The notes beneath the pieces are model-generated. The model had not been told where the DNA came from. It worked only from the letters and a program-made list of their open reading frames with translations, and ran no database searches. Shown piece by piece: positions 1-54,814 of a DNA stretch of 54,814 bases. The position numbers were made by a program, and so were the translations under genes. This stretch comes from a virus. Where the stretch lies: IMG/VR virus record IMGVR_UViG_3300042888_002965, positions 1-54,814 of that record; one strand, 5' to 3'. The stretch's first letter is position 1, and the number at the start of each line of letters is the position of its first letter.

Positions 1-57
1 ATTATTTAATTGCGAGACGTTACTCCCGGAGACTACTACTTTTTTCCAAGTTGCCAT
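1..57 (-). CDS. Phage structural protein, N-terminal fragment
   Basis: Only the first 19 codons lie in the window; the gene runs off the left edge. The visible N-terminus reads MATWKKVVVSGSNVSQLNN. From general knowledge this style of start (WKKVVVSGS) is found in tail-fibre or structural proteins of T4-like marine phages, so a virion protein is likely. It follows the 120-aa fibre-like gene, with a class B promoter motif at 83-89. No function can be assigned from so short a piece. Confidence 0.6.
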   Translation of the reverse strand, partial: MATWKKVVVSGSNVSQLNN

Positions 58-82
58 ATTGTTCTATATATTTGTTTTATTA

Positions 83-89
83 ATAAATA
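83..89 (-). promoter_or_regulatory. Class B (late-type) promoter motif
   Basis: TATTTAT on the minus strand, in the context ATATTTATTAATAAAACA, 25 nt before the ATG at 57. No TTG element lies 20 bp upstream. Confidence 0.5.
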
Positions 90-92
90 TGT

Positions 93-455
93 TTAATTAT
101 TGAAACCTAAATAAAAAGCATCACTAGAGCTATAAAAAATTCCCCCTGTCACTGCTGTAGGGGTTATGTCTTGTGGTGCTAGTTGTAAAGTTCCTTCTGT
201 ATTTATTTTTATCTTTTCATTTCCTCCTACTGATACTGCAAAATATTCATCTACTCCATTAAAAGCAAGTTGAAAAGATCCTGTTATTCCTATATTTCTT
301 GTTGTATTCCAGTAAGATCCTGTCTGTTTAAATATGTTTTGATCTAAAGAAAGATCTATACCATTTAGTACAATGGATCCAGTTACGTTAAACGAACCAC
401 TATATAACGAACCTGTTAGTTCTGTATCTAATTGTTTCCACTGTATTAATGCCAT
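93..455 (-). CDS. Small fibre-like virion protein
   Basis: 120 residues, rich in Gly, Ser, Thr and Asn, with repeated TGS / SGSF / VTGSI segments (TGSLYSGSFNVTGSIV near residues 14-29). Such segments also occur in the large repeat fibre at 30-34 kb and are common in beta-structured phage fibre proteins. The end reads GGIFYSSSDAFYLGFNN. It starts 4 nt after the gp15-like stop, so it is probably co-transcribed with the neck genes. A small tail-fibre or decoration protein is the best guess; no specific family is recognised. Confidence 0.6.
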   Translation of the reverse strand: MALIQWKQLDTELTGSLYSGSFNVTGSIVLNGIDLSLDQNIFKQTGSYWNTTRNIGITGSFQLAFNGVDEYFAVSVGGNEKIKINTEGTLQLAPQDITPTAVTGGIFYSSSDAFYLGFNN

Positions 456-459
456 GTAC

Positions 460-1674
460 TTATATGAATTTTCCTACTAATATTATTTGATCTTGAGAAT
501 CTAGATTATATTCTAGACTAGTAAATGTTATCTCTATATTATTCAATACTTGAGTAACTGTTCTGTTAACTGTAGGGATAAGTACCCCATTCACATATAC
601 CTGAAAGTTTTCTTGTGTTACCACAAACCCCTCTGGAGGTGTTGCTATTGTGTGGTTATTAAAAATAGCTATTCCTGCTGTTAATTCATCTGCTGTTGCT
701 GTTGTATTTAAACCTACATATGTTATTTGCTCTACTGTCATTCCTCCTCCTCCTCCAGTTACTCCTGTTAGAGCTGTGTCGAAGAAACGTGTTGGTGCTT
801 GTTTGGCTGGTGTTCCTGCTTTAGCTTGTAGCATCTCCGATGATCCTGCCATTTCTATTCCAAACTTTAATGCTGCTTTAGAGAAAAACTTATTTGGATT
901 AGCTACTGATGTATTTATAGCATCTGAAACAATGTATCCTGCTATTTTTATTTGAAAAGAAGTTTTAACTGTACGATCTCCTCCGTCTACTAATTCAGTT
1001 GTTGTTGTATAATTATCAATTGCTGCTCTAAATTTGAATCTTTCTGGATCTCCCCAGTATGAATCTGATGCAAAATTTACAGATTCGATTATTTTATTCA
1101 TTTGCTCTACGTATTCTGTAAAGATTACACAAGTGTAAACTAAATTTACATAATCCGGTATGATAACTCCGTAATATTCCTTAACAGCTTCTCTGTTATT
1201 TAATGTAGAGAATCGATCATAAACATTTTTTTGTGAATATTTTTTTTGAAATACTCCAAAGTGAATTGGATTATTTGCATCCATTTTGTTTCCTAGTGAT
1301 CTATTTTTTTCTATAGAATCTCTCTTAACCATAATAAGAGGGGTTTGAATCTTCCCATTATTATCTCTATAGAAACCATCTTTTTGCATTGCTGCCCATC
1401 TTTCTGGTGAACCATAAAGAACCGGTACGTTTATTTTTGTACTGTTTTGTATTACTGAAGGTCTAATTATATTATTGAAGTAGTAAAATATTGACTCATC
1501 TACGTCTTTCAATCCTACTGAGAATTGTTTTACGTCATCCCCTTTTAGAGTTTTTTGATTCTCTCTTCTTTTATTAGCAGGTACAGGAGCCTTACCTTGA
1601 TTCAAATAAGGTTCAATGGTCTCTTGAGAAAGTTCTACTTGAGATTTCGGTATAGGTTTTCTTGTTAAAGCCAT
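460..1674 (-). CDS. gp15: Tail sheath stabiliser / tail completion protein (gp15-like)
   Basis: 404 residues. In T4, gp15 caps the tail tube and sheath and joins the tail to the neck. The assignment rests on a motif series in the right order: INVPVLYGSPERW (about residue 81), a conserved middle, IFTEYVEQMNKIIESVNF (about 184), and then KTSFQIKIAGYIV (about 236). T4 gp15 has the counterparts RVPITYAS, IFTRYEDDMFQIVEQIL and WSLTFEVNGWMYP. The C-terminal 120 residues, with a Gly run, extend beyond the T4 protein (272 aa). Start and stop overlap the gp14-like gene (TAATG). Position after gp13- and gp14-like genes matches T4 order. Confidence 0.72.
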   Translation of the reverse strand: MALTRKPIPKSQVELSQETIEPYLNQGKAPVPANKRRENQKTLKGDDVKQFSVGLKDVDESIFYYFNNIIRPSVIQNSTKINVPVLYGSPERWAAMQKDGFYRDNNGKIQTPLIMVKRDSIEKNRSLGNKMDANNPIHFGVFQKKYSQKNVYDRFSTLNNREAVKEYYGVIIPDYVNLVYTCVIFTEYVEQMNKIIESVNFASDSYWGDPERFKFRAAIDNYTTTTELVDGGDRTVKTSFQIKIAGYIVSDAINTSVANPNKFFSKAALKFGIEMAGSSEMLQAKAGTPAKQAPTRFFDTALTGVTGGGGGMTVEQITYVGLNTTATADELTAGIAIFNNHTIATPPEGFVVTQENFQVYVNGVLIPTVNRTVTQVLNNIEITFTSLEYNLDSQDQIILVGKFI

Positions 1675-2162
1675 TATATTCTTTGTTTAGCTATTCCTAC
1701 TTTGTCTGCTCTTGTTAAATGGCAAATACATATAATTGAAAGTGTTCCTCCGAAGTTTGGCCCGTAGTCAGTTAGGTTGTAATTTTCGTCTTTACCTAAG
1801 AATAACTGGTTCTCTGTAGTGTTATCTACTTCGTAGTAATCTTCATTCCACTGTACTATATCTCCTACTTCAGGAAAGGTATTTGCATCTTTAAGATCTT
1901 GTCTTAAAAATTTAAAACTTACAGCTCTTATTGAATCTGGACCGAAATCATCAACTGTTGTTTGTTGATCTCCTCTATCGATAAGGCAGTTAAATTTTAC
2001 TGCTGACCAGTATACTTTTTCTTGAGCTTCTCCGTAAATATTTGTTTGAGTTTGTTCCAAAGACATTTTATGATAGAGAACTTCCTGTTCTATTACATCA
2101 GAAAGTAATTCTCTATTTATCCCTATAAGTAGTTTAAAGTCATTTTGGCTTCCAAATATCAT
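1674..2162 (-). CDS. gp14: Neck protein (gp14-like)
   Basis: 162 residues. Lies between a gp13-like and a gp15-like gene, where T4 has gp14, a neck protein that closes the filled head. The central part (TNIYGEAQEKVYW, then VSFKFLRQDL, then FPEVGDIVQWNEDYYEVDN at about residues 97-115) resembles the T4 gp14 run of beta strands ending in EGDLIYF...FEI. It is clearly shorter than T4 gp14 (256 aa). Identification rests partly on gene order. Both ends overlap neighbours as TAATG. Confidence 0.55.
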   Translation of the reverse strand: MIFGSQNDFKLLIGINRELLSDVIEQEVLYHKMSLEQTQTNIYGEAQEKVYWSAVKFNCLIDRGDQQTTVDDFGPDSIRAVSFKFLRQDLKDANTFPEVGDIVQWNEDYYEVDNTTENQLFLGKDENYNLTDYGPNFGGTLSIICICHLTRADKVGIAKQRI

Positions 2163-2467
2163 TACTCTATTTTTTCAATTGATTTTAAAGACAATTCTAC
2201 CTTCTTAATATTTGGTACTAATTTAAAAGTATCTTTTTTTAATTTTTCAAAGACTACTGGACCTGGTTTAGCTGTTAATATTTTTACTTTAAGTACCACT
2301 ACATTTGTATCCTCGTTAGAATCAATTGCAGTTACTCTTGTAACACCCGGCATAGCCCTAACAAAGTCAGCTACCTCTGAGGCAGTTATTTCTTCTTTGT
2401 GCCCAACTCTTACAAGTCCTTGGTACATTGAAAAGGTTACTTCGTTTATTAAATTTTTTATCTTCAT
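2162..2467 (-). CDS. Small conserved-looking protein of the neck cluster
   Basis: 101 residues with alternating helix and strand: a helix near 5-15, a helix at ASEVADFVRAMPGV (about 29-42), strands TRVTAI and NVVVLKVKI, and a C-terminal strand KKVELSLKSIEKIE. The pattern resembles a small ferredoxin-like alpha/beta fold. No catalytic motif is visible. It is locked between gp13-like and gp14-like genes by TAATG overlaps at both ends, which suggests a role in neck or head completion. I do not recognise a family. Confidence 0.6.
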   Translation of the reverse strand: MKIKNLINEVTFSMYQGLVRVGHKEEITASEVADFVRAMPGVTRVTAIDSNEDTNVVVLKVKILTAKPGPVVFEKLKKDTFKLVPNIKKVELSLKSIEKIE

Positions 2468-3624
2468 TATCCTACAAATATTACCATTGGTACCATTTTT
2501 AATGTATCTTGTAAAAATCCAGCCTCTTGAGCTTTTCTTTCCAGTTGACTTACCTTTGATGTTTTTTCTAATATATCTCTTAAGTTACCAATTAATGCTT
2601 CTTTTTCCGACCTTGCATCTGCTAATAAATCTGCTTGATTTAGAGTAGCTTCTGAGCCCGGTACTGGTACTGTTGTATACTTTCCTCTAACGTATGCTAA
2701 AAGTTCTTTTGAAAGAGCTAATGCATATTTAAAAATCCATTGTCTACCTATTGCATTAATACCTGCGTAGCTAGGGTTTGTATAGGGTACATTTGATATG
2801 TTTGAAATAGATGCCCCTAATCCTCCTGCTGTTGAAGCTGCATCATTTAAAGACTGCTTTTCGTTTACTTTATAGTATTCAAACCAAATTGAACCGGCTG
2901 TTTTAGGTGTTGGAAATAACCTTAAGTTATTATTATGTATCTCAAAAGAGTATGCTGATTTTCTTACCTGGTCATTAAATTCAATTGCCTGTACTTTTAA
3001 TAAGTCATAAGAGATTGGCATTAATAAGAAGTTTACCCCTGGCGAGTATGATCCAAAATCAAATGCATCCATAAGAGATTGAATACCTGTTCCTGTACCT
3101 GCATAAGGGTCAAAGTATCTCATAATTGCAGGAGGTGCTTCATAGTAAACCTTTCTTACTTCAATACTTCCTGTTATTCCTGATCCACTAGCCCATGCTT
3201 TCAAGTCATATTCCTGTACATTTGCTGATACTGATAGTTCTCCTTTATGTAGAGTCACATCTCCTCCTACTCCTGCTTCTGTTCCATAGTTGTTAGAAAT
3301 TCTAATAACGTTTTGAAGATTTGGAGAGATTACTGCGTTGTTTAAAGTTGTTGCTGTTGATCCTCCTTCTAGAGACATATAGTTCTGTACTGCAAGTGCT
3401 TGGTATACTTCGTTTCCATAAGTGGTAACTGCTTCTTCAAAGCAAGCATAGAAAGATCCTGAGTTTAGTTCTACATCCATTAGTGGATACCCCAAGCGGA
3501 TAGCACAATAGGATGCTACCTTATCAGCTGAAGCTGTAAATTCTGGATCTGCATCGTAAAAGTGAAAAGGTGTTTGTCCTGGTGCAAATGTAGAACTACC
3601 ATTCCATATAGAAATATTTGCCAT
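2467..3624 (-). CDS. gp13: Neck protein (gp13-like)
   Basis: 385 residues. In T4, gp13 completes the neck after packaging. The C-terminal region, WIFKYALALSKELLAYVRGK followed by the proline-rich VPVPGSEATLN segment and a long helix (about residues 295-360), matches the general pattern of gp13-type proteins: an aromatic helix, then P.PG.., then a helix of Asp/Glu-rich repeats. An N-terminal segment around ADKVASYCAIRLGYP is also typical. It leads the neck operon behind a class B promoter at 3640-3646. The order gp13, unknown, gp14, gp15 supports the call. Confidence 0.65.
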   Translation of the reverse strand: MANISIWNGSSTFAPGQTPFHFYDADPEFTASADKVASYCAIRLGYPLMDVELNSGSFYACFEEAVTTYGNEVYQALAVQNYMSLEGGSTATTLNNAVISPNLQNVIRISNNYGTEAGVGGDVTLHKGELSVSANVQEYDLKAWASGSGITGSIEVRKVYYEAPPAIMRYFDPYAGTGTGIQSLMDAFDFGSYSPGVNFLLMPISYDLLKVQAIEFNDQVRKSAYSFEIHNNNLRLFPTPKTAGSIWFEYYKVNEKQSLNDAASTAGGLGASISNISNVPYTNPSYAGINAIGRQWIFKYALALSKELLAYVRGKYTTVPVPGSEATLNQADLLADARSEKEALIGNLRDILEKTSKVSQLERKAQEAGFLQDTLKMVPMVIFVG

Positions 3625-3639
3625 TGATATACTTTATTA

Positions 3640-3646
3640 ATAAATA
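3640..3646 (-). promoter_or_regulatory. Class B promoter motif, neck operon
   Basis: GCTATTTATTAATAAAG on the minus strand, 15 nt before the gp13-like ATG. Confidence 0.55.
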
Positions 3647-3656
3647 GCAATTTATA

Positions 3657-4343
3657 CTAATCCCTAAAGTCTTGATAGATTTTTAAGATAGGTGTTACAA
3701 TTGGATGTCTATGATTCTGGAGTAGTGAGAATACTGCAAAGCCTTTTACATGCTCTTCAATTCTAGTTAAGAATGAGAAGCCGGTTTCTTTCTTTACTTT
3801 TAGGTCAATTTGTGCTAAATCTCCACATATTACCATCTTAGACTCTTTACCCAGTCTCCCAATTACTGTTTCCATTTGATCATGGGTAACATTCTGTGCC
3901 TCATCCACTATTACAAAAGATTTTAAAAATGTTCTTCCTCTCATAAATGCAAAAGGTACAATTTCAATATTTCCATTTGCTAGTTCTTTATCTACTTTAT
4001 CTTTACTGTATAAAGCGTATAAGTTATGATAAATTGGTGCTAACCAAGGATCCATTTTTTCTTTTAAATCGCCTGGTAAAAATCCTATATCTTCTTTAGC
4101 TACTGTTGGCCTTGTTATAATAATCTTCTCTACTTCTTTATTAAAAAGTAAATCTAAAGCTGCTTGTACCGCTACAAGTGTTTTTCCTGATCCTGCCATT
4201 CCTTTTAAAACGGTTACAGGATTTTCTAAAATAATTGCTTTTGCTAGTTTTTGTTCTTCGTTGAGAACTAAGTTAAATTTGATGGGCTGTTTTGGTTTTC
4301 TCTTTTGAGTATAAACCTCGTCGGTGTGATGATTTGAAGCCAT
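3657..4343 (-). CDS. phoH: PhoH-like ATPase
   Basis: 228 residues, PhoH family P-loop NTPase. Walker A is GMAGSGKT (about residues 48-55). Walker B and its continuation are FVIVDEAQN (about 143-151). The LPGDLKEKMDPWL segment, the CGDLAQID motif and QNHRHP near the C-terminus complete the core. The length fits the stand-alone phage PhoH core without extra RNA-binding domains. The family is widespread in T4-like marine phages and its role is unsettled, although RNA-related helicase or nuclease-accessory activity is proposed. Class B promoter at 4368-4374. Confidence 0.92.
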   Translation of the reverse strand: MASNHHTDEVYTQKRKPKQPIKFNLVLNEEQKLAKAIILENPVTVLKGMAGSGKTLVAVQAALDLLFNKEVEKIIITRPTVAKEDIGFLPGDLKEKMDPWLAPIYHNLYALYSKDKVDKELANGNIEIVPFAFMRGRTFLKSFVIVDEAQNVTHDQMETVIGRLGKESKMVICGDLAQIDLKVKKETGFSFLTRIEEHVKGFAVFSLLQNHRHPIVTPILKIYQDFRD

Positions 4344-4367
4344 AGATATAAACTGTATTTGTTTACA

Positions 4368-4374
4368 ATAAATA
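4368..4374 (-). promoter_or_regulatory. Class B promoter motif, phoH
   Basis: CGTATATTTATTGTAAAC on the minus strand, 24 nt before the phoH ATG. It follows directly on the terminator of the vWA gene. Confidence 0.5.
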
Positions 4375-4378
4375 TACG

Positions 4379-4403
4379 AAAAAAGCCTAGGGTGTCCTAG
4401 GCT
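4379..4403 (-). terminator. Intrinsic terminator of vWA gene
   Basis: A perfect 8-bp stem, AGCCTAGG/CCTAGGCT, with a 4-nt loop, followed on the minus strand by six T. It lies 25 nt after the vWA stop codon. Confidence 0.88.
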
Positions 4404-4428
4404 CTTTGTTCTTTATTTTAATTTATTA

Positions 4429-5304
4429 CTATGTACAGATATTTTCTATACTAGCTATGATTGCTGATGGAGTAAATGAATCAGTCACTAAACCTCCTGT
4501 TCCTAATGCTAATGTTTCTAGAGGAGCATATGAATCTGATGTTGATTTCATAAGCAGTACTTTAATCCCTTTAGCATTACAGTCTGCTATTAATGTTTGT
4601 GCAAATGCCGTATCTGTTGCATTATTTATATCATCGTCACCAGAAGAAGGTTCATCTGTTATGAGTATTATAAGCTTTGATACATTATCTCTAAAGGTTC
4701 CTGCTAAGTTATAGTTTACTATTCTATCAATACCCATATCTGAGGGTTCTGGTATGTCTGCTCCGTACCCTAGGGGAAAGTCATCTGTGTTTAGTAGGTT
4801 GAGTTGAGTTGTGAAGGTACTTTCGTTATTTTGAGAAAATACTTCCATTGCAGTTATGTACTGCTTTCTATCTTCAAGAGTTCCTACGGTGTCATATACG
4901 TTTGTGTATTTTTGTCCTACAGGTAATCCGAGGTAAGTTGCTGTTCCTTCGTAGTAGGCTGTTTCTGGATAAAAAGGTGCTTTATATTCATCAAATAATA
5001 CTAACCCTAGTCTATAGTTATTTCCTGACTCTACTACAATTGCTGCAACAATAGATGTAATTGCTGCTTTAATTGCATTAATTGCAGTAAACATACTTGC
5101 TGTATAGTCTACTAAGAATACTATGTCCATACCATCCGCACAGGTAATTATTTGCGTGGTTAAATCTCCTTTATTTTGATGACTCATCCACTCGTTTAGT
5201 TCTACTAAATACTTATAGTAGTGTGTCATTTGCTGGTTTTCGTTTAGATTTCTCATTGAATCTAAAGTTCTAAACTGCTGCCAAGATAACTCTCCTGTAT
5301 TCAT
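4429..5304 (-). CDS. von Willebrand factor A (vWA) domain protein
   Basis: 291 residues. A vWA fold is indicated by the buried strand DIVFLVDYTASM (about residues 60-71), which carries a metal-site motif D66-x-T68-x-S70 (canonical DxSxS, Ser replaced by Thr). A following helix, the strand YRLGLVLFDEY, the strand KLIILITDEPSSGDDD and the strand KVLLMKS complete it. The first 55 residues look helical, with no signal peptide. vWA domains bind protein partners through a metal ion, so an adhesive or assembly role is plausible. It sits alone between terminators at 5341-5369 and 4379-4403, with its own class B promoter, between major capsid and phoH. Confidence 0.75.
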   Translation of the reverse strand: MNTGELSWQQFRTLDSMRNLNENQQMTHYYKYLVELNEWMSHQNKGDLTTQIITCADGMDIVFLVDYTASMFTAINAIKAAITSIVAAIVVESGNNYRLGLVLFDEYKAPFYPETAYYEGTATYLGLPVGQKYTNVYDTVGTLEDRKQYITAMEVFSQNNESTFTTQLNLLNTDDFPLGYGADIPEPSDMGIDRIVNYNLAGTFRDNVSKLIILITDEPSSGDDDINNATDTAFAQTLIADCNAKGIKVLLMKSTSDSYAPLETLALGTGGLVTDSFTPSAIIASIENICT

Positions 5305-5317
5305 ATATGCTTTTTAT

Positions 5318-5324
5318 ATAAATA
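5318..5324 (-). promoter_or_regulatory. Class B promoter motif, vWA gene
   Basis: CGTATATTTATATAAAAAGC on the minus strand, 13 nt before the ATG. Confidence 0.55.
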
Positions 5325-5340
5325 TACGAAACTATCTTAT

Positions 5341-5369
5341 AAAAAAAAAGAGAGCTTTTAGCTCTCTTT
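5341..5369 (-). terminator. Intrinsic terminator of major capsid gene
   Basis: Stem AGAGAGC/GCTCTCT with a 5-nt loop, followed on the minus strand by nine T. It lies 23 nt after the gp23 stop. Confidence 0.9.
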
Positions 5370-5391
5370 AATTTATTTATTCTGTAGTAAA

Positions 5392-6978
5392 TTATACAGT
5401 AGCGATATCGCTAACGAAGATTTTACCGTAGAATTCTGGTCTGATCATTTTCTTAGCGTAACGAGTCATGATACCTTTTCTTGGAGTGAAGGTAACTGGA
5501 TCGTATACTAATGGAGTCATGATTAATGGAATATATGGAGCATAAACTGCACCAGTTTCCAAGAATTGAGATCCTCTGTAACCTAACAAGATTACGTTTT
5601 CAGTCATGTAAGGGTTTTTGTAAACTTTGAAACGAGAATTCAAGTTACCTACTTTCTGAACGCCCATTGCGAAGTCCATTTTGTCACCGTTTGTATCTGC
5701 TGCATATCCAGGAATTGATTCCAAGATTGTAGCTACAGTTGGAGAACATACTAAGAAGTTAGCTCCACCTCTTAAAGTTTTTTGGTGAATTTTGTTAGAT
5801 ACTTTTTGTACTTTAGTACCTAAAGTTCCGAACCATTGACCTTGAGTGTTGTAGAAGTTACCTGTTGTAGCCCAAGTTGTACCATTCCATTGTTTGTTGT
5901 TTACTGCTGACCATCTTTCAGTTGTAGCTGCATCTTGGATCAACATATCCATTAATTCTAAGTCAATCTCCATAGAGATATATTCTGATAATAATGAAGT
6001 TAATTCTGCTTCAGCATCGATTGAGTGATAAGCATTCAAATCTTGTGCAAACTCTGGGGTCCATTGTGCTTTTAATTTTCTTGTTTTAGCAACAATAGAT
6101 TCAGAAGCTAATGATACGTTGATTTCTGGGATAGAGATTGTTCCGTTAGCTGGGCTAGTAGCTCCGTCTTCAAAATCACCTCTTGTGTTATCAGTTGGTT
6201 GTAAGTGGAAAACAACTTTACCTGTAATAGAACCTGCAGCTGTTGCTGTTTTTGCTACTACGAATGTTACTACGTCTCCTGATACTGTTGTAAGTTCTGG
6301 GTTAGTTGTAATATCTGTTGAACCTGAATACAATCTGAAAGCTCTTACACCTTTATGGTCAAAAGAAGCTGAAGTTGCCATGTTTACTGCTGCTGTAAAG
6401 TATGCAGATGGGTTAATTCCGTCTTGGTAAGCAATAGAAGCTGATCCAGCTGATCCTGTAGCTTGAGTTGCAATAGCGAAATCTTTAGGGTTAATTGAGT
6501 AACCGAATTGACCTGCACCGTATAAACCGCCTGCTACGTCTTCGTCTACTGACATTTTGTCATTAGCTGTAGATACATTACCGTAAAGATTATCTCCTGA
6601 AGTTCTTCCGTTAGCTGTTGTACCGTATTTAAAGTCTAAGTAAAATACAAGACCTGAAGGTAAGTTCATTGGTTGTACAGATACAAAATCTTTAGCTGCG
6701 ATTTGAGCGAATACTTTACGTACTAATGGTAAAGCAACACCTGCCCATTGTTCAGCACCACCTGTAGCAGTACCAATTGCACCGTTACCTGTAGTATTAG
6801 CTTCAGATACGATTTGTTTTGCTTGATTCTCAAGAATCATAGCCATGTTGTTTCTTTCGATTTCGTTAGAAATACCTTCTAACAAACCTGATTTGGCCCA
6901 TTTACCAGACAAACGAGCTGCATCAGCTTGTAAAGACTTGTAATTGTTTGAACCTTCGAATAATTGATTTAATTCCAT
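5392..6978 (-). CDS. gp23: Major capsid protein (gp23-like)
   Basis: 528 residues, close to T4 gp23 (521). The N-terminal 65 residues (ARLSGKWAKSGLLEGI, then a helix ending in IVSEANTTG) form the part removed by the prohead protease in T4. The mature start is probably near residue 60-75. GGAEQWAGVALPLVRKVFAQ (about 73-92) is a highly typical gp23 segment. The C-terminal part (AYDTNGDKMD-like region, YMTENVILLGYRGSQFLETG, then MTPLVYDPVTFTPRKGIMTR) also fits the family. It follows the scaffold gene after 24 nt and is followed by a strong terminator, as expected for the most abundant virion protein. Confidence 0.93.
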   Translation of the reverse strand: MELNQLFEGSNNYKSLQADAARLSGKWAKSGLLEGISNEIERNNMAMILENQAKQIVSEANTTGNGAIGTATGGAEQWAGVALPLVRKVFAQIAAKDFVSVQPMNLPSGLVFYLDFKYGTTANGRTSGDNLYGNVSTANDKMSVDEDVAGGLYGAGQFGYSINPKDFAIATQATGSAGSASIAYQDGINPSAYFTAAVNMATSASFDHKGVRAFRLYSGSTDITTNPELTTVSGDVVTFVVAKTATAAGSITGKVVFHLQPTDNTRGDFEDGATSPANGTISIPEINVSLASESIVAKTRKLKAQWTPEFAQDLNAYHSIDAEAELTSLLSEYISMEIDLELMDMLIQDAATTERWSAVNNKQWNGTTWATTGNFYNTQGQWFGTLGTKVQKVSNKIHQKTLRGGANFLVCSPTVATILESIPGYAADTNGDKMDFAMGVQKVGNLNSRFKVYKNPYMTENVILLGYRGSQFLETGAVYAPYIPLIMTPLVYDPVTFTPRKGIMTRYAKKMIRPEFYGKIFVSDIATV

Positions 6979-7002
6979 TTGGTTGTTTTTGTTTTTTTAT
7001 TT

Positions 7003-8259
7003 TTATGATTTAATAATTCCTGCTAACTTCTGCCATCTTTGAACTTGCTCAGATACTTCTGATATAATTTCTTTTGGTGCAGTTGTTGTTGCATTACCTG
7101 TTGCTTTAGAAGCAAAAGATCTGTGCTCTTTAAGTGCAGCTGGTTTAGCAACTACGTTTTTAGAAACTGTTTCGAAAACTAATTTTACTTCTCTAACTGT
7201 TTCGGCTTTGTCAAATGCTGCGATAACATTTACTTTTTGACCTTCAGATAGGTTAGTTGATTTGAATACTTTATTTACATAAAGTAATTTTGCATTTAAA
7301 AGATTAACTTCTTGAAGTTGATTTCTTAAAATTTTAACTGCTTGTAATGCTTCTTGTAGATCTTGCTCAACTTCTTCAGAGCGCATTGCTGCTGATGCTC
7401 CTGCTGGAAGACCTTTTAGGAATTCTTTTACTTTTGCAATTGTCTCAGGTGATTTAAGTGATTTGATCATTGAGATTAAGTTTTCTAATCCTGCTGATGC
7501 AGAGTCAGAAGGCTCTCTCATGTATCCTCCACCTTTTTCGTCTAAGTCTTGTTCGTCTAATCCTTCTGATCTTAAGGCTGATCCTGCTGCTGCTGGAAGT
7601 GCTTTAAGGAAAGCTTTGATTTTAGCGATAGATTCTGGTGACTTGATAGATTTAACCATAGAGATTAAGTTTTCTAATCCTGCTGCTGCAGAGTCAGAAG
7701 GCTCTTTCATATACCCTCCACCTTTTTCATCTAATTCTTGTTCGTCCATTCCTTCTAGTTCTGCTAATAGTTCGTTGATATCAATCTCTTCTGAATCACC
7801 ATCCATACTCACCATATCTTCTTGTCCTTCTGGACCTTCTTCTCCGGCTTCTAAGTCTGCTTCTTCTTCTTGACCTGCTTCTTGTGCAACGATGTCTCTG
7901 ATTAGGTCTTTTAAATCTTCAACTGACATGTCTTCGATTTCTAATTCCTCTTCTTCTTCACCTTCTTCTCCTTCTTCAGGAGTTTCTTCTTCTTCAGCTT
8001 CCTCTTCCTCTTCTTCTGCTTCTTCTAAATTACCATGTTTTGATGGATTTTCAGAATAGCTTTCTGCTTCGGCGTTGTTAATAGTTTCATCCACTGTCTC
8101 ATCTTCTTTATCTTCCATTTCTTGCAATTTCTGAGCAAGCATTTCTTTTAAGTGTGGAGTCAATGTTTCTTCTAAAGCTTCTTTAGCATTTGCAATTGCA
8201 GCTTCACGAATAGTTTTCGCTTCAGCAATAGCTTGCTTTAATAAATCTTTGTTTGACAT
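7003..8259 (-). CDS. gp22: Prohead core scaffold protein (gp22-like)
   Basis: 418 residues, very acidic, predicted mostly helical, directly upstream of the major capsid gene and downstream of the protease: the T4 order 21-22-23. Residues 75-110 form an almost pure Glu stretch. Residues 172-234 and 235-297 are a tandem duplication of a 63-residue unit beginning DEQELDEKGGGYM. The C-terminal 120 residues (LQEALQAVKILRNQLQEVN and onward) form a helical core-like region. In T4, gp22 forms the inner scaffold and is digested by gp21. It is longer than T4 gp22 (269 aa) because of the acidic insert and duplication. Confidence 0.82.
   Translation of the reverse strand: MSNKDLLKQAIAEAKTIREAAIANAKEALEETLTPHLKEMLAQKLQEMEDKEDETVDETINNAEAESYSENPSKHGNLEEAEEEEEEAEEEETPEEGEEGEEEEELEIEDMSVEDLKDLIRDIVAQEAGQEEEADLEAGEEGPEGQEDMVSMDGDSEEIDINELLAELEGMDEQELDEKGGGYMKEPSDSAAAGLENLISMVKSIKSPESIAKIKAFLKALPAAAGSALRSEGLDEQDLDEKGGGYMREPSDSASAGLENLISMIKSLKSPETIAKVKEFLKGLPAGASAAMRSEEVEQDLQEALQAVKILRNQLQEVNLLNAKLLYVNKVFKSTNLSEGQKVNVIAAFDKAETVREVKLVFETVSKNVVAKPAALKEHRSFASKATGNATTTAPKEIISEVSEQVQRWQKLAGIIKS
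7369..7557 (-). repeat. Scaffold repeat unit 2 (63 codons)
   Basis: Encodes residues 235-297 of the scaffold protein. Directly abuts unit 1 and closely resembles it (shared DEKGGGYM, EPSDSA, GLENLISM, KSPE.IAK). Confidence 0.9.
7558..7746 (-). repeat. Scaffold repeat unit 1 (63 codons)
   Basis: Encodes residues 172-234 of the scaffold protein, the upstream member of the tandem pair with a 189-bp period. Confidence 0.9.
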
Positions 8260-8356
8260 TTTGTTTGTGTTTGTTTGTCGTACGCTTATTAAGTAGTAGC
8301 GTAATAGTGTTTTACTTTTAAGTAGATATCACATAAGGATCGTGATATATTCTTAA

Positions 8357-8363
8357 ATAAATA
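8357..8363 (-). promoter_or_regulatory. Class B promoter motif, scaffold-capsid unit
   Basis: GTATATATTTATTTAAGAA on the minus strand, 97 nt before the scaffold ATG and just after the terminator at 8384-8410. The 97-nt leader is longer than at the other class B sites. Confidence 0.5.
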
Positions 8364-8383
8364 TATACTGTTTTACAAAACAT

Positions 8384-8410
8384 AAAAAACCCACCTTTAT
8401 GGGGTGGGCT
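8384..8410 (-). terminator. Intrinsic terminator after the 107-aa gene
   Basis: Stem CCCACC/GGTGGG with a 7-nt loop, then six A on the plus strand (T on the transcript). It lies 14 nt after the stop at 8424 and separates the portal-protease unit from the scaffold-capsid unit. Confidence 0.88.
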
Positions 8411-8423
8411 GTGTTTGTTTAGG

Positions 8424-8747
8424 TTACCATGGTCTAATATACCAGTCACCTATTTGTACATAATCTGATGGATTTTTCTCAACGTATTCATCCTTTCCTT
8501 TGGTAATTGAAAAGAAATTAACTACGTAAGCAGCTGGGTTATTACCAGTAGTGTATGTTTCAAAAAATGCGTATCTACCTTTTAAGTATGCCTTTAAAGC
8601 TTCCCAATCATTTCCACTTTCTTCACTTATCTCTTCCAATTTCAGTACTAGCTTTCTAAATGATGGGCTGTCTTTTGTTATCTCTTCTTTTAATACTTTT
8701 TTTAAAAAATTTGCACGCCATTGGTGCATGTCAAAATTATTTTCCAT
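8424..8747 (-). CDS. Hypothetical protein between protease and scaffold
   Basis: 107 residues. An N-terminal helix (MHQWRANFLKKVLKEEI) is followed by a helical middle and a C-terminal part rich in aromatics (YAFFETYTTGN, NFFSITKG, ending DYVQIGDWYIRPW). No known motif is seen. The ATG overlaps the protease stop as TAATG and the gene ends 14 nt before a terminator, so it is the last gene of the portal-protease unit. A small head or core protein is a reasonable guess from position only. Confidence 0.6.
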   Translation of the reverse strand: MENNFDMHQWRANFLKKVLKEEITKDSPSFRKLVLKLEEISEESGNDWEALKAYLKGRYAFFETYTTGNNPAAYVVNFFSITKGKDEYVEKNPSDYVQIGDWYIRPW

Positions 8748-9325
8748 TATGCTCTTAATATATTGTTAATAATAGAATCTAATCTATCATATTTTCCTAC
8801 TGCTTGTTTTCCTTCGTTTAAAGAAATTGGATTCATAAAAGCTCCTTGTGTAGAAGGATTAGAAACAAAATCCCAACATACTAATTCAAAGTCTGGTTGA
8901 ACCATTAAAGTTCCTTCGTTTGTTTGAGTTACTGATCCTGTTCCTCTAGAAGAGATTCCCATTGTATGTCCTCCTTTTAATATCTCTTTTACAATATTTC
9001 CTGAAGGTGTATTTAGTAATTCTACTTTACCCATCAAGTCATCTCCCTCCCACCATAGTTCTTTTACTACGTGTGAAGCATTTTTAAGAGATACAATTGC
9101 TGATTCTGGATGATCTAATTCTCCGTATGCATTTCCTATCTTAACAAAATTCTCTACATAATTTCGAACTTCTTCTTCAAGAATTTCTCTTTTATAGATT
9201 CTTCCGTTTTGATTCTTTGCTCCTGCTCTTTGCATGATACCCACCACTTCGTATACTCCGGGTCTAGCCTTTGATTCGGTAAGCAATCCTTTAAAAGGAG
9301 TTACATTTACTAATAAATTGTTCAT
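8747..9325 (-). CDS. gp21: Prohead core protease (gp21-like)
   Basis: 192 residues, close to T4 gp21 (212). Serine protease that matures the T4 prohead by cleaving scaffold, capsid N-termini and internal proteins at (L/I)xE sites. Visible elements: the strand GVYEVVGIMQRAGAKNQNGR, the catalytic His in AYGELDHPES (H72), and the nucleophile region TMGISSRGTGS (Ser125 or Ser126). Gene order 20, three unknowns, 21, unknown, 22, 23 supports the call. Confidence 0.9.
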   Translation of the reverse strand: MNNLLVNVTPFKGLLTESKARPGVYEVVGIMQRAGAKNQNGRIYKREILEEEVRNYVENFVKIGNAYGELDHPESAIVSLKNASHVVKELWWEGDDLMGKVELLNTPSGNIVKEILKGGHTMGISSRGTGSVTQTNEGTLMVQPDFELVCWDFVSNPSTQGAFMNPISLNEGKQAVGKYDRLDSIINNILRA

Positions 9326-9330
9326 CTTAC

Positions 9331-10269
9331 TTATTTTAATAATTCAGATAACGATTTTTTTCCTTCTGATAATTCATCTTCTGAATCTCCTCCTCTATTA
9401 TTCCAAATATGTTGAAGTTCTTCGATGTCTTTTCTTAGGTTTGTTTCTGGATATTCTTGTTTTACTTTTATTAAAAAGTCTTTTAGTGAATCTGATTCTT
9501 GAGCTGTAATATAAAGGTCTCCCATTTTAGATTCATCTAAGTCTTCTTCATCGCTAGCTTCTTCATATCCTCTTGGATGTGGAATATCGTCTGCTTCTTC
9601 GTCTCCTTGTAATTCAAACTCTTCTTCTTCGTTATAGTTCTCTGGATCTGAGTAGAATTCGTATTCGTTTTCTCCTGGTTGTCCGTAGTTGGCAGATCTT
9701 TCAGCTCTTTCTTCATCTCCAAACATATCACCCATTGATTCAGATAATACTTTTTTGATTAGTCTTTTAAATCCTTCTTTTAACTCTGCTTTTTTCATAC
9801 CGTTGAAAGTGTCAACTGTATTTTTTGCTGTTACAGGAATCATTTTATCATGTAAGTCCACTTTTGGATTAACACCTGCTACTTGATTTGTATAGAAAAT
9901 TGAATCTTTTGCTAAGTTTTTAGCTACTTTTGCTAATGCTTTTGCATATTCTTCTGCTGTTGGTGTTCCTTGAACCCCTAATACTTCCAATTCAACTCTT
10001 ATTCCTCTTAGGATTTGTTCGTATGGATATTTGTCCATATCGTTGGTCGGTTTGTATCTGTAGTCTGTTAGGTTATTCTTAGTAAGTCTAGCTTCCTCAA
10101 TTTTAACTTCTTGAATCATTCCTCTGTTCTTAAGAATTTGAACAGCATCCTCGTATCCGTTAAAACGAGTTACTAGGTTTGGAAGTTCCATTCTAGCATC
10201 AGCTAAGAAATGTTCTTTAGAAAATTTTCCTTCTTGAATTCCGTTATATTTTTCTTGTAATGTTCTCAT
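9331..10269 (-). CDS. Acidic head-module protein of unknown function
   Basis: 312 residues. The N-terminal half begins MRTLQEKYNGIQEGKFSKEH and contains LPNLVTRFNGYEDAVQILKN. The second half is very acidic (about residues 195-250, many Glu and Asp), followed by a helical end. An IQE sequence at residues 11-13 would suit the prohead protease. The gene starts 1 nt from the 115-aa gene and ends 5 nt before the protease. A core or internal head component is likely from its place and acidity; no family is recognised. Confidence 0.6.
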   Translation of the reverse strand: MRTLQEKYNGIQEGKFSKEHFLADARMELPNLVTRFNGYEDAVQILKNRGMIQEVKIEEARLTKNNLTDYRYKPTNDMDKYPYEQILRGIRVELEVLGVQGTPTAEEYAKALAKVAKNLAKDSIFYTNQVAGVNPKVDLHDKMIPVTAKNTVDTFNGMKKAELKEGFKRLIKKVLSESMGDMFGDEERAERSANYGQPGENEYEFYSDPENYNEEEEFELQGDEEADDIPHPRGYEEASDEEDLDESKMGDLYITAQESDSLKDFLIKVKQEYPETNLRKDIEELQHIWNNRGGDSEDELSEGKKSLSELLK

Positions 10270-10270
10270 G

Positions 10271-10618
10271 TTATTTATTCTTTTTATCTGATGCGGTGTT
10301 GGTTTTCTTTACTAGCTTGTAACCCATTTCTTTTGTCTTCTTTACTGCATCACTGTTTTCCATTTCTGCTTCTGATACAAAGACATTAGGTGAACTTACC
10401 TGCATCTCATCTAAGTAATCAAACATTTTAGTATGTGAAGGATGTTTTGGTCTTGGTGCTGCTTTAAATCCTAGCTTTTGAGAAGCTTTAGTGGCTGCAT
10501 TAGCTCCAGCTCCTTTTTTAGAAAAAGCAAATGGTGTAGAATATCCTCCTACTCCTCCAGTTGTGCTCATTTCTTCTAAGACTTCCTGAACTGCTTTAAT
10601 TATTTCTGATCTTTTCAT
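10271..10618 (-). CDS. Small Lys-rich head-module protein
   Basis: 115 residues. It begins MKRSEIIKAVQEVLEEM, a short amphipathic helix of a type repeated at other starts in this genome, with an LEE sequence that fits a prohead-protease site. A Gly/Ser/Ala linker (GGVGGYSTPFAFSKKGAG) and a basic C-terminus follow. Its start overlaps the end of the 284-aa gene by 4 nt (ATGA-type). A packaged internal or core protein is possible. Function unknown. Confidence 0.55.
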   Translation of the reverse strand: MKRSEIIKAVQEVLEEMSTTGGVGGYSTPFAFSKKGAGANAATKASQKLGFKAAPRPKHPSHTKMFDYLDEMQVSSPNVFVSEAEMENSDAVKKTKEMGYKLVKKTNTASDKKNK

Positions 10619-11469
10619 AGACTTCTTAATTCATTTACTAATTCATAGTATTGCATTAATGAAACTAAATGATTGTCATCTACTTTTTGTGTGTTTTTTA
10701 TTGGAATAATTACTTTTTGAATCTCTTCTAATTTAATTTTAACTACTTTATCAGTAATATTCTTTTTTAAGTTAGAGATTTCTACCTGTAATTTAGTCAT
10801 CTCTTCATTGACTACATTTCTTAATCTAGCTGATGAATTAACTGATACTATAAATTCCTTTAAAATGTTTTTTTGTTCTGGAAGTAAATCTTTATACTGA
10901 TGATTGAATTTTTCTAGTAATATTTTATATGTTAAAAGTCTTAAGTCTTTATCATATTTAGAATATTCTTCAATCAAAGCATTTTTTACTTGTCCTTCTG
11001 CTGTTTTACTTTGAGTTAAGTGCTCAAGTATTGTAGTTTTATTATCAACAAATACATCTAAGTCTACTAGGCCTGCTGCATTTTGTGCTTCCATTAAACA
11101 GTAAAGAGCTGCTAGTGGTTTGTAAGCTTCTACTTTAATAGAAAAGAATTCTTCTAAATCATAATGACTTTTAAGTTCTTTTATAAGCTCGTATTTTTGC
11201 TTACTAAGTGAATTTGTATCTAACTTTCTAGATATCTCTACTATAGTACTAAGTATTGATTCTGCTTTTTTAGGACCTACGCCTTTATTCTTTAATACAA
11301 AATCGTATAATTTAAACTCTCTTACTAGTGTTGTGTTTCCTGTATAGAATTTTCTTAGTACCGTTAAAGCCGGGGAATCCCTTTTAGATAAGGTATCCGC
11401 TGCTATTTGCTTTACTAATAGTTCAAATATCAGGCCCGTGTTTTTATACTTACTGTGTTTAATACGCAT
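10615..11469 (-). CDS. Helical protein downstream of portal
   Basis: 284 residues, almost entirely predicted helix. The start MRIKHSKYKNTGLIFELLVK is followed by a series of helices and a final coiled-coil-like part (about 215-250). No catalytic motif, Cys cluster or membrane segment is visible. It begins 30 nt after the portal stop behind its own class B motif. From position it may be a core, portal-associated or head-vertex protein, but I do not recognise a T4 counterpart. Confidence 0.6.
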   Translation of the reverse strand: MRIKHSKYKNTGLIFELLVKQIAADTLSKRDSPALTVLRKFYTGNTTLVREFKLYDFVLKNKGVGPKKAESILSTIVEISRKLDTNSLSKQKYELIKELKSHYDLEEFFSIKVEAYKPLAALYCLMEAQNAAGLVDLDVFVDNKTTILEHLTQSKTAEGQVKNALIEEYSKYDKDLRLLTYKILLEKFNHQYKDLLPEQKNILKEFIVSVNSSARLRNVVNEEMTKLQVEISNLKKNITDKVVKIKLEEIQKVIIPIKNTQKVDDNHLVSLMQYYELVNELRSL

Positions 11470-11487
11470 CTTAGGTATGTCTTTGTT

Positions 11488-11494
11488 ATAAATA
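11488..11494 (-). promoter_or_regulatory. Class B promoter motif
   Basis: CACTATTTATAACAAAGAC on the minus strand, exactly 18 nt before the ATG of the 284-aa gene. Confidence 0.55.
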
Positions 11495-11498
11495 GTGT

Positions 11499-13355
11499 CT
11501 AGTTATCTAAATCCTTAATGTTAGCTTCATTTAGAAGATCTGATTCGATTTCTGCTTCTTCCTCAAAGATATTTTGTTTCTTAGTAGGGAAGAGGTTTTT
11601 ATTTCTTAGAAAAACTGACATGGTATTGTTTATACCTTCTCTTACGTTTTCATTATCACTTGGAAAACCGCCTTTCATTCCATGAACTCCTAGTCTGTCT
11701 CTTCCACCTACCGGATCTGCATTGGTACCTATGATTGACATCTTCTCTCTAGGTCTTCCTACTGGTGCAGTTTCGTCATATCCTGCTGGTAATTCACCTT
11801 GTTCTCTTCCGTAGATTGAAGCTAGGTCGTGGGGTGTTCCAAAAGATAGTCCTGTTGATACTGGATCGTTTCCTTCGTTTTCTATTTGAGATATTCTAAA
11901 GTCTCTTTTAGCATCCTCTCTAATAAGTTCTCTCATTTCGTTGTATTTATCTTCTGAGATGTCAAATAGCATATCGTAGATATAATCTGATGAGAATAGT
12001 TTTGTTGATTGCATTTGAGTTGCTAAGTCAACTTTTTCTTTCCAAAGTGCTACTTTTTCTTGTTCATAAATGATAGAAGGTGTAGTTAATTTGATTTCAA
12101 AGTTTACTAAAGACTCTTTATCGAATCCTTGAGAGTATAAATGCACTAAGCCAATTTTAGTTAATTCACTTTCTACAATTCTTTGAAGTCTTTCTACTGT
12201 TCTAGCAAAACGAATATCTTCTGCTGCAAGAGTTGCTTTACCTGTAAGGTCTTTTTCGTATCCAAAATATGCTTTTGGCACTTTAAGTGCTGCAAACATT
12301 TTATCTCTTAAGTACTCAATATCATTTGTACCATCATACTCTAATCCTTTGGTTGTCTCAATTTTTGTTGAAGTATCACCACCACGAACTGGAAGATAGA
12401 AATCCTCCATCATGTTTTGCATGTTGAATTTCAAGTTGTATTGACCTGTTTGTGGATCTACATAAGGAGTTTTCTTAATACTGCTAATAGTCTTTTGCAT
12501 AAACTGCTCAACTTCGTTTGGTGGAATAGATCCTACGTTGATGTAGAACATTCTCTTCTCAGGAGCTCTCATGATTCTATGAATCAACATTGCATCCTCC
12601 ATTAAAGTTAATTGTTTGTAGATTTTTCTAGCTGGTTCGATATAAGATCTACCATAAGGAAGGTAGTTTGTATCTGATATTAATCTAAAGTGAGCTACTT
12701 CGTAGTTGTCTAATGTAATGGTTTGTTTACTATTGTTTGGAATGTAATTTGGATCTGCTGAAGAAGCTAATCCGTCTGGATCAATTGAGAATGTTACTTT
12801 AGTTGGATCTTCTTTATCCATCCCTTCATGTCTAACCATATGGTAAACTGTATAAGGAAGTACATTGTAAACTCCAAATTTCTCTGAGATCTCTAGTTTT
12901 AAAAAGAAGTCCCCGTACTTGCACATATTCCTAACCCATGACCATAGGTTAAATTCGATGTTTAATACATCGTAATATAAGTTATAAAGGACTCTTTGTA
13001 TGTTTTCGTCTGTAGATTTAATAGAAAGAACTTCTCCTACTTGATTTTTAAGTGTAGACTCATCTGCTAGTACATCTAACGTAGAGGCTATAATTGCATC
13101 TGTATCCATTGCTTCATAATCTGAATAAAGCTGTACCCTAAGTGTTTGATAGTTAAGGTTTGGATTGAATATGTTTTTGTTATTGTATATATACAGTCGA
13201 GAGAATCTATCCAATAGTGAATTGGTCTGATATTTCCCTGTTGATTGAATGTGATTAACATCAGCAATCTTTAACTCATCCCCTCCTACGTTTCTAACTA
13301 ATATATCAGTTGAGAATAACCTCTGGAGTGAGGTAAATAAATTTCTTTCTGCCAT
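11499..13355 (-). CDS. gp20: Portal vertex protein (gp20-like)
   Basis: 618 residues (T4 gp20 is 524). It forms the dodecameric ring through which DNA is packaged. Typical gp20 segments are ALADESTLKNQVGEVLSIKS-like (about 93-112), YIEPARKIYKQLTLMEDAML (about 240-259), RAPEKRMFYINVGSIPPNEV (about 264), EDFYLPVRGGDTSTKIET (about 317) and LKVPKAYFGYE. The C-terminal 110 residues are an extension rich in Gly, Pro and charged residues. It follows the terminase gene after 30 nt, as terminase and portal commonly neighbour each other, behind a class B promoter. Confidence 0.94.
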   Translation of the reverse strand: MAERNLFTSLQRLFSTDILVRNVGGDELKIADVNHIQSTGKYQTNSLLDRFSRLYIYNNKNIFNPNLNYQTLRVQLYSDYEAMDTDAIIASTLDVLADESTLKNQVGEVLSIKSTDENIQRVLYNLYYDVLNIEFNLWSWVRNMCKYGDFFLKLEISEKFGVYNVLPYTVYHMVRHEGMDKEDPTKVTFSIDPDGLASSADPNYIPNNSKQTITLDNYEVAHFRLISDTNYLPYGRSYIEPARKIYKQLTLMEDAMLIHRIMRAPEKRMFYINVGSIPPNEVEQFMQKTISSIKKTPYVDPQTGQYNLKFNMQNMMEDFYLPVRGGDTSTKIETTKGLEYDGTNDIEYLRDKMFAALKVPKAYFGYEKDLTGKATLAAEDIRFARTVERLQRIVESELTKIGLVHLYSQGFDKESLVNFEIKLTTPSIIYEQEKVALWKEKVDLATQMQSTKLFSSDYIYDMLFDISEDKYNEMRELIREDAKRDFRISQIENEGNDPVSTGLSFGTPHDLASIYGREQGELPAGYDETAPVGRPREKMSIIGTNADPVGGRDRLGVHGMKGGFPSDNENVREGINNTMSVFLRNKNLFPTKKQNIFEEEAEIESDLLNEANIKDLDN

Positions 13356-13373
13356 TTCTGAAATGTTTTATTT

Positions 13374-13380
13374 ATAAATA
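13374..13380 (-). promoter_or_regulatory. Class B promoter motif, portal
   Basis: ACTATTTATAAATAAAAC on the minus strand, 18 nt before the ATG. This copy also contains the classical T4 late sequence TATAAATA. Confidence 0.6.
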
Positions 13381-13385
13381 GTAAC

Positions 13386-14960
13386 TTATCCTAATAGCCA
13401 GGTTAAGTCCTCTTGGCCACCAGGCGTTTCCATAAGGTAAGGATTATTCTGCATAGGAGCAACGTTATAAACACCTGTATTTCTTTGATTAAGACTTACA
13501 AAAGAGTTCATTGTAGCCCTTGAAAGATCCATTCCTTGTTGTCTCATACGAATGGCTGTATCTCTAACATATAAAGCTGTAGCAAAAGCCATAACTAAAT
13601 CGTCATTGTAACCTGATTGTGCCTGTGCCTTACCGTTTCTCCATATGAATACCCTCATCTCTCCTAACAATCGTTTAGATTGTAGTATTACTGATCTCTC
13701 CCTTACGTATTCAGTCATTTTAGCTATTACTAAAGGTCTTGTTTTAAGAGACATTGTAAATCCTGGTACTAGCTTATCTCTTTCGTATTTAGCCATATAA
13801 GATTCAACTGTTTCAGTATCTGATCTAGATGAATAGTATAGGTTTTTATATTCCCTGGATATTACTTGTTCGATTGTTGACCATCCAATATTGGCATTCT
13901 CTATTACTAGAAGTGCATCGCAGTACTCTGTTGCTATTCCTACCAATACGTTTCCGTATTCTTTTGGGGAAATCTTACCTTTGTATTCTGCTACTTGTGT
14001 ACAGCTTTCAATATCAAAGACGTGGAAGCCAGAGTAATCGGTAGAGTCCCCTCTAGCGACATCGGCAACAACCATGTAGGATTTACTATAGTCAGGTGAT
14101 TCCCATATCCATAGATTTCCATCTACTCCTCTTCTCTCCATTGGATCTTTTACATATGTCTCTTCGTAGAAAGCCATGTTTTCAACCTCTATTACCGAAT
14201 CTCCAGATGATAGGAAGTCACAATCACACTCTTGAGCGGCATGTTTCTCCCCCAATTGTCTTGATTGTTCATCTCTCCAGTCTTGTGCTCTTTCAGGATG
14301 CACATCCCATTTTAGTTTAACAGGTACAAATCCATTCTCTCCTGCTTCTGCTTTTTCCCATGTTTTATGAAACCAGTTTCCTACACCATTTGGAGTAGAA
14401 AGAGCCATACATTGACCCCCTGTTGCAAGTGTTTGTTGTGCTGCAGTAAATGTTTCTTCGATATTATCAATAAAAGCTGCCTCATCTATTAATAATAGAG
14501 ATACCGCTTCTGAACGGGCAGCATCTGCATTAGATGATTTAGCTGTTATTTTAGAACCGTTTTTAAGTCTTAATGATAATTTATTCTTCTCTGTAAAAGG
14601 TAATTGTAACCATTTTGGTAGATTCTCATACATGAAAATCGTCTTAGTTACAAGGTTTCTAGCTGTTGCTTGAGTAATTGCTAATGCTAATACGTTTTTA
14701 TCTTTATGGAAGATCATTAACCATAAAGCGTAGGCTGAGGCTAATGTAGAGATTCCTAACTGTCTTGATTTTAGAGTTATCAACATCTTTTCATCTCTGA
14801 ATAAATGTAATACTCCTTCTTGGAATGGATAAAGGTTAAATAAAATTCTACCTCGAGTTGGATGCTGTATGTAGCAATACTTCTTCATGAAGTAAGCCGG
14901 GTCTTTTGCACACTTTATATACTCTTGTGCAACTATTTGTTTGATATCTTGTTGTGACAT
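13386..14960 (-). CDS. gp17: Terminase large subunit (gp17-like)
   Basis: 524 residues (T4 gp17 is 610). Packaging motor and headful nuclease. The ATPase domain has the variant Walker A SRQLGIST (65-72), Walker B LLLIDEAAFID (about 155-165) and the coupling motif ALSTPNG (about 186-192). The nuclease domain has acidic residues in VVADVARGDSTDYSGFHVFD (D300, D305/D308) and in SGYNDDLVMAFA near residue 450. It ends 30 nt before the portal gene and carries its own class B promoter. Confidence 0.95.
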   Translation of the reverse strand: MSQQDIKQIVAQEYIKCAKDPAYFMKKYCYIQHPTRGRILFNLYPFQEGVLHLFRDEKMLITLKSRQLGISTLASAYALWLMIFHKDKNVLALAITQATARNLVTKTIFMYENLPKWLQLPFTEKNKLSLRLKNGSKITAKSSNADAARSEAVSLLLIDEAAFIDNIEETFTAAQQTLATGGQCMALSTPNGVGNWFHKTWEKAEAGENGFVPVKLKWDVHPERAQDWRDEQSRQLGEKHAAQECDCDFLSSGDSVIEVENMAFYEETYVKDPMERRGVDGNLWIWESPDYSKSYMVVADVARGDSTDYSGFHVFDIESCTQVAEYKGKISPKEYGNVLVGIATEYCDALLVIENANIGWSTIEQVISREYKNLYYSSRSDTETVESYMAKYERDKLVPGFTMSLKTRPLVIAKMTEYVRERSVILQSKRLLGEMRVFIWRNGKAQAQSGYNDDLVMAFATALYVRDTAIRMRQQGMDLSRATMNSFVSLNQRNTGVYNVAPMQNNPYLMETPGGQEDLTWLLG

Positions 14961-14978
14961 ATTATATACTTATATATT

Positions 14979-14985
14979 ATAAATA
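14979..14985 (-). promoter_or_regulatory. Class B promoter motif, terminase
   Basis: ACATATTTATAATATATAAG on the minus strand, 18 nt before the ATG. It directly follows the terminator at 14995-15019. Confidence 0.55.
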
Positions 14986-14994
14986 TGTGGATAT

Positions 14995-15019
14995 AAAAAA
15001 ACCCACCTTTTGAGTGGGC
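14995..15019 (-). terminator. Intrinsic terminator after the 288-aa gene
   Basis: Stem CCCAC/GTGGG with a 7-nt loop, followed on the minus strand by seven T. The sequence resembles the terminator at 8384-8410. Confidence 0.82.
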
Positions 15020-15040
15020 TTGTTTACTTATTCAATGATA

Positions 15041-15907
15041 CTATTTTCTGTTTTCTGCTAAGAATTTTCTTAAGTCAAATCCCTCTTGTAAAGCTACTAC
15101 TTCTTTATCTTTTTTAGGAGTTTCTTTTTTCTCTTTACCTGTGAATTTTTTGTCGAATTCTTTTCTTAGTTTTTCTTCTGCTTTTCTTAATGCTGCAATA
15201 TCTTTACGCATTTGTTTAACAGCTTTTTGATCGATGTGTTCAGCATGCTCTCCTTCTTCTAAAGATCCTACCTTAGCCTCTAGTGCTTCGTAAACTCTTT
15301 TCATCTCATCCATTTTGTATTTATGAGCTGCTTCGTTAGTTCCGTTCTCAATCTCTTTCATCAATTCTTCAATTGAATTGTATTTTGGAAGAGGTTTTGC
15401 TTCTTCAATGCTTTCTTCTCCTTCTGGAATGTTTAATTCTGGAGCGGGATTTGGAAGTTGGTTTGGATCGTCTTGACGTCCCATTGTATAGTCTACATTT
15501 TCTTCTCCTAAAGCATCTTGAACCATCTCTACTAGACGTCTTTCTTTATCAGTTAAAGTACTTTCGTTTACTCCTTCTTCAAATTGTCTTTCAATATCGT
15601 GTTGTGCTTGTTCGATGTCATTAGCTTGTTCGTCACCTAATCCAATTTGATTAGCAATTGCTCTCATCTCTCTACCTGGAGCTGATGGATCGTGACTAAA
15701 TTCTGAAGTGTCTACTTGTCCGTTGTGGAATGCATCTTGTACTGCATCTTCCATTTGTTGAAATTCAGGGGTACCTGGTGTAAAGTCGTCTGCTATTGCA
15801 TCCATTACTTCATCAAATCCGTAATCACTTCCTTCTTTAAGAATTTGTGTATTCTTTGTAAGTTTATTCTCTGTTAAGAATGTTCTTAAATTAAAATTAT
15901 CTGCCAT
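15041..15907 (-). CDS. Acidic helical protein with FDL-type terminal peptides
   Basis: 288 residues, highly charged. The N-terminus MADNFNLRTFLTENKLTKN and the C-terminus EGFDLRKFLAENRK carry the same short peptide, F(N/D)LR.FL.EN, which also begins the 194-aa protein at 26.7 kb. The FLTE and FLAE sequences fit the (L/I)xE rule of T4-type prohead proteases. The middle (about 165-270) is Lys/Glu-rich coiled coil. It sits alone between a class B promoter and a terminator, just before terminase. A core or internal head protein is my inference; no family is recognised. Confidence 0.6.
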   Translation of the reverse strand: MADNFNLRTFLTENKLTKNTQILKEGSDYGFDEVMDAIADDFTPGTPEFQQMEDAVQDAFHNGQVDTSEFSHDPSAPGREMRAIANQIGLGDEQANDIEQAQHDIERQFEEGVNESTLTDKERRLVEMVQDALGEENVDYTMGRQDDPNQLPNPAPELNIPEGEESIEEAKPLPKYNSIEELMKEIENGTNEAAHKYKMDEMKRVYEALEAKVGSLEEGEHAEHIDQKAVKQMRKDIAALRKAEEKLRKEFDKKFTGKEKKETPKKDKEVVALQEGFDLRKFLAENRK

Positions 15908-15925
15908 TGTGTTTTATTTTTGTTT

Positions 15926-15932
15926 ATAAATA
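15926..15932 (-). promoter_or_regulatory. Class B promoter motif
   Basis: ACTATTTATAAACAAAAAT on the minus strand, 18 nt before the ATG of the 288-aa gene. Confidence 0.55.
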
Positions 15933-15941
15933 GTTTGTTAT

Positions 15942-16991
15942 TTAGTTAAAAGATATTAATTGCGGTACTGTAGCGGTAGTAAGACCTACTTCCGGGGTGC
16001 CTGCAAGGTCTACTAATGCTTTTGCTGGTGTTATTAGTTTGAAATCTCCGGTAATGGGGTTAAAAAGTAGAAATTCATCTATTTTTTTTATAGAGACGTA
16101 ACTCTCTATGGCTGCTTTTTGTAAAAGAATATTAAGTGATTGTATATTACTTTTATCTACAACTTGAGAGGATCCTGGATATATCTTCTGTATGTACTTA
16201 TTAATATTAGAAAGTGGTTTATCTTTTTCCTCTTCTGAGAAGGAAAGGTAATCGTTTTTCATAGCTTGGCTAAAACCTTTTGCTACATTCGTATTAAGGG
16301 GTTCGTAATTTTCAAACGCTCTTGCAACTCCAAACCTTCCTCCACCCGATTGTTTGCCCTCTTTCCCGACTCCAATGGCTTTCAGTTCTACGGTTTTACC
16401 ATTTCTAGTAAAATCTCCTGCATCACTGATTCTAAGTTTAATATCTGAGAATATTAATGGGAATAGTATCTCTCCTTTTCCCATAGCTGTAGTTCCTTTA
16501 GCACCTGTTAGGTTACCTATTGCTTGCAGTTTTTGAGTAGGGAGTTCAGGTACTTGTGTATAGATATTACCCTCTTTTGGTATCTTAGATTGCTCTAAGT
16601 ATTTTACTAAACTTCCTATATCGCTCTTTTCTCCTTTTTGTAAAATTGTTATTATTTCATTAAATAAATTTCTATTATCAAAAGTGTTTTTCCCAATACC
16701 TGCATCCTCTAATTTTTGCTTAAGTGCATCAATAGAAGGGTTTGAAGTTAATGTTCTATAGATTCTTGTTAGAAGCTTACTATTTCCTTTTTCAGCCTGT
16801 AGTAGTGTTGCTATTTGTGATAACAAAGCTTGATTATCAACCTCCTCCTTAGGCTTTTCTTCCTCTAATACTACCCCGTATTCAGAATAAATCTCTTTTA
16901 ATATTTTCATATCATCAGGATTATTCATATCTGGGTATCCTTTCTTACATCGGAATGCCCATTCGTTAACTACTTTATCTATTACGCTCAT
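15942..16991 (-). CDS. Putative PD-(D/E)XK-fold nuclease
   Basis: 349 residues. The middle holds GKGEILFPLIF (E174), then AGDFTRNGKTVELKA with D193, E202 and K204: the E...D-x8-E-x-K layout of PD-(D/E)XK nucleases. A Gly-rich GGGRFG follows. The N-terminal 35 residues (NEWAFRCKKGYPDMNNPDD) resemble a small module seen at the start of other phage proteins. The gene lies between the 818-aa structural-type protein and the 288-aa protein, behind no promoter of its own. DNA processing during packaging is one possibility. The fold call is by motif only. Confidence 0.5.
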   Translation of the reverse strand: MSVIDKVVNEWAFRCKKGYPDMNNPDDMKILKEIYSEYGVVLEEEKPKEEVDNQALLSQIATLLQAEKGNSKLLTRIYRTLTSNPSIDALKQKLEDAGIGKNTFDNRNLFNEIITILQKGEKSDIGSLVKYLEQSKIPKEGNIYTQVPELPTQKLQAIGNLTGAKGTTAMGKGEILFPLIFSDIKLRISDAGDFTRNGKTVELKAIGVGKEGKQSGGGRFGVARAFENYEPLNTNVAKGFSQAMKNDYLSFSEEEKDKPLSNINKYIQKIYPGSSQVVDKSNIQSLNILLQKAAIESYVSIKKIDEFLLFNPITGDFKLITPAKALVDLAGTPEVGLTTATVPQLISFN

Positions 16992-17003
16992 AACTTATTT
17001 TTA

Positions 17004-19460
17004 TTAAAGTGCTTCTGGTGTTTCTTCTTCAAATTCTGCTGCTGCTGCTTCTCCGCCTTCTTCTCCACCTTCAGGTGCTGGTTCTTCACCGCCTCCGGCT
17101 TCTCCACCTGGAAAGTCTCCACCACCTCCGCCTCCGGCTGCTGGTTCTGCTGCTGGTGCTCCAAACTCTTCTCCACCTGGTTCTTCACCAGTTGTAATCG
17201 GTCCGTTTTTAAGAAGATCGTTTATCTTATCTAACGCTTGTTGGTATTCTGCTAATTTATCTAAATAGTATTTTTTACCTTCAATTTGTGCTTCAAATCC
17301 TTTACCCATCCATTTAATATTGAATGATTGACCATTTTTAAGATCAACTGCGAATGTGGAAGGTTTTGGTACTACCCATCTTACATCTGTTACAAATTCT
17401 GGATATTCTTGTGTGAATAAAGATACTAATGCTTTTTTAACTGTAGGAAATTTTCCTAGTATTTCTTCTGTAGATGTTTTAAGAACTGCTCCTTCTTCCT
17501 CTTGAAGAATTTCAACGTATGCTTCTAGCATTATTTCTTTTAGTTCTTTTTTAGAGATTGCATTTTTTACGTTTCCTAATTCATCTGTAAAAGCATCCAT
17601 TAAGTCATTAAACTTAGAAGGATCTTTCATTACAGATTTAATTTTATCTCTTTTTTCAGTATCTGATAGTTTAGGGTTTCTAATCCATCCTCTAGCATCT
17701 GCAGCCTGCATTGGGTCTTTAAATAAATCTTTTATTGCTCCTTCTGACAGTTTTTTAGAAACAACATCTCTTCTGTGTTTTAGGTACTTATCTGTTTTAT
17801 CGACTTTTCCGTCATTGTTAATATCGTCATCCTCTTTTCCTACTGCATCTAATGCTTCATTTTTGTTTGACATATAAGCTGCTATGGCCATTTGCCTTTT
17901 CTTCTCTGCTGATTTTCCTTTAAATTGAGGAGCATCTGATTTTTTGAAGTCTTTTATGTATGTTTCCGGTTTAGATTTAGGCCCTAGTTTTTCTGCTACT
18001 ACACCTTCTTTAAAAGGTCTTGGACAAGGTGTACCCTTAACATGGGTATGTCCACATCTTCCGCAATATGTAGCTTTCTTTTCATTTAGTACTGCTTCTG
18101 CTACTTCACTTTCATAGTCATCATCGTAATCATCTTCTGGTGAATCACAAGCTTCTAAATCCCATTGAAGTCTTTGTTTTAACTCTCTAGCTGAGTCTCC
18201 TGGGTAGTCTTTTTTAAGCCTAGCAAGTATTTGTGGATCGTATATCATAGAGTCTGCTATATCGTAAGCAAATTCTGTACTACCTGCATCATCAATTGCT
18301 CCTTGTAAGATCTTTCTATACTGTGCTTCTGAATAAGGACGAACTCCTTGAGGTTTTATCTCTCTTGGCTTTCTTTCTCTTGGCTGTTTATCAAAGATTC
18401 CCGGGTTATCTTGTTCTATTCTCTTTCTTGTAAAAGTTCTAACTGTTCCTCCTTGGTCTCTTCCTGTAATTGTTTCGTTATCTCCTTTAATACTTGTATA
18501 GTTACCTAAACCGTTTATCTTAAATGAGATTTCATCTAATGTTACTGCTAATGTAACAGGTGCTTGGTCTTCTTCTGAGTGTAGATATCCTGCTGCTGCA
18601 TCTAGGTAATCTTCTGCTTTGGTTAGTTTAGATTGAACCCATGCATCTAATTGCTCATCGTCTCCTATTATATCCATTAACTTACTTGCATTGGATTGAA
18701 TGGATTTTAATTGTGCTTGTGCCATTGAAGATTCATCATCTGACTGTAAGTGATCATCTTCGTAGATAGGCTGTTCTGCTTGACCGAATTCGTTATCTAC
18801 TGGTTCTCCAACGTACTTTTTCATTGCATCACTTAGTTTATCTTCTAGGTCAGGAGCCGGTAGAGAGACAGTATTACCCTGTGTAATCACAAAGTCTACT
18901 AGTTCCATTGATTCGTTTCCTAGGTTTAAGATAATGGCTGTTCCTTCTGGGTTTAGGTTGAATTTAAAAGTGTCTACTCCTTTATCATTTCCATATTCAA
19001 CATGAATGTTAAACTTATCTGGTCTTAGTCCTGTTAGTTTTATTTTTACAACTTCATCTCCTTGTGCTCTAAGAACTTTTAAAAGAGATTTAGCAACTGT
19101 TTTACCAACTGCTGCTGATTCTTCTGTAGTATATTTTCTTACTTCTTCTTTTATTCTCTTAACCCCAACTGTTGCATGATCTATGTTTGGATCTGTCTTT
19201 ATGTTTTGAATAGTTTCTTCATCTGATGGATCTACTTTAAGTACTTTGTCAGGTACGTTTCCTTTATAGGAAAGTGTAGCAGGAACCGTAGTCTCTTTTA
19301 ATAAGGTTGAAAGATTGTTTTTTACCTCTTTCAATCGTTTGATTTGCTCTTGAATTACTCCTTGCTCAGATTTTGAACCTTTAGTTTTTCTTAGAGTATC
19401 AATTGCTGATTCTACTTGTAAAAGTTTTTTTGAAAGTTCTGTTTTTGTATATTTTGCCAT
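17004..19460 (-). CDS. Large modular acidic protein with Cys cluster and EF-hand-like loop
   Basis: 818 residues. The start is a coiled coil (1-55) and the middle mixed alpha/beta. A Cys cluster, [15 protein letters not shown] (C466, C469, C479), could bind zinc. The stretch [17 protein letters not shown] (about 544-560) looks like a calcium-binding EF-hand/dockerin loop. A helix [20 protein letters not shown] follows, and a low-complexity tail (about 745-818) is made of Gly, Glu, Pro and Ala. The [18 protein letters not shown] and KYLKHRRD modules recur, as far as I recall, in marine T4-like phage structural proteins. A packaged or core protein is likely. Function unknown. Confidence 0.65.
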
Positions 19461-19495
19461 CTTCTAAAGATATGAATTTATTTTCTATTAATCTA

Positions 19496-19924
19496 CTATT
19501 TGCAATGATAATTTAGGTATCTTTGTAATGCTTTTCCGTAATGAGTACCCTTATCTTCTAATGCTGAATGTGCTGTTCTTACTTTTGTACAGGACAGTTT
19601 ACCTAACCTATCTTTTAAGATACCTGGTTGAACAGGATCGTGTACTCCTTCTTCTATTTTTTTTAAATCATCGTAATATGTAGGATTCTCGTAAACATGG
19701 TCAAATGCTATTTCCATAGCAATATCCAAATCTGTTGTATGTTCTGATTCTACTTTTACCCCTTTTATTATCTGCTTTATAATCTCATCGAGAGGTAGTT
19801 TATGCATTTTAGCTAAATCTCCTACTGTAGCATACTGAGCTAGTCCTCCTGGGATGTTATTAGGAGCAGTTGTAGAGGCATCTAATGCTTCTCTAACTAG
19901 TTGTATAAGTTTAGACTTCTGCAT
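19496..19924 (-). CDS. DUF5661-like protein
   Basis: 142 residues from the preferred start MQKSKLIQLVREALDAS; an upstream in-frame ATG would add 15 residues but lies well inside the preceding gene. The core GVKVESEHTTDLDIAMEIAF followed by DHVYENPTYYDDLKKIE (about residues 55-91) matches the pattern I know as DUF5661 (VE.EHT....A.EIA.DH..E.P.YY..L). No enzymatic role is established for this family. The amphipathic start resembles MKRSE-type starts elsewhere in the genome. Overlaps the preceding gene by 14 nt. Confidence 0.65.
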   Translation of the reverse strand: MQKSKLIQLVREALDASTTAPNNIPGGLAQYATVGDLAKMHKLPLDEIIKQIIKGVKVESEHTTDLDIAMEIAFDHVYENPTYYDDLKKIEEGVHDPVQPGILKDRLGKLSCTKVRTAHSALEDKGTHYGKALQRYLNYHCK

Positions 19925-20171
19925 TATCTTCTTCAGGCATTGGTTCCCACCAGTTACAGCAGTATTCATCTGCAGGATAGGGTATTTCCTCTACCTCAGA
20001 CCACTTCTTCCAGTATTTACTTGTACATAGGTTCCCTTCTTCAGTCCAGTATTCGCAATTTGCGCACATGGAACCTCCTTTGGTAACTCTCATTCCAGCT
20101 TGATGTGATTCTGGTAAGACTAGTTCACCTGGTCCTCCGTAATTCTCGTGAAGTACTTTTAGTAGTTTCAT
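19911..20171 (-). CDS. Small four-cysteine protein
   Basis: 86 residues from MKLLKVLHENYGGPGEL. This ATG lies 1 nt after the stop of the preceding small gene, so it is preferred over a farther upstream start. Cysteines are spaced as MCANCEYW, then NLCTSKYW, then YCCNWWE (residues about 35-75). The spacing and flanking aromatics suggest a metal or iron-sulfur site, somewhat like high-potential iron-sulfur proteins, but that comparison is tentative. It lies in the run of small genes that precedes the large head protein. Confidence 0.65.
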   Translation of the reverse strand: MKLLKVLHENYGGPGELVLPESHQAGMRVTKGGSMCANCEYWTEEGNLCTSKYWKKWSEVEEIPYPADEYCCNWWEPMPEEDNAEV

Positions 20172-20172
20172 A

Positions 20173-20313
20173 CTATCCTTGTCCGTTATAAAGCTTCTTA
20201 TAGTTCTTAGAAGATTTAAGTTTTGAAGTCTTGCATTTTGCATGTACTCCCGGTCTTGCTACTTTAGGTTTATCTACCTTAGTTGTTGATGGAGCTGATT
20301 TTACTTTTGCCAT
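20173..20313 (-). CDS. Small basic protein (46 aa)
   Basis: 46 residues, starting MAKVKSAPSTTKVDKPKVAR and ending KNYKKLYNGQG, with 13 Lys or Arg. The RPGVHAK.KTSK....NYKK pattern is one I recall from short proteins of other phages. A class B motif lies 27 nt upstream, the stop is 1 nt before the next ATG, and the reading frame is fully open over its length. A nucleic-acid-binding or packaged basic protein is plausible. The 41-aa protein at 27.3 kb begins in a similar way (MAKVSHSSPQKTRT). Confidence 0.62.
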   Translation of the reverse strand: MAKVKSAPSTTKVDKPKVARPGVHAKCKTSKLKSSKNYKKLYNGQG

Positions 20314-20340
20314 AAGTCGAACACTATTTACTGTTTAAAA

Positions 20341-20347
20341 ATAAATA
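20341..20347 (-). promoter_or_regulatory. Class B promoter motif
   Basis: TACTATTTATTTTTAAACAG on the minus strand, 27 nt before the ATG of the 46-aa gene. It would serve the small genes and the 818-aa gene downstream. Confidence 0.5.
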
Positions 20348-20361
20348 GTAAGAAAAACTTA

Positions 20362-20943
20362 TTACGAATCTATATGGCTTCTGATGTGTTTTAGGTACTC
20401 CTGAAGATTCTTGTTGGTTTGTTCTTTAAATCTAGAATCATCACTATTCCAATCCTCTACATCTCCTTGTTCAGTTACAAAAGTGTTTGTTGATTCTAAA
20501 CTATCAAAGACCCATTGCTCTACATCTCTAGCAAAAGCTTTCATACTCCCCTGCATCATATTCTTTTCATACGATTCATAAAGACCTGCTTTTCTTAGTT
20601 CTGCTTCGTAGTCAATCACGCAATCAAAACACATTTTATGTATCTTATACATTTTCTGTGCTAGATGGTGTTGCATTGATCCTTTACATTTTGGACATGC
20701 TAGGGGTACTTGCATTGCTTTCTTAGCTGCATCGAGTTTGGTGATGTTTTGTCTTAGTCCATTCCTAATAGTCCAAGTTCTTCCACTCTCTTCCCAAATA
20801 TCTCCCTCTGTATATGCTACATGTGCTTTGGCATATCCTACACCGTCAACTGTCTTTGCTGAGAAGTCTTTATTGACTAGGTTTCTAGCCCTGTTAACAT
20901 CTTTTGAGGTAAATTCTTTTTTAAGTAAGCTCTCCTTTGCCAT
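20362..20943 (-). CDS. Zinc-ribbon protein
   Basis: 193 residues from MAKESLLKKEFTSKDVNRAR. The ATG at 20943 is chosen over a TTG 6 nt upstream. Two Cys pairs, CPKCKGSM and MCFDCVIDYE (about residues 83-111), with His between them, look like a zinc-binding unit. The preceding segment GDIWEESGRTWTIRNGLRQN (about 47-66) looks like a conserved beta region. The C-terminal half is helical. It overlaps the HAD gene by 23 nt. A regulatory or RNA/DNA-binding role is possible but not shown. Confidence 0.62.
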   Translation of the reverse strand: MAKESLLKKEFTSKDVNRARNLVNKDFSAKTVDGVGYAKAHVAYTEGDIWEESGRTWTIRNGLRQNITKLDAAKKAMQVPLACPKCKGSMQHHLAQKMYKIHKMCFDCVIDYEAELRKAGLYESYEKNMMQGSMKAFARDVEQWVFDSLESTNTFVTEQGDVEDWNSDDSRFKEQTNKNLQEYLKHIRSHIDS

Positions 20944-21505
20944 AACCAAGTTCTTTTAATTCATTTATAACCGATGAAATATCTCCATCTTTACATTCTA
21001 TTGATATTCCCCCTTTAGCGGCAAATGCAGCTAGGTTAGAAGGTTTATCATCTATTAATATAGAGTTTTCATTTGCAAAATCCGACTTAGCATCTCCAAA
21101 TCTAAAAATTACTTCAGGAGCAGGTACTAGATTCTCTTTTACCCACAGTCTTTTTCCAAGTCTTGAAGTATTATCTCTTGAAGGAGATGTTAAAAGCTTT
21201 GGACCATAGGGTTGAATAAAGTCCCATAATGCTTTTCCATTTGGCATCCAAGGCATTTCAGACCAGAACTCTAATCCTATATGCTGATCAATAAATTTCC
21301 AGAATTCTTCCTGTCCCTCTATCTTTTCGAAGTGCTTAGGTCTTGTTACTTGTGCAATTGTTGCTTTTGAGTAGTATTTTGGCCCTTCTTTTCTTAAAAG
21401 AGTTATAAATCTCTTTTCAAAGTCTGTTAATACTCCGTCCATATCACAGTATATCTGATATGGTAGCTTTTCAGCTCCCAGTAATGTTACGATGCTTGTT
21501 TCCAT
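20921..21505 (-). CDS. HAD-superfamily phosphatase (5'-nucleotidase-like)
   Basis: 194 residues from METSIVTLLGAEKLPYQIYC, preferred over a TTG 12 nt upstream. HAD motif I is YCDMDGVLTDF (D21, D23), motif II is in KLLTSPSRDN, and motif III/IV is SILIDDKPSNLAAF. Length and motifs resemble bacterial and phage deoxyribonucleotidase-like or polynucleotide 3'-phosphatase-like HAD enzymes. A role in nucleotide salvage or in end-processing with the neighbouring nucleotidyltransferases can be imagined. The substrate cannot be told from sequence alone. Overlaps the metallopeptidase gene by 19 nt. Confidence 0.8.
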   Translation of the reverse strand: METSIVTLLGAEKLPYQIYCDMDGVLTDFEKRFITLLRKEGPKYYSKATIAQVTRPKHFEKIEGQEEFWKFIDQHIGLEFWSEMPWMPNGKALWDFIQPYGPKLLTSPSRDNTSRLGKRLWVKENLVPAPEVIFRFGDAKSDFANENSILIDDKPSNLAAFAAKGGISIECKDGDISSVINELKELGYGKGELT

Positions 21506-21861
21506 ATTGTCTCCCAATTTTCTTCTTCGTTATATGCTGCTACTTCGTATGGATGATTTGAATAATCGTATCCCATTCTATAATACCTGGTCATCCAAGA
21601 TGGTGACTGTAGGTAGTGTTGATATTCGTGAATAACCGTTCGTATTAGTTCCTCTAAGCTTCCTATGTTATTGTAGTATATTGTTATCTCATTGAATAAG
21701 TAACAATACTCTCCTTTTATGTCGTCTATAATATCTTTGCTTAGATATATGTGTGGAGAGGTTTGCTGATGTTTTGACAAACCATAGTGGTTCTCTACTT
21801 CAACTATGTACTTCTCTACATACTCAACGATCTGCTTCTTTGTAACCTTTGTTTTTTTCAT
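21487..21861 (-). CDS. Zincin-like metallopeptidase (stand-alone)
   Basis: 124 residues. Contains IRTVIHEYQHYLQS with the HExxH zinc motif (H78, E79, H82) and, 24 residues later, NHPYEVAAY with E106 as a candidate third zinc ligand. This is a compact gluzincin-like layout. No signal peptide or membrane segment, so the target is probably cytoplasmic. The same kind of motif occurs at the C-terminus of the adjacent 695-aa fusion. It may be a host-takeover or maturation peptidase, or an inactive relic. Starts 14 nt after the fusion gene. Confidence 0.7.
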   Translation of the reverse strand: MKKTKVTKKQIVEYVEKYIVEVENHYGLSKHQQTSPHIYLSKDIIDDIKGEYCYLFNEITIYYNNIGSLEELIRTVIHEYQHYLQSPSWMTRYYRMGYDYSNHPYEVAAYNEEENWETIWKQAS

Positions 21862-21875
21862 AACCTTTTTTATTT

Positions 21876-23963
21876 TTATTTACTTTTTACTCCGTCTTCC
21901 CAGTTTCTGAAGGTTATATTACCTCTTAGGTAAGCTTCTTTTTCTATTTCCTGTAGGTTTGAGTCTTCATTTGTATTGGTAGTAGCTGCTAATCCTTCAA
22001 GTCTTCCTTCAATATTCTGAATATGATGTATCATTTCATGTGTAAAGGATCTACAAACATCTTTAGGATGTCTTCCAAGTACATATAGAATTACTTCCTT
22101 ATTATTTGGATTGTAATAAGCTGTTCTACCGAAGAAGTTATTGGCTTGATCTTCATCGTACCTTACTTTTACCTCTGGTAGTGGTTGTATATTCATACCT
22201 TCATCAAGCATATACTCTAAAATAGATGCTATGTATGGAGTGTAGTTAAATTTTTCTTGCTCTACTGACTCCGGTAGGTGTTTTTGATAAGGGGTTTGAT
22301 CAAAGCTTACATCTGAGTATGTCTTAACGTAAATGTCAATTCTATCCTGATTAAATACTACTGTAAATTTATCTGAATCTACTGTTTGTCTTAGTTGATT
22401 GAATAGGTCTAGTAAGTCTGCTCTATCTTTAGACGGAATAGCTCCTGATGCAGCTATTGGTGTTCCTGATGATCCTTCTTTTACTACTTTTTTCTTAGTT
22501 TCTTTTGGAAAAAAGCTTTCAAATACATTATCAACAGCAGTTAGCATTTTATCTTCGATTGAATCCTCTTTTTGTGGTGCTACAATATCTACGATTGCTT
22601 GTTTATCTTCTTTAGATATTACTTTTGGAATCCATTTACCTGATAATAAGAACTCTTCTGACTTTCTAATATCAGTTGCTGAGAATTTACTGTCTTCTTT
22701 GTCTACAATTATAGGAAGTTCTTTTACTTCTACGTTTTTATAGTTACCTTTTACTTTACCTTTTTCTATTCCTGAGAATTTACCCATTTCATCAGCCATA
22801 GCTCCTGTAATAATTCTTGTTACTTTGTCTTGATTTGCATCAATCCATTCGTATATGTCTAATACAGGTGTTACTCTACTGATCTGAATCTCTACTGGTA
22901 CATTTATGTATTTTGCATAGATCTCCCAAATTGCTTTTGATTGTTCTGCTGTAATTTTTACTCCTTCTCTAATTTTAGGTCCAATAAAGATTACAATCTT
23001 ATCTGCTTGAGTGGATAAAAACTTAGCATTCTCAAAGTGAGCAAGGTGCGGTGGTTTAAATCCTCCTGCATATAAAGCTACTACTTCTGATCCGTCATCT
23101 AAAGCTTCAGCAAGTGTTTGTGCTACTTTTTCAAGTGCATCTTCTTTACCTTTTCCTTTAGCTGTTCCTACTTCTCCTGATTTAACAGTTACCATTGATT
23201 TGAATATCCCTGCTATTCTATTTTTAGATCTAGCATTTGTAAGTCTTCTTGCAATATCATCTAATAGGTCTTCAAAAGACCCGTCAATGCTAAAATTCTT
23301 AAATAAAATTTTAATGGTTCCCCAACTTGTTGTTGACCAAACTTCTTCTCTCGCTATCTCTCTAAAGCCTTCTAGTTTTACTTTTCTTAAGGACAGTTTT
23401 ACTGATGATAAATTGAATTCGTATTCTTCTCCTTTTTCAAGTTTAGGTATATTTGAAATACCCATTCTTCTAAATACTTCTTCAGGATTTTCTTCCAATA
23501 GAATTACTTTTGCTAGTCCTATTAGTAGTCCTTGCTTTTCAGCCGGTAGGTCTAAGAATGATCCTTTAAAAGCATGCTCTTCTTCTGTAAGAGAAATGAT
23601 GTTATCCACTTGAATAAACTCATTTTCTTTTCCTACAATTGGATAGAGTACTGAGATTAGTTCTCCTGAGTTATAATATCTCCTTCCTGTGTACTTTTCT
23701 GATTTAAAAGGTACAATTACGTCTTGCGGTAGAGCTAAAGCTGCATCGATAAGTCTTTGTTTTACTTCTCTCTTATCGTCTCCTTCAAACCATACAATGA
23801 TATCTAAGTCTCCAAAGTCAGCTTTAGAACCTGCCTTAACAGATCCTGATAGAGAAGCTTTCTTAAAGCCTGGTATTTTACTTAGAACTTCTTCTACGTA
23901 TTTATTGAATGTATTATGTACATCTCCTCTTTCTATTCTATTTCCTCCTGCTACTCCACTCAT
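21876..23963 (-). CDS. Tri-domain Pol-beta nucleotidyltransferase / HIGH-type nucleotidyltransferase / zincin fusion
   Basis: 695 residues, apparently three enzyme-like domains. Residues 1-125: a Pol-beta-type nucleotidyltransferase with LSGSVKAGSKADFGDLDIIV (G40 S41, D52, D54) and a third acid in FIQVD (D120). Residues about 295-440: a HIGH-superfamily nucleotidyltransferase, ALYAGGFKPPHLAHF (H306, H309) and the C-terminal motif FSATDIRKS (428-434), as in NMN or phosphopantetheine adenylyltransferases. Residues about 540-695: a zincin with RSFTHEMIHHIQN (H642, E643, H646) and downstream Glu. The ATG overlaps the upstream nucleotidyltransferase stop (TAATG). Phage proteins with the GGFKPPH domain are known to me; substrates are not. 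Confidence 0.8.
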   Translation of the reverse strand: MSGVAGGNRIERGDVHNTFNKYVEEVLSKIPGFKKASLSGSVKAGSKADFGDLDIIVWFEGDDKREVKQRLIDAALALPQDVIVPFKSEKYTGRRYYNSGELISVLYPIVGKENEFIQVDNIISLTEEEHAFKGSFLDLPAEKQGLLIGLAKVILLEENPEEVFRRMGISNIPKLEKGEEYEFNLSSVKLSLRKVKLEGFREIAREEVWSTTSWGTIKILFKNFSIDGSFEDLLDDIARRLTNARSKNRIAGIFKSMVTVKSGEVGTAKGKGKEDALEKVAQTLAEALDDGSEVVALYAGGFKPPHLAHFENAKFLSTQADKIVIFIGPKIREGVKITAEQSKAIWEIYAKYINVPVEIQISRVTPVLDIYEWIDANQDKVTRIITGAMADEMGKFSGIEKGKVKGNYKNVEVKELPIIVDKEDSKFSATDIRKSEEFLLSGKWIPKVISKEDKQAIVDIVAPQKEDSIEDKMLTAVDNVFESFFPKETKKKVVKEGSSGTPIAASGAIPSKDRADLLDLFNQLRQTVDSDKFTVVFNQDRIDIYVKTYSDVSFDQTPYQKHLPESVEQEKFNYTPYIASILEYMLDEGMNIQPLPEVKVRYDEDQANNFFGRTAYYNPNNKEVILYVLGRHPKDVCRSFTHEMIHHIQNIEGRLEGLAATTNTNEDSNLQEIEKEAYLRGNITFRNWEDGVKSK

Positions 23964-24871
23964 TATGCTCTGTATTGTATTAAGTTTGAATTATCTGGTA
24001 AGAATTTACCTTTTAGTCCTAATCTTTCTTGATTTTCTATCCAATATGACTGTAAATCTTCCGGTATATCTGCTCTTGTTGAATCTAATATCTTAAGATA
24101 AGTATCATAAACAGCATGCAAATCTTGTTCAGATAAGCCTGCTTCTAGTGTTTCTATCAACTTAAAATAGTCTCCTATTGTATCTCGATCTAAATTTAAA
24201 CCATATAACTGGTTTAGTAGGTCGATTGCTTGTTGAGGTGTATTGGCTACTATCTCTTGTGTTTCTTTACTCTTTACTCCATAGTTGTGAGAGAATGTAT
24301 ACCCTTTGTGAGAGAATAAAGATACAAGTAACTGTGTTCTATGAAGACCTTTTACGTTTCCTGAGTAAGTGGCTGAGTGATAAGCAAATGAAAGCCAATC
24401 TACATCTCCTACATTTACATCTATTTGAACGTTTTGACCTACTACTTCGTTATTCTCATCATACTGAGGGAATAAAAGAAATAAAGCTCCTGCTCCTGAT
24501 CCTTTTACATCTGCTATAATCTCTGTATCAGCCTCTAACACTTTCTGTGCTACTGCTACAATTACAGCTCTTTTCATCAACTGATCATCAGAAGAGGTTC
24601 TAGCTCTTTTCTTAAATCCTTCAAATAAAGCTTGAACGTGTTTCTCATCCAGACCCCAATCATTTATATCATCAAAGGATGACCCGGCAAGTGCTAGGTC
24701 AATATCCCCTGAATAATCTTTTTTCCCTACAGATCCTAGAGTTTTCATCTCTCTAAAGAATGGTTCTGCTTTTGGAAATATTGTTTTGAACTGCTTAAAG
24801 AACTCTAATAGAGTTGGTTTAATATGCTCTTTTTTTATTGGTGCTGTACTATCGAATACGTTTCCTCCCAT
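23963..24871 (-). CDS. Pol-beta-type nucleotidyltransferase
   Basis: 302 residues. TLGSVGKKDYSGDIDLAL (G46 S47, D56, D58) and the third acidic position in VQIDVNVGDVDW (D151) form the catalytic set of the Pol-beta/CCA nucleotidyltransferase superfamily. The N-terminal start is NVFDSTAPIKKEHIKPTLLE. A C-terminal helical half (about 205-302) may bind the substrate. First gene of an early-type unit with a class A promoter, directly coupled to the fusion gene. It could transfer a nucleotide to RNA or protein; the acceptor is unknown. Confidence 0.75.
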   Translation of the reverse strand: MGGNVFDSTAPIKKEHIKPTLLEFFKQFKTIFPKAEPFFREMKTLGSVGKKDYSGDIDLALAGSSFDDINDWGLDEKHVQALFEGFKKRARTSSDDQLMKRAVIVAVAQKVLEADTEIIADVKGSGAGALFLLFPQYDENNEVVGQNVQIDVNVGDVDWLSFAYHSATYSGNVKGLHRTQLLVSLFSHKGYTFSHNYGVKSKETQEIVANTPQQAIDLLNQLYGLNLDRDTIGDYFKLIETLEAGLSEQDLHAVYDTYLKILDSTRADIPEDLQSYWIENQERLGLKGKFLPDNSNLIQYRA

Positions 24872-24888
24872 GTTACTTTTTATTTACC

Positions 24889-24919
24889 TAAAGATACGCA
24901 CAATATTTCTATTATGCAA
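24889..24919 (-). promoter_or_regulatory. Class A promoter, nucleotidyltransferase unit
   Basis: Minus strand: TTG (24917-24919), exactly 20 bp, then TATCTTTA (24889-24896) followed by GG. It lies 17 nt before the ATG at 24871. The layout matches the Bacteroidota -33/-7 promoter (TTTG, TAnnTTTG). Confidence 0.75.
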
Positions 24920-24931
24920 CTATTATATTAA

Positions 24932-24938
24932 ATAAATA
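24932..24938 (-). promoter_or_regulatory. Possible class B promoter motif
   Basis: TACTATTTATTTAATATAAT on the minus strand, 60 nt before the ATG at 24871 and just upstream of the class A -33 element. It may give a second, late start for the same unit. Confidence 0.4.
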
Positions 24939-24941
24939 GTA

Positions 24942-25724
24942 CTAAAGTTTGATAGTGGTTGGATATGAGGTAAACTTAGGCTCTGTTGTTGGATGCTCTA
25001 TCTCGTATAGTTTATAGATCAATTTGAATAATTCAAAGTTCTTTTCTATATCATCTATTACTTTTAATTCCCATCCTTTACCCTGTATCTTTTTACCGGC
25101 TTTATCAGCTCCTCTTGTTGATGCTTTCAACCAAAGAATAGCTGTTCTATCAATCTTAATACCTTTTACTTCTTCAATTGATTTAGCATAAGCTGCCAAT
25201 TGTAAGTCATATGATTTATGTAGGTGATTTGATGTTTTGAAGTCAATAAGCCAATTCTCTCCGTTCATCGATACAACTATATCAGCTGTTCCGGCATACT
25301 TGTGAGTATCTGAGTAAGTAAATTCTTCTGTGAAGATTAGTACAGGCTTTGCTACTTCCCAAAACTCTTTGAACTTCATAATCATACTCCATACTAGTTC
25401 ATTGTATCGGGCATTACCGTAATCATCCATCCATTGGATTTCTTTACCTTCTAATAACTCTTCGATTGCATTGTGAGTTTGGGTACCTTCATCTCCGGCT
25501 CTTCTCATTATAATGTCTGAGTTGTGACCTACATCTTTCAACCAAGATTCAAAGAACTTATTCTTTGGCATGTATTGTAAAATTGATGTAACTGAAGGGT
25601 AGTATACTCCTTCTGATCTTTGATAAACCCTTCTGTCTAAGAAGTTAATCTGTTTAAGTTCAGGTTTAAAATCTAACCTCTTCTTAGCATGTTCTGACAA
25701 AACATTCTGTCCTTTTTGTATCAT
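24942..25724 (-). CDS. RecB/Cas4-type PD-(D/E)XK exonuclease
   Basis: 260 residues from MIQKGQNVLSEHAKKRLDFK. This ATG lies 1 nt after the primase stop, so it is chosen over an upstream start buried in the primase gene. Motifs of the RecB-like nuclease family: a His in EGTQTHNAIEELLEG (H84), KYAGTADIVV (D148), the core ENWLIDFKTS (D161, K163) and QLAAYA (Q175). Likely role: DNA end processing in replication or recombination, or degradation of host DNA. Co-transcribed with primase from a class A promoter. Confidence 0.82.
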   Translation of the reverse strand: MIQKGQNVLSEHAKKRLDFKPELKQINFLDRRVYQRSEGVYYPSVTSILQYMPKNKFFESWLKDVGHNSDIIMRRAGDEGTQTHNAIEELLEGKEIQWMDDYGNARYNELVWSMIMKFKEFWEVAKPVLIFTEEFTYSDTHKYAGTADIVVSMNGENWLIDFKTSNHLHKSYDLQLAAYAKSIEEVKGIKIDRTAILWLKASTRGADKAGKKIQGKGWELKVIDDIEKNFELFKLIYKLYEIEHPTTEPKFTSYPTTIKL

Positions 25725-25725
25725 A

Positions 25726-26646
25726 TTATGATAGTTTGTAGCGGAGTAACTTTCCGAAGTCCATTTCCTCTGCCTGTTGTACATAACGAGTGAAGCTTGC
25801 AAAGCCCATCTCGCTTGGATCCTTATCTTGCATATCTACTAGATATACCTTCTTTCCCATATTCAGAAACTGTTCTGTGTATGAAAGTGCCTTTTTAAAT
25901 GCATCCCTGTCTAGGGCTACGTATATGTCTTCTACCTGACTTGATACTATCTTTTTTATCAAAGATTTTGACAAAGACTTACCAAGTATTGGTACTGCGT
26001 TTCTTTTTACTGCTATTGCATCAAATACCCCTTCTACAAGTATAATGGGCTGTGCCCAATTGATTAAGTTCTCAAACCCTATTATATCCTTAGAGCACTC
26101 TGGATTTCTGTATTTATGGTAAGCATCTTCAAATGTTCTTGCTACAAAGAAGTTTAACTGGTTATTCTCATTATATGATGGTACAATCACTCTTCCTGTG
26201 TATTCTCCTGAAGTACAGTAGCCAATATTGTATTTTAGGAAGTCTCTGTCGGTAAAACCTCTTTTATACAGGTACCTTCTTACTTTATTTGCTATAATAG
26301 AAGTGGTCGATGCTGTATAAAGAGCTTGAAACTCTTTAGGTAATTCTACTACAGAAGCAGGGGCATAACCTATTTCATCACCTTTTCTTACGTATTTAAG
26401 TATTTCGTATGCTTGTTCGGCCGGTATCTGTAGCTGTTTGAGTAAAGACTTGATTGTACGTCCTTTAAAGCCACATACCCAACATTCGAAAGGATTCTCA
26501 CCTTTTTCATTGGTATGAAGGTTTACCTCTAGTTTTGGCTTATGATGATTGCATTTAGGGCAGGTAAAAGCATAGTTCTCCCGTGCTCTCTTGTGAGATT
26601 TACCTAAGACATTCTCTATAAAACCTAATAATATACTACTACTCAT
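25726..26646 (-). CDS. gp61: DNA primase (gp61/DnaG-like)
   Basis: 306 residues (T4 gp61 is 342). The N-terminal zinc-binding domain has CPKCN (C29, C32) and CWVCGFKG (C55, C58). The TOPRIM catalytic domain has IILVEGVFDA (E205), IYVALDRDA (D246, D248) and a KDPSE motif near residue 278. It lacks a DnaB-type helicase domain, so it would act with a separate helicase, which is not in this window. Class A promoter 24 nt upstream; the stop is 1 nt from the nuclease start. Confidence 0.93.
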   Translation of the reverse strand: MSSSILLGFIENVLGKSHKRARENYAFTCPKCNHHKPKLEVNLHTNEKGENPFECWVCGFKGRTIKSLLKQLQIPAEQAYEILKYVRKGDEIGYAPASVVELPKEFQALYTASTTSIIANKVRRYLYKRGFTDRDFLKYNIGYCTSGEYTGRVIVPSYNENNQLNFFVARTFEDAYHKYRNPECSKDIIGFENLINWAQPIILVEGVFDAIAVKRNAVPILGKSLSKSLIKKIVSSQVEDIYVALDRDAFKKALSYTEQFLNMGKKVYLVDMQDKDPSEMGFASFTRYVQQAEEMDFGKLLRYKLS

Positions 26647-26670
26647 ACCTGTACATAACTGATTGACATC

Positions 26671-26701
26671 TTAAGATACGAAAAAAGACTTGAATAAACA
26701 A
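26671..26701 (-). promoter_or_regulatory. Class A promoter, primase-nuclease unit
   Basis: Minus strand: TTG (26699-26701), 20 bp, then TATCTTAA (26671-26678), 24 nt before the primase ATG. The -33 part overlaps the terminator hairpin at 26681-26705. Confidence 0.65.
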
Positions 26702-26705
26702 GCCT
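26681..26705 (-). terminator. Intrinsic terminator after the 194-aa gene
   Basis: On the minus strand AGGCTTG / CAAGTCT with one G-T pair and a 6-nt loop, then six T. It lies 23 nt after the stop at 26729. Confidence 0.82.
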
Positions 26706-26728
26706 TTCTTTTATTATTTTAGTATTCC

Positions 26729-27313
26729 CTATACTAGTAAACTTCTGAGAGCAGGATATGCGTTTACTATTGCTTCCTCTGATTTTGCTACTGTCTTAAG
26801 GGATGATAATGCTCCTTGGAACCATTCTGCATGTGATAGCTTATCAACTGCTGCTACACCGTACCCGGCTGCCATACTTCCTACTACAATTGCATATACA
26901 CTCTTTGTTAACAGGTCTAGTGTTTTTGGATCTTTTACAAAGAAGCTTAAAACTCTTCTAATAGGTGCTTGAAAGTTCTTTTCATTATCGTGAGCCCAGT
27001 GGTGTATCTTTTCTGCAATATCTTCTCCTTTTTTATAGTTTAGAAGTTTAAATAGTTTTGCTGAGTATTTTGATATAAAACCTACTACTGTGTTTGCGGT
27101 TAATATAGCAGCTACTGTAGCAGTTACTATTGCTTCATCTAACTGTTTTGGATCTTTACTTTTTAGCTCTGTTCCAATTGCTGCTGCAATAGCATTAGCT
27201 GCTTGTGCAAATTCAGCATCAAAAGCTGCTTCTTCGCTATCTACTTCTTCTAACCTAGAGTTTGCAGTTAGTTTATTCTCTACTAAGAATTTCTTTAAAT
27301 CAAAATTATCCAT
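26729..27313 (-). CDS. Putative internal protein with hydrophobic segments and FDL-type N-terminus
   Basis: 194 residues. The N-terminus MDNFDLKKFLVENKLTANSR nearly repeats that of the 288-aa head protein, including an LxE site suited to the prohead protease. Two hydrophobic stretches follow, TATVAAILTANTVVGFI (about 64-80) and VYAIVVGSMAAGYGVAAV (about 138-155), which could cross or insert into a membrane. I suspect a capsid-packaged protein that is injected with DNA, but no family is recognised. Ends before a terminator; its ATG lies inside the preceding 41-aa gene. Confidence 0.6.
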   Translation of the reverse strand: MDNFDLKKFLVENKLTANSRLEEVDSEEAAFDAEFAQAANAIAAAIGTELKSKDPKQLDEAIVTATVAAILTANTVVGFISKYSAKLFKLLNYKKGEDIAEKIHHWAHDNEKNFQAPIRRVLSFFVKDPKTLDLLTKSVYAIVVGSMAAGYGVAAVDKLSHAEWFQGALSSLKTVAKSEEAIVNAYPALRSLLV

Positions 27314-27431
27314 TCTGTAATTTTTTAAGTATTAATTCATTTTGCTTTATTAAGTTAAATGTTTTTAATACTGATTTTCTGCTCTTATTGGTCCTTGTCT
27401 TTTGAGGAGAGCTGTGTGATACTTTTGCCAT
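27306..27431 (-). CDS. Small basic protein (41 aa)
   Basis: 41 residues, MAKVSHSSPQKTRTNKSRKS at the start, strongly basic, with a helical second half ending KKLQNG. Its ATG overlaps the stop of the kinase-like gene (TAATG) and its stop overlaps the next ATG by 8 nt, so it fills the only gap in this run of genes. The start resembles that of the 46-aa protein at 20.2 kb. Probably nucleic-acid-binding or packaged. No family is recognised. Confidence 0.58.
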   Translation of the reverse strand: MAKVSHSSPQKTRTNKSRKSVLKTFNLIKQNELILKKLQNG

Positions 27432-27868
27432 TATACGTCTATTACTTTAATTCTACCTCTTTTATCTTGCATTAGGTTATCCATTTTAATTGAACCACCT
27501 GGTCCCTCTAAGTCTGGATATATTCCTAGTAGGTCTGCTTCTTCCATTATATCGTCAATTGGAACATCCTTTTCATTTCCTGTAAAAGGCTGTAGATCTT
27601 CCATTGTAATGATTCCTAGTTTTGGATTTCTAACCTCTACATCGTAAATGTATACAAAATATTTGGTTCTTTGTCCTTTTATTTGCTGTGCATCTTCTAG
27701 TTCCTCTGAATCAGTAGTAACTTTTTTTACTTTATCTCCTACCATAAAGACTACTCCGTAATCACCTTCTCCTAAATACTCTCCTCCTTGGTCAATGATA
27801 TCATTTACAAGTTCTTGGTATTCTTGAGTTGGATCTAAGATCTCTTTTAATAAGGAAAACAGTTTCAT
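27431..27868 (-). CDS. Truncated protein-kinase-like domain
   Basis: 145 residues. A Gly-rich loop LGEGDYGVVF (about 32-41), the strand VKKVTTD with candidate Lys47-49, and at the very end IKMDNLMQDKRGRIKVIDV. The last segment fits a kinase-fold catalytic loop Asn (N131) and DFG-type Asp (D144). The protein ends one residue after that Asp, so the large helical lobe is absent. It may be a minimal pseudokinase or small-molecule phosphotransferase fold. Overlaps both neighbours as TAATG. Confidence 0.6.
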   Translation of the reverse strand: MKLFSLLKEILDPTQEYQELVNDIIDQGGEYLGEGDYGVVFMVGDKVKKVTTDSEELEDAQQIKGQRTKYFVYIYDVEVRNPKLGIITMEDLQPFTGNEKDVPIDDIMEEADLLGIYPDLEGPGGSIKMDNLMQDKRGRIKVIDV

Positions 27869-28263
27869 TATTTTAATTTAGCAGAGAATGCTCTGGCAAG
27901 TCTAGGGGCATTAGCTTTAACTTTAGCTATAGCATCTTCTTCTGAAGTAGCTTGTACTGTTTCGTCCCAATCTATATCATCACCACGTCTATCCATTGTG
28001 TAGTACTCTACTCTATAAGTCTTTTCTTCACCTTCTCCTTCGTAAACAGGTTTTTCACCTCTAGAAATTCTAGCTACGTTATCTGGGTTTGCTTTGTCTA
28101 AGATTGCATTACCTCTTACTGGATCTCCTTCAGGACGTCCTTTTGCTATTGCTGTAAGAATGTTTCTGAAGTCATCTGTAGTTCCTCCCTTAGTTTGTCC
28201 TACCTGTGGAGAATATCCTTTCATTGCTTCAAGGACTATTTCTCTTAATTCTGATCTTTTCAT
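27868..28263 (-). CDS. Hypothetical protein with MKRSE-type start
   Basis: 131 residues. It starts MKRSELREIVLEAMKGYSPQ, an amphipathic helix of the kind also found in the 115-aa head-module protein, with a VLE that could be a prohead-protease site. A central Gly/Asp-rich linker follows. A C-terminal alpha/beta part (YRVEYYTMDRRGDDIDWDET, then a helix SEEDAIAKVKANAPRLARAF) looks like a small folded domain. Function unknown. Confidence 0.6.
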   Translation of the reverse strand: MKRSELREIVLEAMKGYSPQVGQTKGGTTDDFRNILTAIAKGRPEGDPVRGNAILDKANPDNVARISRGEKPVYEGEGEEKTYRVEYYTMDRRGDDIDWDETVQATSEEDAIAKVKANAPRLARAFSAKLK

Positions 28264-28266
28264 TAT

Positions 28267-28356
28267 TTATTTTTTCTTAAGTTCTATTGAAAATAGTATT
28301 ATACTAAATATAAATATTAGCGTTATTAGGTAATAGCCTATTGGTCCTCCGTCCAT
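28267..28356 (-). CDS. 29-aa single-span membrane protein
   Basis: 29 residues: MDGGPIGYYLITLIFIFSII then LFSIELKKK. It consists of one hydrophobic span with a basic C-terminal tail. The ATG overlaps the stop of the cupin-like gene in the TAATG arrangement used throughout this genome, and the stop lies 3 nt before the next ATG, which is good evidence that it is translated. Role unknown; a small holin-like or regulatory membrane peptide is one option. Confidence 0.55.
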   Translation of the reverse strand: MDGGPIGYYLITLIFIFSIILFSIELKKK

Positions 28357-28616
28357 TATAATTCTAATATTCTGATGTCTAAATTTCCTGTTCCTTTTAT
28401 TAATCTATGGTAAGTGTCTTTTGGAATAAAGACTGTATCCTGAAGCTGTTGCGGTATTGAATCTTCAAATTGGAATTGCCAATCTGTAGTACCTACTACT
28501 TCCACTTGTCTATCGTTTCTATCTCTATGCCAAACTAATTCCTCTTCCTCTACATCCTGTGTAAACTTTCTATAGATGAAGTCAAATGTCTTTAACTCAT
28601 AGTAAGGTCTATCCAT
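28356..28616 (-). CDS. Small cupin-like protein
   Basis: 86 residues, beta-rich. ELVWHRDRNDRQVEVV near residues 26-41, DWQFQFEDSIPQQL (45-58), then TVFIPKDTYHRLIKGTG (61-77) follow the cupin pattern: two His-containing strands flanking a P-x(n)-H turn. Phage-encoded short cupin-like proteins with WHRD and HR elements are familiar to me from T4-like phages, without an assigned function. A single-domain binding protein or a metal enzyme is possible. Confidence 0.55.
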   Translation of the reverse strand: MDRPYYELKTFDFIYRKFTQDVEEEELVWHRDRNDRQVEVVGTTDWQFQFEDSIPQQLQDTVFIPKDTYHRLIKGTGNLDIRILEL

Positions 28617-28617
28617 T

Positions 28618-29556
28618 TTACCAGTATCCGCTAAAGTTTCTACTACCTCCTAATGATTTCCAATACCTTCCGATATTACAAGCCCAGTACCCCGGTTTTG
28701 TTCTATCTTTTTTCTTATCACATTGATGACGAGCGGCAAAAGAACTTCTTGCACCTGGTTCATCTATCTTTACATTTAATCCTGTTGTTCCTCCGAACTG
28801 TACTTTTTTAACTTTTTTAGTTTTCGGATCTTTAACATATACTACAAACTTCTTAGAACCTCCTCTTTTAGGTTTTCCTAATTGTACATCTTTCCCGTGG
28901 TATTCTGCTTCTACTATCTTTTCAAGATTAAAATAATCCCAAAAGTCAAATATTCTAGCAAACTGATCATAGTTGTCCGGAAATACTAATGTCTGTCCTG
29001 AATAAGAAGCTGGTTTTAGTACTACTTTATTATCTGTAATATCTATTACTCTTAGCTTATTATTGTCTTTGTCAATAACAGTCATATTCCTTTTAATATT
29101 TCCTCCGTATTCTCCTGCTCTAGGAAGTGCTGGGTTAAGCTGCTCTGTAAGTTTTTTCCAATTCTCAAGAGCCTTCATATCATATACTCCTTTTTCATTA
29201 TCATATCCGCAATTGTGGCATAATGCTGAATGAGTATCTTCAGGTGTTACCTCCCAGTGGTGGTCACATTTCTTACAAGCAATCTCTTCTCCTTCTTCTA
29301 CCATTGGTAAGTCTAAAGGTACTTTTTGTCCTTCATACTCTCCATATTCACCTATATTTGTCTCTTCTAGAAGTAATCTATCCTCTTCACATAAGTCTAA
29401 ATAACCGTCTCTGTGAAGTGTTCTTGCTTCAGTAAACAATTGTATAAAGGCATTGGAAGAATAACGGTAGATATTCTCAGATAAGGGTAATCCATGCTTT
29501 AAATGGTAATTTAAGCCTGGTGTTGTATCAACTAATAGGTTAAGTAGTTTTATCAT
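28618..29556 (-). CDS. Zinc-ribbon protein with RARH-type C-terminal domain
   Basis: 312 residues. A zinc ribbon is visible as CKKCDHHWEVTP...CHNCGYDN (about residues 93-119). The C-terminal domain (about 235-312) reads KFVVYVKDPKTKKVKKVQFG, then SSFAARHQCDKKKDRTKPGY and WACNIGRYWKSLGG. I recognise this end as a module found at the C-terminus of various T4-like marine phage proteins (VYVK...V.FG...RARH.CD....YW.C). Its function is not established. Overlaps the GIY-YIG gene by 17 nt. Confidence 0.65.
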   Translation of the reverse strand: MIKLLNLLVDTTPGLNYHLKHGLPLSENIYRYSSNAFIQLFTEARTLHRDGYLDLCEEDRLLLEETNIGEYGEYEGQKVPLDLPMVEEGEEIACKKCDHHWEVTPEDTHSALCHNCGYDNEKGVYDMKALENWKKLTEQLNPALPRAGEYGGNIKRNMTVIDKDNNKLRVIDITDNKVVLKPASYSGQTLVFPDNYDQFARIFDFWDYFNLEKIVEAEYHGKDVQLGKPKRGGSKKFVVYVKDPKTKKVKKVQFGGTTGLNVKIDEPGARSSFAARHQCDKKKDRTKPGYWACNIGRYWKSLGGSRNFSGYW

Positions 29557-29989
29557 AAAAATCTTTCTTAAAAAAGCGTCCTGATATGTTATCGTTAAAA
29601 TAAATAGAACCTGGCTCTATGACCCCTTTCATATAAAGATACTTATCCTCATAGTAGGTCAGCTGTTTCTTAGTCGGTACAAAGATAAGAATTTCTCTTG
29701 TGAATTCCGACTGTTTCTTTTCTTTTATTAACTGTTTAATTTCTGGATGAGAACCGTGATAGGTTTTCCAATCCGTTTCCTTTATTACAGTCTTCTTTTT
29801 AGAAGCTCTTTTATCGGTAATTAAAGCTAATTCTTTTTTTCCTAATACTTTTTTTGTAACAGAAATTAATTGTTTTCTTCCTAGATATTTTCTACCACTT
29901 GGAAGATGTGTTACTTCATAGATAAACCCAAAGCTTCCTTCGGGCATATCTGTAAGTTCTTTTATTTCTTTATTTTGATATAACCACAT
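29540..29989 (-). CDS. GIY-YIG-family endonuclease-like protein
   Basis: 149 residues. FGFIYEVTHLPSGRKYLGRK (about 20-39) is the GIY...YIG-type element: F-I-Y, then K-Y-L-G with R38. An insert of about 40 residues leads to DWKTYHGSHPEIKQLI, followed by FTREIL and YYEDKYLYMKG with a candidate catalytic Glu (E114), then IYFNDNISGRFF. This arrangement resembles stand-alone Seg-type nucleases of T-even phages. Function as a mobile (homing) nuclease or as host-DNA nicking enzyme is possible. Confidence 0.75.
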   Translation of the reverse strand: MWLYQNKEIKELTDMPEGSFGFIYEVTHLPSGRKYLGRKQLISVTKKVLGKKELALITDKRASKKKTVIKETDWKTYHGSHPEIKQLIKEKKQSEFTREILIFVPTKKQLTYYEDKYLYMKGVIEPGSIYFNDNISGRFFKKDFYDKTT

Positions 29990-30002
29990 TTTTTATTTTG
30001 TT

Positions 30003-33000
30003 TTAGTCTAATTGTTTCCAAGTACTGTTTAAGTAACAGTATATGTGCTGATCTACTCCTGAACCTGATACTATTACCATTCCTGCTGAAGGTGTTGGTG
30101 TTGTTGTTCTTGGTGCAAGTACTAGTATATCATTTAGCATTAGAGAACCTGTTATTTCAACTGTATTTCCTGCTGCATATATTAGATTTGATCTAGAACT
30201 ATCTGATGTTCCGTTTCCGTGAATAAAGGCAGATTGTACTGATGACGATATATTAAACTGGCCCTGTACGTGCTGGTATGAGCCTGATGCTACTGTATAA
30301 TAGCCCTCAGCATGTGAACCTGTTCCCGATGATATAGTAGAATGTCCTTCAGCATGTGAAAAAGGTCCTATTGCTTTGGTGGTAATCCCTTCTGCATGTG
30401 CAAAGTCTCCTGATGCTGTAACACTGTGCCCTTCTGCATGTGCAGATCCTCCTGATGCTAAAGTATTAAATCCTTCAGCATGTGCATAGTAGTTTGTAGT
30501 TCTTGTATCTACTCCTTCAGTATGTGATCCGTAGAATGCTGCATGTGTTTTATACCCTTCAGCATGTGAATACTCTCCTGATGCTATAGATCCTGTCCCT
30601 TCAGCATGTGAATAGTTCCCTGATGCTGATGTATGTATACCTTCTGCATGTGAACTTGTTCCGAATGCTACTGTTCTTTCTCCTTCAGCATGTGAATAAG
30701 GTCCTACCGTTTTTCCATAGGCTCCTTCAGCATGTGACCAAAGTCCTAATGCTTCTGATCCTCCTCCTTCTGCATGTGAATAATCTCCTGATGCGGTTGT
30801 GCTATTACCTTCTGCATGTGATGAATTACCTGATGCTAATGTATTAAGTCCTTCAGCATGTGCATAGTAGTTTGTAGTTCTTGTAACTGCTCCTTCAGCA
30901 TGTGATCCGTAGAATGCTGCGTTAGTGAAGTATCCTTCAGCATGTGAATACTCTCCTGTTGCTATAGATCCTGTCCCTTCTGCATGTGAGAAAGATCCTG
31001 ATGCGATGGTACCAGATCCTTCTGCATGAGAGTATGACCCAGATGCATTTACTGCATTTCCGTTTGAGAAACTACCTATTATTGTAGTATTACCATTTAC
31101 ATTTAGTTTGTATGAACCTGGGTCTGTTGTACCTATACCTACGTTACCTGATTGGTTGATACGCATACGTTCTACTGGAGATGCTCCAAGACTGGCTTGT
31201 CCGGTCCAAAATGATAAAATACCTCCTCCTGCCCACCCCACACCTGGAGACTGTGATACTGTTGCTCTAATTTGAGAAGAAGCGTACCCAACTGTTGTAT
31301 CGCTTTTCGCAGAAAACTGTATAATACCTAAAGTGTCTCCTGGTGCTATTCCTGTAGTGGTTGTATTTCTAATATCTAAAACTCCTCCTGTTGATTCACC
31401 TACTACTACATCGGGAGTAGATCCAAATGTTGGTGTACCGGGTACTATTGTACCTCCTACTAGTAGGGTTCCTGAAGTTATTAGAGAACCTGTTATTGAA
31501 GCATTACCATTATGAGAACCATCCCATTCAGCTGTTACACCGGTTATTTGAGAACCATCTCCTTTGAATGAACCTGTTATACCATTTGTTACAGTTAGTG
31601 AACCTGTTATTTGAACTGTATTTCCTGCTGCAAAAATAAGATTTGATCTAGAAATATCTGATGTTCCATTTCCAAGAATGAAGGCTGCTGATATCGATGA
31701 TGTTATATTGTATTTACCTTGAACGTGTTGATAGTCTCCTGCGGTTTTTGTATTCTGTCCTTCAGCATGTGAAAAAGGTCCTATTGCCTGTGTATAGTAT
31801 CCTTCTGCATGTGAATGATATCCTTGTGCTTCTGTAGAATATCCTTCAGCATGGGAGCCAACGCCATATGATATACTACTATATCCTTCAGCATGACTCC
31901 ACTCACCTCTATAGTTCATATTACCATTCCAAGTTCTTAGAGGTTTACTAAGGTTTCCTACAATACCATTATTACCATAGTAAGAAGTCCAATCACCAGC
32001 TAATTCTATAGTGGTTACTCCACCACTGTATTGACTATCTGATATAAACTCATTGATTTCACCTAAATCACCGTCATAGGGATTATCATCATAAAAAAAC
32101 AAATCACCACTAGGGAATGAACTTGTTACATTTCCATAAATTGAAGATAATTCAATAATTCCTTCATTAAAAGAAGTAGCAAGATATGCTTTGTCTGTAC
32201 CTGCTTTTGTAGAATAGCCTTCAGCATGTGCGTAATAGTTTGTAGCTTTTGTATATCCTCCTTCAGCATGTGAATAGCCTCCTAATGCACTTACTGCATT
32301 TCCGTTTGATAACTTATCCGTTACTATTAGTGAACCTGTTACTTTTGCAATACCGCTAATACTAGTGTTTCCTTGCACCCTTAGTATATCTCCAGTATCT
32401 GCAGTTGTCCCTATAAGGATGTTACCTGCTTGTGTAATTCTCATTACATCAACACTGTTCATTTGAAAGTCTAATGGAGCATTAGTATTACCTACGTTTA
32501 TCCTAGCATGACCTCCTGCATTATTTGGAAGTAGTCTCAGTTCTGTACCTCCAGCAACTTGAGCTTCCATTGTTAATACCCTAGTTCCTGTTTTAGATAG
32601 CAATAGATTTCCAGAACCCGTTATATCTCCAGTCACAGTCAATGAACCTGTTATTGAAGCATTACCATTATGAGAACCATCCCATTCAGCTGTTACACCA
32701 GTTATTTGAGAACCATCTCCTTTGAATGAACCTGTTATACCATTTGTTACAGTTAGTGAACCTGTTATTATAGTACTACCATTTACATCTAGTTTTGCAT
32801 TTGGTGTTGTTGTTCCTATACCTACTCTACCACTATTACTAAATATAAAATTTTTTGAACCTACTGCGTCATCTATAACTAAATCCCCAGCACCATTTAT
32901 TGCAAAATACCAATCAGGTACAGCTGAACCTCCTCCCGCTGTCATGTATAAATCACTTCTAAAAACAGCTACACCATTTACATCTAACGGATGACTAGGA

Positions 33001-34184
33001 CCTGTTGTTCCGATACCTACTTTACCTTGGTGGGTGATACGCATACGTTCTTCTGGGGATGCACCTCCATAATCATTACCAGTCCAGAATGATAAAATAC
33101 CTCCTCCAGGATCTCCTGAACCTGCTGAGGAATTTACAGTTGCTCTAATTTGAGAAGAAGCATAGCTTGTACCTGAGGCTAGTCCTGAGAATTGTAAGAT
33201 TCCTAAGGTATCTCCTCCAACTATAATTCCCCTTGTATTGCTTAAATCTAATACTGCTCCTGTAGAGCCAGTAGGCATACCTATAGCTAGATTAGGCGTA
33301 AACCCGTAAGTTGGAGCTACAGTAGATGATCCTGATCCTACTGTTAATGAACCTGATATTTGAACTTCTGATCCTGATGCATAGATTAAATTTGATCTAG
33401 AACCATCTGATGTTCCGTTTCCTAAAATGAAAGCTGATTGGAATGGTGAAGATATATTATATTGACCCTGTACGTGTTGGAAATCTCCTAATGCTGTTGT
33501 ATAAAAGCCTTCAGCATGTGAACCTGTTCCAGATGCTATAGTAGACTGCCCTTCAGCATGTGACCAAGGTCCTAATGACTTATTAGTAAGCCCTTCTGCA
33601 TGTGAGTAGTCTCCTGATGCAGTTACACTATGTCCTTCTGCATGTGAAGATCCTCCTGATGCTAATGTAGAAAGTCCTTCAGCATGTGCATAGTAGTTTG
33701 TAGTTCTTGTACCGGTTCCTTCTGTGTGTGATCCCCAAAATGCAGCATTTGTTTGATATCCTTCAGCATGTGAATAAGGTCCTGATGCGGTTGTATAGTT
33801 ACCTTCTGCATGTGCTGCGGTATCACTTGCTAGGGTGTTCTGACCTTCTGCATGTGAGTTAGCTCCTGATGCGGTTGTGTTCATACCTTCTGCATGTGAA
33901 TAAGATCCACTCGCGAATGTAAAGAGTCCTTCAGCATGCGAACCTTGTCCTGATGCTATTGTCTGATCTCCTTCTGCATGTGAATATATACCTGTTGCTA
34001 TTGTATTATATCCTAACCCTAAGTTAAAAGTAGTTGTTGTTGCTGCTTGTACAAAACTTCCCGTTGTATGCAGTACTAAGTTATTTCCTGATTGAGATGC
34101 TGAGTAGTATAGTGATGAAAAGTTAGTATCTACCTGTCCATAAGTAAGTGTTGATCCTGTTACTATTCTTAATGTTATTCCCAT
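30003..34184 (-). CDS. Large tail fibre/adhesin with HAEG head repeats
   Basis: 1393 residues. It contains 36 units of about 14 residues built on (S/A)H(A/T)EG followed by T.ASG, in three arrays of 12, 6 and 18. Each array ends with a QHVQG unit and the shared segment SAFI.GNGTSD.SRSNLIYA. The repeats resemble the head repeats of trimeric autotransporter adhesins (YadA type), which form a left-handed beta roll. Between arrays are modules with RVGIGTTTPNAKLDVNG and FKGDGSQITGVTAEWDGSH, typical of phage fibres. A trimeric receptor-binding fibre is likely. The short C-terminus (TPSAGMVIVSGSGVDQHIYC) lacks an evident chaperone domain. Confidence 0.85.
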   Translation of the reverse strand: MGITLRIVTGSTLTYGQVDTNFSSLYYSASQSGNNLVLHTTGSFVQAATTTTFNLGLGYNTIATGIYSHAEGDQTIASGQGSHAEGLFTFASGSYSHAEGMNTTASGANSHAEGQNTLASDTAAHAEGNYTTASGPYSHAEGYQTNAAFWGSHTEGTGTRTTNYYAHAEGLSTLASGGSSHAEGHSVTASGDYSHAEGLTNKSLGPWSHAEGQSTIASGTGSHAEGFYTTALGDFQHVQGQYNISSPFQSAFILGNGTSDGSRSNLIYASGSEVQISGSLTVGSGSSTVAPTYGFTPNLAIGMPTGSTGAVLDLSNTRGIIVGGDTLGILQFSGLASGTSYASSQIRATVNSSAGSGDPGGGILSFWTGNDYGGASPEERMRITHQGKVGIGTTGPSHPLDVNGVAVFRSDLYMTAGGGSAVPDWYFAINGAGDLVIDDAVGSKNFIFSNSGRVGIGTTTPNAKLDVNGSTIITGSLTVTNGITGSFKGDGSQITGVTAEWDGSHNGNASITGSLTVTGDITGSGNLLLSKTGTRVLTMEAQVAGGTELRLLPNNAGGHARINVGNTNAPLDFQMNSVDVMRITQAGNILIGTTADTGDILRVQGNTSISGIAKVTGSLIVTDKLSNGNAVSALGGYSHAEGGYTKATNYYAHAEGYSTKAGTDKAYLATSFNEGIIELSSIYGNVTSSFPSGDLFFYDDNPYDGDLGEINEFISDSQYSGGVTTIELAGDWTSYYGNNGIVGNLSKPLRTWNGNMNYRGEWSHAEGYSSISYGVGSHAEGYSTEAQGYHSHAEGYYTQAIGPFSHAEGQNTKTAGDYQHVQGKYNITSSISAAFILGNGTSDISRSNLIFAAGNTVQITGSLTVTNGITGSFKGDGSQITGVTAEWDGSHNGNASITGSLITSGTLLVGGTIVPGTPTFGSTPDVVVGESTGGVLDIRNTTTTGIAPGDTLGIIQFSAKSDTTVGYASSQIRATVSQSPGVGWAGGGILSFWTGQASLGASPVERMRINQSGNVGIGTTDPGSYKLNVNGNTTIIGSFSNGNAVNASGSYSHAEGSGTIASGSFSHAEGTGSIATGEYSHAEGYFTNAAFYGSHAEGAVTRTTNYYAHAEGLNTLASGNSSHAEGNSTTASGDYSHAEGGGSEALGLWSHAEGAYGKTVGPYSHAEGERTVAFGTSSHAEGIHTSASGNYSHAEGTGSIASGEYSHAEGYKTHAAFYGSHTEGVDTRTTNYYAHAEGFNTLASGGSAHAEGHSVTASGDFAHAEGITTKAIGPFSHAEGHSTISSGTGSHAEGYYTVASGSYQHVQGQFNISSSVQSAFIHGNGTSDSSRSNLIYAAGNTVEITGSLMLNDILVLAPRTTTPTPSAGMVIVSGSGVDQHIYCYLNSTWKQLD
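31486..31611. repeat. 126-bp direct repeat, copy 1
   Basis: Inside the HAEG fibre gene. Differs from copy 2 (32644-32769) at one base by eye. Encodes ITGSFKGDGSQITGVTAEWD and flanking residues. Confidence 0.92.
32644..32769. repeat. 126-bp direct repeat, copy 2
   Basis: Second copy of the 31486-31611 repeat, 1158 bp away in the same gene, with the same orientation and reading frame. Confidence 0.92.
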
Positions 34185-34194
34185 GTTTTATTTT

Positions 34195-35016
34195 TTAAAT
34201 ATCTATTTTTACTACAATTGTCATTTCTGTATTAGCAGGTTTAGGTACTGGTTGTGACATTTTTCCCACTGCAATTAATTCGTTTGCATCATTATATAAT
34301 CCTACTGTTGTTATATACGGTTGAAAAGAACTTCCTGTTACATTATTTTTTAATGCTCCATCATTAACACTTCCGGTTGTTGAATAAACATTTCCGGTAC
34401 TATCGTAGATCGTTTTTATAGATCCACTCAATACTGATGGGTTATAGGTATAGTTATACTCCGACTCTCTTATCTTACAGTGATAATTATATGTATAAAT
34501 AGGTTGGCTTGATTTAAAAGCTACGCTACTAATACTACCATATACATATTCTCCTTGAGTAATTACTGCTATTCCATGGGTGTATATAATATCTCCTACA
34601 TACAGTCTAGGGGAGCTCCCTGATATGTAGAGACTACCTTCTAAATCATCAAGAATAATTCTATTTACAAACTGTGAGTTGATTGCTCCGTAAAAACCTA
34701 GTATAACTCCCGGTTTTATACTTGTTCCGTATAATGTTCTCGGAATTGATACAACTAAAGCGTCTCCAGTAAGGTTTCTAGATTCTGAGTTGTATAGAGT
34801 AGTTTGCGGGTAGTAGTCGAATGAATGTGAAACTATGTTCCCTAGAGATTTACTAGGGTAGTATAGTTGCGATAAGCTACTTTTATAACTTTCGTCTGCT
34901 AATGTTGTGGATATCTCGTAAGTGGGATACTGAGCGAGAGGTATTGACCACTGCTTATGAGCAACGTAGGTTGTTATGTAGGCATCCTGTTTGTTTAATT
35001 TTTTGTAAGCACCCAT
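34195..35016 (-). CDS. Baseplate-periphery or fibre-attachment protein (paralogue 1)
   Basis: 273 residues, beta-rich. Its C-terminal 90 residues (KIRESEYNYTYNPSVLSGS, then PYITTVGLYNDANELIAVGK, then a final MTIVVKIDI) match those of the next gene upstream (VRNTEFNYSTNPSNISGS, then YMTTVGLYNDNNDLLGVAK). The N-terminal parts differ. The shared end probably docks to the same virion site, as in fibre-attachment or baseplate-edge proteins. The gene ends 10 nt before the fibre gene, consistent with a fibre connector. Confidence 0.65.
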   Translation of the reverse strand: MGAYKKLNKQDAYITTYVAHKQWSIPLAQYPTYEISTTLADESYKSSLSQLYYPSKSLGNIVSHSFDYYPQTTLYNSESRNLTGDALVVSIPRTLYGTSIKPGVILGFYGAINSQFVNRIILDDLEGSLYISGSSPRLYVGDIIYTHGIAVITQGEYVYGSISSVAFKSSQPIYTYNYHCKIRESEYNYTYNPSVLSGSIKTIYDSTGNVYSTTGSVNDGALKNNVTGSSFQPYITTVGLYNDANELIAVGKMSQPVPKPANTEMTIVVKIDI

Positions 35017-35019
35017 TCA

Positions 35020-36012
35020 TTAAAAGTCAAGTTTAATTCGTATTAATGCTTCTTTTGTAAAGTCTTTAATTAATGGCTTTGATAGTTTTGCCACTCCTAG
35101 TAAGTCATTGTTATCGTTATACAGTCCAACTGTAGTCATGTAAGCTTGTGGACTGTTTATCATTATACTATGTCTTAAATCACCTGAACCTGAAATGTTA
35201 GATGGATTTGTTGAGTAGTTAAACTCTGTATTTCTAACCCTAACAAATACATAGTTTGATGTGATTGTTTCTTCTGATCTTACACTGAAGTTTGATCCAG
35301 AGATAATTGCATTAGTAAACGCTTGCTTATTATTTCCTTCTGCATTATAACTTTCAGATACAAGTAAATTAATTCCATAAGTGGAGTCTTTAAGTGCGTT
35401 AGCGTTAAATATAAAGATACCTACATCTGGTAAAAATTTACCAAAAGATCCTGATGCTGCTGTAAAGGTACTATTAGCGCTATAAACTCCATTTGTAATT
35501 GAACCACTAACTATGTCGTATACTCTTCCTGCATCTACATAAGAAAGTGTACTTATAGTACTACTGTTATCTACAAGTGTAATTGTGTTGCTACCGCTTG
35601 TTAGTGTTAGTTCAAAACTACCTGGTAGTAATTTTTCTTTAAATCTAGCTCTATTAACTGTTATTACATGTACTGAGTCTGGTGTAGGTCCTCCGAAGTT
35701 AAAATCTGTATTCTCATCTCCATTAATTAAAGTCCTATACTGTCCGTATATCACAGATGAAGGAGACTTACCCACCTCTGTAGAAGTAATTAATGTAGAA
35801 CCACTTCCGTTTCTATTTCCGTATGCTGTAGAGAATTGAGTATCTGTCACAGTTGGGGTATAAACATTATAGTAGTACTTTCCTGATGATAGGTTTGCTT
35901 GTGTACCAAGAGCCATAGAAGTTAGCTTAGTTATCTGATTTGACCAAGCTGGTGCTACTACTGAATCTGCACTTAATGCTATATCTTCTGTATCGAATCT
36001 TTTAAATGACAT
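35020..36012 (-). CDS. Baseplate-periphery or fibre-attachment protein (paralogue 2)
   Basis: 330 residues. Start MSFKRFDTEDIALSADSVVA; beta-rich middle with GS and TS runs; C-terminal domain shared with paralogue 1, including TEFNYSTNPSNISGS and TTVGLYNDNNDLLGVAKLSK and ending ALIRIKLDF. I recall proteins with the FNYS-NP / TVGLYND / AKLSKP signature from marine T4-like phages, where they count as virion structural proteins. 3 nt separate it from paralogue 1 and 6 nt from the gene before it. Confidence 0.68.
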   Translation of the reverse strand: MSFKRFDTEDIALSADSVVAPAWSNQITKLTSMALGTQANLSSGKYYYNVYTPTVTDTQFSTAYGNRNGSGSTLITSTEVGKSPSSVIYGQYRTLINGDENTDFNFGGPTPDSVHVITVNRARFKEKLLPGSFELTLTSGSNTITLVDNSSTISTLSYVDAGRVYDIVSGSITNGVYSANSTFTAASGSFGKFLPDVGIFIFNANALKDSTYGINLLVSESYNAEGNNKQAFTNAIISGSNFSVRSEETITSNYVFVRVRNTEFNYSTNPSNISGSGDLRHSIMINSPQAYMTTVGLYNDNNDLLGVAKLSKPLIKDFTKEALIRIKLDF

Positions 36013-36018
36013 ATCTTA

Positions 36019-36675
36019 TTAGTTTACTTTTGTGATTGTTACTGGAATTGTTAATCTAGCTCCTGAATCTCTACCTACTACTGTAATGGTTGTTTGTAGT
36101 GATGTATTTGTTCCAAATAGAGTATTAACTGTTGTAGCAGTTAAATTGATAGAAGTTCCAATTACTGTTTTAGATACATTAGTACCTAGTGTAGTTGTTG
36201 AATTTAATGCTACTGCTTCTGTTGTATTAATTCCTACTCCGTTAAATGTGTTTAATACTCTAGCATCTGCTATAGTTGCTACATATCCTCCTGCTTCAAA
36301 AGTATTTGTACTACTAAGGTAGTTTAGTGTTTGAGGTGTGATTGCAAGTGATGCTCCTTGTTTTAATACTATTGCTGAGAATCCTAGGTCGATTACTGGT
36401 AGCTTGGCTGTACCTCTTGGAAGAGTTGTCAGTTTGTACTTCATAATTTGTGACTCATCAGGAAATGCTTCTAATAACGGCATTGCTTCAATAGCTTCTC
36501 CGTAGTAAGCTGATCCGGATATATGAGCTGGATTGTAAAGAGTATAGTCTATTTCATCATCTGCTAAGGCAAATTGTGTTATTTTAAAAGAACCATCTCC
36601 TCTTGCAAGTAATTCTCTTCCTTTTTTTGTTAAAATTGCATCTACAGTTACTACTGTATTACTTAAGTATCCCAT
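36019..36675 (-). CDS. Virion structural protein (baseplate/tail region)
   Basis: 218 residues. N-terminal part MGYLSNTVVTVDAILTKKGR then ELLARGDGSFKITQFALADD: this opening, with a helix containing TKKGRELLA and a strand followed by a DDEIDYTLYN turn, is one I recall from structural proteins of T4-like phages. The second half is Thr/Val/Asn-rich beta structure. First gene after a class B promoter and followed within 6 nt by the paralogue pair, so likely part of the fibre-connector set. Confidence 0.65.
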   Translation of the reverse strand: MGYLSNTVVTVDAILTKKGRELLARGDGSFKITQFALADDEIDYTLYNPAHISGSAYYGEAIEAMPLLEAFPDESQIMKYKLTTLPRGTAKLPVIDLGFSAIVLKQGASLAITPQTLNYLSSTNTFEAGGYVATIADARVLNTFNGVGINTTEAVALNSTTTLGTNVSKTVIGTSINLTATTVNTLFGTNTSLQTTITVVGRDSGARLTIPVTITKVN

Positions 36676-36693
36676 TTTACTTTGTTTTTATTA

Positions 36694-36700
36694 ATAAATA
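36694..36700 (-). promoter_or_regulatory. Class B promoter motif, fibre-connector unit
   Basis: ATATATTTATTAATAAAAAC on the minus strand, exactly 18 nt before the ATG at 36675. Confidence 0.58.
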
Positions 36701-36716
36701 TATCGTGTTATTGTTT

Positions 36717-38027
36717 CTATATAAATGCTCTAGTGCTTCCACTTATTACGTATCCATCTATACTAAGGGTTAGAATCCCCTCAGTACCCTCTATCTTTAA
36801 CTTACCCTCCTGTACAGCAGTGGTCTTTGCCTTACCTATCTGTAATATCTGAACAGGTACTATCCTGTATACAGTATCTTGAGCTAAATAATCTGTACGG
36901 GGAGTATTTGAATAACTCCTTACTGTGTTAATTGCTGAGGTTTCTCCTGATATTACATTTCTTGTTAGAAATTCATAAGGAGTGTACAGTCCCGGTGGAG
37001 TCGGTATATTTACTCTTAATACCTCTCCTGTAAAGTCTCCTGAAGTCTTATTACTTATTTGTAGAAGATCTCCAATTGCTATGTCTGTATTTGAAGCTGG
37101 CAGTAGATCTGTTACTGTTTGTAGTATTGAGCTGGTATTGATATTTGTTGAGAGTTTTAAGTTTAAGCTTTCTACTGTATATGCAGGTGTTGATAATTTA
37201 CTTACTGCGAAATAATCTATATATGTTATGTTACTTGTAGATACTAAGTTTTCTATGTAACTATCTGTTACGTCTTTTGTAAAAAATGCTCCTTTAAAAA
37301 ACGCTCCTTGTATAAATGGATCTGTACCTGTGTTTGTGGCTGTATCTAGTTTACTTCCTTGATATCTTGCATTCACCCATGGTGTACTCGTATAGTTACT
37401 GTCTTGTACTGTAGCAGATGGTGCGGCATTGGCTAAGATATTAGGTAGGTTTACAGGATTTGTTTTTGAGGTAAGTGTTGGGTTTACTCTATCACATTTA
37501 TAGATATAGCTAGATTCTCTAGGTTTATTAATTATTAATTCTAAATCGTAGTCTACTGCTCTACGGAAAAAAGATATACTAGGATATTCTAGCGCTGTAA
37601 ATGAGCTATATTCTTCGTAACCTTCTGAACCGGTTGTAGGAGAGTTTATGGCTATTCGTTGATCTTCTGGTGAAAATGCATATATAAAATACGGCCCGTT
37701 TACAGTTTTTTCTACCCGTCTATAAGGTACATCAGAATCCATAGTTTGTACGTTTTGCATAGGACCTACTCCTGGTATATTTACATCTATTGCTATAACT
37801 TGTTCTAGTACTTCTAGTGGAAAATTGGATATCTGCAAGCCTATTGCATCTACTCTTATTACGTTACCTGGGTAGATATTAAATAATATTATTACTTCGT
37901 TTCCGTATGTGCCATAACTGGGGGCAACATATCCTGAGGGCCAGTATAACTGTGCTACATAGTTCCCGTAGGTAATTAAACCTTGAGTAGTATTTGCTGC
38001 TAAGTATTTGAATTCTGCTAAAGTCAT
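36717..38027 (-). CDS. Virion structural protein, unassigned
   Basis: 436 residues, mostly beta, no low-complexity repeats. Recognisable stretches include LEVLEQVIAIDVNIPGVGPM (about 72-91), PYFIYAFSPEDQRIAIN (about 112) and FIQGAFFKGAFFTKDVTDSY (about 239). No enzyme motif. The gene lies between the three small paralogues and the fibre-connector unit within the baseplate/fibre region, hence a tail or baseplate component by position. Confidence 0.6.
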   Translation of the reverse strand: MTLAEFKYLAANTTQGLITYGNYVAQLYWPSGYVAPSYGTYGNEVIILFNIYPGNVIRVDAIGLQISNFPLEVLEQVIAIDVNIPGVGPMQNVQTMDSDVPYRRVEKTVNGPYFIYAFSPEDQRIAINSPTTGSEGYEEYSSFTALEYPSISFFRRAVDYDLELIINKPRESSYIYKCDRVNPTLTSKTNPVNLPNILANAAPSATVQDSNYTSTPWVNARYQGSKLDTATNTGTDPFIQGAFFKGAFFTKDVTDSYIENLVSTSNITYIDYFAVSKLSTPAYTVESLNLKLSTNINTSSILQTVTDLLPASNTDIAIGDLLQISNKTSGDFTGEVLRVNIPTPPGLYTPYEFLTRNVISGETSAINTVRSYSNTPRTDYLAQDTVYRIVPVQILQIGKAKTTAVQEGKLKIEGTEGILTLSIDGYVISGSTRAFI

Positions 38028-38039
38028 TAGTTGTTATTT

Positions 38040-38435
38040 TTACGAAGGTTCAGATGTTCTAAATAATGCATACTCAAAAGTTATGTTTGCTGTTGGAGTT
38101 TGATTAACAGATCTCATTAAAACATCAAATTGAGTTGTTCCTTTGTCTTTTATTGTAATAAAATTTGCAGCGTTGTTTGCAAAAACTGTTGCTGAGCTAA
38201 TTGAATATACTACAGTATAATTTATTGTGTCTATTGCATTGAATACTATTGTAAATTTTTGATCGGGTGTGTCTATTCTCACTAATGCTTGGGTTCCTGC
38301 TATTAGGAACCTATTATCTATACATCCTACCATTGCCTGTGATACCTCTCTATGATCTGCAGGAGATATTTTAGCTGGTTTATTTACTATATTTGTATTA
38401 ATTAGAGCTAGTGTTGTTGCCTTTTGTGTTGCCAT
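38040..38435 (-). CDS. Small adhesin-like paralogue A
   Basis: 131 residues. The N-terminal 50 residues (TTLALINTNIVNKPAKISPA, DHREVSQAMVGCIDNRFL) are helical and similar to those of the two genes before it (ALIN..I......I...EH.E......D.R.L). The remainder is a beta-sandwich-like part with its own sequence (KFTIVFNAIDTINYTVVYS). The three look like a conserved attachment domain with variable beta heads. Virion surface or fibre-tip proteins are likely. Confidence 0.65.
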   Translation of the reverse strand: MATQKATTLALINTNIVNKPAKISPADHREVSQAMVGCIDNRFLIAGTQALVRIDTPDQKFTIVFNAIDTINYTVVYSISSATVFANNAANFITIKDKGTTQFDVLMRSVNQTPTANITFEYALFRTSEPS

Positions 38436-38475
38436 TTTATATACGTACTTATGTTAATTACTACAGTGTATACTA

Positions 38476-38886
38476 CTATACTTGATCTATTATTGCTAAC
38501 CAGTCAAAGTTTAAATTTTGACCATGTCCTGCCCATTCTCCTAGTCTTATTGTAAAAGATGTTGTTGTCTTTGCAGCCAACTGCCAAACTCCATCATTAT
38601 CATAATCCCACTGATTTCCTCCTCCTGCAATTAGGGATGTCAAGTGCCCTACTATTCCGTAGTTTGTGTCTGGTAGGGTTACCCCTAGTGATATTGGTCC
38701 AAAGTTATTATCTCCTCCGAGTATATTTCCTATAGGTACACTACCTCCTGCTACAACCTGTCCTGTAATATACTCTACAGATTCTCTTGCAACCTCATTA
38801 TGCTCTAGTGCAGTTATCTTATCTGCAGGTGATGAACTTAGGTTTGCAATTATCAACTCGTTCATTTTTGCCCTTGTCTTTGCCAT
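38476..38886 (-). CDS. Small adhesin-like paralogue B
   Basis: 136 residues. N-terminal helical domain MAKTRAKMNELIIANLSSSP, then KITALEHNEVARESVEYITG, homologous by eye to paralogues A and C. A distinct beta domain rich in Gly and Trp follows (GGGNQWDYDNDGVWQLAAKT, ending HGQNLNFDWLAIIDQV). This head differs most from the other two, suggesting a different ligand or position. Confidence 0.65.
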   Translation of the reverse strand: MAKTRAKMNELIIANLSSSPADKITALEHNEVARESVEYITGQVVAGGSVPIGNILGGDNNFGPISLGVTLPDTNYGIVGHLTSLIAGGGNQWDYDNDGVWQLAAKTTTSFTIRLGEWAGHGQNLNFDWLAIIDQV

Positions 38887-38926
38887 TATTTACTTTATTT
38901 GAAAGATATTAATATAATTACCTGCT

Positions 38927-39325
38927 TTATATTGTATTACTTAAATTAATAACTACATAAAAAAACCTTCCTGAACCTTGTGAGCCGTTTCTCTTTAACT
39001 GTGCTGTGAATCCTGTTGTTGTTTTGTTTGTTATTGCCCAAGAGGTTCTATAGGAGTAAAGGGTATAGGGTGGTGGATCGAATGGTGTTATGTTTACTAA
39101 GTAATTTGTTGTGTATATTGTTTTTGTGAAGGTAATAGTTTTAGATTCAAAATTGGTGATATTTCCATGGGTAAACGTACCTGTAGTAAGCACTCTAGCA
39201 TCTACACGATCAAGTATTGCTAATTCAATCTCTTTATGTTCTTCTTTTTTTATATTTGGAGCTGTATCCGCTATATAACTGTTAATTAGTGCGGTTAGTT
39301 CTGTCTTTGTTTTTGGTGTTGCCAT
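38927..39325 (-). CDS. Small adhesin-like paralogue C
   Basis: 132 residues. N-terminal domain MATPKTKTELTALINSYIAD, then NIKKEEHKEIELAILDRVDA, the clearest form of the shared attachment domain. The beta head has SKTITFTKTIYTTNYLVNIT and ends SGRFFYVVINLSNTI; the FT.....T.Y.V pattern is shared with paralogue A. Follows the 1212-aa baseplate gene by 18 nt. Confidence 0.65.
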   Translation of the reverse strand: MATPKTKTELTALINSYIADTAPNIKKEEHKEIELAILDRVDARVLTTGTFTHGNITNFESKTITFTKTIYTTNYLVNITPFDPPPYTLYSYRTSWAITNKTTTGFTAQLKRNGSQGSGRFFYVVINLSNTI

Positions 39326-39343
39326 AATTTTTAATTTATTCTG

Positions 39344-42300
39344 TTATACTGAACCTGTTATGTAATCATCTGCTGAGTAGTCGGAAGGATTGTACGTTGT
39401 ACCTCCTATTGTTACCACTCCGTCACTACTTATAAATGTGTAGTTAATTGCTGATAGTTCTGTTACTATTGGACGGATATAAATACCTGTTGTTCCTCCT
39501 GGTGTTGATTCTGTATAGTTTGATGTATACGTTACTGTTCCTGAAATTACACTACTTGTTGTTTCGTTATTCTGTAGATTAAATACTGTATAAGTATTGT
39601 TTGTAGAACTTGTAACGTATTCTGAAGCTGTTCCTTCTGTAGGTATTAATCTATCGTTTGCTTCTATTGTTAATATGTTTTTATAGATAGTAAATGGTAA
39701 ACGTGAAGATGTTATTTCTGGGTAGTATATATCTGATGGAACTCTTACGTATACTTCGTAATTTCCACTAGCTGTTGGCTGGTTTGATTGTGTTGTATAT
39801 GTTGAGCCTGTAAATGGACTTCCGTAATAGTAATACGTTCTTGCACCTGGTGTATCTGGGTAGAATCTATTAAGTAGTGTACTTGTACTTGGTCCTAATG
39901 GCAGCCCATCGTATAAATAATTACTTCCTGATGTATCCATTGTTACTGTTACCTGTGGTTGTACCAGTATGTCCCTTGTTTTTTGAGTACATGAATCTAT
40001 GGTAATTGGATCACTTACTTCTACATAAATGTAACTTCCAGTATCAACTGTAAATATATAACTTCCTGAATTGCTAATATTAGAAGAAACGGTTCCATTG
40101 TTAGTATACAGGGTGTATGTTAAGTTTGTATTGTATGAAGATGTAAACCATGTTGTAAGATCGTATGAAGTGTTTTGCTGTACAAGTGTTGTTGATCCTG
40201 ATGATGTTAATGATATTGAACAAAAACTTGTTGTATATACTTTTGACCCTGTACACCCTGCTATACCTGTCTTTGATGCAGTAATAGCGAAAGTGGTGTA
40301 GTTAGTAGTCATTGGGAAAGCACTAGCGGTAGTTGTTATATCTGTTGATCCTGAGTAATATGTGACGTAGTTGTCTCCCGGTATATTAAATGCAGTTCTT
40401 ACATCTACGTTTTGAGGGAGTGAAATATTCACTGAAGGATATGCTGATTCTATTGCACAGATATCTGCTGGGAAGTCCTTTATTAATATTACATTCTTAG
40501 GTATTGTACTATATGTATCTATGTATTTGTGCGGATTTGCTTCGTTTAATTCTCCATTTGATACTCTTATTTCTGTTCCTCCTAACTCTCCTGTATAGAG
40601 TGGTTGATCTGTACCTTGATTAATGTAGCTATTTGCTAAACCTTGAGGGGTTTGTAATACCTCTGTCCAAGAAGGATCTGAGTGTCTTGTAGAGGTTGTA
40701 AATGCTCCACCATCTGATCCTGTTATAAAAGCAGTATCGATTGATCCTGTATACTCTGGTTGTGTTCCGGTAACAGTTACTGATTTTGCTTTAGACCTAT
40801 TAAGTAAGTTTGGTTTAATAACTATACCTGTGTCGGCAGTTGCTTTAGCTGGTATAAAATCTTTAATTGTTTTAAAGATTGTATTATCAAAAAATTTGAT
40901 TAATCTTACATAATCTTGCAGGTTATACTGCTGTAGGTTACCTAAGATTCCTTCTGCTAATGCTCCTAGTCCTGAATAGTTGTCAGATGTTAGGTTGCTT
41001 GGATCCCCTAAATACCTGTCAATGGTAAAGGTGGATATTGAGTTTGATAAGATATATTCATCAACATTATCTGTAGGGGAGAACCCTACCTCGATAAGGT
41101 GTAAATCGTCTGTGTATTTTGAATCTCGCTTTACTATAGAAGTAAAGTTTGATAAGGTACTTCCCGTTACTATGCTACCGGTATTATCTAAACGTACTTT
41201 ATCTATAGATGAAGTAGATGCTCTGTAGTCCCCAAAAAATGGAAGATTATTCGTATCTCTACCGCCTGATAGTTTTATGTCTAAAATATCTCCTGGTATG
41301 CCGTAACAGTTTATTAATGCTCTTAATCCTCTTTCAGTTCCTTTAGATTTTAAAAGTAAAGGTAAGTTGTGGTAAACACGTTTTTGTACTTCTTTTTGGT
41401 AATCATTATATGAGGTAGGTTGAATAGGGGTATTTGATCCTGTTAAAGAACCTGTTATGTAGTGGTTAATTACCTCGCTTCCTGACTGGTATGATTGTCC
41501 TATAAATGTACTAAAAAGATCTTCTACTGATTTATTAGAGGTATATAACTTTACTCCAAAGTTTCTTAACGCCTCTGCAACTAAGTCTTTTGATATACCA
41601 AAATCTATTCTATTATCAGCATCATACTTATCTGTTACTGCTTTTGCGTATAACCACAAGTTATCAAAGTGCTGCCCTACCATGTAAACAAATGTCAAAT
41701 AGTTTTCATTGTTTGCATCATCTCTTAGGTAGGTTGGAATACTATATACCAGCGAGTTATAATTTACTAAATCATACTCGACTGCAGTTGCAATTTGACT
41801 TGTATACCAAGTTACCGATTCTGGATCTGTGCTAAGTTTGTTTACGTATGGTTTTGTAGTATTACTCTTTGGCCAAGAACTACTTCCTGATTCGTAGTAT
41901 AAGAATCTTTCGTAATGATCAAAATTATCTACAACTCCTGCCATTAATCCTTCGTAGTATGTTCTACTTCCAGATATCCCTGTAGAGCCTAGGGTTGCGT
42001 TTGCAATTGAGGCTATGCTTCCAGAGTAAGTCTCTAATAAGTCTACTTTATACTTAAAGTTTAAAAGTCGTTCTTGTGCTGATGAGAAATGTACAAAGTC
42101 ATTAAATGTAGTATAATCAACACTTATGTCTATTCCCTTTTCACTAACGGTTGAAAATATTTGGCTGTTAGCGTTATTAACTGGGTAGCTAAATAATTCG
42201 TCGTAATTATAATACCCTGTAGGTATTATGCTTTGATCTGTTATATCAATGTTAAAATTAGGAGATCTTAAGGTTGGAGCTACTGTAGGGGGTATAACTG

Positions 42301-42982
42301 TTTCTGCATCTACCTCATAAGCTACTGAGTTTGATACTACATCTACTATATTTAGTTTACTTTTTATATCATAAAGAGTAGGTAGCGGTTCGTATAACTT
42401 AACTACAACTACCGTTCCAGCGCTTGTATCTAAAGTATCTATGTTTGTTGCAATGAATAAATCGTTATCTTTAAAATTTAACCTAAACCCGGTAAAGTAA
42501 GATTGGCTTTGTAGGTTAGTTTTAATTTTAGAGGTTATTGCAGTAATAGTCTCTGGTATTAGATTTAAAGTAGATAGTGATAATTCTGTTCTATCAGCTG
42601 AGATATCTTGTATAAAGAACTCTAGGGTATTATTATCTTCGGTGTACAGATCATCTAGAAAATGGTAAAGTAGTTTTACTCCTCCATTTTCGTATCCATA
42701 AGCCTTACTATCCTGTATAGGGTCTAGAGTTAGTACCGATGCTCCTGACTGTCCGGCAGATTGGGCATTTCCTAGTAACTTATACGAGGTGTAATTGTAA
42801 CTACTTTCTAGTAATTCATCTGCTAGAGATAGTATATGTATTTCCGAGTAATGCTTGGCTGGGTCAAATACGCTGTTGATCTCAAATGAGCTTACTAGGG
42901 CTTGATCTTCCTGAGAGAATTGTTCAAAGCCTGTTATAGCTTCTGGTGAGTCTTGGTAAGCTGTATAAACTATATCTGCCAT
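39344..42982 (-). CDS. Large baseplate protein with MBG-like C-terminal domains
   Basis: 1212 residues, the largest baseplate-type protein here, perhaps the counterpart of the T4 wedge protein gp7 (1032 aa) by position after gp25 and gp6. A hallmark segment is HNLPLLLKSKGTERGLRALI followed by NCYGIPGDILDIKLSGG (about 555-592), which I know from structural proteins of marine T4-like phages. From about 900 on the protein is Thr/Ser/Tyr-rich beta. The stretch containing GNYEVYVRVPSDIYYPE and LPFTIYKNILTIEAND (about 1085-1130) resembles MBG domains of Bacteroidota adhesins. Confidence 0.68.
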   Translation of the reverse strand: MADIVYTAYQDSPEAITGFEQFSQEDQALVSSFEINSVFDPAKHYSEIHILSLADELLESSYNYTSYKLLGNAQSAGQSGASVLTLDPIQDSKAYGYENGGVKLLYHFLDDLYTEDNNTLEFFIQDISADRTELSLSTLNLIPETITAITSKIKTNLQSQSYFTGFRLNFKDNDLFIATNIDTLDTSAGTVVVVKLYEPLPTLYDIKSKLNIVDVVSNSVAYEVDAETVIPPTVAPTLRSPNFNIDITDQSIIPTGYYNYDELFSYPVNNANSQIFSTVSEKGIDISVDYTTFNDFVHFSSAQERLLNFKYKVDLLETYSGSIASIANATLGSTGISGSRTYYEGLMAGVVDNFDHYERFLYYESGSSSWPKSNTTKPYVNKLSTDPESVTWYTSQIATAVEYDLVNYNSLVYSIPTYLRDDANNENYLTFVYMVGQHFDNLWLYAKAVTDKYDADNRIDFGISKDLVAEALRNFGVKLYTSNKSVEDLFSTFIGQSYQSGSEVINHYITGSLTGSNTPIQPTSYNDYQKEVQKRVYHNLPLLLKSKGTERGLRALINCYGIPGDILDIKLSGGRDTNNLPFFGDYRASTSSIDKVRLDNTGSIVTGSTLSNFTSIVKRDSKYTDDLHLIEVGFSPTDNVDEYILSNSISTFTIDRYLGDPSNLTSDNYSGLGALAEGILGNLQQYNLQDYVRLIKFFDNTIFKTIKDFIPAKATADTGIVIKPNLLNRSKAKSVTVTGTQPEYTGSIDTAFITGSDGGAFTTSTRHSDPSWTEVLQTPQGLANSYINQGTDQPLYTGELGGTEIRVSNGELNEANPHKYIDTYSTIPKNVILIKDFPADICAIESAYPSVNISLPQNVDVRTAFNIPGDNYVTYYSGSTDITTTASAFPMTTNYTTFAITASKTGIAGCTGSKVYTTSFCSISLTSSGSTTLVQQNTSYDLTTWFTSSYNTNLTYTLYTNNGTVSSNISNSGSYIFTVDTGSYIYVEVSDPITIDSCTQKTRDILVQPQVTVTMDTSGSNYLYDGLPLGPSTSTLLNRFYPDTPGARTYYYYGSPFTGSTYTTQSNQPTASGNYEVYVRVPSDIYYPEITSSRLPFTIYKNILTIEANDRLIPTEGTASEYVTSSTNNTYTVFNLQNNETTSSVISGTVTYTSNYTESTPGGTTGIYIRPIVTELSAINYTFISSDGVVTIGGTTYNPSDYSADDYITGSV

Positions 42983-43321
42983 CTATGCTGTCTTTGTTTC
43001 TAATGTAAGTACTTCCTGACTTAGTGCTAGGTTTTCTTGTCTTAATTGTGCTATTTCATCCAGTAAAGGTTGAATATCTTCTGTTACTCTATCAAAAGTT
43101 AGTAATTCAGAGCTCTTTTTTACTAGGTATTCATGTGAATCTGTATCTCCAGTTACATCTATAACATAGTAAAGCTTTTCGTATAACCTAAATAACTCTT
43201 CCGGAGTATCTGTATCTTCCTCTGGTACTGGTTGAGTGAAGGTTTTAAAATTATTATCAATAACTTTATTAAACTCTGTGGAGCTAAATACAGTTTTCTG
43301 TATGTTAATATCATTAGCCAT
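42983..43321 (-). CDS. Small baseplate-cluster coiled-coil protein
   Basis: 112 residues. Begins MANDINIQKTVFSSTEFNKV, has a middle PEELFRLYEKLYYVIDVTGD and ends in a coiled coil (about 83-112, IAQLRQENLALSQEVLTLET). No enzyme motif. It overlaps the 370-aa gene by 8 nt and abuts the 1212-aa gene, so it is translated with baseplate wedge proteins and may be a linker or assembly partner. Confidence 0.62.
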   Translation of the reverse strand: MANDINIQKTVFSSTEFNKVIDNNFKTFTQPVPEEDTDTPEELFRLYEKLYYVIDVTGDTDSHEYLVKKSSELLTFDRVTEDIQPLLDEIAQLRQENLALSQEVLTLETKTA

Positions 43322-44426
43322 TTCTTACTACTTTAAATATATTTTGGTTATCTACTACTGTAGTGCTTCCATCTAAAGTCGTTTTTACTAATATACGATA
43401 ATATCTCTCCGGTTGCAAGCCATCCATATACACATCGAAGAATGATCCATTTGAATCACAACTTATCTTAGTAAACTTAGTATCAAAATCAACAACCATC
43501 TCTTCTGTGTTCTCATCTCTTAATCCCCAGTATGAACCTGAGGGTAGGGCGTGGTTTGTTAAATATGCTGAAGAGGTTGTGAATGATCTAACCGGGTATT
43601 TAGGTCTTGCAGATACTCTAAATCTTTGCTTTCCTACATCGGCATACTTCCCTTTATTATTTGTTAGGTTAACAATTGAAATACTATTTGAAAGAACTGA
43701 TAAAGATCCTGTACTGTATACACTGTCATCCCATTTAAACTCTAAGAATGGTGGGTAGATAGTATTTGTATCTGCACCATAGTATTTAAGTCGGATAGAG
43801 GATGTAGTATTATATTCTAAATTATTAGGCAGTTTTATTATAAACCCGTTATTATCAATTGTACCTATATTAAAGAGTTGAATAGCTTTTGTAACATTTA
43901 TGTTAACATCGTTACTAGAATTGAAAGCATGTGACTGTGTAAATTCCTGACTAATACCCCCTACGGTTGTATACCAGTTTCCTCCTCCTGCTATTGATCC
44001 AGATAAGTATGAACCGGTTGTATTTGCTACAAATCCTGTTACTGTCCATGCATCTGTTCCTCCTGCTTTTTTATACTGCCAGGAAACTCCTGTTGTATTT
44101 GTTGGAATATCTCCAAACTTTCCTACCCCGTTATCCCATGCTCCGTATACCGGATAGGCATAGAGACTGTAGTTAACTGGTATTTCATAAGCATCTGCTA
44201 GGTATAGGTTTAAACTAGCACTATAAGTTGCTGCTCCTATTTTATTAGCTATTACATCTTGAATTTCGGAAGTACTATACTGTATTAATATACGGTTAGT
44301 TTCTCCTGTATCTGATATATCTACATACCCTCCTATTTCAATTATTTCATCCTTTCCAGCATTACCTGTAGGAACTTCTGTTGATATAAATGTATCTTTT
44401 TCGGGAAATATTCTGTATACTGCCAT
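43314..44426 (-). CDS. Baseplate-associated structural protein
   Basis: 370 residues, beta-rich. The start MAVYRIFPEKDTFISTEVPT, followed by the strand pattern TNRILIQYS, resembles carbohydrate-binding or DNRLRE-type beta-sandwich domains that begin with a PxxDTxI element. Residues 240-370 form a second beta domain (RFRVSARPKYPVRSFTTSSA; VYMDGLQPERYYRILVKT), possibly fibronectin-like. It lies 1 nt after gp6 and is thus likely a baseplate component. Confidence 0.62.
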   Translation of the reverse strand: MAVYRIFPEKDTFISTEVPTGNAGKDEIIEIGGYVDISDTGETNRILIQYSTSEIQDVIANKIGAATYSASLNLYLADAYEIPVNYSLYAYPVYGAWDNGVGKFGDIPTNTTGVSWQYKKAGGTDAWTVTGFVANTTGSYLSGSIAGGGNWYTTVGGISQEFTQSHAFNSSNDVNINVTKAIQLFNIGTIDNNGFIIKLPNNLEYNTTSSIRLKYYGADTNTIYPPFLEFKWDDSVYSTGSLSVLSNSISIVNLTNNKGKYADVGKQRFRVSARPKYPVRSFTTSSAYLTNHALPSGSYWGLRDENTEEMVVDFDTKFTKISCDSNGSFFDVYMDGLQPERYYRILVKTTLDGSTTVVDNQNIFKVVRNG

Positions 44427-44427
44427 G

Positions 44428-46248
44428 TTATAGTGTTGTTATTCTTCCTTTAATATCTGTATCCGGGTATTTTACTTCAAATATGCATGGATCGTAAGAT
44501 GGGTATACTATATTACTCCTTGTTGCTCCTACTATATCATATGCATACTGAGAGTATATTCCTCCTGCATTGTTAATTGCTTCTACTTTTTGTACTGTTT
44601 GAACCCCTTTTTCTTGATCTAAGAGTGTGTATATACTCGATAGGTTAATTGGTTGGTTAATATTCCATTTTGTAATATTAAAATAATCTTTTATTCTGTT
44701 TGTACAAGCAAGTAATACATCTCTTCCTGAGAAGTTAGGTTTTACTATTATGTCAAAGTTAATACCAATATTTACTACAAAAGCATCTTTTATATTAAGA
44801 GCGTCTGTTAACATCATATACTCTGCAAGATATGTCTTTAAGTTATTCTTTAGTGTAGTTGTTGCAGGTGTTAGATTCTTATTGTTATCGTAAGCTAGTG
44901 TATATATCGATAATGATAGTGGATTACTATCTACTATACTATCTGTAGAGCTATTTGGATTTGTTAATTGATCTTGTGTAACATAAACTTTTGCAATAGA
45001 ACCGTATTTAGAATCCATTGATAATGCTCTTACAGTGTAATCTTGTAGTGTTACCGCTCTTCCTTGTTCGTTAAAAGCTCTCATTGAATTTTCTCTTAAC
45101 TCATCAACTGTATCTCCATCTCTTCCTCCAGCTGCTGGGAGTATATTGTTAAATGTAACTGTTGATAATTGTGAAGTATCTACTGCTGTCGGTGTACCGC
45201 TATAACCTACTAACGTGTTAATCGTATTTGCAGGGGCATTTGCTGCTACTCCTCCTCCTACTAGGTACTTTATTGTAAGTGTTGTATTTGAGGGTGCGAG
45301 TCCGTAAGACTTTGTTGATAAAAAGTTAGAAGGATCGAATGCATAATCAATTCTTGAAATTCCTTGATTTGATCCGAACCCTACATTAGTTGGGTCAGGT
45401 GTTATTATTGAATCGTCTTGTCCATTAATTCCTGCTCCAAATTGTACTTGTAATTGTCCGGTTGCTGTAAATCTTGTTACAAACCTTCTTGGTACTTTTT
45501 GAAGAGCCAAACTGTAAGGAACAACCTGCTTGTCCGGTGTATTATTTGTATTATCTACAAAGATAGTATCTTGTCCTAAGAAAGGAACTTCATACCAAAT
45601 ATTACTATTACTATCTACTATTGATTGAATACCGATAATATTTACATCATCTATTATAAGTGTCTTAAACTTCTCTACAGATGTAATAGTCTCTGTTATA
45701 GTCTTTACTTCTCCTGATATTGCTTTTGCTGTTTTTGTTAACCTGAACTGACTAGGGTTAGCTCCTGATAGGGTTTCTACTGTTACTTCAGTATTGTCGT
45801 AAGAGCTTGAGAAAGTGAAGTCTATATGCTTATCTATAAAAAAGTTAACTTGATCTGCTACTGTTGACTTTAATCTTGTATAGGCTGGTATGTATAGTGC
45901 TTGACCCCAGTTAGGCTCCCCGCCTACTGCTCCTACTATTTGAGAAATTTCTAAATCAACTTCTGAGGGAGATGTTATCTTAGGTCTATATCCCATCATG
46001 TATGCTAGATTGTATAAGTTAGCAGGATTTTTTGCATGTTGGAGGTATGTTTCTTGTAGCTGTGTATCTTGGTAGAATGATAAAACATCTCCTACATATG
46101 CAGCCATCTCAATAAACATCATACCTGGTGATGAAGGTGAGAAGTCGTTGTAAGTGTCTGGGAAGTAGTTTTTAGCGTACTCTGTTAGTTGACTTCTAAA
46201 GTCTCCAAAGTCTTTATTTACATATTTTATATCTCTATCCTGAGCCAT
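44428..46248 (-). CDS. gp6: Baseplate wedge protein (gp6-like)
   Basis: 606 residues (T4 gp6 is 660). The N-terminal signature is YVNKDFGDFRSQLTEYAKNY, then NDFSPSSPGMMFIEMAAYVG and DVLSFYQDTQLQETYLQHA (about 9-69). This is typical of the gp6/J-protein family that forms the inner wedge ring. A later AAGGRDGDTVDELRENSMRA (about 375) with QGRAVTLQDYTVRAL is the second family hallmark. The start overlaps the gp25 stop as TAATG, the usual gp25-gp6 pairing. Confidence 0.93.
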   Translation of the reverse strand: MAQDRDIKYVNKDFGDFRSQLTEYAKNYFPDTYNDFSPSSPGMMFIEMAAYVGDVLSFYQDTQLQETYLQHAKNPANLYNLAYMMGYRPKITSPSEVDLEISQIVGAVGGEPNWGQALYIPAYTRLKSTVADQVNFFIDKHIDFTFSSSYDNTEVTVETLSGANPSQFRLTKTAKAISGEVKTITETITSVEKFKTLIIDDVNIIGIQSIVDSNSNIWYEVPFLGQDTIFVDNTNNTPDKQVVPYSLALQKVPRRFVTRFTATGQLQVQFGAGINGQDDSIITPDPTNVGFGSNQGISRIDYAFDPSNFLSTKSYGLAPSNTTLTIKYLVGGGVAANAPANTINTLVGYSGTPTAVDTSQLSTVTFNNILPAAGGRDGDTVDELRENSMRAFNEQGRAVTLQDYTVRALSMDSKYGSIAKVYVTQDQLTNPNSSTDSIVDSNPLSLSIYTLAYDNNKNLTPATTTLKNNLKTYLAEYMMLTDALNIKDAFVVNIGINFDIIVKPNFSGRDVLLACTNRIKDYFNITKWNINQPINLSSIYTLLDQEKGVQTVQKVEAINNAGGIYSQYAYDIVGATRSNIVYPSYDPCIFEVKYPDTDIKGRITTL

Positions 46249-46658
46249 TATTGTTCGAAGTTAATTAACAATTCGTCTTGTATATTTGTTTGAGTGACGC
46301 TATATTTTATATAGACTGTTACTGTATTTGTATCTGGTGAGGTTGCTACCTTTATATCGTTCACCTGTAGATTTGGAAACCAGGTTGATATTTCTGTCCT
46401 AACTACTCCCTCTATCTCATCCTGTTTATCCACTGTTATCTGATCAAATAACAATCTCCTTAATCCTGCACCTAGGTTAGGGTTTAGGAATCTCTCTCCT
46501 TTTTCTGTAAGAAAGTGATTAACTAAATTAGATTTTAAAGCGTCTTGAGTGGAGTATGTAGAGTTAAACACAGAGGTAGAGGAGAAGGGTAAGCTAACTC
46601 CAACTGCTTTCCTAGGTTGTAGATCTAGTGGATTTATTTTTTGTACATTAAACGCCAT
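46248..46658 (-). CDS. gp25: Baseplate wedge protein (gp25-like)
   Basis: 136 residues (T4 gp25 is 132). SNLVNHFLTEKGERFLNPNL then GAGLRRLLFDQIT (about 44-76) is the conserved centre of the gp25 family (lltp.GER...P.fG..l...lFe), followed by a helix and an alpha/beta end (VTVYIKYSVTQTNIQDELLI). It links the wedge to the sheath. Coupled to gp6 and to the 137-aa gene by TAATG overlaps. Confidence 0.92.
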   Translation of the reverse strand: MAFNVQKINPLDLQPRKAVGVSLPFSSTSVFNSTYSTQDALKSNLVNHFLTEKGERFLNPNLGAGLRRLLFDQITVDKQDEIEGVVRTEISTWFPNLQVNDIKVATSPDTNTVTVYIKYSVTQTNIQDELLINFEQ

Positions 46659-47071
46659 TATGCTCCGAATCTTTCTTTATCTTTCTGTACTGATGCTTTA
46701 TATACGTCTCCTGCTCTCATCATGAAGTCAAATTGAGAAATATCTAATCCCGGTTCTACACCTGGTCTAAACTGCTCTAAACCTGTTTGCATTCCCATTC
46801 CTGGTGCTGATACCATGTCTGATGTTGCACTTACTAGGTTTTGATACTCTCCTTGAGTCATTGAATACTTTGTCTCGTTCATTAAATCCATAAGTGGATT
46901 ACCTGTAGCAACCGGTTTTGCAATAACTGGTTTATGTTCTGCATACTTCGTTACTTGCTGTACTTGTGTTTGAACAGGTTTCACATCTTCAGAAAGAATT
47001 TTACCTAATTCCTCTCGAACTGCTTCACTTACAGCTTCTTTGATTAATTTTTTTAATAAGTCTAACTTCAT
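46658..47071 (-). CDS. Small protein of the baseplate operon
   Basis: 137 residues. The start MKLDLLKKLIKEAVSEAVRE is an amphipathic helix like those at other starts in this genome. A Pro/Val/Gln linker follows, then NPLMDLMNETKYSMTQGEYQ (about 73-92) and a C-terminal helical end FMMRAGDVYKASVQKDKERF. No enzyme motif. A class B motif lies only 4 nt before the ATG, so translation might use a nearly leaderless mRNA or come from the upstream transcript. Confidence 0.58.
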   Translation of the reverse strand: MKLDLLKKLIKEAVSEAVREELGKILSEDVKPVQTQVQQVTKYAEHKPVIAKPVATGNPLMDLMNETKYSMTQGEYQNLVSATSDMVSAPGMGMQTGLEQFRPGVEPGLDISQFDFMMRAGDVYKASVQKDKERFGA

Positions 47072-47075
47072 ATTA

Positions 47076-47082
47076 ATAAATA
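47076..47082 (-). promoter_or_regulatory. Class B promoter motif, gp25-gp6 unit
   Basis: AACTATTTATTAATATG on the minus strand. The ATG begins 4 nt after the heptamer, an unusually short spacing. Confidence 0.42.
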
Positions 47083-47088
47083 GTTATG

Positions 47089-48090
47089 TTATAATAATTG
47101 ATTATCTATTCTAAATTTTACCTCATCCAATAGTACCTGTGTTGATGAACTAAATGAGGAAGGTCCTTTTAGTACTACTATTCCCCTATTGTCTATTGCA
47201 GTTGCGTATCTTTTTGGAGCTATTTTAGGAGAATCTGGATCTTGATTGATAGCTAATGTGTATACCTTTCCTGTTGTAGCACTTGTATGAATATAATTTG
47301 GATCAATATTACCCTGGGTATCTGTCGGAGTTCCTTCTGAACCTGTATTCTCTGGTGGTTGTGCAGTTGCTATTATTTCATTCAAATCAGCAGGGTTACC
47401 TAAGCTACATTGCTCTATTGCTTGATCTATAGAGGTTAATCTATTCTTTAAGTTCTGTATTATAGGAGTTATAGATGCAATTGTTACTGTTATAGCTGCT
47501 GCTTCTCCTAATAACTTATCTAATGTCTTATCTAGTGCTACTAAGGCTTTACTATACTTTGTTAGTATACTAATTGGAATACCTATTCCCCCTGACATTG
47601 GGGGTATAATTGCTGTTGGTATTGGGATGGAGGTTATTATCTTAATAGCAATCTTAACTATAGCGACAATTGCTAATATCTGAGTTGCTATTGTAGAGAA
47701 TTTAGATACCCTTTTTTCAAAACTAGATAAATGGTTTATAAGGGTGTTTCTTATTTTAATAATCTCCTGTAGTTCTGCTGGATCTGGGCATTTATTTGAG
47801 AACTTATTCAATAATGTAAGTACTTGAGCTTGTACTTGAGCTACTATCTTCCCACGTAACCCACCTACTTGTATAGCTACTACTGCTGCTATTCCTCCAG
47901 TTACTTTTCCAGCCACCTTACTTATAGCCTGTGTTTCTTTTATTCTCTTTTGAAGCTCTTTTGCTCTTTTGGTAGCGTCAGCTGCTTTTTTACTAGATGC
48001 CTCTGCTTTACTTTTAGCCTCTTCGTATTTCTTTTGAGCTTCTCTAGCTTTTGCTATAGAATCTTCTTGATTTTGTATCTGCTCTGCCAT
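47089..48090 (-). CDS. Coiled-coil protein with hydrophobic centre, tail/hub-associated
   Basis: 333 residues. A Lys/Ala/Glu coiled coil (1-55) is followed by Gly/Ala/Val-rich hydrophobic stretches (GKVTGGIAAVVAIQVGG, about 61-77; ATQILAIVAIVKIAIKIITS, about 135-154; IPPMSGGIGIPISIL). A C-terminal beta part follows (TGKVYTLAINQDPDSPKIAP, then RYATAIDNRGIVVLKGP). Coiled coil plus hydrophobic segments are typical of tape-measure or injected hub proteins, but it is short for a tape measure. Directly coupled to the gp5-like gene, so a hub partner is my best inference. Confidence 0.55.
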   Translation of the reverse strand: MAEQIQNQEDSIAKAREAQKKYEEAKSKAEASSKKAADATKRAKELQKRIKETQAISKVAGKVTGGIAAVVAIQVGGLRGKIVAQVQAQVLTLLNKFSNKCPDPAELQEIIKIRNTLINHLSSFEKRVSKFSTIATQILAIVAIVKIAIKIITSIPIPTAIIPPMSGGIGIPISILTKYSKALVALDKTLDKLLGEAAAITVTIASITPIIQNLKNRLTSIDQAIEQCSLGNPADLNEIIATAQPPENTGSEGTPTDTQGNIDPNYIHTSATTGKVYTLAINQDPDSPKIAPKRYATAIDNRGIVVLKGPSSFSSSTQVLLDEVKFRIDNQLL

Positions 48091-49241
48091 TATTCTGTAA
48101 ATACCTTTTTAGATTGAAATAACTTAATTTGAGTCTTCAAAGAGTTAACAACTGCTTGTAGTTCTGGACCTGCAGCATTTAGCTGTACTACTGGGCCGCC
48201 TATTACCGATGTTGCAGTAGTCATAGCGATTGCTAGGTTATTCAAAGTATCTAATAAGGTGGTTAACCAGTTCTCTAACTGTGCTCCGAGTATTACCGGC
48301 TCTTTACCTCCTGAGGTTCTAGCTGCTTTACCTAGGTATATCTTTTTTGAATCGGCGCAGAAGTACTCTGTTGCATCTAAATTTAAAGTTCTTGCATTTA
48401 ATCCTACTGATTCTTTAGCAGATAGTAAGATTGAATCTTCTTTTGCATTAAAAAAAAGTCTTCCTCCGTTTATAATTACTTGATTTCCTATATATTGATC
48501 TGAGTTTAGAGGAACTAGGTCATAAGAATCTCTCTTTGTATTAGCAGCTACTAAATCAGATTTATGATCAGATAAAAAGTATAACGAGTTAGGATCTTTG
48601 TTTATATCTTCTACAATATGATCTATCCCGTTATCTGTCTTAATTTGCCCGTTACTTATTAAAATAAAAGGCTTTGCATTATTAATAGAGTCTACTAATG
48701 TATTTTTAGGAGACATATTTCCTCCTATTCTTATAGACTGACCCTGTCTTCCTTCTATTAGTACGTCTCCTGGGTATGGGTACATAGGGTTTACGTCAGA
48801 AAGCTCTTTTACATCTTTACCTAAAATTGTACTAATATCTGTGTTGGGTTCAGGTAGGGCATTGTGATGACTACTCCCCCAGAGATTTACTACTGTTGAG
48901 TAGTATACATCTTTTGTACTTACGTTTGTTTGAATATCTGAGGTAGGTCCTTGTATTAACAGTACTACTTCGTTTAGTAATGGAAATTGCTTGAAGTTAC
49001 TTTGTAGGGGTAGTGCTGGATATTCAGTTGCTGTTGTTTCTTTCTCAGCTGTAATATCCCTGTACAGGATAGTTCCGATAGGTAAAGAATTTCCTTGTGC
49101 ATCTAGGATTTCTGTACTTTCATCTAGAGCAATCTTCATAACTCTTCCGAAAACAGGGGAAGCTTGTTGAGATCCTCCTCCATTTTGAGACTGTACTATG
49201 CCCCCTATCTTACTTCCTAAGAAATAATTACCTGCTGCCAT
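48090..49241 (-). CDS. gp5: Baseplate hub/spike protein (gp5-like, no lysozyme domain)
   Basis: 383 residues. An N-terminal OB-fold-like part contains SPVFGRVMKIALDES (about 28-42) and FPLLNEVVLLIQGPT. The central YPYPGDVLIEGRQGQSIRIG (about 154-173) and the repeated short strands after it (NGGRLFFNAKEDSILLSAKE, then SVGLNARTLNLDATEYF) look like the start of a triple-stranded beta-helix spike. The T4 lysozyme domain is absent, as in several distant T4-like phages. Gene order sigma, unknown, gp5-like, unknown, gp25, gp6 fits a central baseplate cluster. Confidence 0.72.
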   Translation of the reverse strand: MAAGNYFLGSKIGGIVQSQNGGGSQQASPVFGRVMKIALDESTEILDAQGNSLPIGTILYRDITAEKETTATEYPALPLQSNFKQFPLLNEVVLLIQGPTSDIQTNVSTKDVYYSTVVNLWGSSHHNALPEPNTDISTILGKDVKELSDVNPMYPYPGDVLIEGRQGQSIRIGGNMSPKNTLVDSINNAKPFILISNGQIKTDNGIDHIVEDINKDPNSLYFLSDHKSDLVAANTKRDSYDLVPLNSDQYIGNQVIINGGRLFFNAKEDSILLSAKESVGLNARTLNLDATEYFCADSKKIYLGKAARTSGGKEPVILGAQLENWLTTLLDTLNNLAIAMTTATSVIGGPVVQLNAAGPELQAVVNSLKTQIKLFQSKKVFTE

Positions 49242-49588
49242 TACTCGTCTTTTTTATCTAATTGCTTTCCAAGCTCTTCACTCTGTTCCATTAGCTTTGC
49301 AAGCTCTTCAGGGTTGAAAAAGTCTGCTTCAGATCCTTTTGCTCCTCCTTCTAGTCTTTGAACAAGTGCTACCATTTTAATAAGATGTTCATCATTCTTT
49401 ACTCCTACCTCTAAATACTCTTTTATCATAGGAACAACTAAAGTTGCATCACCTATGTTCTCAACAAGAGGTTTTAGTTCTCCAATAAGAGCATTGATTT
49501 GTTTGTCCTTATTTCGAGAATTGTCGTAAATTTCTTTCAAAACATCAGAAACAGTCTTTTTTCCGAATATTGTTGTCTCTAATCCCAT
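49241..49588 (-). CDS. Helical protein preceding the baseplate hub gene
   Basis: 115 residues, nearly all helical: FGKKTVSDVLKEIYDNSRNK (about 8-27), LIGELKPLVENIGDATLVVP (about 34-53) and a Glu/Lys-rich end. No Cys, membrane or catalytic motifs. It overlaps the hub gene start (TAATG) and has its own class B promoter, so it heads the baseplate unit; a small assembly or tail-associated protein is likely. Confidence 0.6.
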   Translation of the reverse strand: MGLETTIFGKKTVSDVLKEIYDNSRNKDKQINALIGELKPLVENIGDATLVVPMIKEYLEVGVKNDEHLIKMVALVQRLEGGAKGSEADFFNPEELAKLMEQSEELGKQLDKKDE

Positions 49589-49602
49589 AGTCTATTTATT
49601 AT

Positions 49603-49609
49603 ATAAATA
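49603..49609 (-). promoter_or_regulatory. Class B promoter motif, baseplate unit
   Basis: CGATATTTATATAATAAATA on the minus strand, 14 nt before the ATG at 49588. It lies between the sigma-factor gene and the first baseplate gene. Confidence 0.55.
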
Positions 49610-49621
49610 TCGAAAGATATG

Positions 49622-50320
49622 TTATTGAATAGTAAATCCTGCTTCTTGGTAGGTTTTATATATTCTATAAAATTCTTCTTTAAGTTTAGAGATTACCTTA
49701 GTAAGTGTAGGGGTTTCACAATCGGTCATCTCTCTTATGTATATGTATAGAGCTTTCTTTCTAAAAATTTCTAAGTCGTGACGTGTTCTAAAGAGTGTGA
49801 GTATGGCGTCTGCTACCTTTTGGTCTTGTTCTCTAGGAAATAGCTCTTCTATATTTTCATAACTACTTTCAACAAAAAGATTCACCACTACTGCTAGAGT
49901 TATTCTTCTTTCAGAATCAGGTAAACCTTCTACTTCGTAAGAATCTTCCATTTCTTCGAAAGATCCTACTTGTTTTAGTTTTTTATAGTTACGGTTATTA
50001 TAGTTGATAAGCCACCTCTTCACTATTGTTTGAAAATAGGAAAACGCCTTAGCGCCGTTGGTTGCATCAAACCTATAGAGTTTCTCTTCAACAAGCATAC
50101 TCACTACATCTAGCTTTAAATCTTCAATACTATCTACATCTAAGTAATAAAACTTAAAAGTATGTATAATATTTTCTGCTAGCTTATAAAGTGGGTGGTA
50201 TATTTCTTTCTTAAATACCGTGTCTCGGAAAATAGGGTCAGAGGATGCGTTATATCTTACGATTGCATCCTCTGTCTCTTGTGTAAAATAGTAATTATCT
50301 TTATTTGGTGGCTTTGCCAT
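49622..50320 (-). CDS. gp55: Late transcription sigma factor (gp55-like)
   Basis: 232 residues from MAKPPNKDNYYFTQETEDAI. An ATG 24 nt upstream would add 8 residues; both overlap the preceding gene. The centre resembles sigma region 2: helices IYHPLYKLAENIIHTFKFYY, VDSIEDLKLDVVSMLVEEKL, the FDATNGAKAFSYFQTIVKRW motif, then NRNYKKL. T4 gp55 has the same order (a helix, DGIEASI..L..FD, then a helix ending in basic residues). It is longer than T4 gp55 (185). Expected to direct host polymerase to late promoters; the class B motifs are candidates. Confidence 0.8.
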   Translation of the reverse strand: MAKPPNKDNYYFTQETEDAIVRYNASSDPIFRDTVFKKEIYHPLYKLAENIIHTFKFYYLDVDSIEDLKLDVVSMLVEEKLYRFDATNGAKAFSYFQTIVKRWLINYNNRNYKKLKQVGSFEEMEDSYEVEGLPDSERRITLAVVVNLFVESSYENIEELFPREQDQKVADAILTLFRTRHDLEIFRKKALYIYIREMTDCETPTLTKVISKLKEEFYRIYKTYQEAGFTIQ

Positions 50321-50594
50321 AGTCTTCTGGGAGACGGTAAGCATTTATAGTTTCCTGTATTTCTTTCATAAAATTGAAGAAAACTCCAACTTCATCATCT
50401 GCTCTAAATGCACCTTTCTCATCTAATTGTTCAACATAAATTTTTGATTCTTGTATAAGGTACGAAACATTTCTAAGGTAACCTACTTGGTATTCTAAGA
50501 TCTCTTCTTGCTTAATTACCTTACGGTTTAAGTTGAAAGTTATATAAGCTAGTGCTAAAATTACTATTGCTGATATTATTAATAAGATTTCCAT
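50301..50594 (-). CDS. Small membrane-anchored coiled-coil protein
   Basis: 97 residues. An N-terminal membrane span MEILLIISAIVILALAYITF is followed by a charged helix (NRKVIKQEEILEYQVGYL) and a C-terminal helical part, DDEVGVFFNFMKEIQETINA. One span with the bulk in the cytoplasm is likely. It overlaps the sigma gene by 20 nt and follows the HD gene after 1 nt, so it belongs to this regulatory unit. Function unknown. Confidence 0.62.
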   Translation of the reverse strand: MEILLIISAIVILALAYITFNLNRKVIKQEEILEYQVGYLRNVSYLIQESKIYVEQLDEKGAFRADDEVGVFFNFMKEIQETINAYRLPEDYGKATK

Positions 50595-50595
50595 T

Positions 50596-51333
50596 TTAAA
50601 TATTTTTTACTAAATTCATTAATCCCTCTGAAGCATTAACTGTTCTACCTGTACTTGCTTTGGTTTTCTCTGCCTTATTCTCCGTAGAACCTCCTAAGGA
50701 CTTCCAGTTATCGTATTCTATTTTAGAAGCTAGGAAGTCTGCATTATGAAGAATATAGACTAAATTAGTTTTAAATTTAGCATCAGGACTAAAAGACATA
50801 TAGTAAGGCTTATTTACATCATCATATAATCCATCATGTAATTTAATAGCTAAGAATTCTCTTTCTGTTAAAGCTATACCATATTGCTGTAGAGTAAAAA
50901 GAGAACGGTCTTGAATAAGCATAAAAGTTAAATCCTTATTAGGAGTATACATTTCATTTAATTTATCCTGTCTCCACTTATCTGTTTGTTGAATATAGTT
51001 AGGTTTTCCTTTAGAACCTATTTTACCTAAATCATGATTAAGAGCTGCAAAAACTAACTCTTCATCTGTAAAATCTATAGAGGTACCCATCTCTTCCCAT
51101 AATGCTTTAGTTTTTAAAGCACAATGAACAACACGATTAACATGGTCAATATACCCTCCCGGGAAAGCATTATGGTAAAAAGTCTTTCCGGAGGCAGGAG
51201 CCATAACCATTTCATCGGCAAGGTCAAGGTAAAGAGCTTTTAACTTCTCTTTACGATCACCTGTTATAAAAGTATCAACGATTTTAAGATGTTTATCCCA
51301 ATTACGTTCTATTTGTTCTGCCGAAAGATTCAT
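50596..51333 (-). CDS. HD-domain phosphohydrolase
   Basis: 245 residues. HD superfamily metal-dependent phosphohydrolase: TFYHNAFPGGYIDHVNRVVH (H54, H64), FAALNHDLGKIGSKG (H100, D101) and a later Asp in VYILHNADFLASKIEYD. The HNAFPGG..DH signature is found in a subgroup of HD proteins of bacteria and T4-like phages, some of which act on nucleotides or nucleic-acid ends. The precise substrate is unknown. A C-terminal Lys/Thr linker and short helix close the protein. Its ATG overlaps the preceding small gene (TAATG). Confidence 0.85.
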   Translation of the reverse strand: MNLSAEQIERNWDKHLKIVDTFITGDRKEKLKALYLDLADEMVMAPASGKTFYHNAFPGGYIDHVNRVVHCALKTKALWEEMGTSIDFTDEELVFAALNHDLGKIGSKGKPNYIQQTDKWRQDKLNEMYTPNKDLTFMLIQDRSLFTLQQYGIALTEREFLAIKLHDGLYDDVNKPYYMSFSPDAKFKTNLVYILHNADFLASKIEYDNWKSLGGSTENKAEKTKASTGRTVNASEGLMNLVKNI

Positions 51334-51506
51334 TAGTCTTGGTGTTCGGTATTCAATAGAGTTCTAAGATCACCTATCTTCTCTAATAATACCTCTACCA
51401 AACCATATGCAACATCTAATTCATTTTTATGAATATTATACCCCATATTTTTTACTTCTGCTTCAAATCTTTCTAACTTTTGTTCGAATAAATCTTTGTT
51501 TCTCAT
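51333..51506 (-). CDS. Small helical protein (57 aa)
   Basis: 57 residues: MRNKDLFEQKLERFEAEVKN, MGYNIHKNELDVAYGLVEVL, LEKIGDLRTLLNTEHQD, i.e. two amphipathic helices. Its stop overlaps the HD gene ATG as TAATG, and the ATG follows an A-rich leader downstream of a class A promoter. It is the first gene of the HD-membrane-sigma unit. Size and charge suggest a regulatory partner, but no family is recognised. Confidence 0.66.
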   Translation of the reverse strand: MRNKDLFEQKLERFEAEVKNMGYNIHKNELDVAYGLVEVLLEKIGDLRTLLNTEHQD

Positions 51507-51580
51507 TTTGTTTATTTTTATTAATTACTATTTTTTTAAGTTTTTATTCCTTTTTTAGTCCGGGATAATTTCTTATAGAG

Positions 51581-51611
51581 GTAAGGTATGAACTTTTTTT
51601 TTGGGAAACAA
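51581..51611 (-). promoter_or_regulatory. Class A promoter, HD-sigma unit
   Basis: Minus strand: TTG (51609-51611), 20 bp, then TACCTTAC (51581-51588), 74 nt before the ATG at 51506. The -7 box is the most divergent of the six. The TTG sits just before the lipoprotein stop. Confidence 0.55.
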
Positions 51612-51614
51612 CTA

Positions 51615-52268
51615 TTAAGGTTCAAAAGATATCTTTATCTCTTTGTTAATAGTTTTTTTATTTTCTCCTAAAGTCACCTCTAAATATATTGTTGCTGTCA
51701 TCCCTTCAAAATCGTCAAAGAAAACCATGCTCTGCTGAGGAGTATACGTGTATTTGCTGTAAGTTGCGAAATATCCTTGGTAAGCCGGGTGATTTGTATT
51801 AACATGAGGATTACGTTGAATCTCATACCCTGCTAGGTTGATTATAGTAGTCTGTCCTATTAGTTGCGGAAATGTATAAGAAGCAGTTCCGTAAGGAATT
51901 GGTGTGTTCATCTGACTACTTGACCAAAGTCCTAGAAAAGAATAAGTAGGGTAAGTCCAAATAACATTTCCAAGAGTATAGAAGAAATTAGAATCAAATC
52001 CTGTTTCTACTAAAGGAACTCCATTTATAACATAGTGAGGATCCAACTCATTTATACGACCTTTTACAGTAAAATAGTCTAGATCAGCATGTTTTATATG
52101 CCATACCCCTTGTGGGTCTTGGTAGGTCCCAGGATGACCTAGAGTATCAATCCAGAATTCTACACCGCAATCCCCATTTAAACAAACATCTTGTTGAATC
52201 TCATCAGGAGTACAGCTAAAAATAAATAACGATACTAATGCTAAAAATAAAAATTTAAACTGTTTCAT
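51615..52268 (-). CDS. Phage-encoded lipoprotein
   Basis: 217 residues. A lipoprotein signal peptide MKQFKFLFLALVSLFIFSC ends in a lipobox with Cys19, followed by TPDEIQQD, typical of Bacteroidota lipoproteins. The mature part is beta-rich with many Tyr, Trp and Thr, and there are two more Cys at 29 and 34 (VCLNGDCG). No enzyme motif. It would be anchored in a host membrane. In other phages such lipoproteins can block superinfection, which is a hypothesis here. It has its own class A promoter. Confidence 0.8.
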   Translation of the reverse strand: MKQFKFLFLALVSLFIFSCTPDEIQQDVCLNGDCGVEFWIDTLGHPGTYQDPQGVWHIKHADLDYFTVKGRINELDPHYVINGVPLVETGFDSNFFYTLGNVIWTYPTYSFLGLWSSSQMNTPIPYGTASYTFPQLIGQTTIINLAGYEIQRNPHVNTNHPAYQGYFATYSKYTYTPQQSMVFFDDFEGMTATIYLEVTLGENKKTINKEIKISFEP

Positions 52269-52290
52269 AATATATCTTTTTGATTACACC

Positions 52291-52321
52291 TAAATATAAG
52301 AAGAAAAACTAAAGGAGGCAA
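52291..52321 (-). promoter_or_regulatory. Class A promoter, lipoprotein gene
   Basis: Minus strand: AGTTG (TTG at 52319-52321), 20 bp, then TATATTTAGG (-7 box 52291-52298), 22 nt before the ATG. Confidence 0.78.
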
Positions 52322-52404
52322 CTATTTTTTAATTTATTTTCGAAGAATCGCCGCGCAAGATTTTATATATCCTTGCCTAACCTCTGTTAATTTCCTGTTA
52401 ATCC

Positions 52405-53037
52405 TTAATAAGTAATAGGATTTCCTATAGCAAACACTGCCCCTACCTCACGAACCTTATCAAAAGCCGTTAATGGATCTAGGGTAAAAAACTCTCTTGA
52501 AGAACCAAGATCGGAAGAAACCCTTACAGGGGCAAAGAAAGTGTGAACAGCCTGTTCTACATAAAAGGCAGTACCTTTCTCTACCGGAAGAGCAAATTTT
52601 GGAACCCACTCCTCAACTGTCGCAGTAGCGTTAATTGACGTGACTCTGCTATGAACTTCCTTAATGGTCATTCCTATCTTAACCAAGGAAGGATAACCCG
52701 GATTAACCAGAATATAGACATACTCGATATTATCTTTAGATTTCTCTTTTATTTGTCTATTCTCTATACCATGGAAATATCTCCAGGAATAAGTATTACT
52801 ATCTGTATCCACTATGCCTTCAGATACCTCTATAAGGTATTTTGCCGAAAGGAAGTTAAGGAGTTTATCTGGGGATATATGCCTGTGTTTGGATTGTAGT
52901 TTTATAAATGCTTCTTTCCACTGTTTTCCGTTTTCTCCAAAAGGGGTGGCAGACTCTGGCGAAGCATCAACAATTGTAATCTCTCCTAATAATTCAAGAG
53001 ACATGGCCTCTCCCATACTTATTTTGTCTTTATACAT
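52405..53037 (-). CDS. T5orf172 / GIY-YIG-domain protein
   Basis: 210 residues. The C-terminal half matches the T5orf172 branch of the GIY-YIG superfamily: EYVYILVNPGYPSLVKIGMT (about 105-124), an R at 131 in HSRVTSIN, a Glu in FYVEQAVHTFFAPVR (E161), then SREFFTLDP. The N-terminal half is helical (QWKEAFIKLQ, HISPDKLLNFLSAKYL) and could bind DNA or a partner. T5orf172 proteins occur in phages and in some defence systems; catalytic roles are mostly unproven. Probably co-transcribed with the membrane-protein pair before it. Confidence 0.78.
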   Translation of the reverse strand: MYKDKISMGEAMSLELLGEITIVDASPESATPFGENGKQWKEAFIKLQSKHRHISPDKLLNFLSAKYLIEVSEGIVDTDSNTYSWRYFHGIENRQIKEKSKDNIEYVYILVNPGYPSLVKIGMTIKEVHSRVTSINATATVEEWVPKFALPVEKGTAFYVEQAVHTFFAPVRVSSDLGSSREFFTLDPLTAFDKVREVGAVFAIGNPITY

Positions 53038-53052
53038 AACTTATTTGTTTAA

Positions 53053-53238
53053 TTAATAATCTCCATTAAAAAATTCTCTTATAAAAGCAAACACTACAAA
53101 AGGCCAGAATAACACACATGATATTATCTCTATAAAAGTAAAAGGTTCACTTGTTTTCATCTCCCGAATGGAGATATCCGATAGAATGTATATAAAAACA
53201 CCTATACCGAGGTATGTTAACATGTAATCTACTATCAT
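53053..53238 (-). CDS. Small membrane protein, tandem paralogue 2
   Basis: 61 residues with two hydrophobic spans around YLGIGVFIYILSDISIR and EIISCVLFWPFVVFAFI. It shares with the gene before it the order DISIR, K, PFTF, WP and a final NGD. The two ATG/TAA ends overlap as TAATG. Both resemble a recent tandem duplication. Function unknown; the topology of two spans with short tails would suit a small inner-membrane effector. Confidence 0.66.
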   Translation of the reverse strand: MIVDYMLTYLGIGVFIYILSDISIREMKTSEPFTFIEIISCVLFWPFVVFAFIREFFNGDY

Positions 53239-53432
53239 TAAAAATCTCCGTTTAAGTAATCCGTTACCAATACAGATATAACCGTCGGCCAGATGAGGGC
53301 AACAATGATTACATCCTTGAATGTGAATGGAGGGCTTACCTTGATCAATCTTATAGAGATGTCGGTAATAACTGAAAGAATCCCCCCTGTAATGAAATAA
53401 CCAATTGCGATGTTTAAAATTAAATTTTCCAT
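53238..53432 (-). CDS. Small membrane protein, tandem paralogue 1
   Basis: 64 residues, two hydrophobic spans (NIAIGYFITGGILSVITDIS and VIIVALIWPTVISVLVTDYL). The motif order DISIR.IK.S.PFTF, WP, NGD is shared with the next gene. It is the first gene after a strong class A promoter, suggesting early expression. No signal peptide cleavage site is evident. Function unknown. Confidence 0.66.
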   Translation of the reverse strand: MENLILNIAIGYFITGGILSVITDISIRLIKVSPPFTFKDVIIVALIWPTVISVLVTDYLNGDF

Positions 53433-53461
53433 AACCTATTTGTTTAATTGATTTCTATACC

Positions 53462-53492
53462 TAAATATACGAATAAAGGTCACTTCTAGCAA
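53462..53492 (-). promoter_or_regulatory. Class A promoter, membrane-pair unit
   Basis: Minus strand: AGTTGC (TTG at 53490-53492), 20 bp, then TATATTTAGG (-7 box 53462-53469), 29 nt before the ATG. The TTG abuts the stop codon of the preceding gene. Confidence 0.8.
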
Positions 53493-53906
53493 CTATTTCT
53501 TAAAGAAAAGGTCGTAAAACTTAAAAATAATTGCACATTTCTCGTAATACTCTCTCTCTTCATAGAATTCTAATAATTCTTCCAAGGCGTATTTGATAGC
53601 TTGAGGTCCGAATTCATCAACAAGTTCTAAAACCGTGTCTGACTGTGATAGATTGATTCTCTCAAGGTATCCAATAAGGCCGTTAAAGTACTTTAGTTTT
53701 ATAGAATCGGACATAGAGGCATAGTCTTTTCCGTATCTATTTGAATAGATCTTATCTATGATGAAATAATTCTCTACCCCTCTTATCACCATACCGAATA
53801 ATACAAAGGAATTGTCCAATACCTCCTCTACATGGTTTTCTCTATAGACAGCTTCATCCCCCTGGGAGAATATATCAAAAAGGTCGTTACTATTAAGCTT
53901 CTTCAT
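53493..53906 (-). CDS. Hypothetical acidic helical protein
   Basis: 137 residues from MKKLNSNDLFDIFSQGDEAV. A longer in-frame start exists at 54017, but the extra 37 residues are not protein-like and would cross the promoter motif. Helical throughout: FVLFGMVIRGVENYFIIDKI, SDSIKLKYFNGLIGYLERIN and the Glu-rich LEELLEFYEEREYYEKC. No known motif. Follows the 458-bp intergenic region. Confidence 0.6.
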   Translation of the reverse strand: MKKLNSNDLFDIFSQGDEAVYRENHVEEVLDNSFVLFGMVIRGVENYFIIDKIYSNRYGKDYASMSDSIKLKYFNGLIGYLERINLSQSDTVLELVDEFGPQAIKYALEELLEFYEEREYYEKCAIIFKFYDLFFKK

Positions 53907-53911
53907 CTTAT

Positions 53912-53918
53912 ATAAATA
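53912..53918 (-). promoter_or_regulatory. Class B-like motif before the 137-aa gene
   Basis: ATTATATATTTATATAAG on the minus strand, only 5 nt before the ATG. Confidence 0.38.
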
Positions 53919-54034
53919 TATAATGTTTGTATAACGAAAAATTGTCCGGAAAAAATCCCTTGGGTAGTTGGAGAATTGCTGGAAATGTTCTATATTAAAT
54001 ATAAGAAACAAACACATAGTAATACAACATAAGA

Positions 54035-54056
54035 GGTAGGTTAGGGGTATAGGTGG
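54035..54056 (+). repeat. G-rich cluster 1
   Basis: GGTAGGTTAGGGG and TATAGGTGG: five or more runs of two to four G with short loops, a possible two-tier G-quadruplex on the plus strand. Confidence 0.5.
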
Positions 54057-54131
54057 TAACCGTGCTAGGGTTTAGCAGCTATATAGACCAAACTTAAAGA
54101 AGGAGGACACCTTGAGCAGTAATTCTTCTTC

Positions 54132-54157
54132 GGAGGGACTAGGTTAGGTAGGTTGGG
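54132..54157 (+). repeat. G-rich cluster 2
   Basis: GGAGGGACTAGG and TTAGGTAGGTTGGG. It shares the TAGGTTAGG / GGTAGGTT words with cluster 1. Confidence 0.5.
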
Positions 54158-54273
54158 CTCATAACAACATCTTTCTTAAAGCTACATAGTATATATAAAT
54201 ATATACCCCCATACCTCAATTTTCATCAGAAATATACAACTCTATGTGGGCCCAAATACCCGAGTGGCTACCC

Positions 54274-54307
54274 GTTGAGGGAACTTAACTATCAAACTTC
54301 TCTCAAC
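54274..54307. other. Stem-loop in intergenic region
   Basis: GTTGAGGG pairs with CTCTCAAC (8 bp, one wobble) across an 18-nt loop; the right arm touches the first iteron. Confidence 0.5.
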
Positions 54308-54344
54308 TTGACCTCACCTTGACGTCACCTTGACCACCGGTCAA
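54307..54344. repeat. Three 11-bp iterons and an inverted repeat
   Basis: CTTGACCTCAC, CTTGACGTCAC and CTTGACCACCG follow each other without gaps (54307-54339). The middle unit contains the palindrome TGACGTCA. The last overlaps a 6+3+6 inverted repeat TTGACC-ACC-GGTCAA (54330-54344). The 11-bp period keeps each unit on nearly the same DNA face, as in operator or initiator-binding arrays. Confidence 0.8.
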
Positions 54345-54369
54345 AAAAAAAGTTAGTCCGAAGACTAAC
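54343..54369 (-). terminator. Intrinsic terminator of the 82-aa gene
   Basis: On the minus strand a perfect 7-bp stem GTTAGTC/GACTAAC closed by a TTCG tetraloop, followed by nine T. The stem overlaps the stop codon of the gene at 54365. Confidence 0.93.
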
Positions 54370-54613
54370 CTTTAAAAACTTCTAGGTCCTCAAACCTAAT
54401 TCTTCTTTCTACTTTCCTACCCATCATGTAGCTGTAGCATTCAAACCTTACCCTGCCTATCATTTCTACATTCATATGATAGTCCTCCATTACTACTCTA
54501 CTCCTATCAGATGTTCTAAAGACCTTTGTAATAGATCTTTGATCCCTATCCAGCTTAAAGTAATTGCCTTTAATCTCGAACTCTACCCCTGCAATAAAAT
54601 CTTCTCTTGTCAT
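54365..54613 (-). CDS. Small beta-rich hypothetical protein
   Basis: 82 residues: MTREDFIAGVEFEIKGNYFK, then LDRDQRSITKVFRTSDRSRV and VMEDYHMNVEMIGRVRFECY. Alternating charged and hydrophobic residues suggest a small beta barrel, Arg-rich on one side, possibly nucleic-acid-binding. A single-gene unit between a class A promoter and a terminator. No family is recognised. Confidence 0.66.
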   Translation of the reverse strand: MTREDFIAGVEFEIKGNYFKLDRDQRSITKVFRTSDRSRVVMEDYHMNVEMIGRVRFECYSYMMGRKVERRIRFEDLEVFKG

Positions 54614-54641
54614 AATGTATCTCTTTTTAATTATTGATACC

Positions 54642-54672
54642 TAAATATAAGAACTCTTTTACAGAATAGCAA
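54642..54672 (-). promoter_or_regulatory. Class A promoter, 82-aa gene
   Basis: Minus strand: AGTTGC (TTG at 54670-54672), 20 bp, then TATATTTAGG (-7 box 54642-54649), 28 nt before the ATG. Confidence 0.8.
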
Positions 54673-54679
54673 CTCTTTA

Positions 54680-54793
54680 TTAAATCTCTTCCAGCATACT
54701 TATAAGGGCTACTACTTCATCTTTGTTTAAGAAAGAGATAAGAGCTACTGCCTTTCCATCCTCATCTACATCTTTCAATGTTAACTGAACCAT
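54680..54793 (-). CDS. Small acidic protein, possibly partial
   Basis: 37 residues from the ATG at 54793: MVQLTLKDVDEDGKAVALIS then FLNKDEVVALISMLEEI. A GGAGG lies 7 nt upstream, a perfect Shine-Dalgarno spacing, but other genes here lack such sites. The frame stays open to the window edge (SQYGGSK before the Met), so the gene may be longer and the GGAGG just Gly codons. Acidic alpha/beta composition. No family is recognised. Confidence 0.5.
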   Translation of the reverse strand: MVQLTLKDVDEDGKAVALISFLNKDEVVALISMLEEI

Positions 54794-54814
54794 CTTACTG
54801 CCTCCATATTGGCT

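What the first reader, a model, noticed from the sequence alone, without database searches (positions are those of the whole stretch)
21876..23963. Three-enzyme fusion: Pol-beta nucleotidyltransferase, HIGH-type nucleotidyltransferase and zincin
One 695-aa reading frame holds GS..DLD plus a third Asp (Pol-beta type), then GGFKPPHLAH with SATDIR (NMNAT/PPAT-like), then HEMIHH (zincin). All key residues are present in each domain, so none is an obvious relic. Two different nucleotidyl-transfer chemistries joined to a peptidase suggest a pathway, such as making and attaching a nucleotide-type modification and cutting a target protein, or NAD-related counter-defence. Neither is shown.
Basis: partly seen in the sequence, partly recalled or inferred. 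Interest (0 to 1): 0.78.

Follow-up and report, generated by a model that had tools for sequence, protein, structure and literature searches.

The report
Phage multi-enzyme protein, likely cut apart
One gene of a bacterial virus really does join two different nucleotide-transferring enzymes and a metal-dependent protease, and its joints look like cutting sites of the virus's own head-assembly protease, which suggests (but does not prove) a bundle of enzymes carried in the virus head and released separately.

Summary
Window 21876-23963 (minus strand) encodes an intact 695-aa protein with three folded domains: Pol-beta/family X-like nucleotidyltransferase (1-257), HIGH adenylyltransferase (292-466; nearest folds PPAT and NMNAT) and zincin (511-694). 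Catalytic residues are conserved. It is no frameshift: cultured Flavobacterium phage immuto has the same fusion (86% identical) plus a fourth domain with another HEXXH motif. The parts are not a fixed pathway. HIGH+zincin is the core; the Pol-beta domain with its Pol-beta-like upstream gene alternates with a Zeta_toxin-type kinase gene (distinct genes: 13 of 13 against 19 of 22). New here: the joints are enriched in [LIV]-x-E|[GANS], close to the T4 prohead-protease site L/I-X-E (62 found, 19.8 in shuffles). The window encodes such a protease. Best reading: a T4-type polyvalent protein, packaged, cut in the prohead into separate enzymes and injected. Packaging, cutting and substrates are inferred; the protein has no N-terminal leader, and with the strict L/I rule the excess is weak at two of three joints. 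NAD counter-defence has little support (partner enzyme in 1 of 10 records). New variant of a known kind.

The parts
21876..23963 (-). 695-aa three-domain protein (whole ORF)
23193..23963 (-). Pol-beta / family X-like nucleotidyltransferase domain, residues 1-257; G40, D52, D54, D120 invariant in 13 of 13
23103..23114 (-). candidate prohead-protease site 1, LAE|A (residues 284-287), between Pol-beta and HIGH domains
   Evidence: cleavage inferred
22566..23090 (-). HIGH-family adenylyltransferase domain, residues 292-466 (GGFKPPHLAH, SATDIR)
22473..22484 (-). candidate prohead-protease site 2, VKE|G (residues 494-497), in the disordered linker between HIGH and zincin
   Evidence: cleavage inferred
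21882..22433 (-). zincin domain, residues 511-694 (HEMIHH; E674/E676 third-ligand candidates)
21487..21861 (-). 124-aa gene with HEYQH motif (HExxH in 12 of 12 homologous ORFs); not found next to genes that carry the fused fourth domain
   Evidence: zincin by motif only
23963..24871 (-). 302-aa second Pol-beta-like protein; its last base overlaps the start of the 695-aa gene; upstream of 37 of 37 Pol-beta-bearing homologues with upstream DNA
   Evidence: relation to the Pol-beta domain weak (hhalign E 0.0014, probability 17%)
24872..24941 (-). intergenic gap with TACTATTTAT, a motif shared with gaps before many structural genes
   Evidence: promoter role inferred
20921..21517 (-). NT5C-type HAD nucleotidase; first or second gene downstream in 19 of 23 loci looked at; the start of a similar domain is seen by eye at the C-terminus of L069
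8747..9325 (-). prohead core protein serine protease (Peptidase_S77, gp21 type)
   Evidence: E 2.3e-34, 119.1 bits against a cut-off of 27

Best explanation
A T4-type polyvalent payload protein. Shown by sequence and model: three enzyme folds with conserved active sites, modular shuffling, [LIV]xE|small motifs at the joints, and a gp21-type protease gene in the same window. Inferred: it is made with the structural proteins, enters the prohead, and is cut there by that protease after Glu286 and Glu496 into a nucleotidyltransferase, a HIGH adenylyltransferase and a zincin, which are injected with the DNA. In the new host the Pol-beta enzyme would attach a nucleotide to a host molecule (protein or RNA), the zincin would cut host proteins, and the HIGH enzyme would adenylylate a small phosphate-bearing substrate. 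Targets are unknown.
For: Joint motif, linkers more than 75% alike removed, hit anywhere in the linker: [LIV]xE[GANS] Pol-beta|HIGH 6 of 8 (shuffles 1.9; 2 of 1000 reach it), HIGH|zincin 25 of 28 (7.9; 0 of 1000), zincin|fourth domain 6 of 12 (1.3; 0 of 1000); strict [LI]xE at Pol-beta|HIGH 8 of 8 (3.4; 0 of 1000). Density 63 in 4668 aa outside the domains against 56 in 17014 aa of domains, 34 distinct of 74 proteins. Specificity: [LIV]xE[GANS] 62 against 19.8 shuffled; of 11 other residues tried at the Glu position the highest ratio is 1.8 (Ala). Published T4 gp21 site L/I-X-E (PMC9026906, passages). Prohead protease Peptidase_S77 in the window and in 9 of 10 related records. The stand-alone zincin of L051/L052 (233 aa) starts with a leader ending ITE|A, alignable by eye to the internal linker. 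The kinases of the alternative slot have [LI]xE just before the P-loop in 31 of 31, as in MIKLTDLILE|A. Leader-like [LI]xE[AGNS] in the first 40 aa of 29 of 174 immuto ORFs against 16.6 +- 3.8 shuffled (largest of 500 shuffles 28), MCP and prohead protease among them (names). The 302-aa/695-aa gene pair lies behind a TATTTAT gap motif seen before 20 of 31 gap-preceded ORFs of the structural half of immuto against 11 of 59 elsewhere. Portal and terminase within 11 kb.
Against: No virion proteome was found. The protein has no N-terminal leader: no [LI]xE[AGNS] in its first 40 residues, and 27 of 34 relatives that start with HIGH begin directly at that domain. With the strict T4 rule [LI]xE the excess is weak at HIGH|zincin (22 of 28 against 17.3; 49 of 1000 shuffles reach it) and zincin|fourth domain (6 of 12 against 3.1; 41 of 1000); [LIV]xE alone at Pol-beta|HIGH is 8 of 8 against 5.0 (22 of 1000); the four leaders before N-terminal HIGH domains have [LI]xE in 4 of 4 (88 of 1000) but [LIV]xE[GANS] in 0 of 4. 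Site 2 here has V, not L/I. Six of 12 distinct zincin|fourth-domain joints read MAE|G or MSE|G and fail the pattern; L041, L060 and L067 lack it at HIGH|zincin, and in L021 it stands at another place. In the kinase leaders the next residue is often not small (A or S in 12 of 31). Over the whole protein the motif is not in excess (5 against 2.9, p about 0.17). Homologous linkers are not independent events and the motif was chosen after seeing the sequences. The gap motif also precedes some early genes, and the T4 late motif is not clearly above chance (15 against 10.65; 8 of 100 shuffles reach it).
Confidence: 0.45

Rival explanations
1. Polyvalent protein processed by its own zincin, or injected uncut and processed in the host; the joint motif is only a domain-boundary habit.
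For: The 2017 polyvalent-protein paper proposes this for zincins (PMC5512222, passages). Zincin active site intact in 25 of 25.
Against: The Pol-beta|HIGH joint and the leaders of separate kinase genes carry a similar [LI]xE motif although no zincin is attached to the kinases; the motif fits the prohead protease better.
Confidence: 0.17
2. Cytosolic enzyme set for nucleotide or NAD metabolism or NAD+ reconstitution during infection, not packaged.
For: HIGH domain resembles NMNAT/PPAT; an NT5C nucleotidase gene is first or second downstream in 19 of 23 loci, and the start of such a domain ends L069 (by eye); NAPRTase in L017's record.
Against: NAPRTase in 1 of 10; NCBIfam cut-offs missed widely; domains swap independently; a protease has no obvious role in such a pathway.
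Confidence: 0.16
3. RNA/tRNA repair or tailing complex: the Pol-beta domain is a template-free RNA nucleotidyltransferase countering host tRNA cleavage, HIGH and zincin being accessory.
For: Foldseek's top rows are family X polymerases; two Pol-beta-like genes in tandem.
Against: No RNA ligase is annotated in immuto, though one nearby gene bears an RNA-modification name (gp189, TiaS); the second Pol-beta-like gene's slot is taken by a Zeta_toxin-type kinase in relatives.
Confidence: 0.12

Closest known systems
Polyvalent proteins of phages and conjugative elements (Iyer et al. 2017, PMC5512222; passages read)
   Same: Disparate enzyme domains in one chain, zincin as hub, Pol-beta nucleotidyltransferases included, encoded by portal-terminase phages, predicted to be injected.
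   Different: Terms for HIGH-family enzymes (cytidylyltransferase, adenylyltransferase, HIGH superfamily) do not occur in its main text; its Pol-beta domains are minimal, mainly firmicute and usually ArdC-N-fused; in the passages seen, processing is credited to zincins or assemblin-like peptidases, not to a T4-type prohead protease cutting between domains.
Immuto gp183 (QQO91862.1), annotated nicotinamide mononucleotide adenylyltransferase NadR
   Same: Orthologue, 85.7% identical over residues 1-694.
   Different: 907 aa, with a fourth domain bearing HEIEHLTH; its annotation names one domain only.
T4 internal head proteins and Alt with gp21 processing (PMC9026906, passages)
   Same: Short leader, L/I-X-E cut site, gp21-family protease in the genome, enzyme carried in the head (Alt).
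   Different: In the passages seen, T4 cuts remove terminal propeptides or break up core proteins; here the cuts would separate enzymes. Packaging not shown here, and this protein has no N-terminal leader.
Cyanophage and other T4-like multi-domain 'cytitidyltransferase' proteins
   Same: HIGH-type fold inside large multi-domain phage proteins; Foldseek hits in BFVD, the best an unnamed 657-aa phage protein, E 6.9e-50.
   Different: No match of the 695-aa protein to phrog_764; members of A3 match phrog_395 cytidyltransferase in 8 of 30.

Membership tests
Polyvalent proteins | two or more disparate enzyme domains in one polypeptide | tested here: met
Polyvalent proteins | zincin-like metallopeptidase hub domain | tested here: met
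   not obligatory in the 2017 set (about 36% have one to five)
Polyvalent proteins | portal-terminase phage | tested here: met
   portal 11499-13355, terminase 13386-14960
Polyvalent proteins | packaged and injected with the DNA | not testable with these tools
   no virion proteome of immuto seen in the listings
T4-type prohead-protease substrate | L/I-X-E motif at the expected position | tested here: inconclusive
   in this protein site 1 is LAE, site 2 is VKE (V, not L/I); family statistics strong for [LIV]xE[GANS], mixed for strict [LI]xE
T4-type prohead-protease substrate | N-terminal capsid-targeting-type leader | tested here: not met
   no [LI]xE[AGNS] in the first 40 residues
T4-type prohead-protease substrate | gp21-family protease in the same phage | tested here: met
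   window 8747-9325 is Peptidase_S77, E 2.3e-34; 9 of 10 related records
NMN adenylyltransferase (NadR, NadM, NMNAT) | HIGH fold and motif | tested here: met
NMN adenylyltransferase (NadR, NadM, NMNAT) | curated family score cut-off | tested here: not met
   19.0 against 127 bits; Pfam CTP_transf_like also under its cut-off, 18.4 against 21
NadR | fused ribosylnicotinamide P-loop kinase domain | tested here: not met
   no kinase family in the 695-aa protein
Pol-beta superfamily | G[S], GD(L/I)D and a third acidic residue in a Pol-beta fold | tested here: met
   Pfam NTP_transf_2 only at 13.5 bits, under the cut-off of 21
DNA polymerase family X proper | templated polymerase with DNA-binding subdomains | tested here: inconclusive
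   Foldseek 1.8e-6 but TM 0.49 by target length and rmsd 7.0 for the top row
Zincin metallopeptidase | HEXXH plus downstream Glu in zincin fold | tested here: met
   25 of 25; 48 of 50 VIA rows zincins by name, Z 6.3-8.6 only; Foldseek alone best 0.035

The most novel reading that the evidence does not exclude
A DNA phage uses its capsid as a polyprotein-processing chamber: exchangeable enzyme modules (two kinds of nucleotidyltransferase, Zeta_toxin-type kinase, HIGH adenylyltransferase, several zincins, HAD phosphatase, an uncharacterised insert), many preceded by their own L/I/V-x-E site, are packaged as one chain or as separate leader-bearing proteins, cut by the prohead protease and injected as a cocktail. 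The T4 leader and the joint of a polyprotein would be one and the same evolutionary part.
Probability: 0.38. Interest if true: 0.85.

Novelty: new variant of a known kind. Interest (0 to 1): 0.62.

Why it matters
If true, it links two known ideas (T4 internal proteins and polyvalent proteins) with a simple mechanism, gives a sequence rule for finding injected enzymes in T4-like phages of this group, and makes several untested enzyme families testable in a cultured phage. It also shows that the NadR/NMNAT annotation of immuto gp183 names one domain of four.

Tried and rejected
NAD+ salvage operon: NAPRTase in 1 of 10 records. T4 late promoter TATAAATA: not clearly above chance. Whole-protein excess of the cut motif: not significant; only the joint-specific tests are. 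PHROG match of this protein: none useful. PDB sequence search of the zincin: nothing relevant. PDB sequence search of Pol-beta: weak only (the best row is a nucleotidyltransferase at 0.02; DrrA at 0.53 is not used). Foldseek of the zincin alone: no hit at or under 0.001 (best IrrE 0.035). Genome scan: 3 loci, all in MAG contigs, one titled Winogradskyella; not pursued. Sinorhizobium and Methylophilales phage hits concern a C-terminal domain of L074 only; the Prevotella Lak phage hits are weak HIGH-domain matches. A published virion proteome of immuto: none seen in the listings (PMC7077304 on LMO8 phages was seen as listing and start of abstract only). A HIGH-plus-zincin phage fusion in print; none seen in their listings, but one search listed 15 of 184 papers and 8 of 10, and apart from passages of the papers cited here these were not read, so this is weak.

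The 75 loci come from the best 80 of 252 relatives; counts by ORF include near-identical contigs. Only four immuto records among 50,697 phage records match the whole protein.

Full report
WHAT WAS CHECKED. The reading frame at 21876-23963 (minus strand, 695 aa) is real and intact. The window is a 54.8-kb virus record. Its closest named relative is in Flavobacterium phage immuto, 85.7% identical over residues 1-694, in four records of three isolates. A frameshift artefact is excluded because the same fusion recurs in those isolates and in many metagenomic contigs.

DOMAINS. AlphaFold with 38 sequences gives mean pLDDT 81.7 (pTM 0.45) with three ordered domains and a disordered linker at 480-507. 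The Pol-beta part matches family X DNA polymerases (Foldseek 1.8e-6; the table prints no query ranges, so its place at residues 1-257 is my reading from motif and length). Residues 292-466 match phosphopantetheine adenylyltransferase (VIA Z 14.3) and, only 1.0 lower, a nicotinamide mononucleotide adenylyltransferase (Z 13.3); a profile reaches the PDB at 2.1e-6 and Pfam CTP_transf_like is found in 20 of 30 members at E 0.1, under the curated cut-off for this protein. The substrate is therefore open. The zincin was modelled alone: 48 of the 50 listed VIA rows are proteins I read as zincins (best Wss1 Z 8.6; IrrE, ArdC, ACE among them), the other two YbeY and AQ_1354; Foldseek alone gives nothing at or under 0.001. 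Catalytic residues are conserved: 13 of 13 for Pol-beta G40 and the three Asp, 30 of 30 for the second His, Lys and Arg of HIGH (first His 25 of 30), 25 of 25 for the zincin.

MODULARITY. HMMs for four modules (P Pol-beta, H HIGH, Z zincin, Y fourth domain with HExxH in 36 of 36 sequences) over the ORFs of 76 loci (75 and immuto L001) gave 77 ORFs: P-H-Z-Y 26, H-Z 26, P-H-Z 9, H-Z-Y 8, P 2, P-H 2, Z-Y 2, Z 2; near-identical contigs and cut ORFs are included. L024 and L035 carry an insert between H and Z, L048 reaches 1496 aa with a HAD-like insert, and L069 ends, by eye, in the start of an NT5C-like HAD domain before its contig ends. The gene's place is conserved: among 23 loci looked at, primase and exonuclease lie upstream in 22 (the other contig starts too late), and NT5C is the next gene in 15 and the one after the 124-aa gene in 4.

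TWO SLOTS THAT ALTERNATE. Upstream: 37 of 37 Pol-beta-starting genes with upstream DNA follow the 302-aa Pol-beta-like gene, while 31 of 35 without Pol-beta follow a P-loop kinase gene; after removing alike proteins, 13 of 13 and 19 of 22. Three of these kinases were scanned and match Pfam Zeta_toxin above its cut-off. Downstream: of 34 genes with Y fused and downstream DNA none has the 124-aa HEXXH gene next; of 8 Pol-beta genes without Y all 8 have it; of 27 non-Pol-beta genes without Y 4 have it. Swapping of unlike enzymes in fixed slots is easier to explain by a payload than by a pathway.

THE JOINTS. After removing linkers more than 75% alike, and counting a hit anywhere in the linker, [LIV]xE[GANS] is found at Pol-beta|HIGH in 6 of 8 (1.9 in shuffles; 2 of 1000 reach it), at HIGH|zincin in 25 of 28 (7.9; 0 of 1000; mean linker 59 aa) and at zincin|Y in 6 of 12 (1.3; 0 of 1000). 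The strict T4 form [LI]xE gives 8 of 8 (3.4; 0 of 1000), 22 of 28 (17.3; 49 of 1000) and 6 of 12 (3.1; 41 of 1000): strong at the first joint, weak at the others. Four short leaders before N-terminal HIGH domains have [LI]xE in 4 of 4 (88 of 1000) but not followed by a small residue (0 of 4) (all). Across 34 distinct proteins the density is 63 in 4668 aa outside domains against 56 in 17014 aa of domains. The excess depends on Glu: 62 against 19.8 shuffled; of 11 other residues at that position Ala reaches 1.8-fold, Asp and Ser 1.3-fold. Moving the Glu, a charged or small residue in the first position, or a charged residue after the Glu removes it; Met in the first position keeps it (8 against 2.8). 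This fits the T4 gp21 rule L/I-X-E in kind (PMC9026906, passages read), with V and perhaps M added. The zincin that stands alone (L051/L052) begins with a leader ending ITE|A that matches the internal linker by eye. All 31 kinases of the alternative slot have [LI]xE just before the P-loop, with A or S next in 12. Leaders with [LI]xE[AGNS] are in excess over immuto ORFs (29 of 174, 16.6 expected). The window's own 8747-9325 is a Peptidase_S77 prohead protease (2.3e-34), and 9 of 10 related records have one; the tenth is a 94-kb record.

EXPRESSION. The gap before the 302-aa gene holds TACTATTTAT; TATTTAT[AT] lies before 20 of 31 gap-preceded ORFs of the structural half of immuto and 11 of 59 elsewhere (p 2e-5), and before portal and terminase in the window. 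That it is a late promoter is inference; the T4 late motif proper is not clearly above chance.

READING. The best-supported account is a T4-type polyvalent protein that is packaged, cut at its joints in the prohead and injected. Shown: folds, conserved active sites, shuffling, the joint motif and the protease gene. Inferred: packaging, cutting, injection, targets. Against it: no leader at the protein's own N-terminus, and 27 of 34 H-first relatives begin directly at the HIGH domain; valine at site 2; weak strict-rule statistics at two joints; half of the distinct zincin|Y joints outside the pattern; no excess over the whole protein; shared ancestry of the linkers; a motif chosen after looking; no proteome. 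I put it at 0.45.

KNOWN OR NEW. Polyvalent proteins are known, with zincins as hub and Pol-beta members (PMC5512222, passages read); its main text has no hit for cytidylyltransferase, adenylyltransferase or HIGH superfamily. SPN3US work shows prohead-protease removal of propeptides from head proteins (PMC10052503, passages), not separation of enzymes in the passages seen. The NAD-in-viruses and jumbo-phage papers (PMC9503650, PMC7824862, passages) describe phage NadM/NadR with NadV; NAPRTase is in 1 of 10 records here. Hence: new variant of a known kind.

Noticed in passing
window 15041-15907 and 26729-27313; immuto 1803, 103806, 117631, 118632: Several genes share a near-identical N-terminal leader of the type NFDLKKFLVENKLT, with one or two [LI]xE sites: a possible head-targeting tag of this phage group.
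   Followed up: partly
window 17004-19460: 818-aa protein with an EF-hand-like stretch ([19 protein letters not shown]) that matches the start of phrog_764 cytidyltransferase and several unknown PHROGs.
   Followed up: no
window gaps, for example 13356-13385, 11470-11498, 24872-24941: TATTTAT[AT] motif on the coding strand before many structural genes, near the reverse complement of the T4 late motif.
   Followed up: partly
L041, L044, L047, L054 and others, directly upstream of the HIGH-zincin gene: P-loop kinases (three scanned: Pfam Zeta_toxin) with a short leader, often ending LILE.
   Followed up: partly
L048 residues about 920-1130: 1496-aa relative with a further HEXXH motif (HEGLH) and a HAD-like insert preceded by LEEG; no Pfam hit for the HEGLH region.
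   Followed up: no
L121 4540-6348 (Sinorhizobium phage phiM12): 602-aa protein whose C-terminal domain is shared with L074 and Methylophilales phage Melnitz; its N-terminus looks like a degenerate HIGH domain by eye.
   Followed up: no
immuto 18607-37015 (L115): Annotated 7-deazaguanine DNA modification genes (QueC, QueD, QueE, FolE, DpdA, QueF) in the sister phage.
   Followed up: no
L025, contig of 150740 bases: A much longer metagenomic contig holds a 100% identical 695-aa protein; probably the same phage, more complete.
   Followed up: partly
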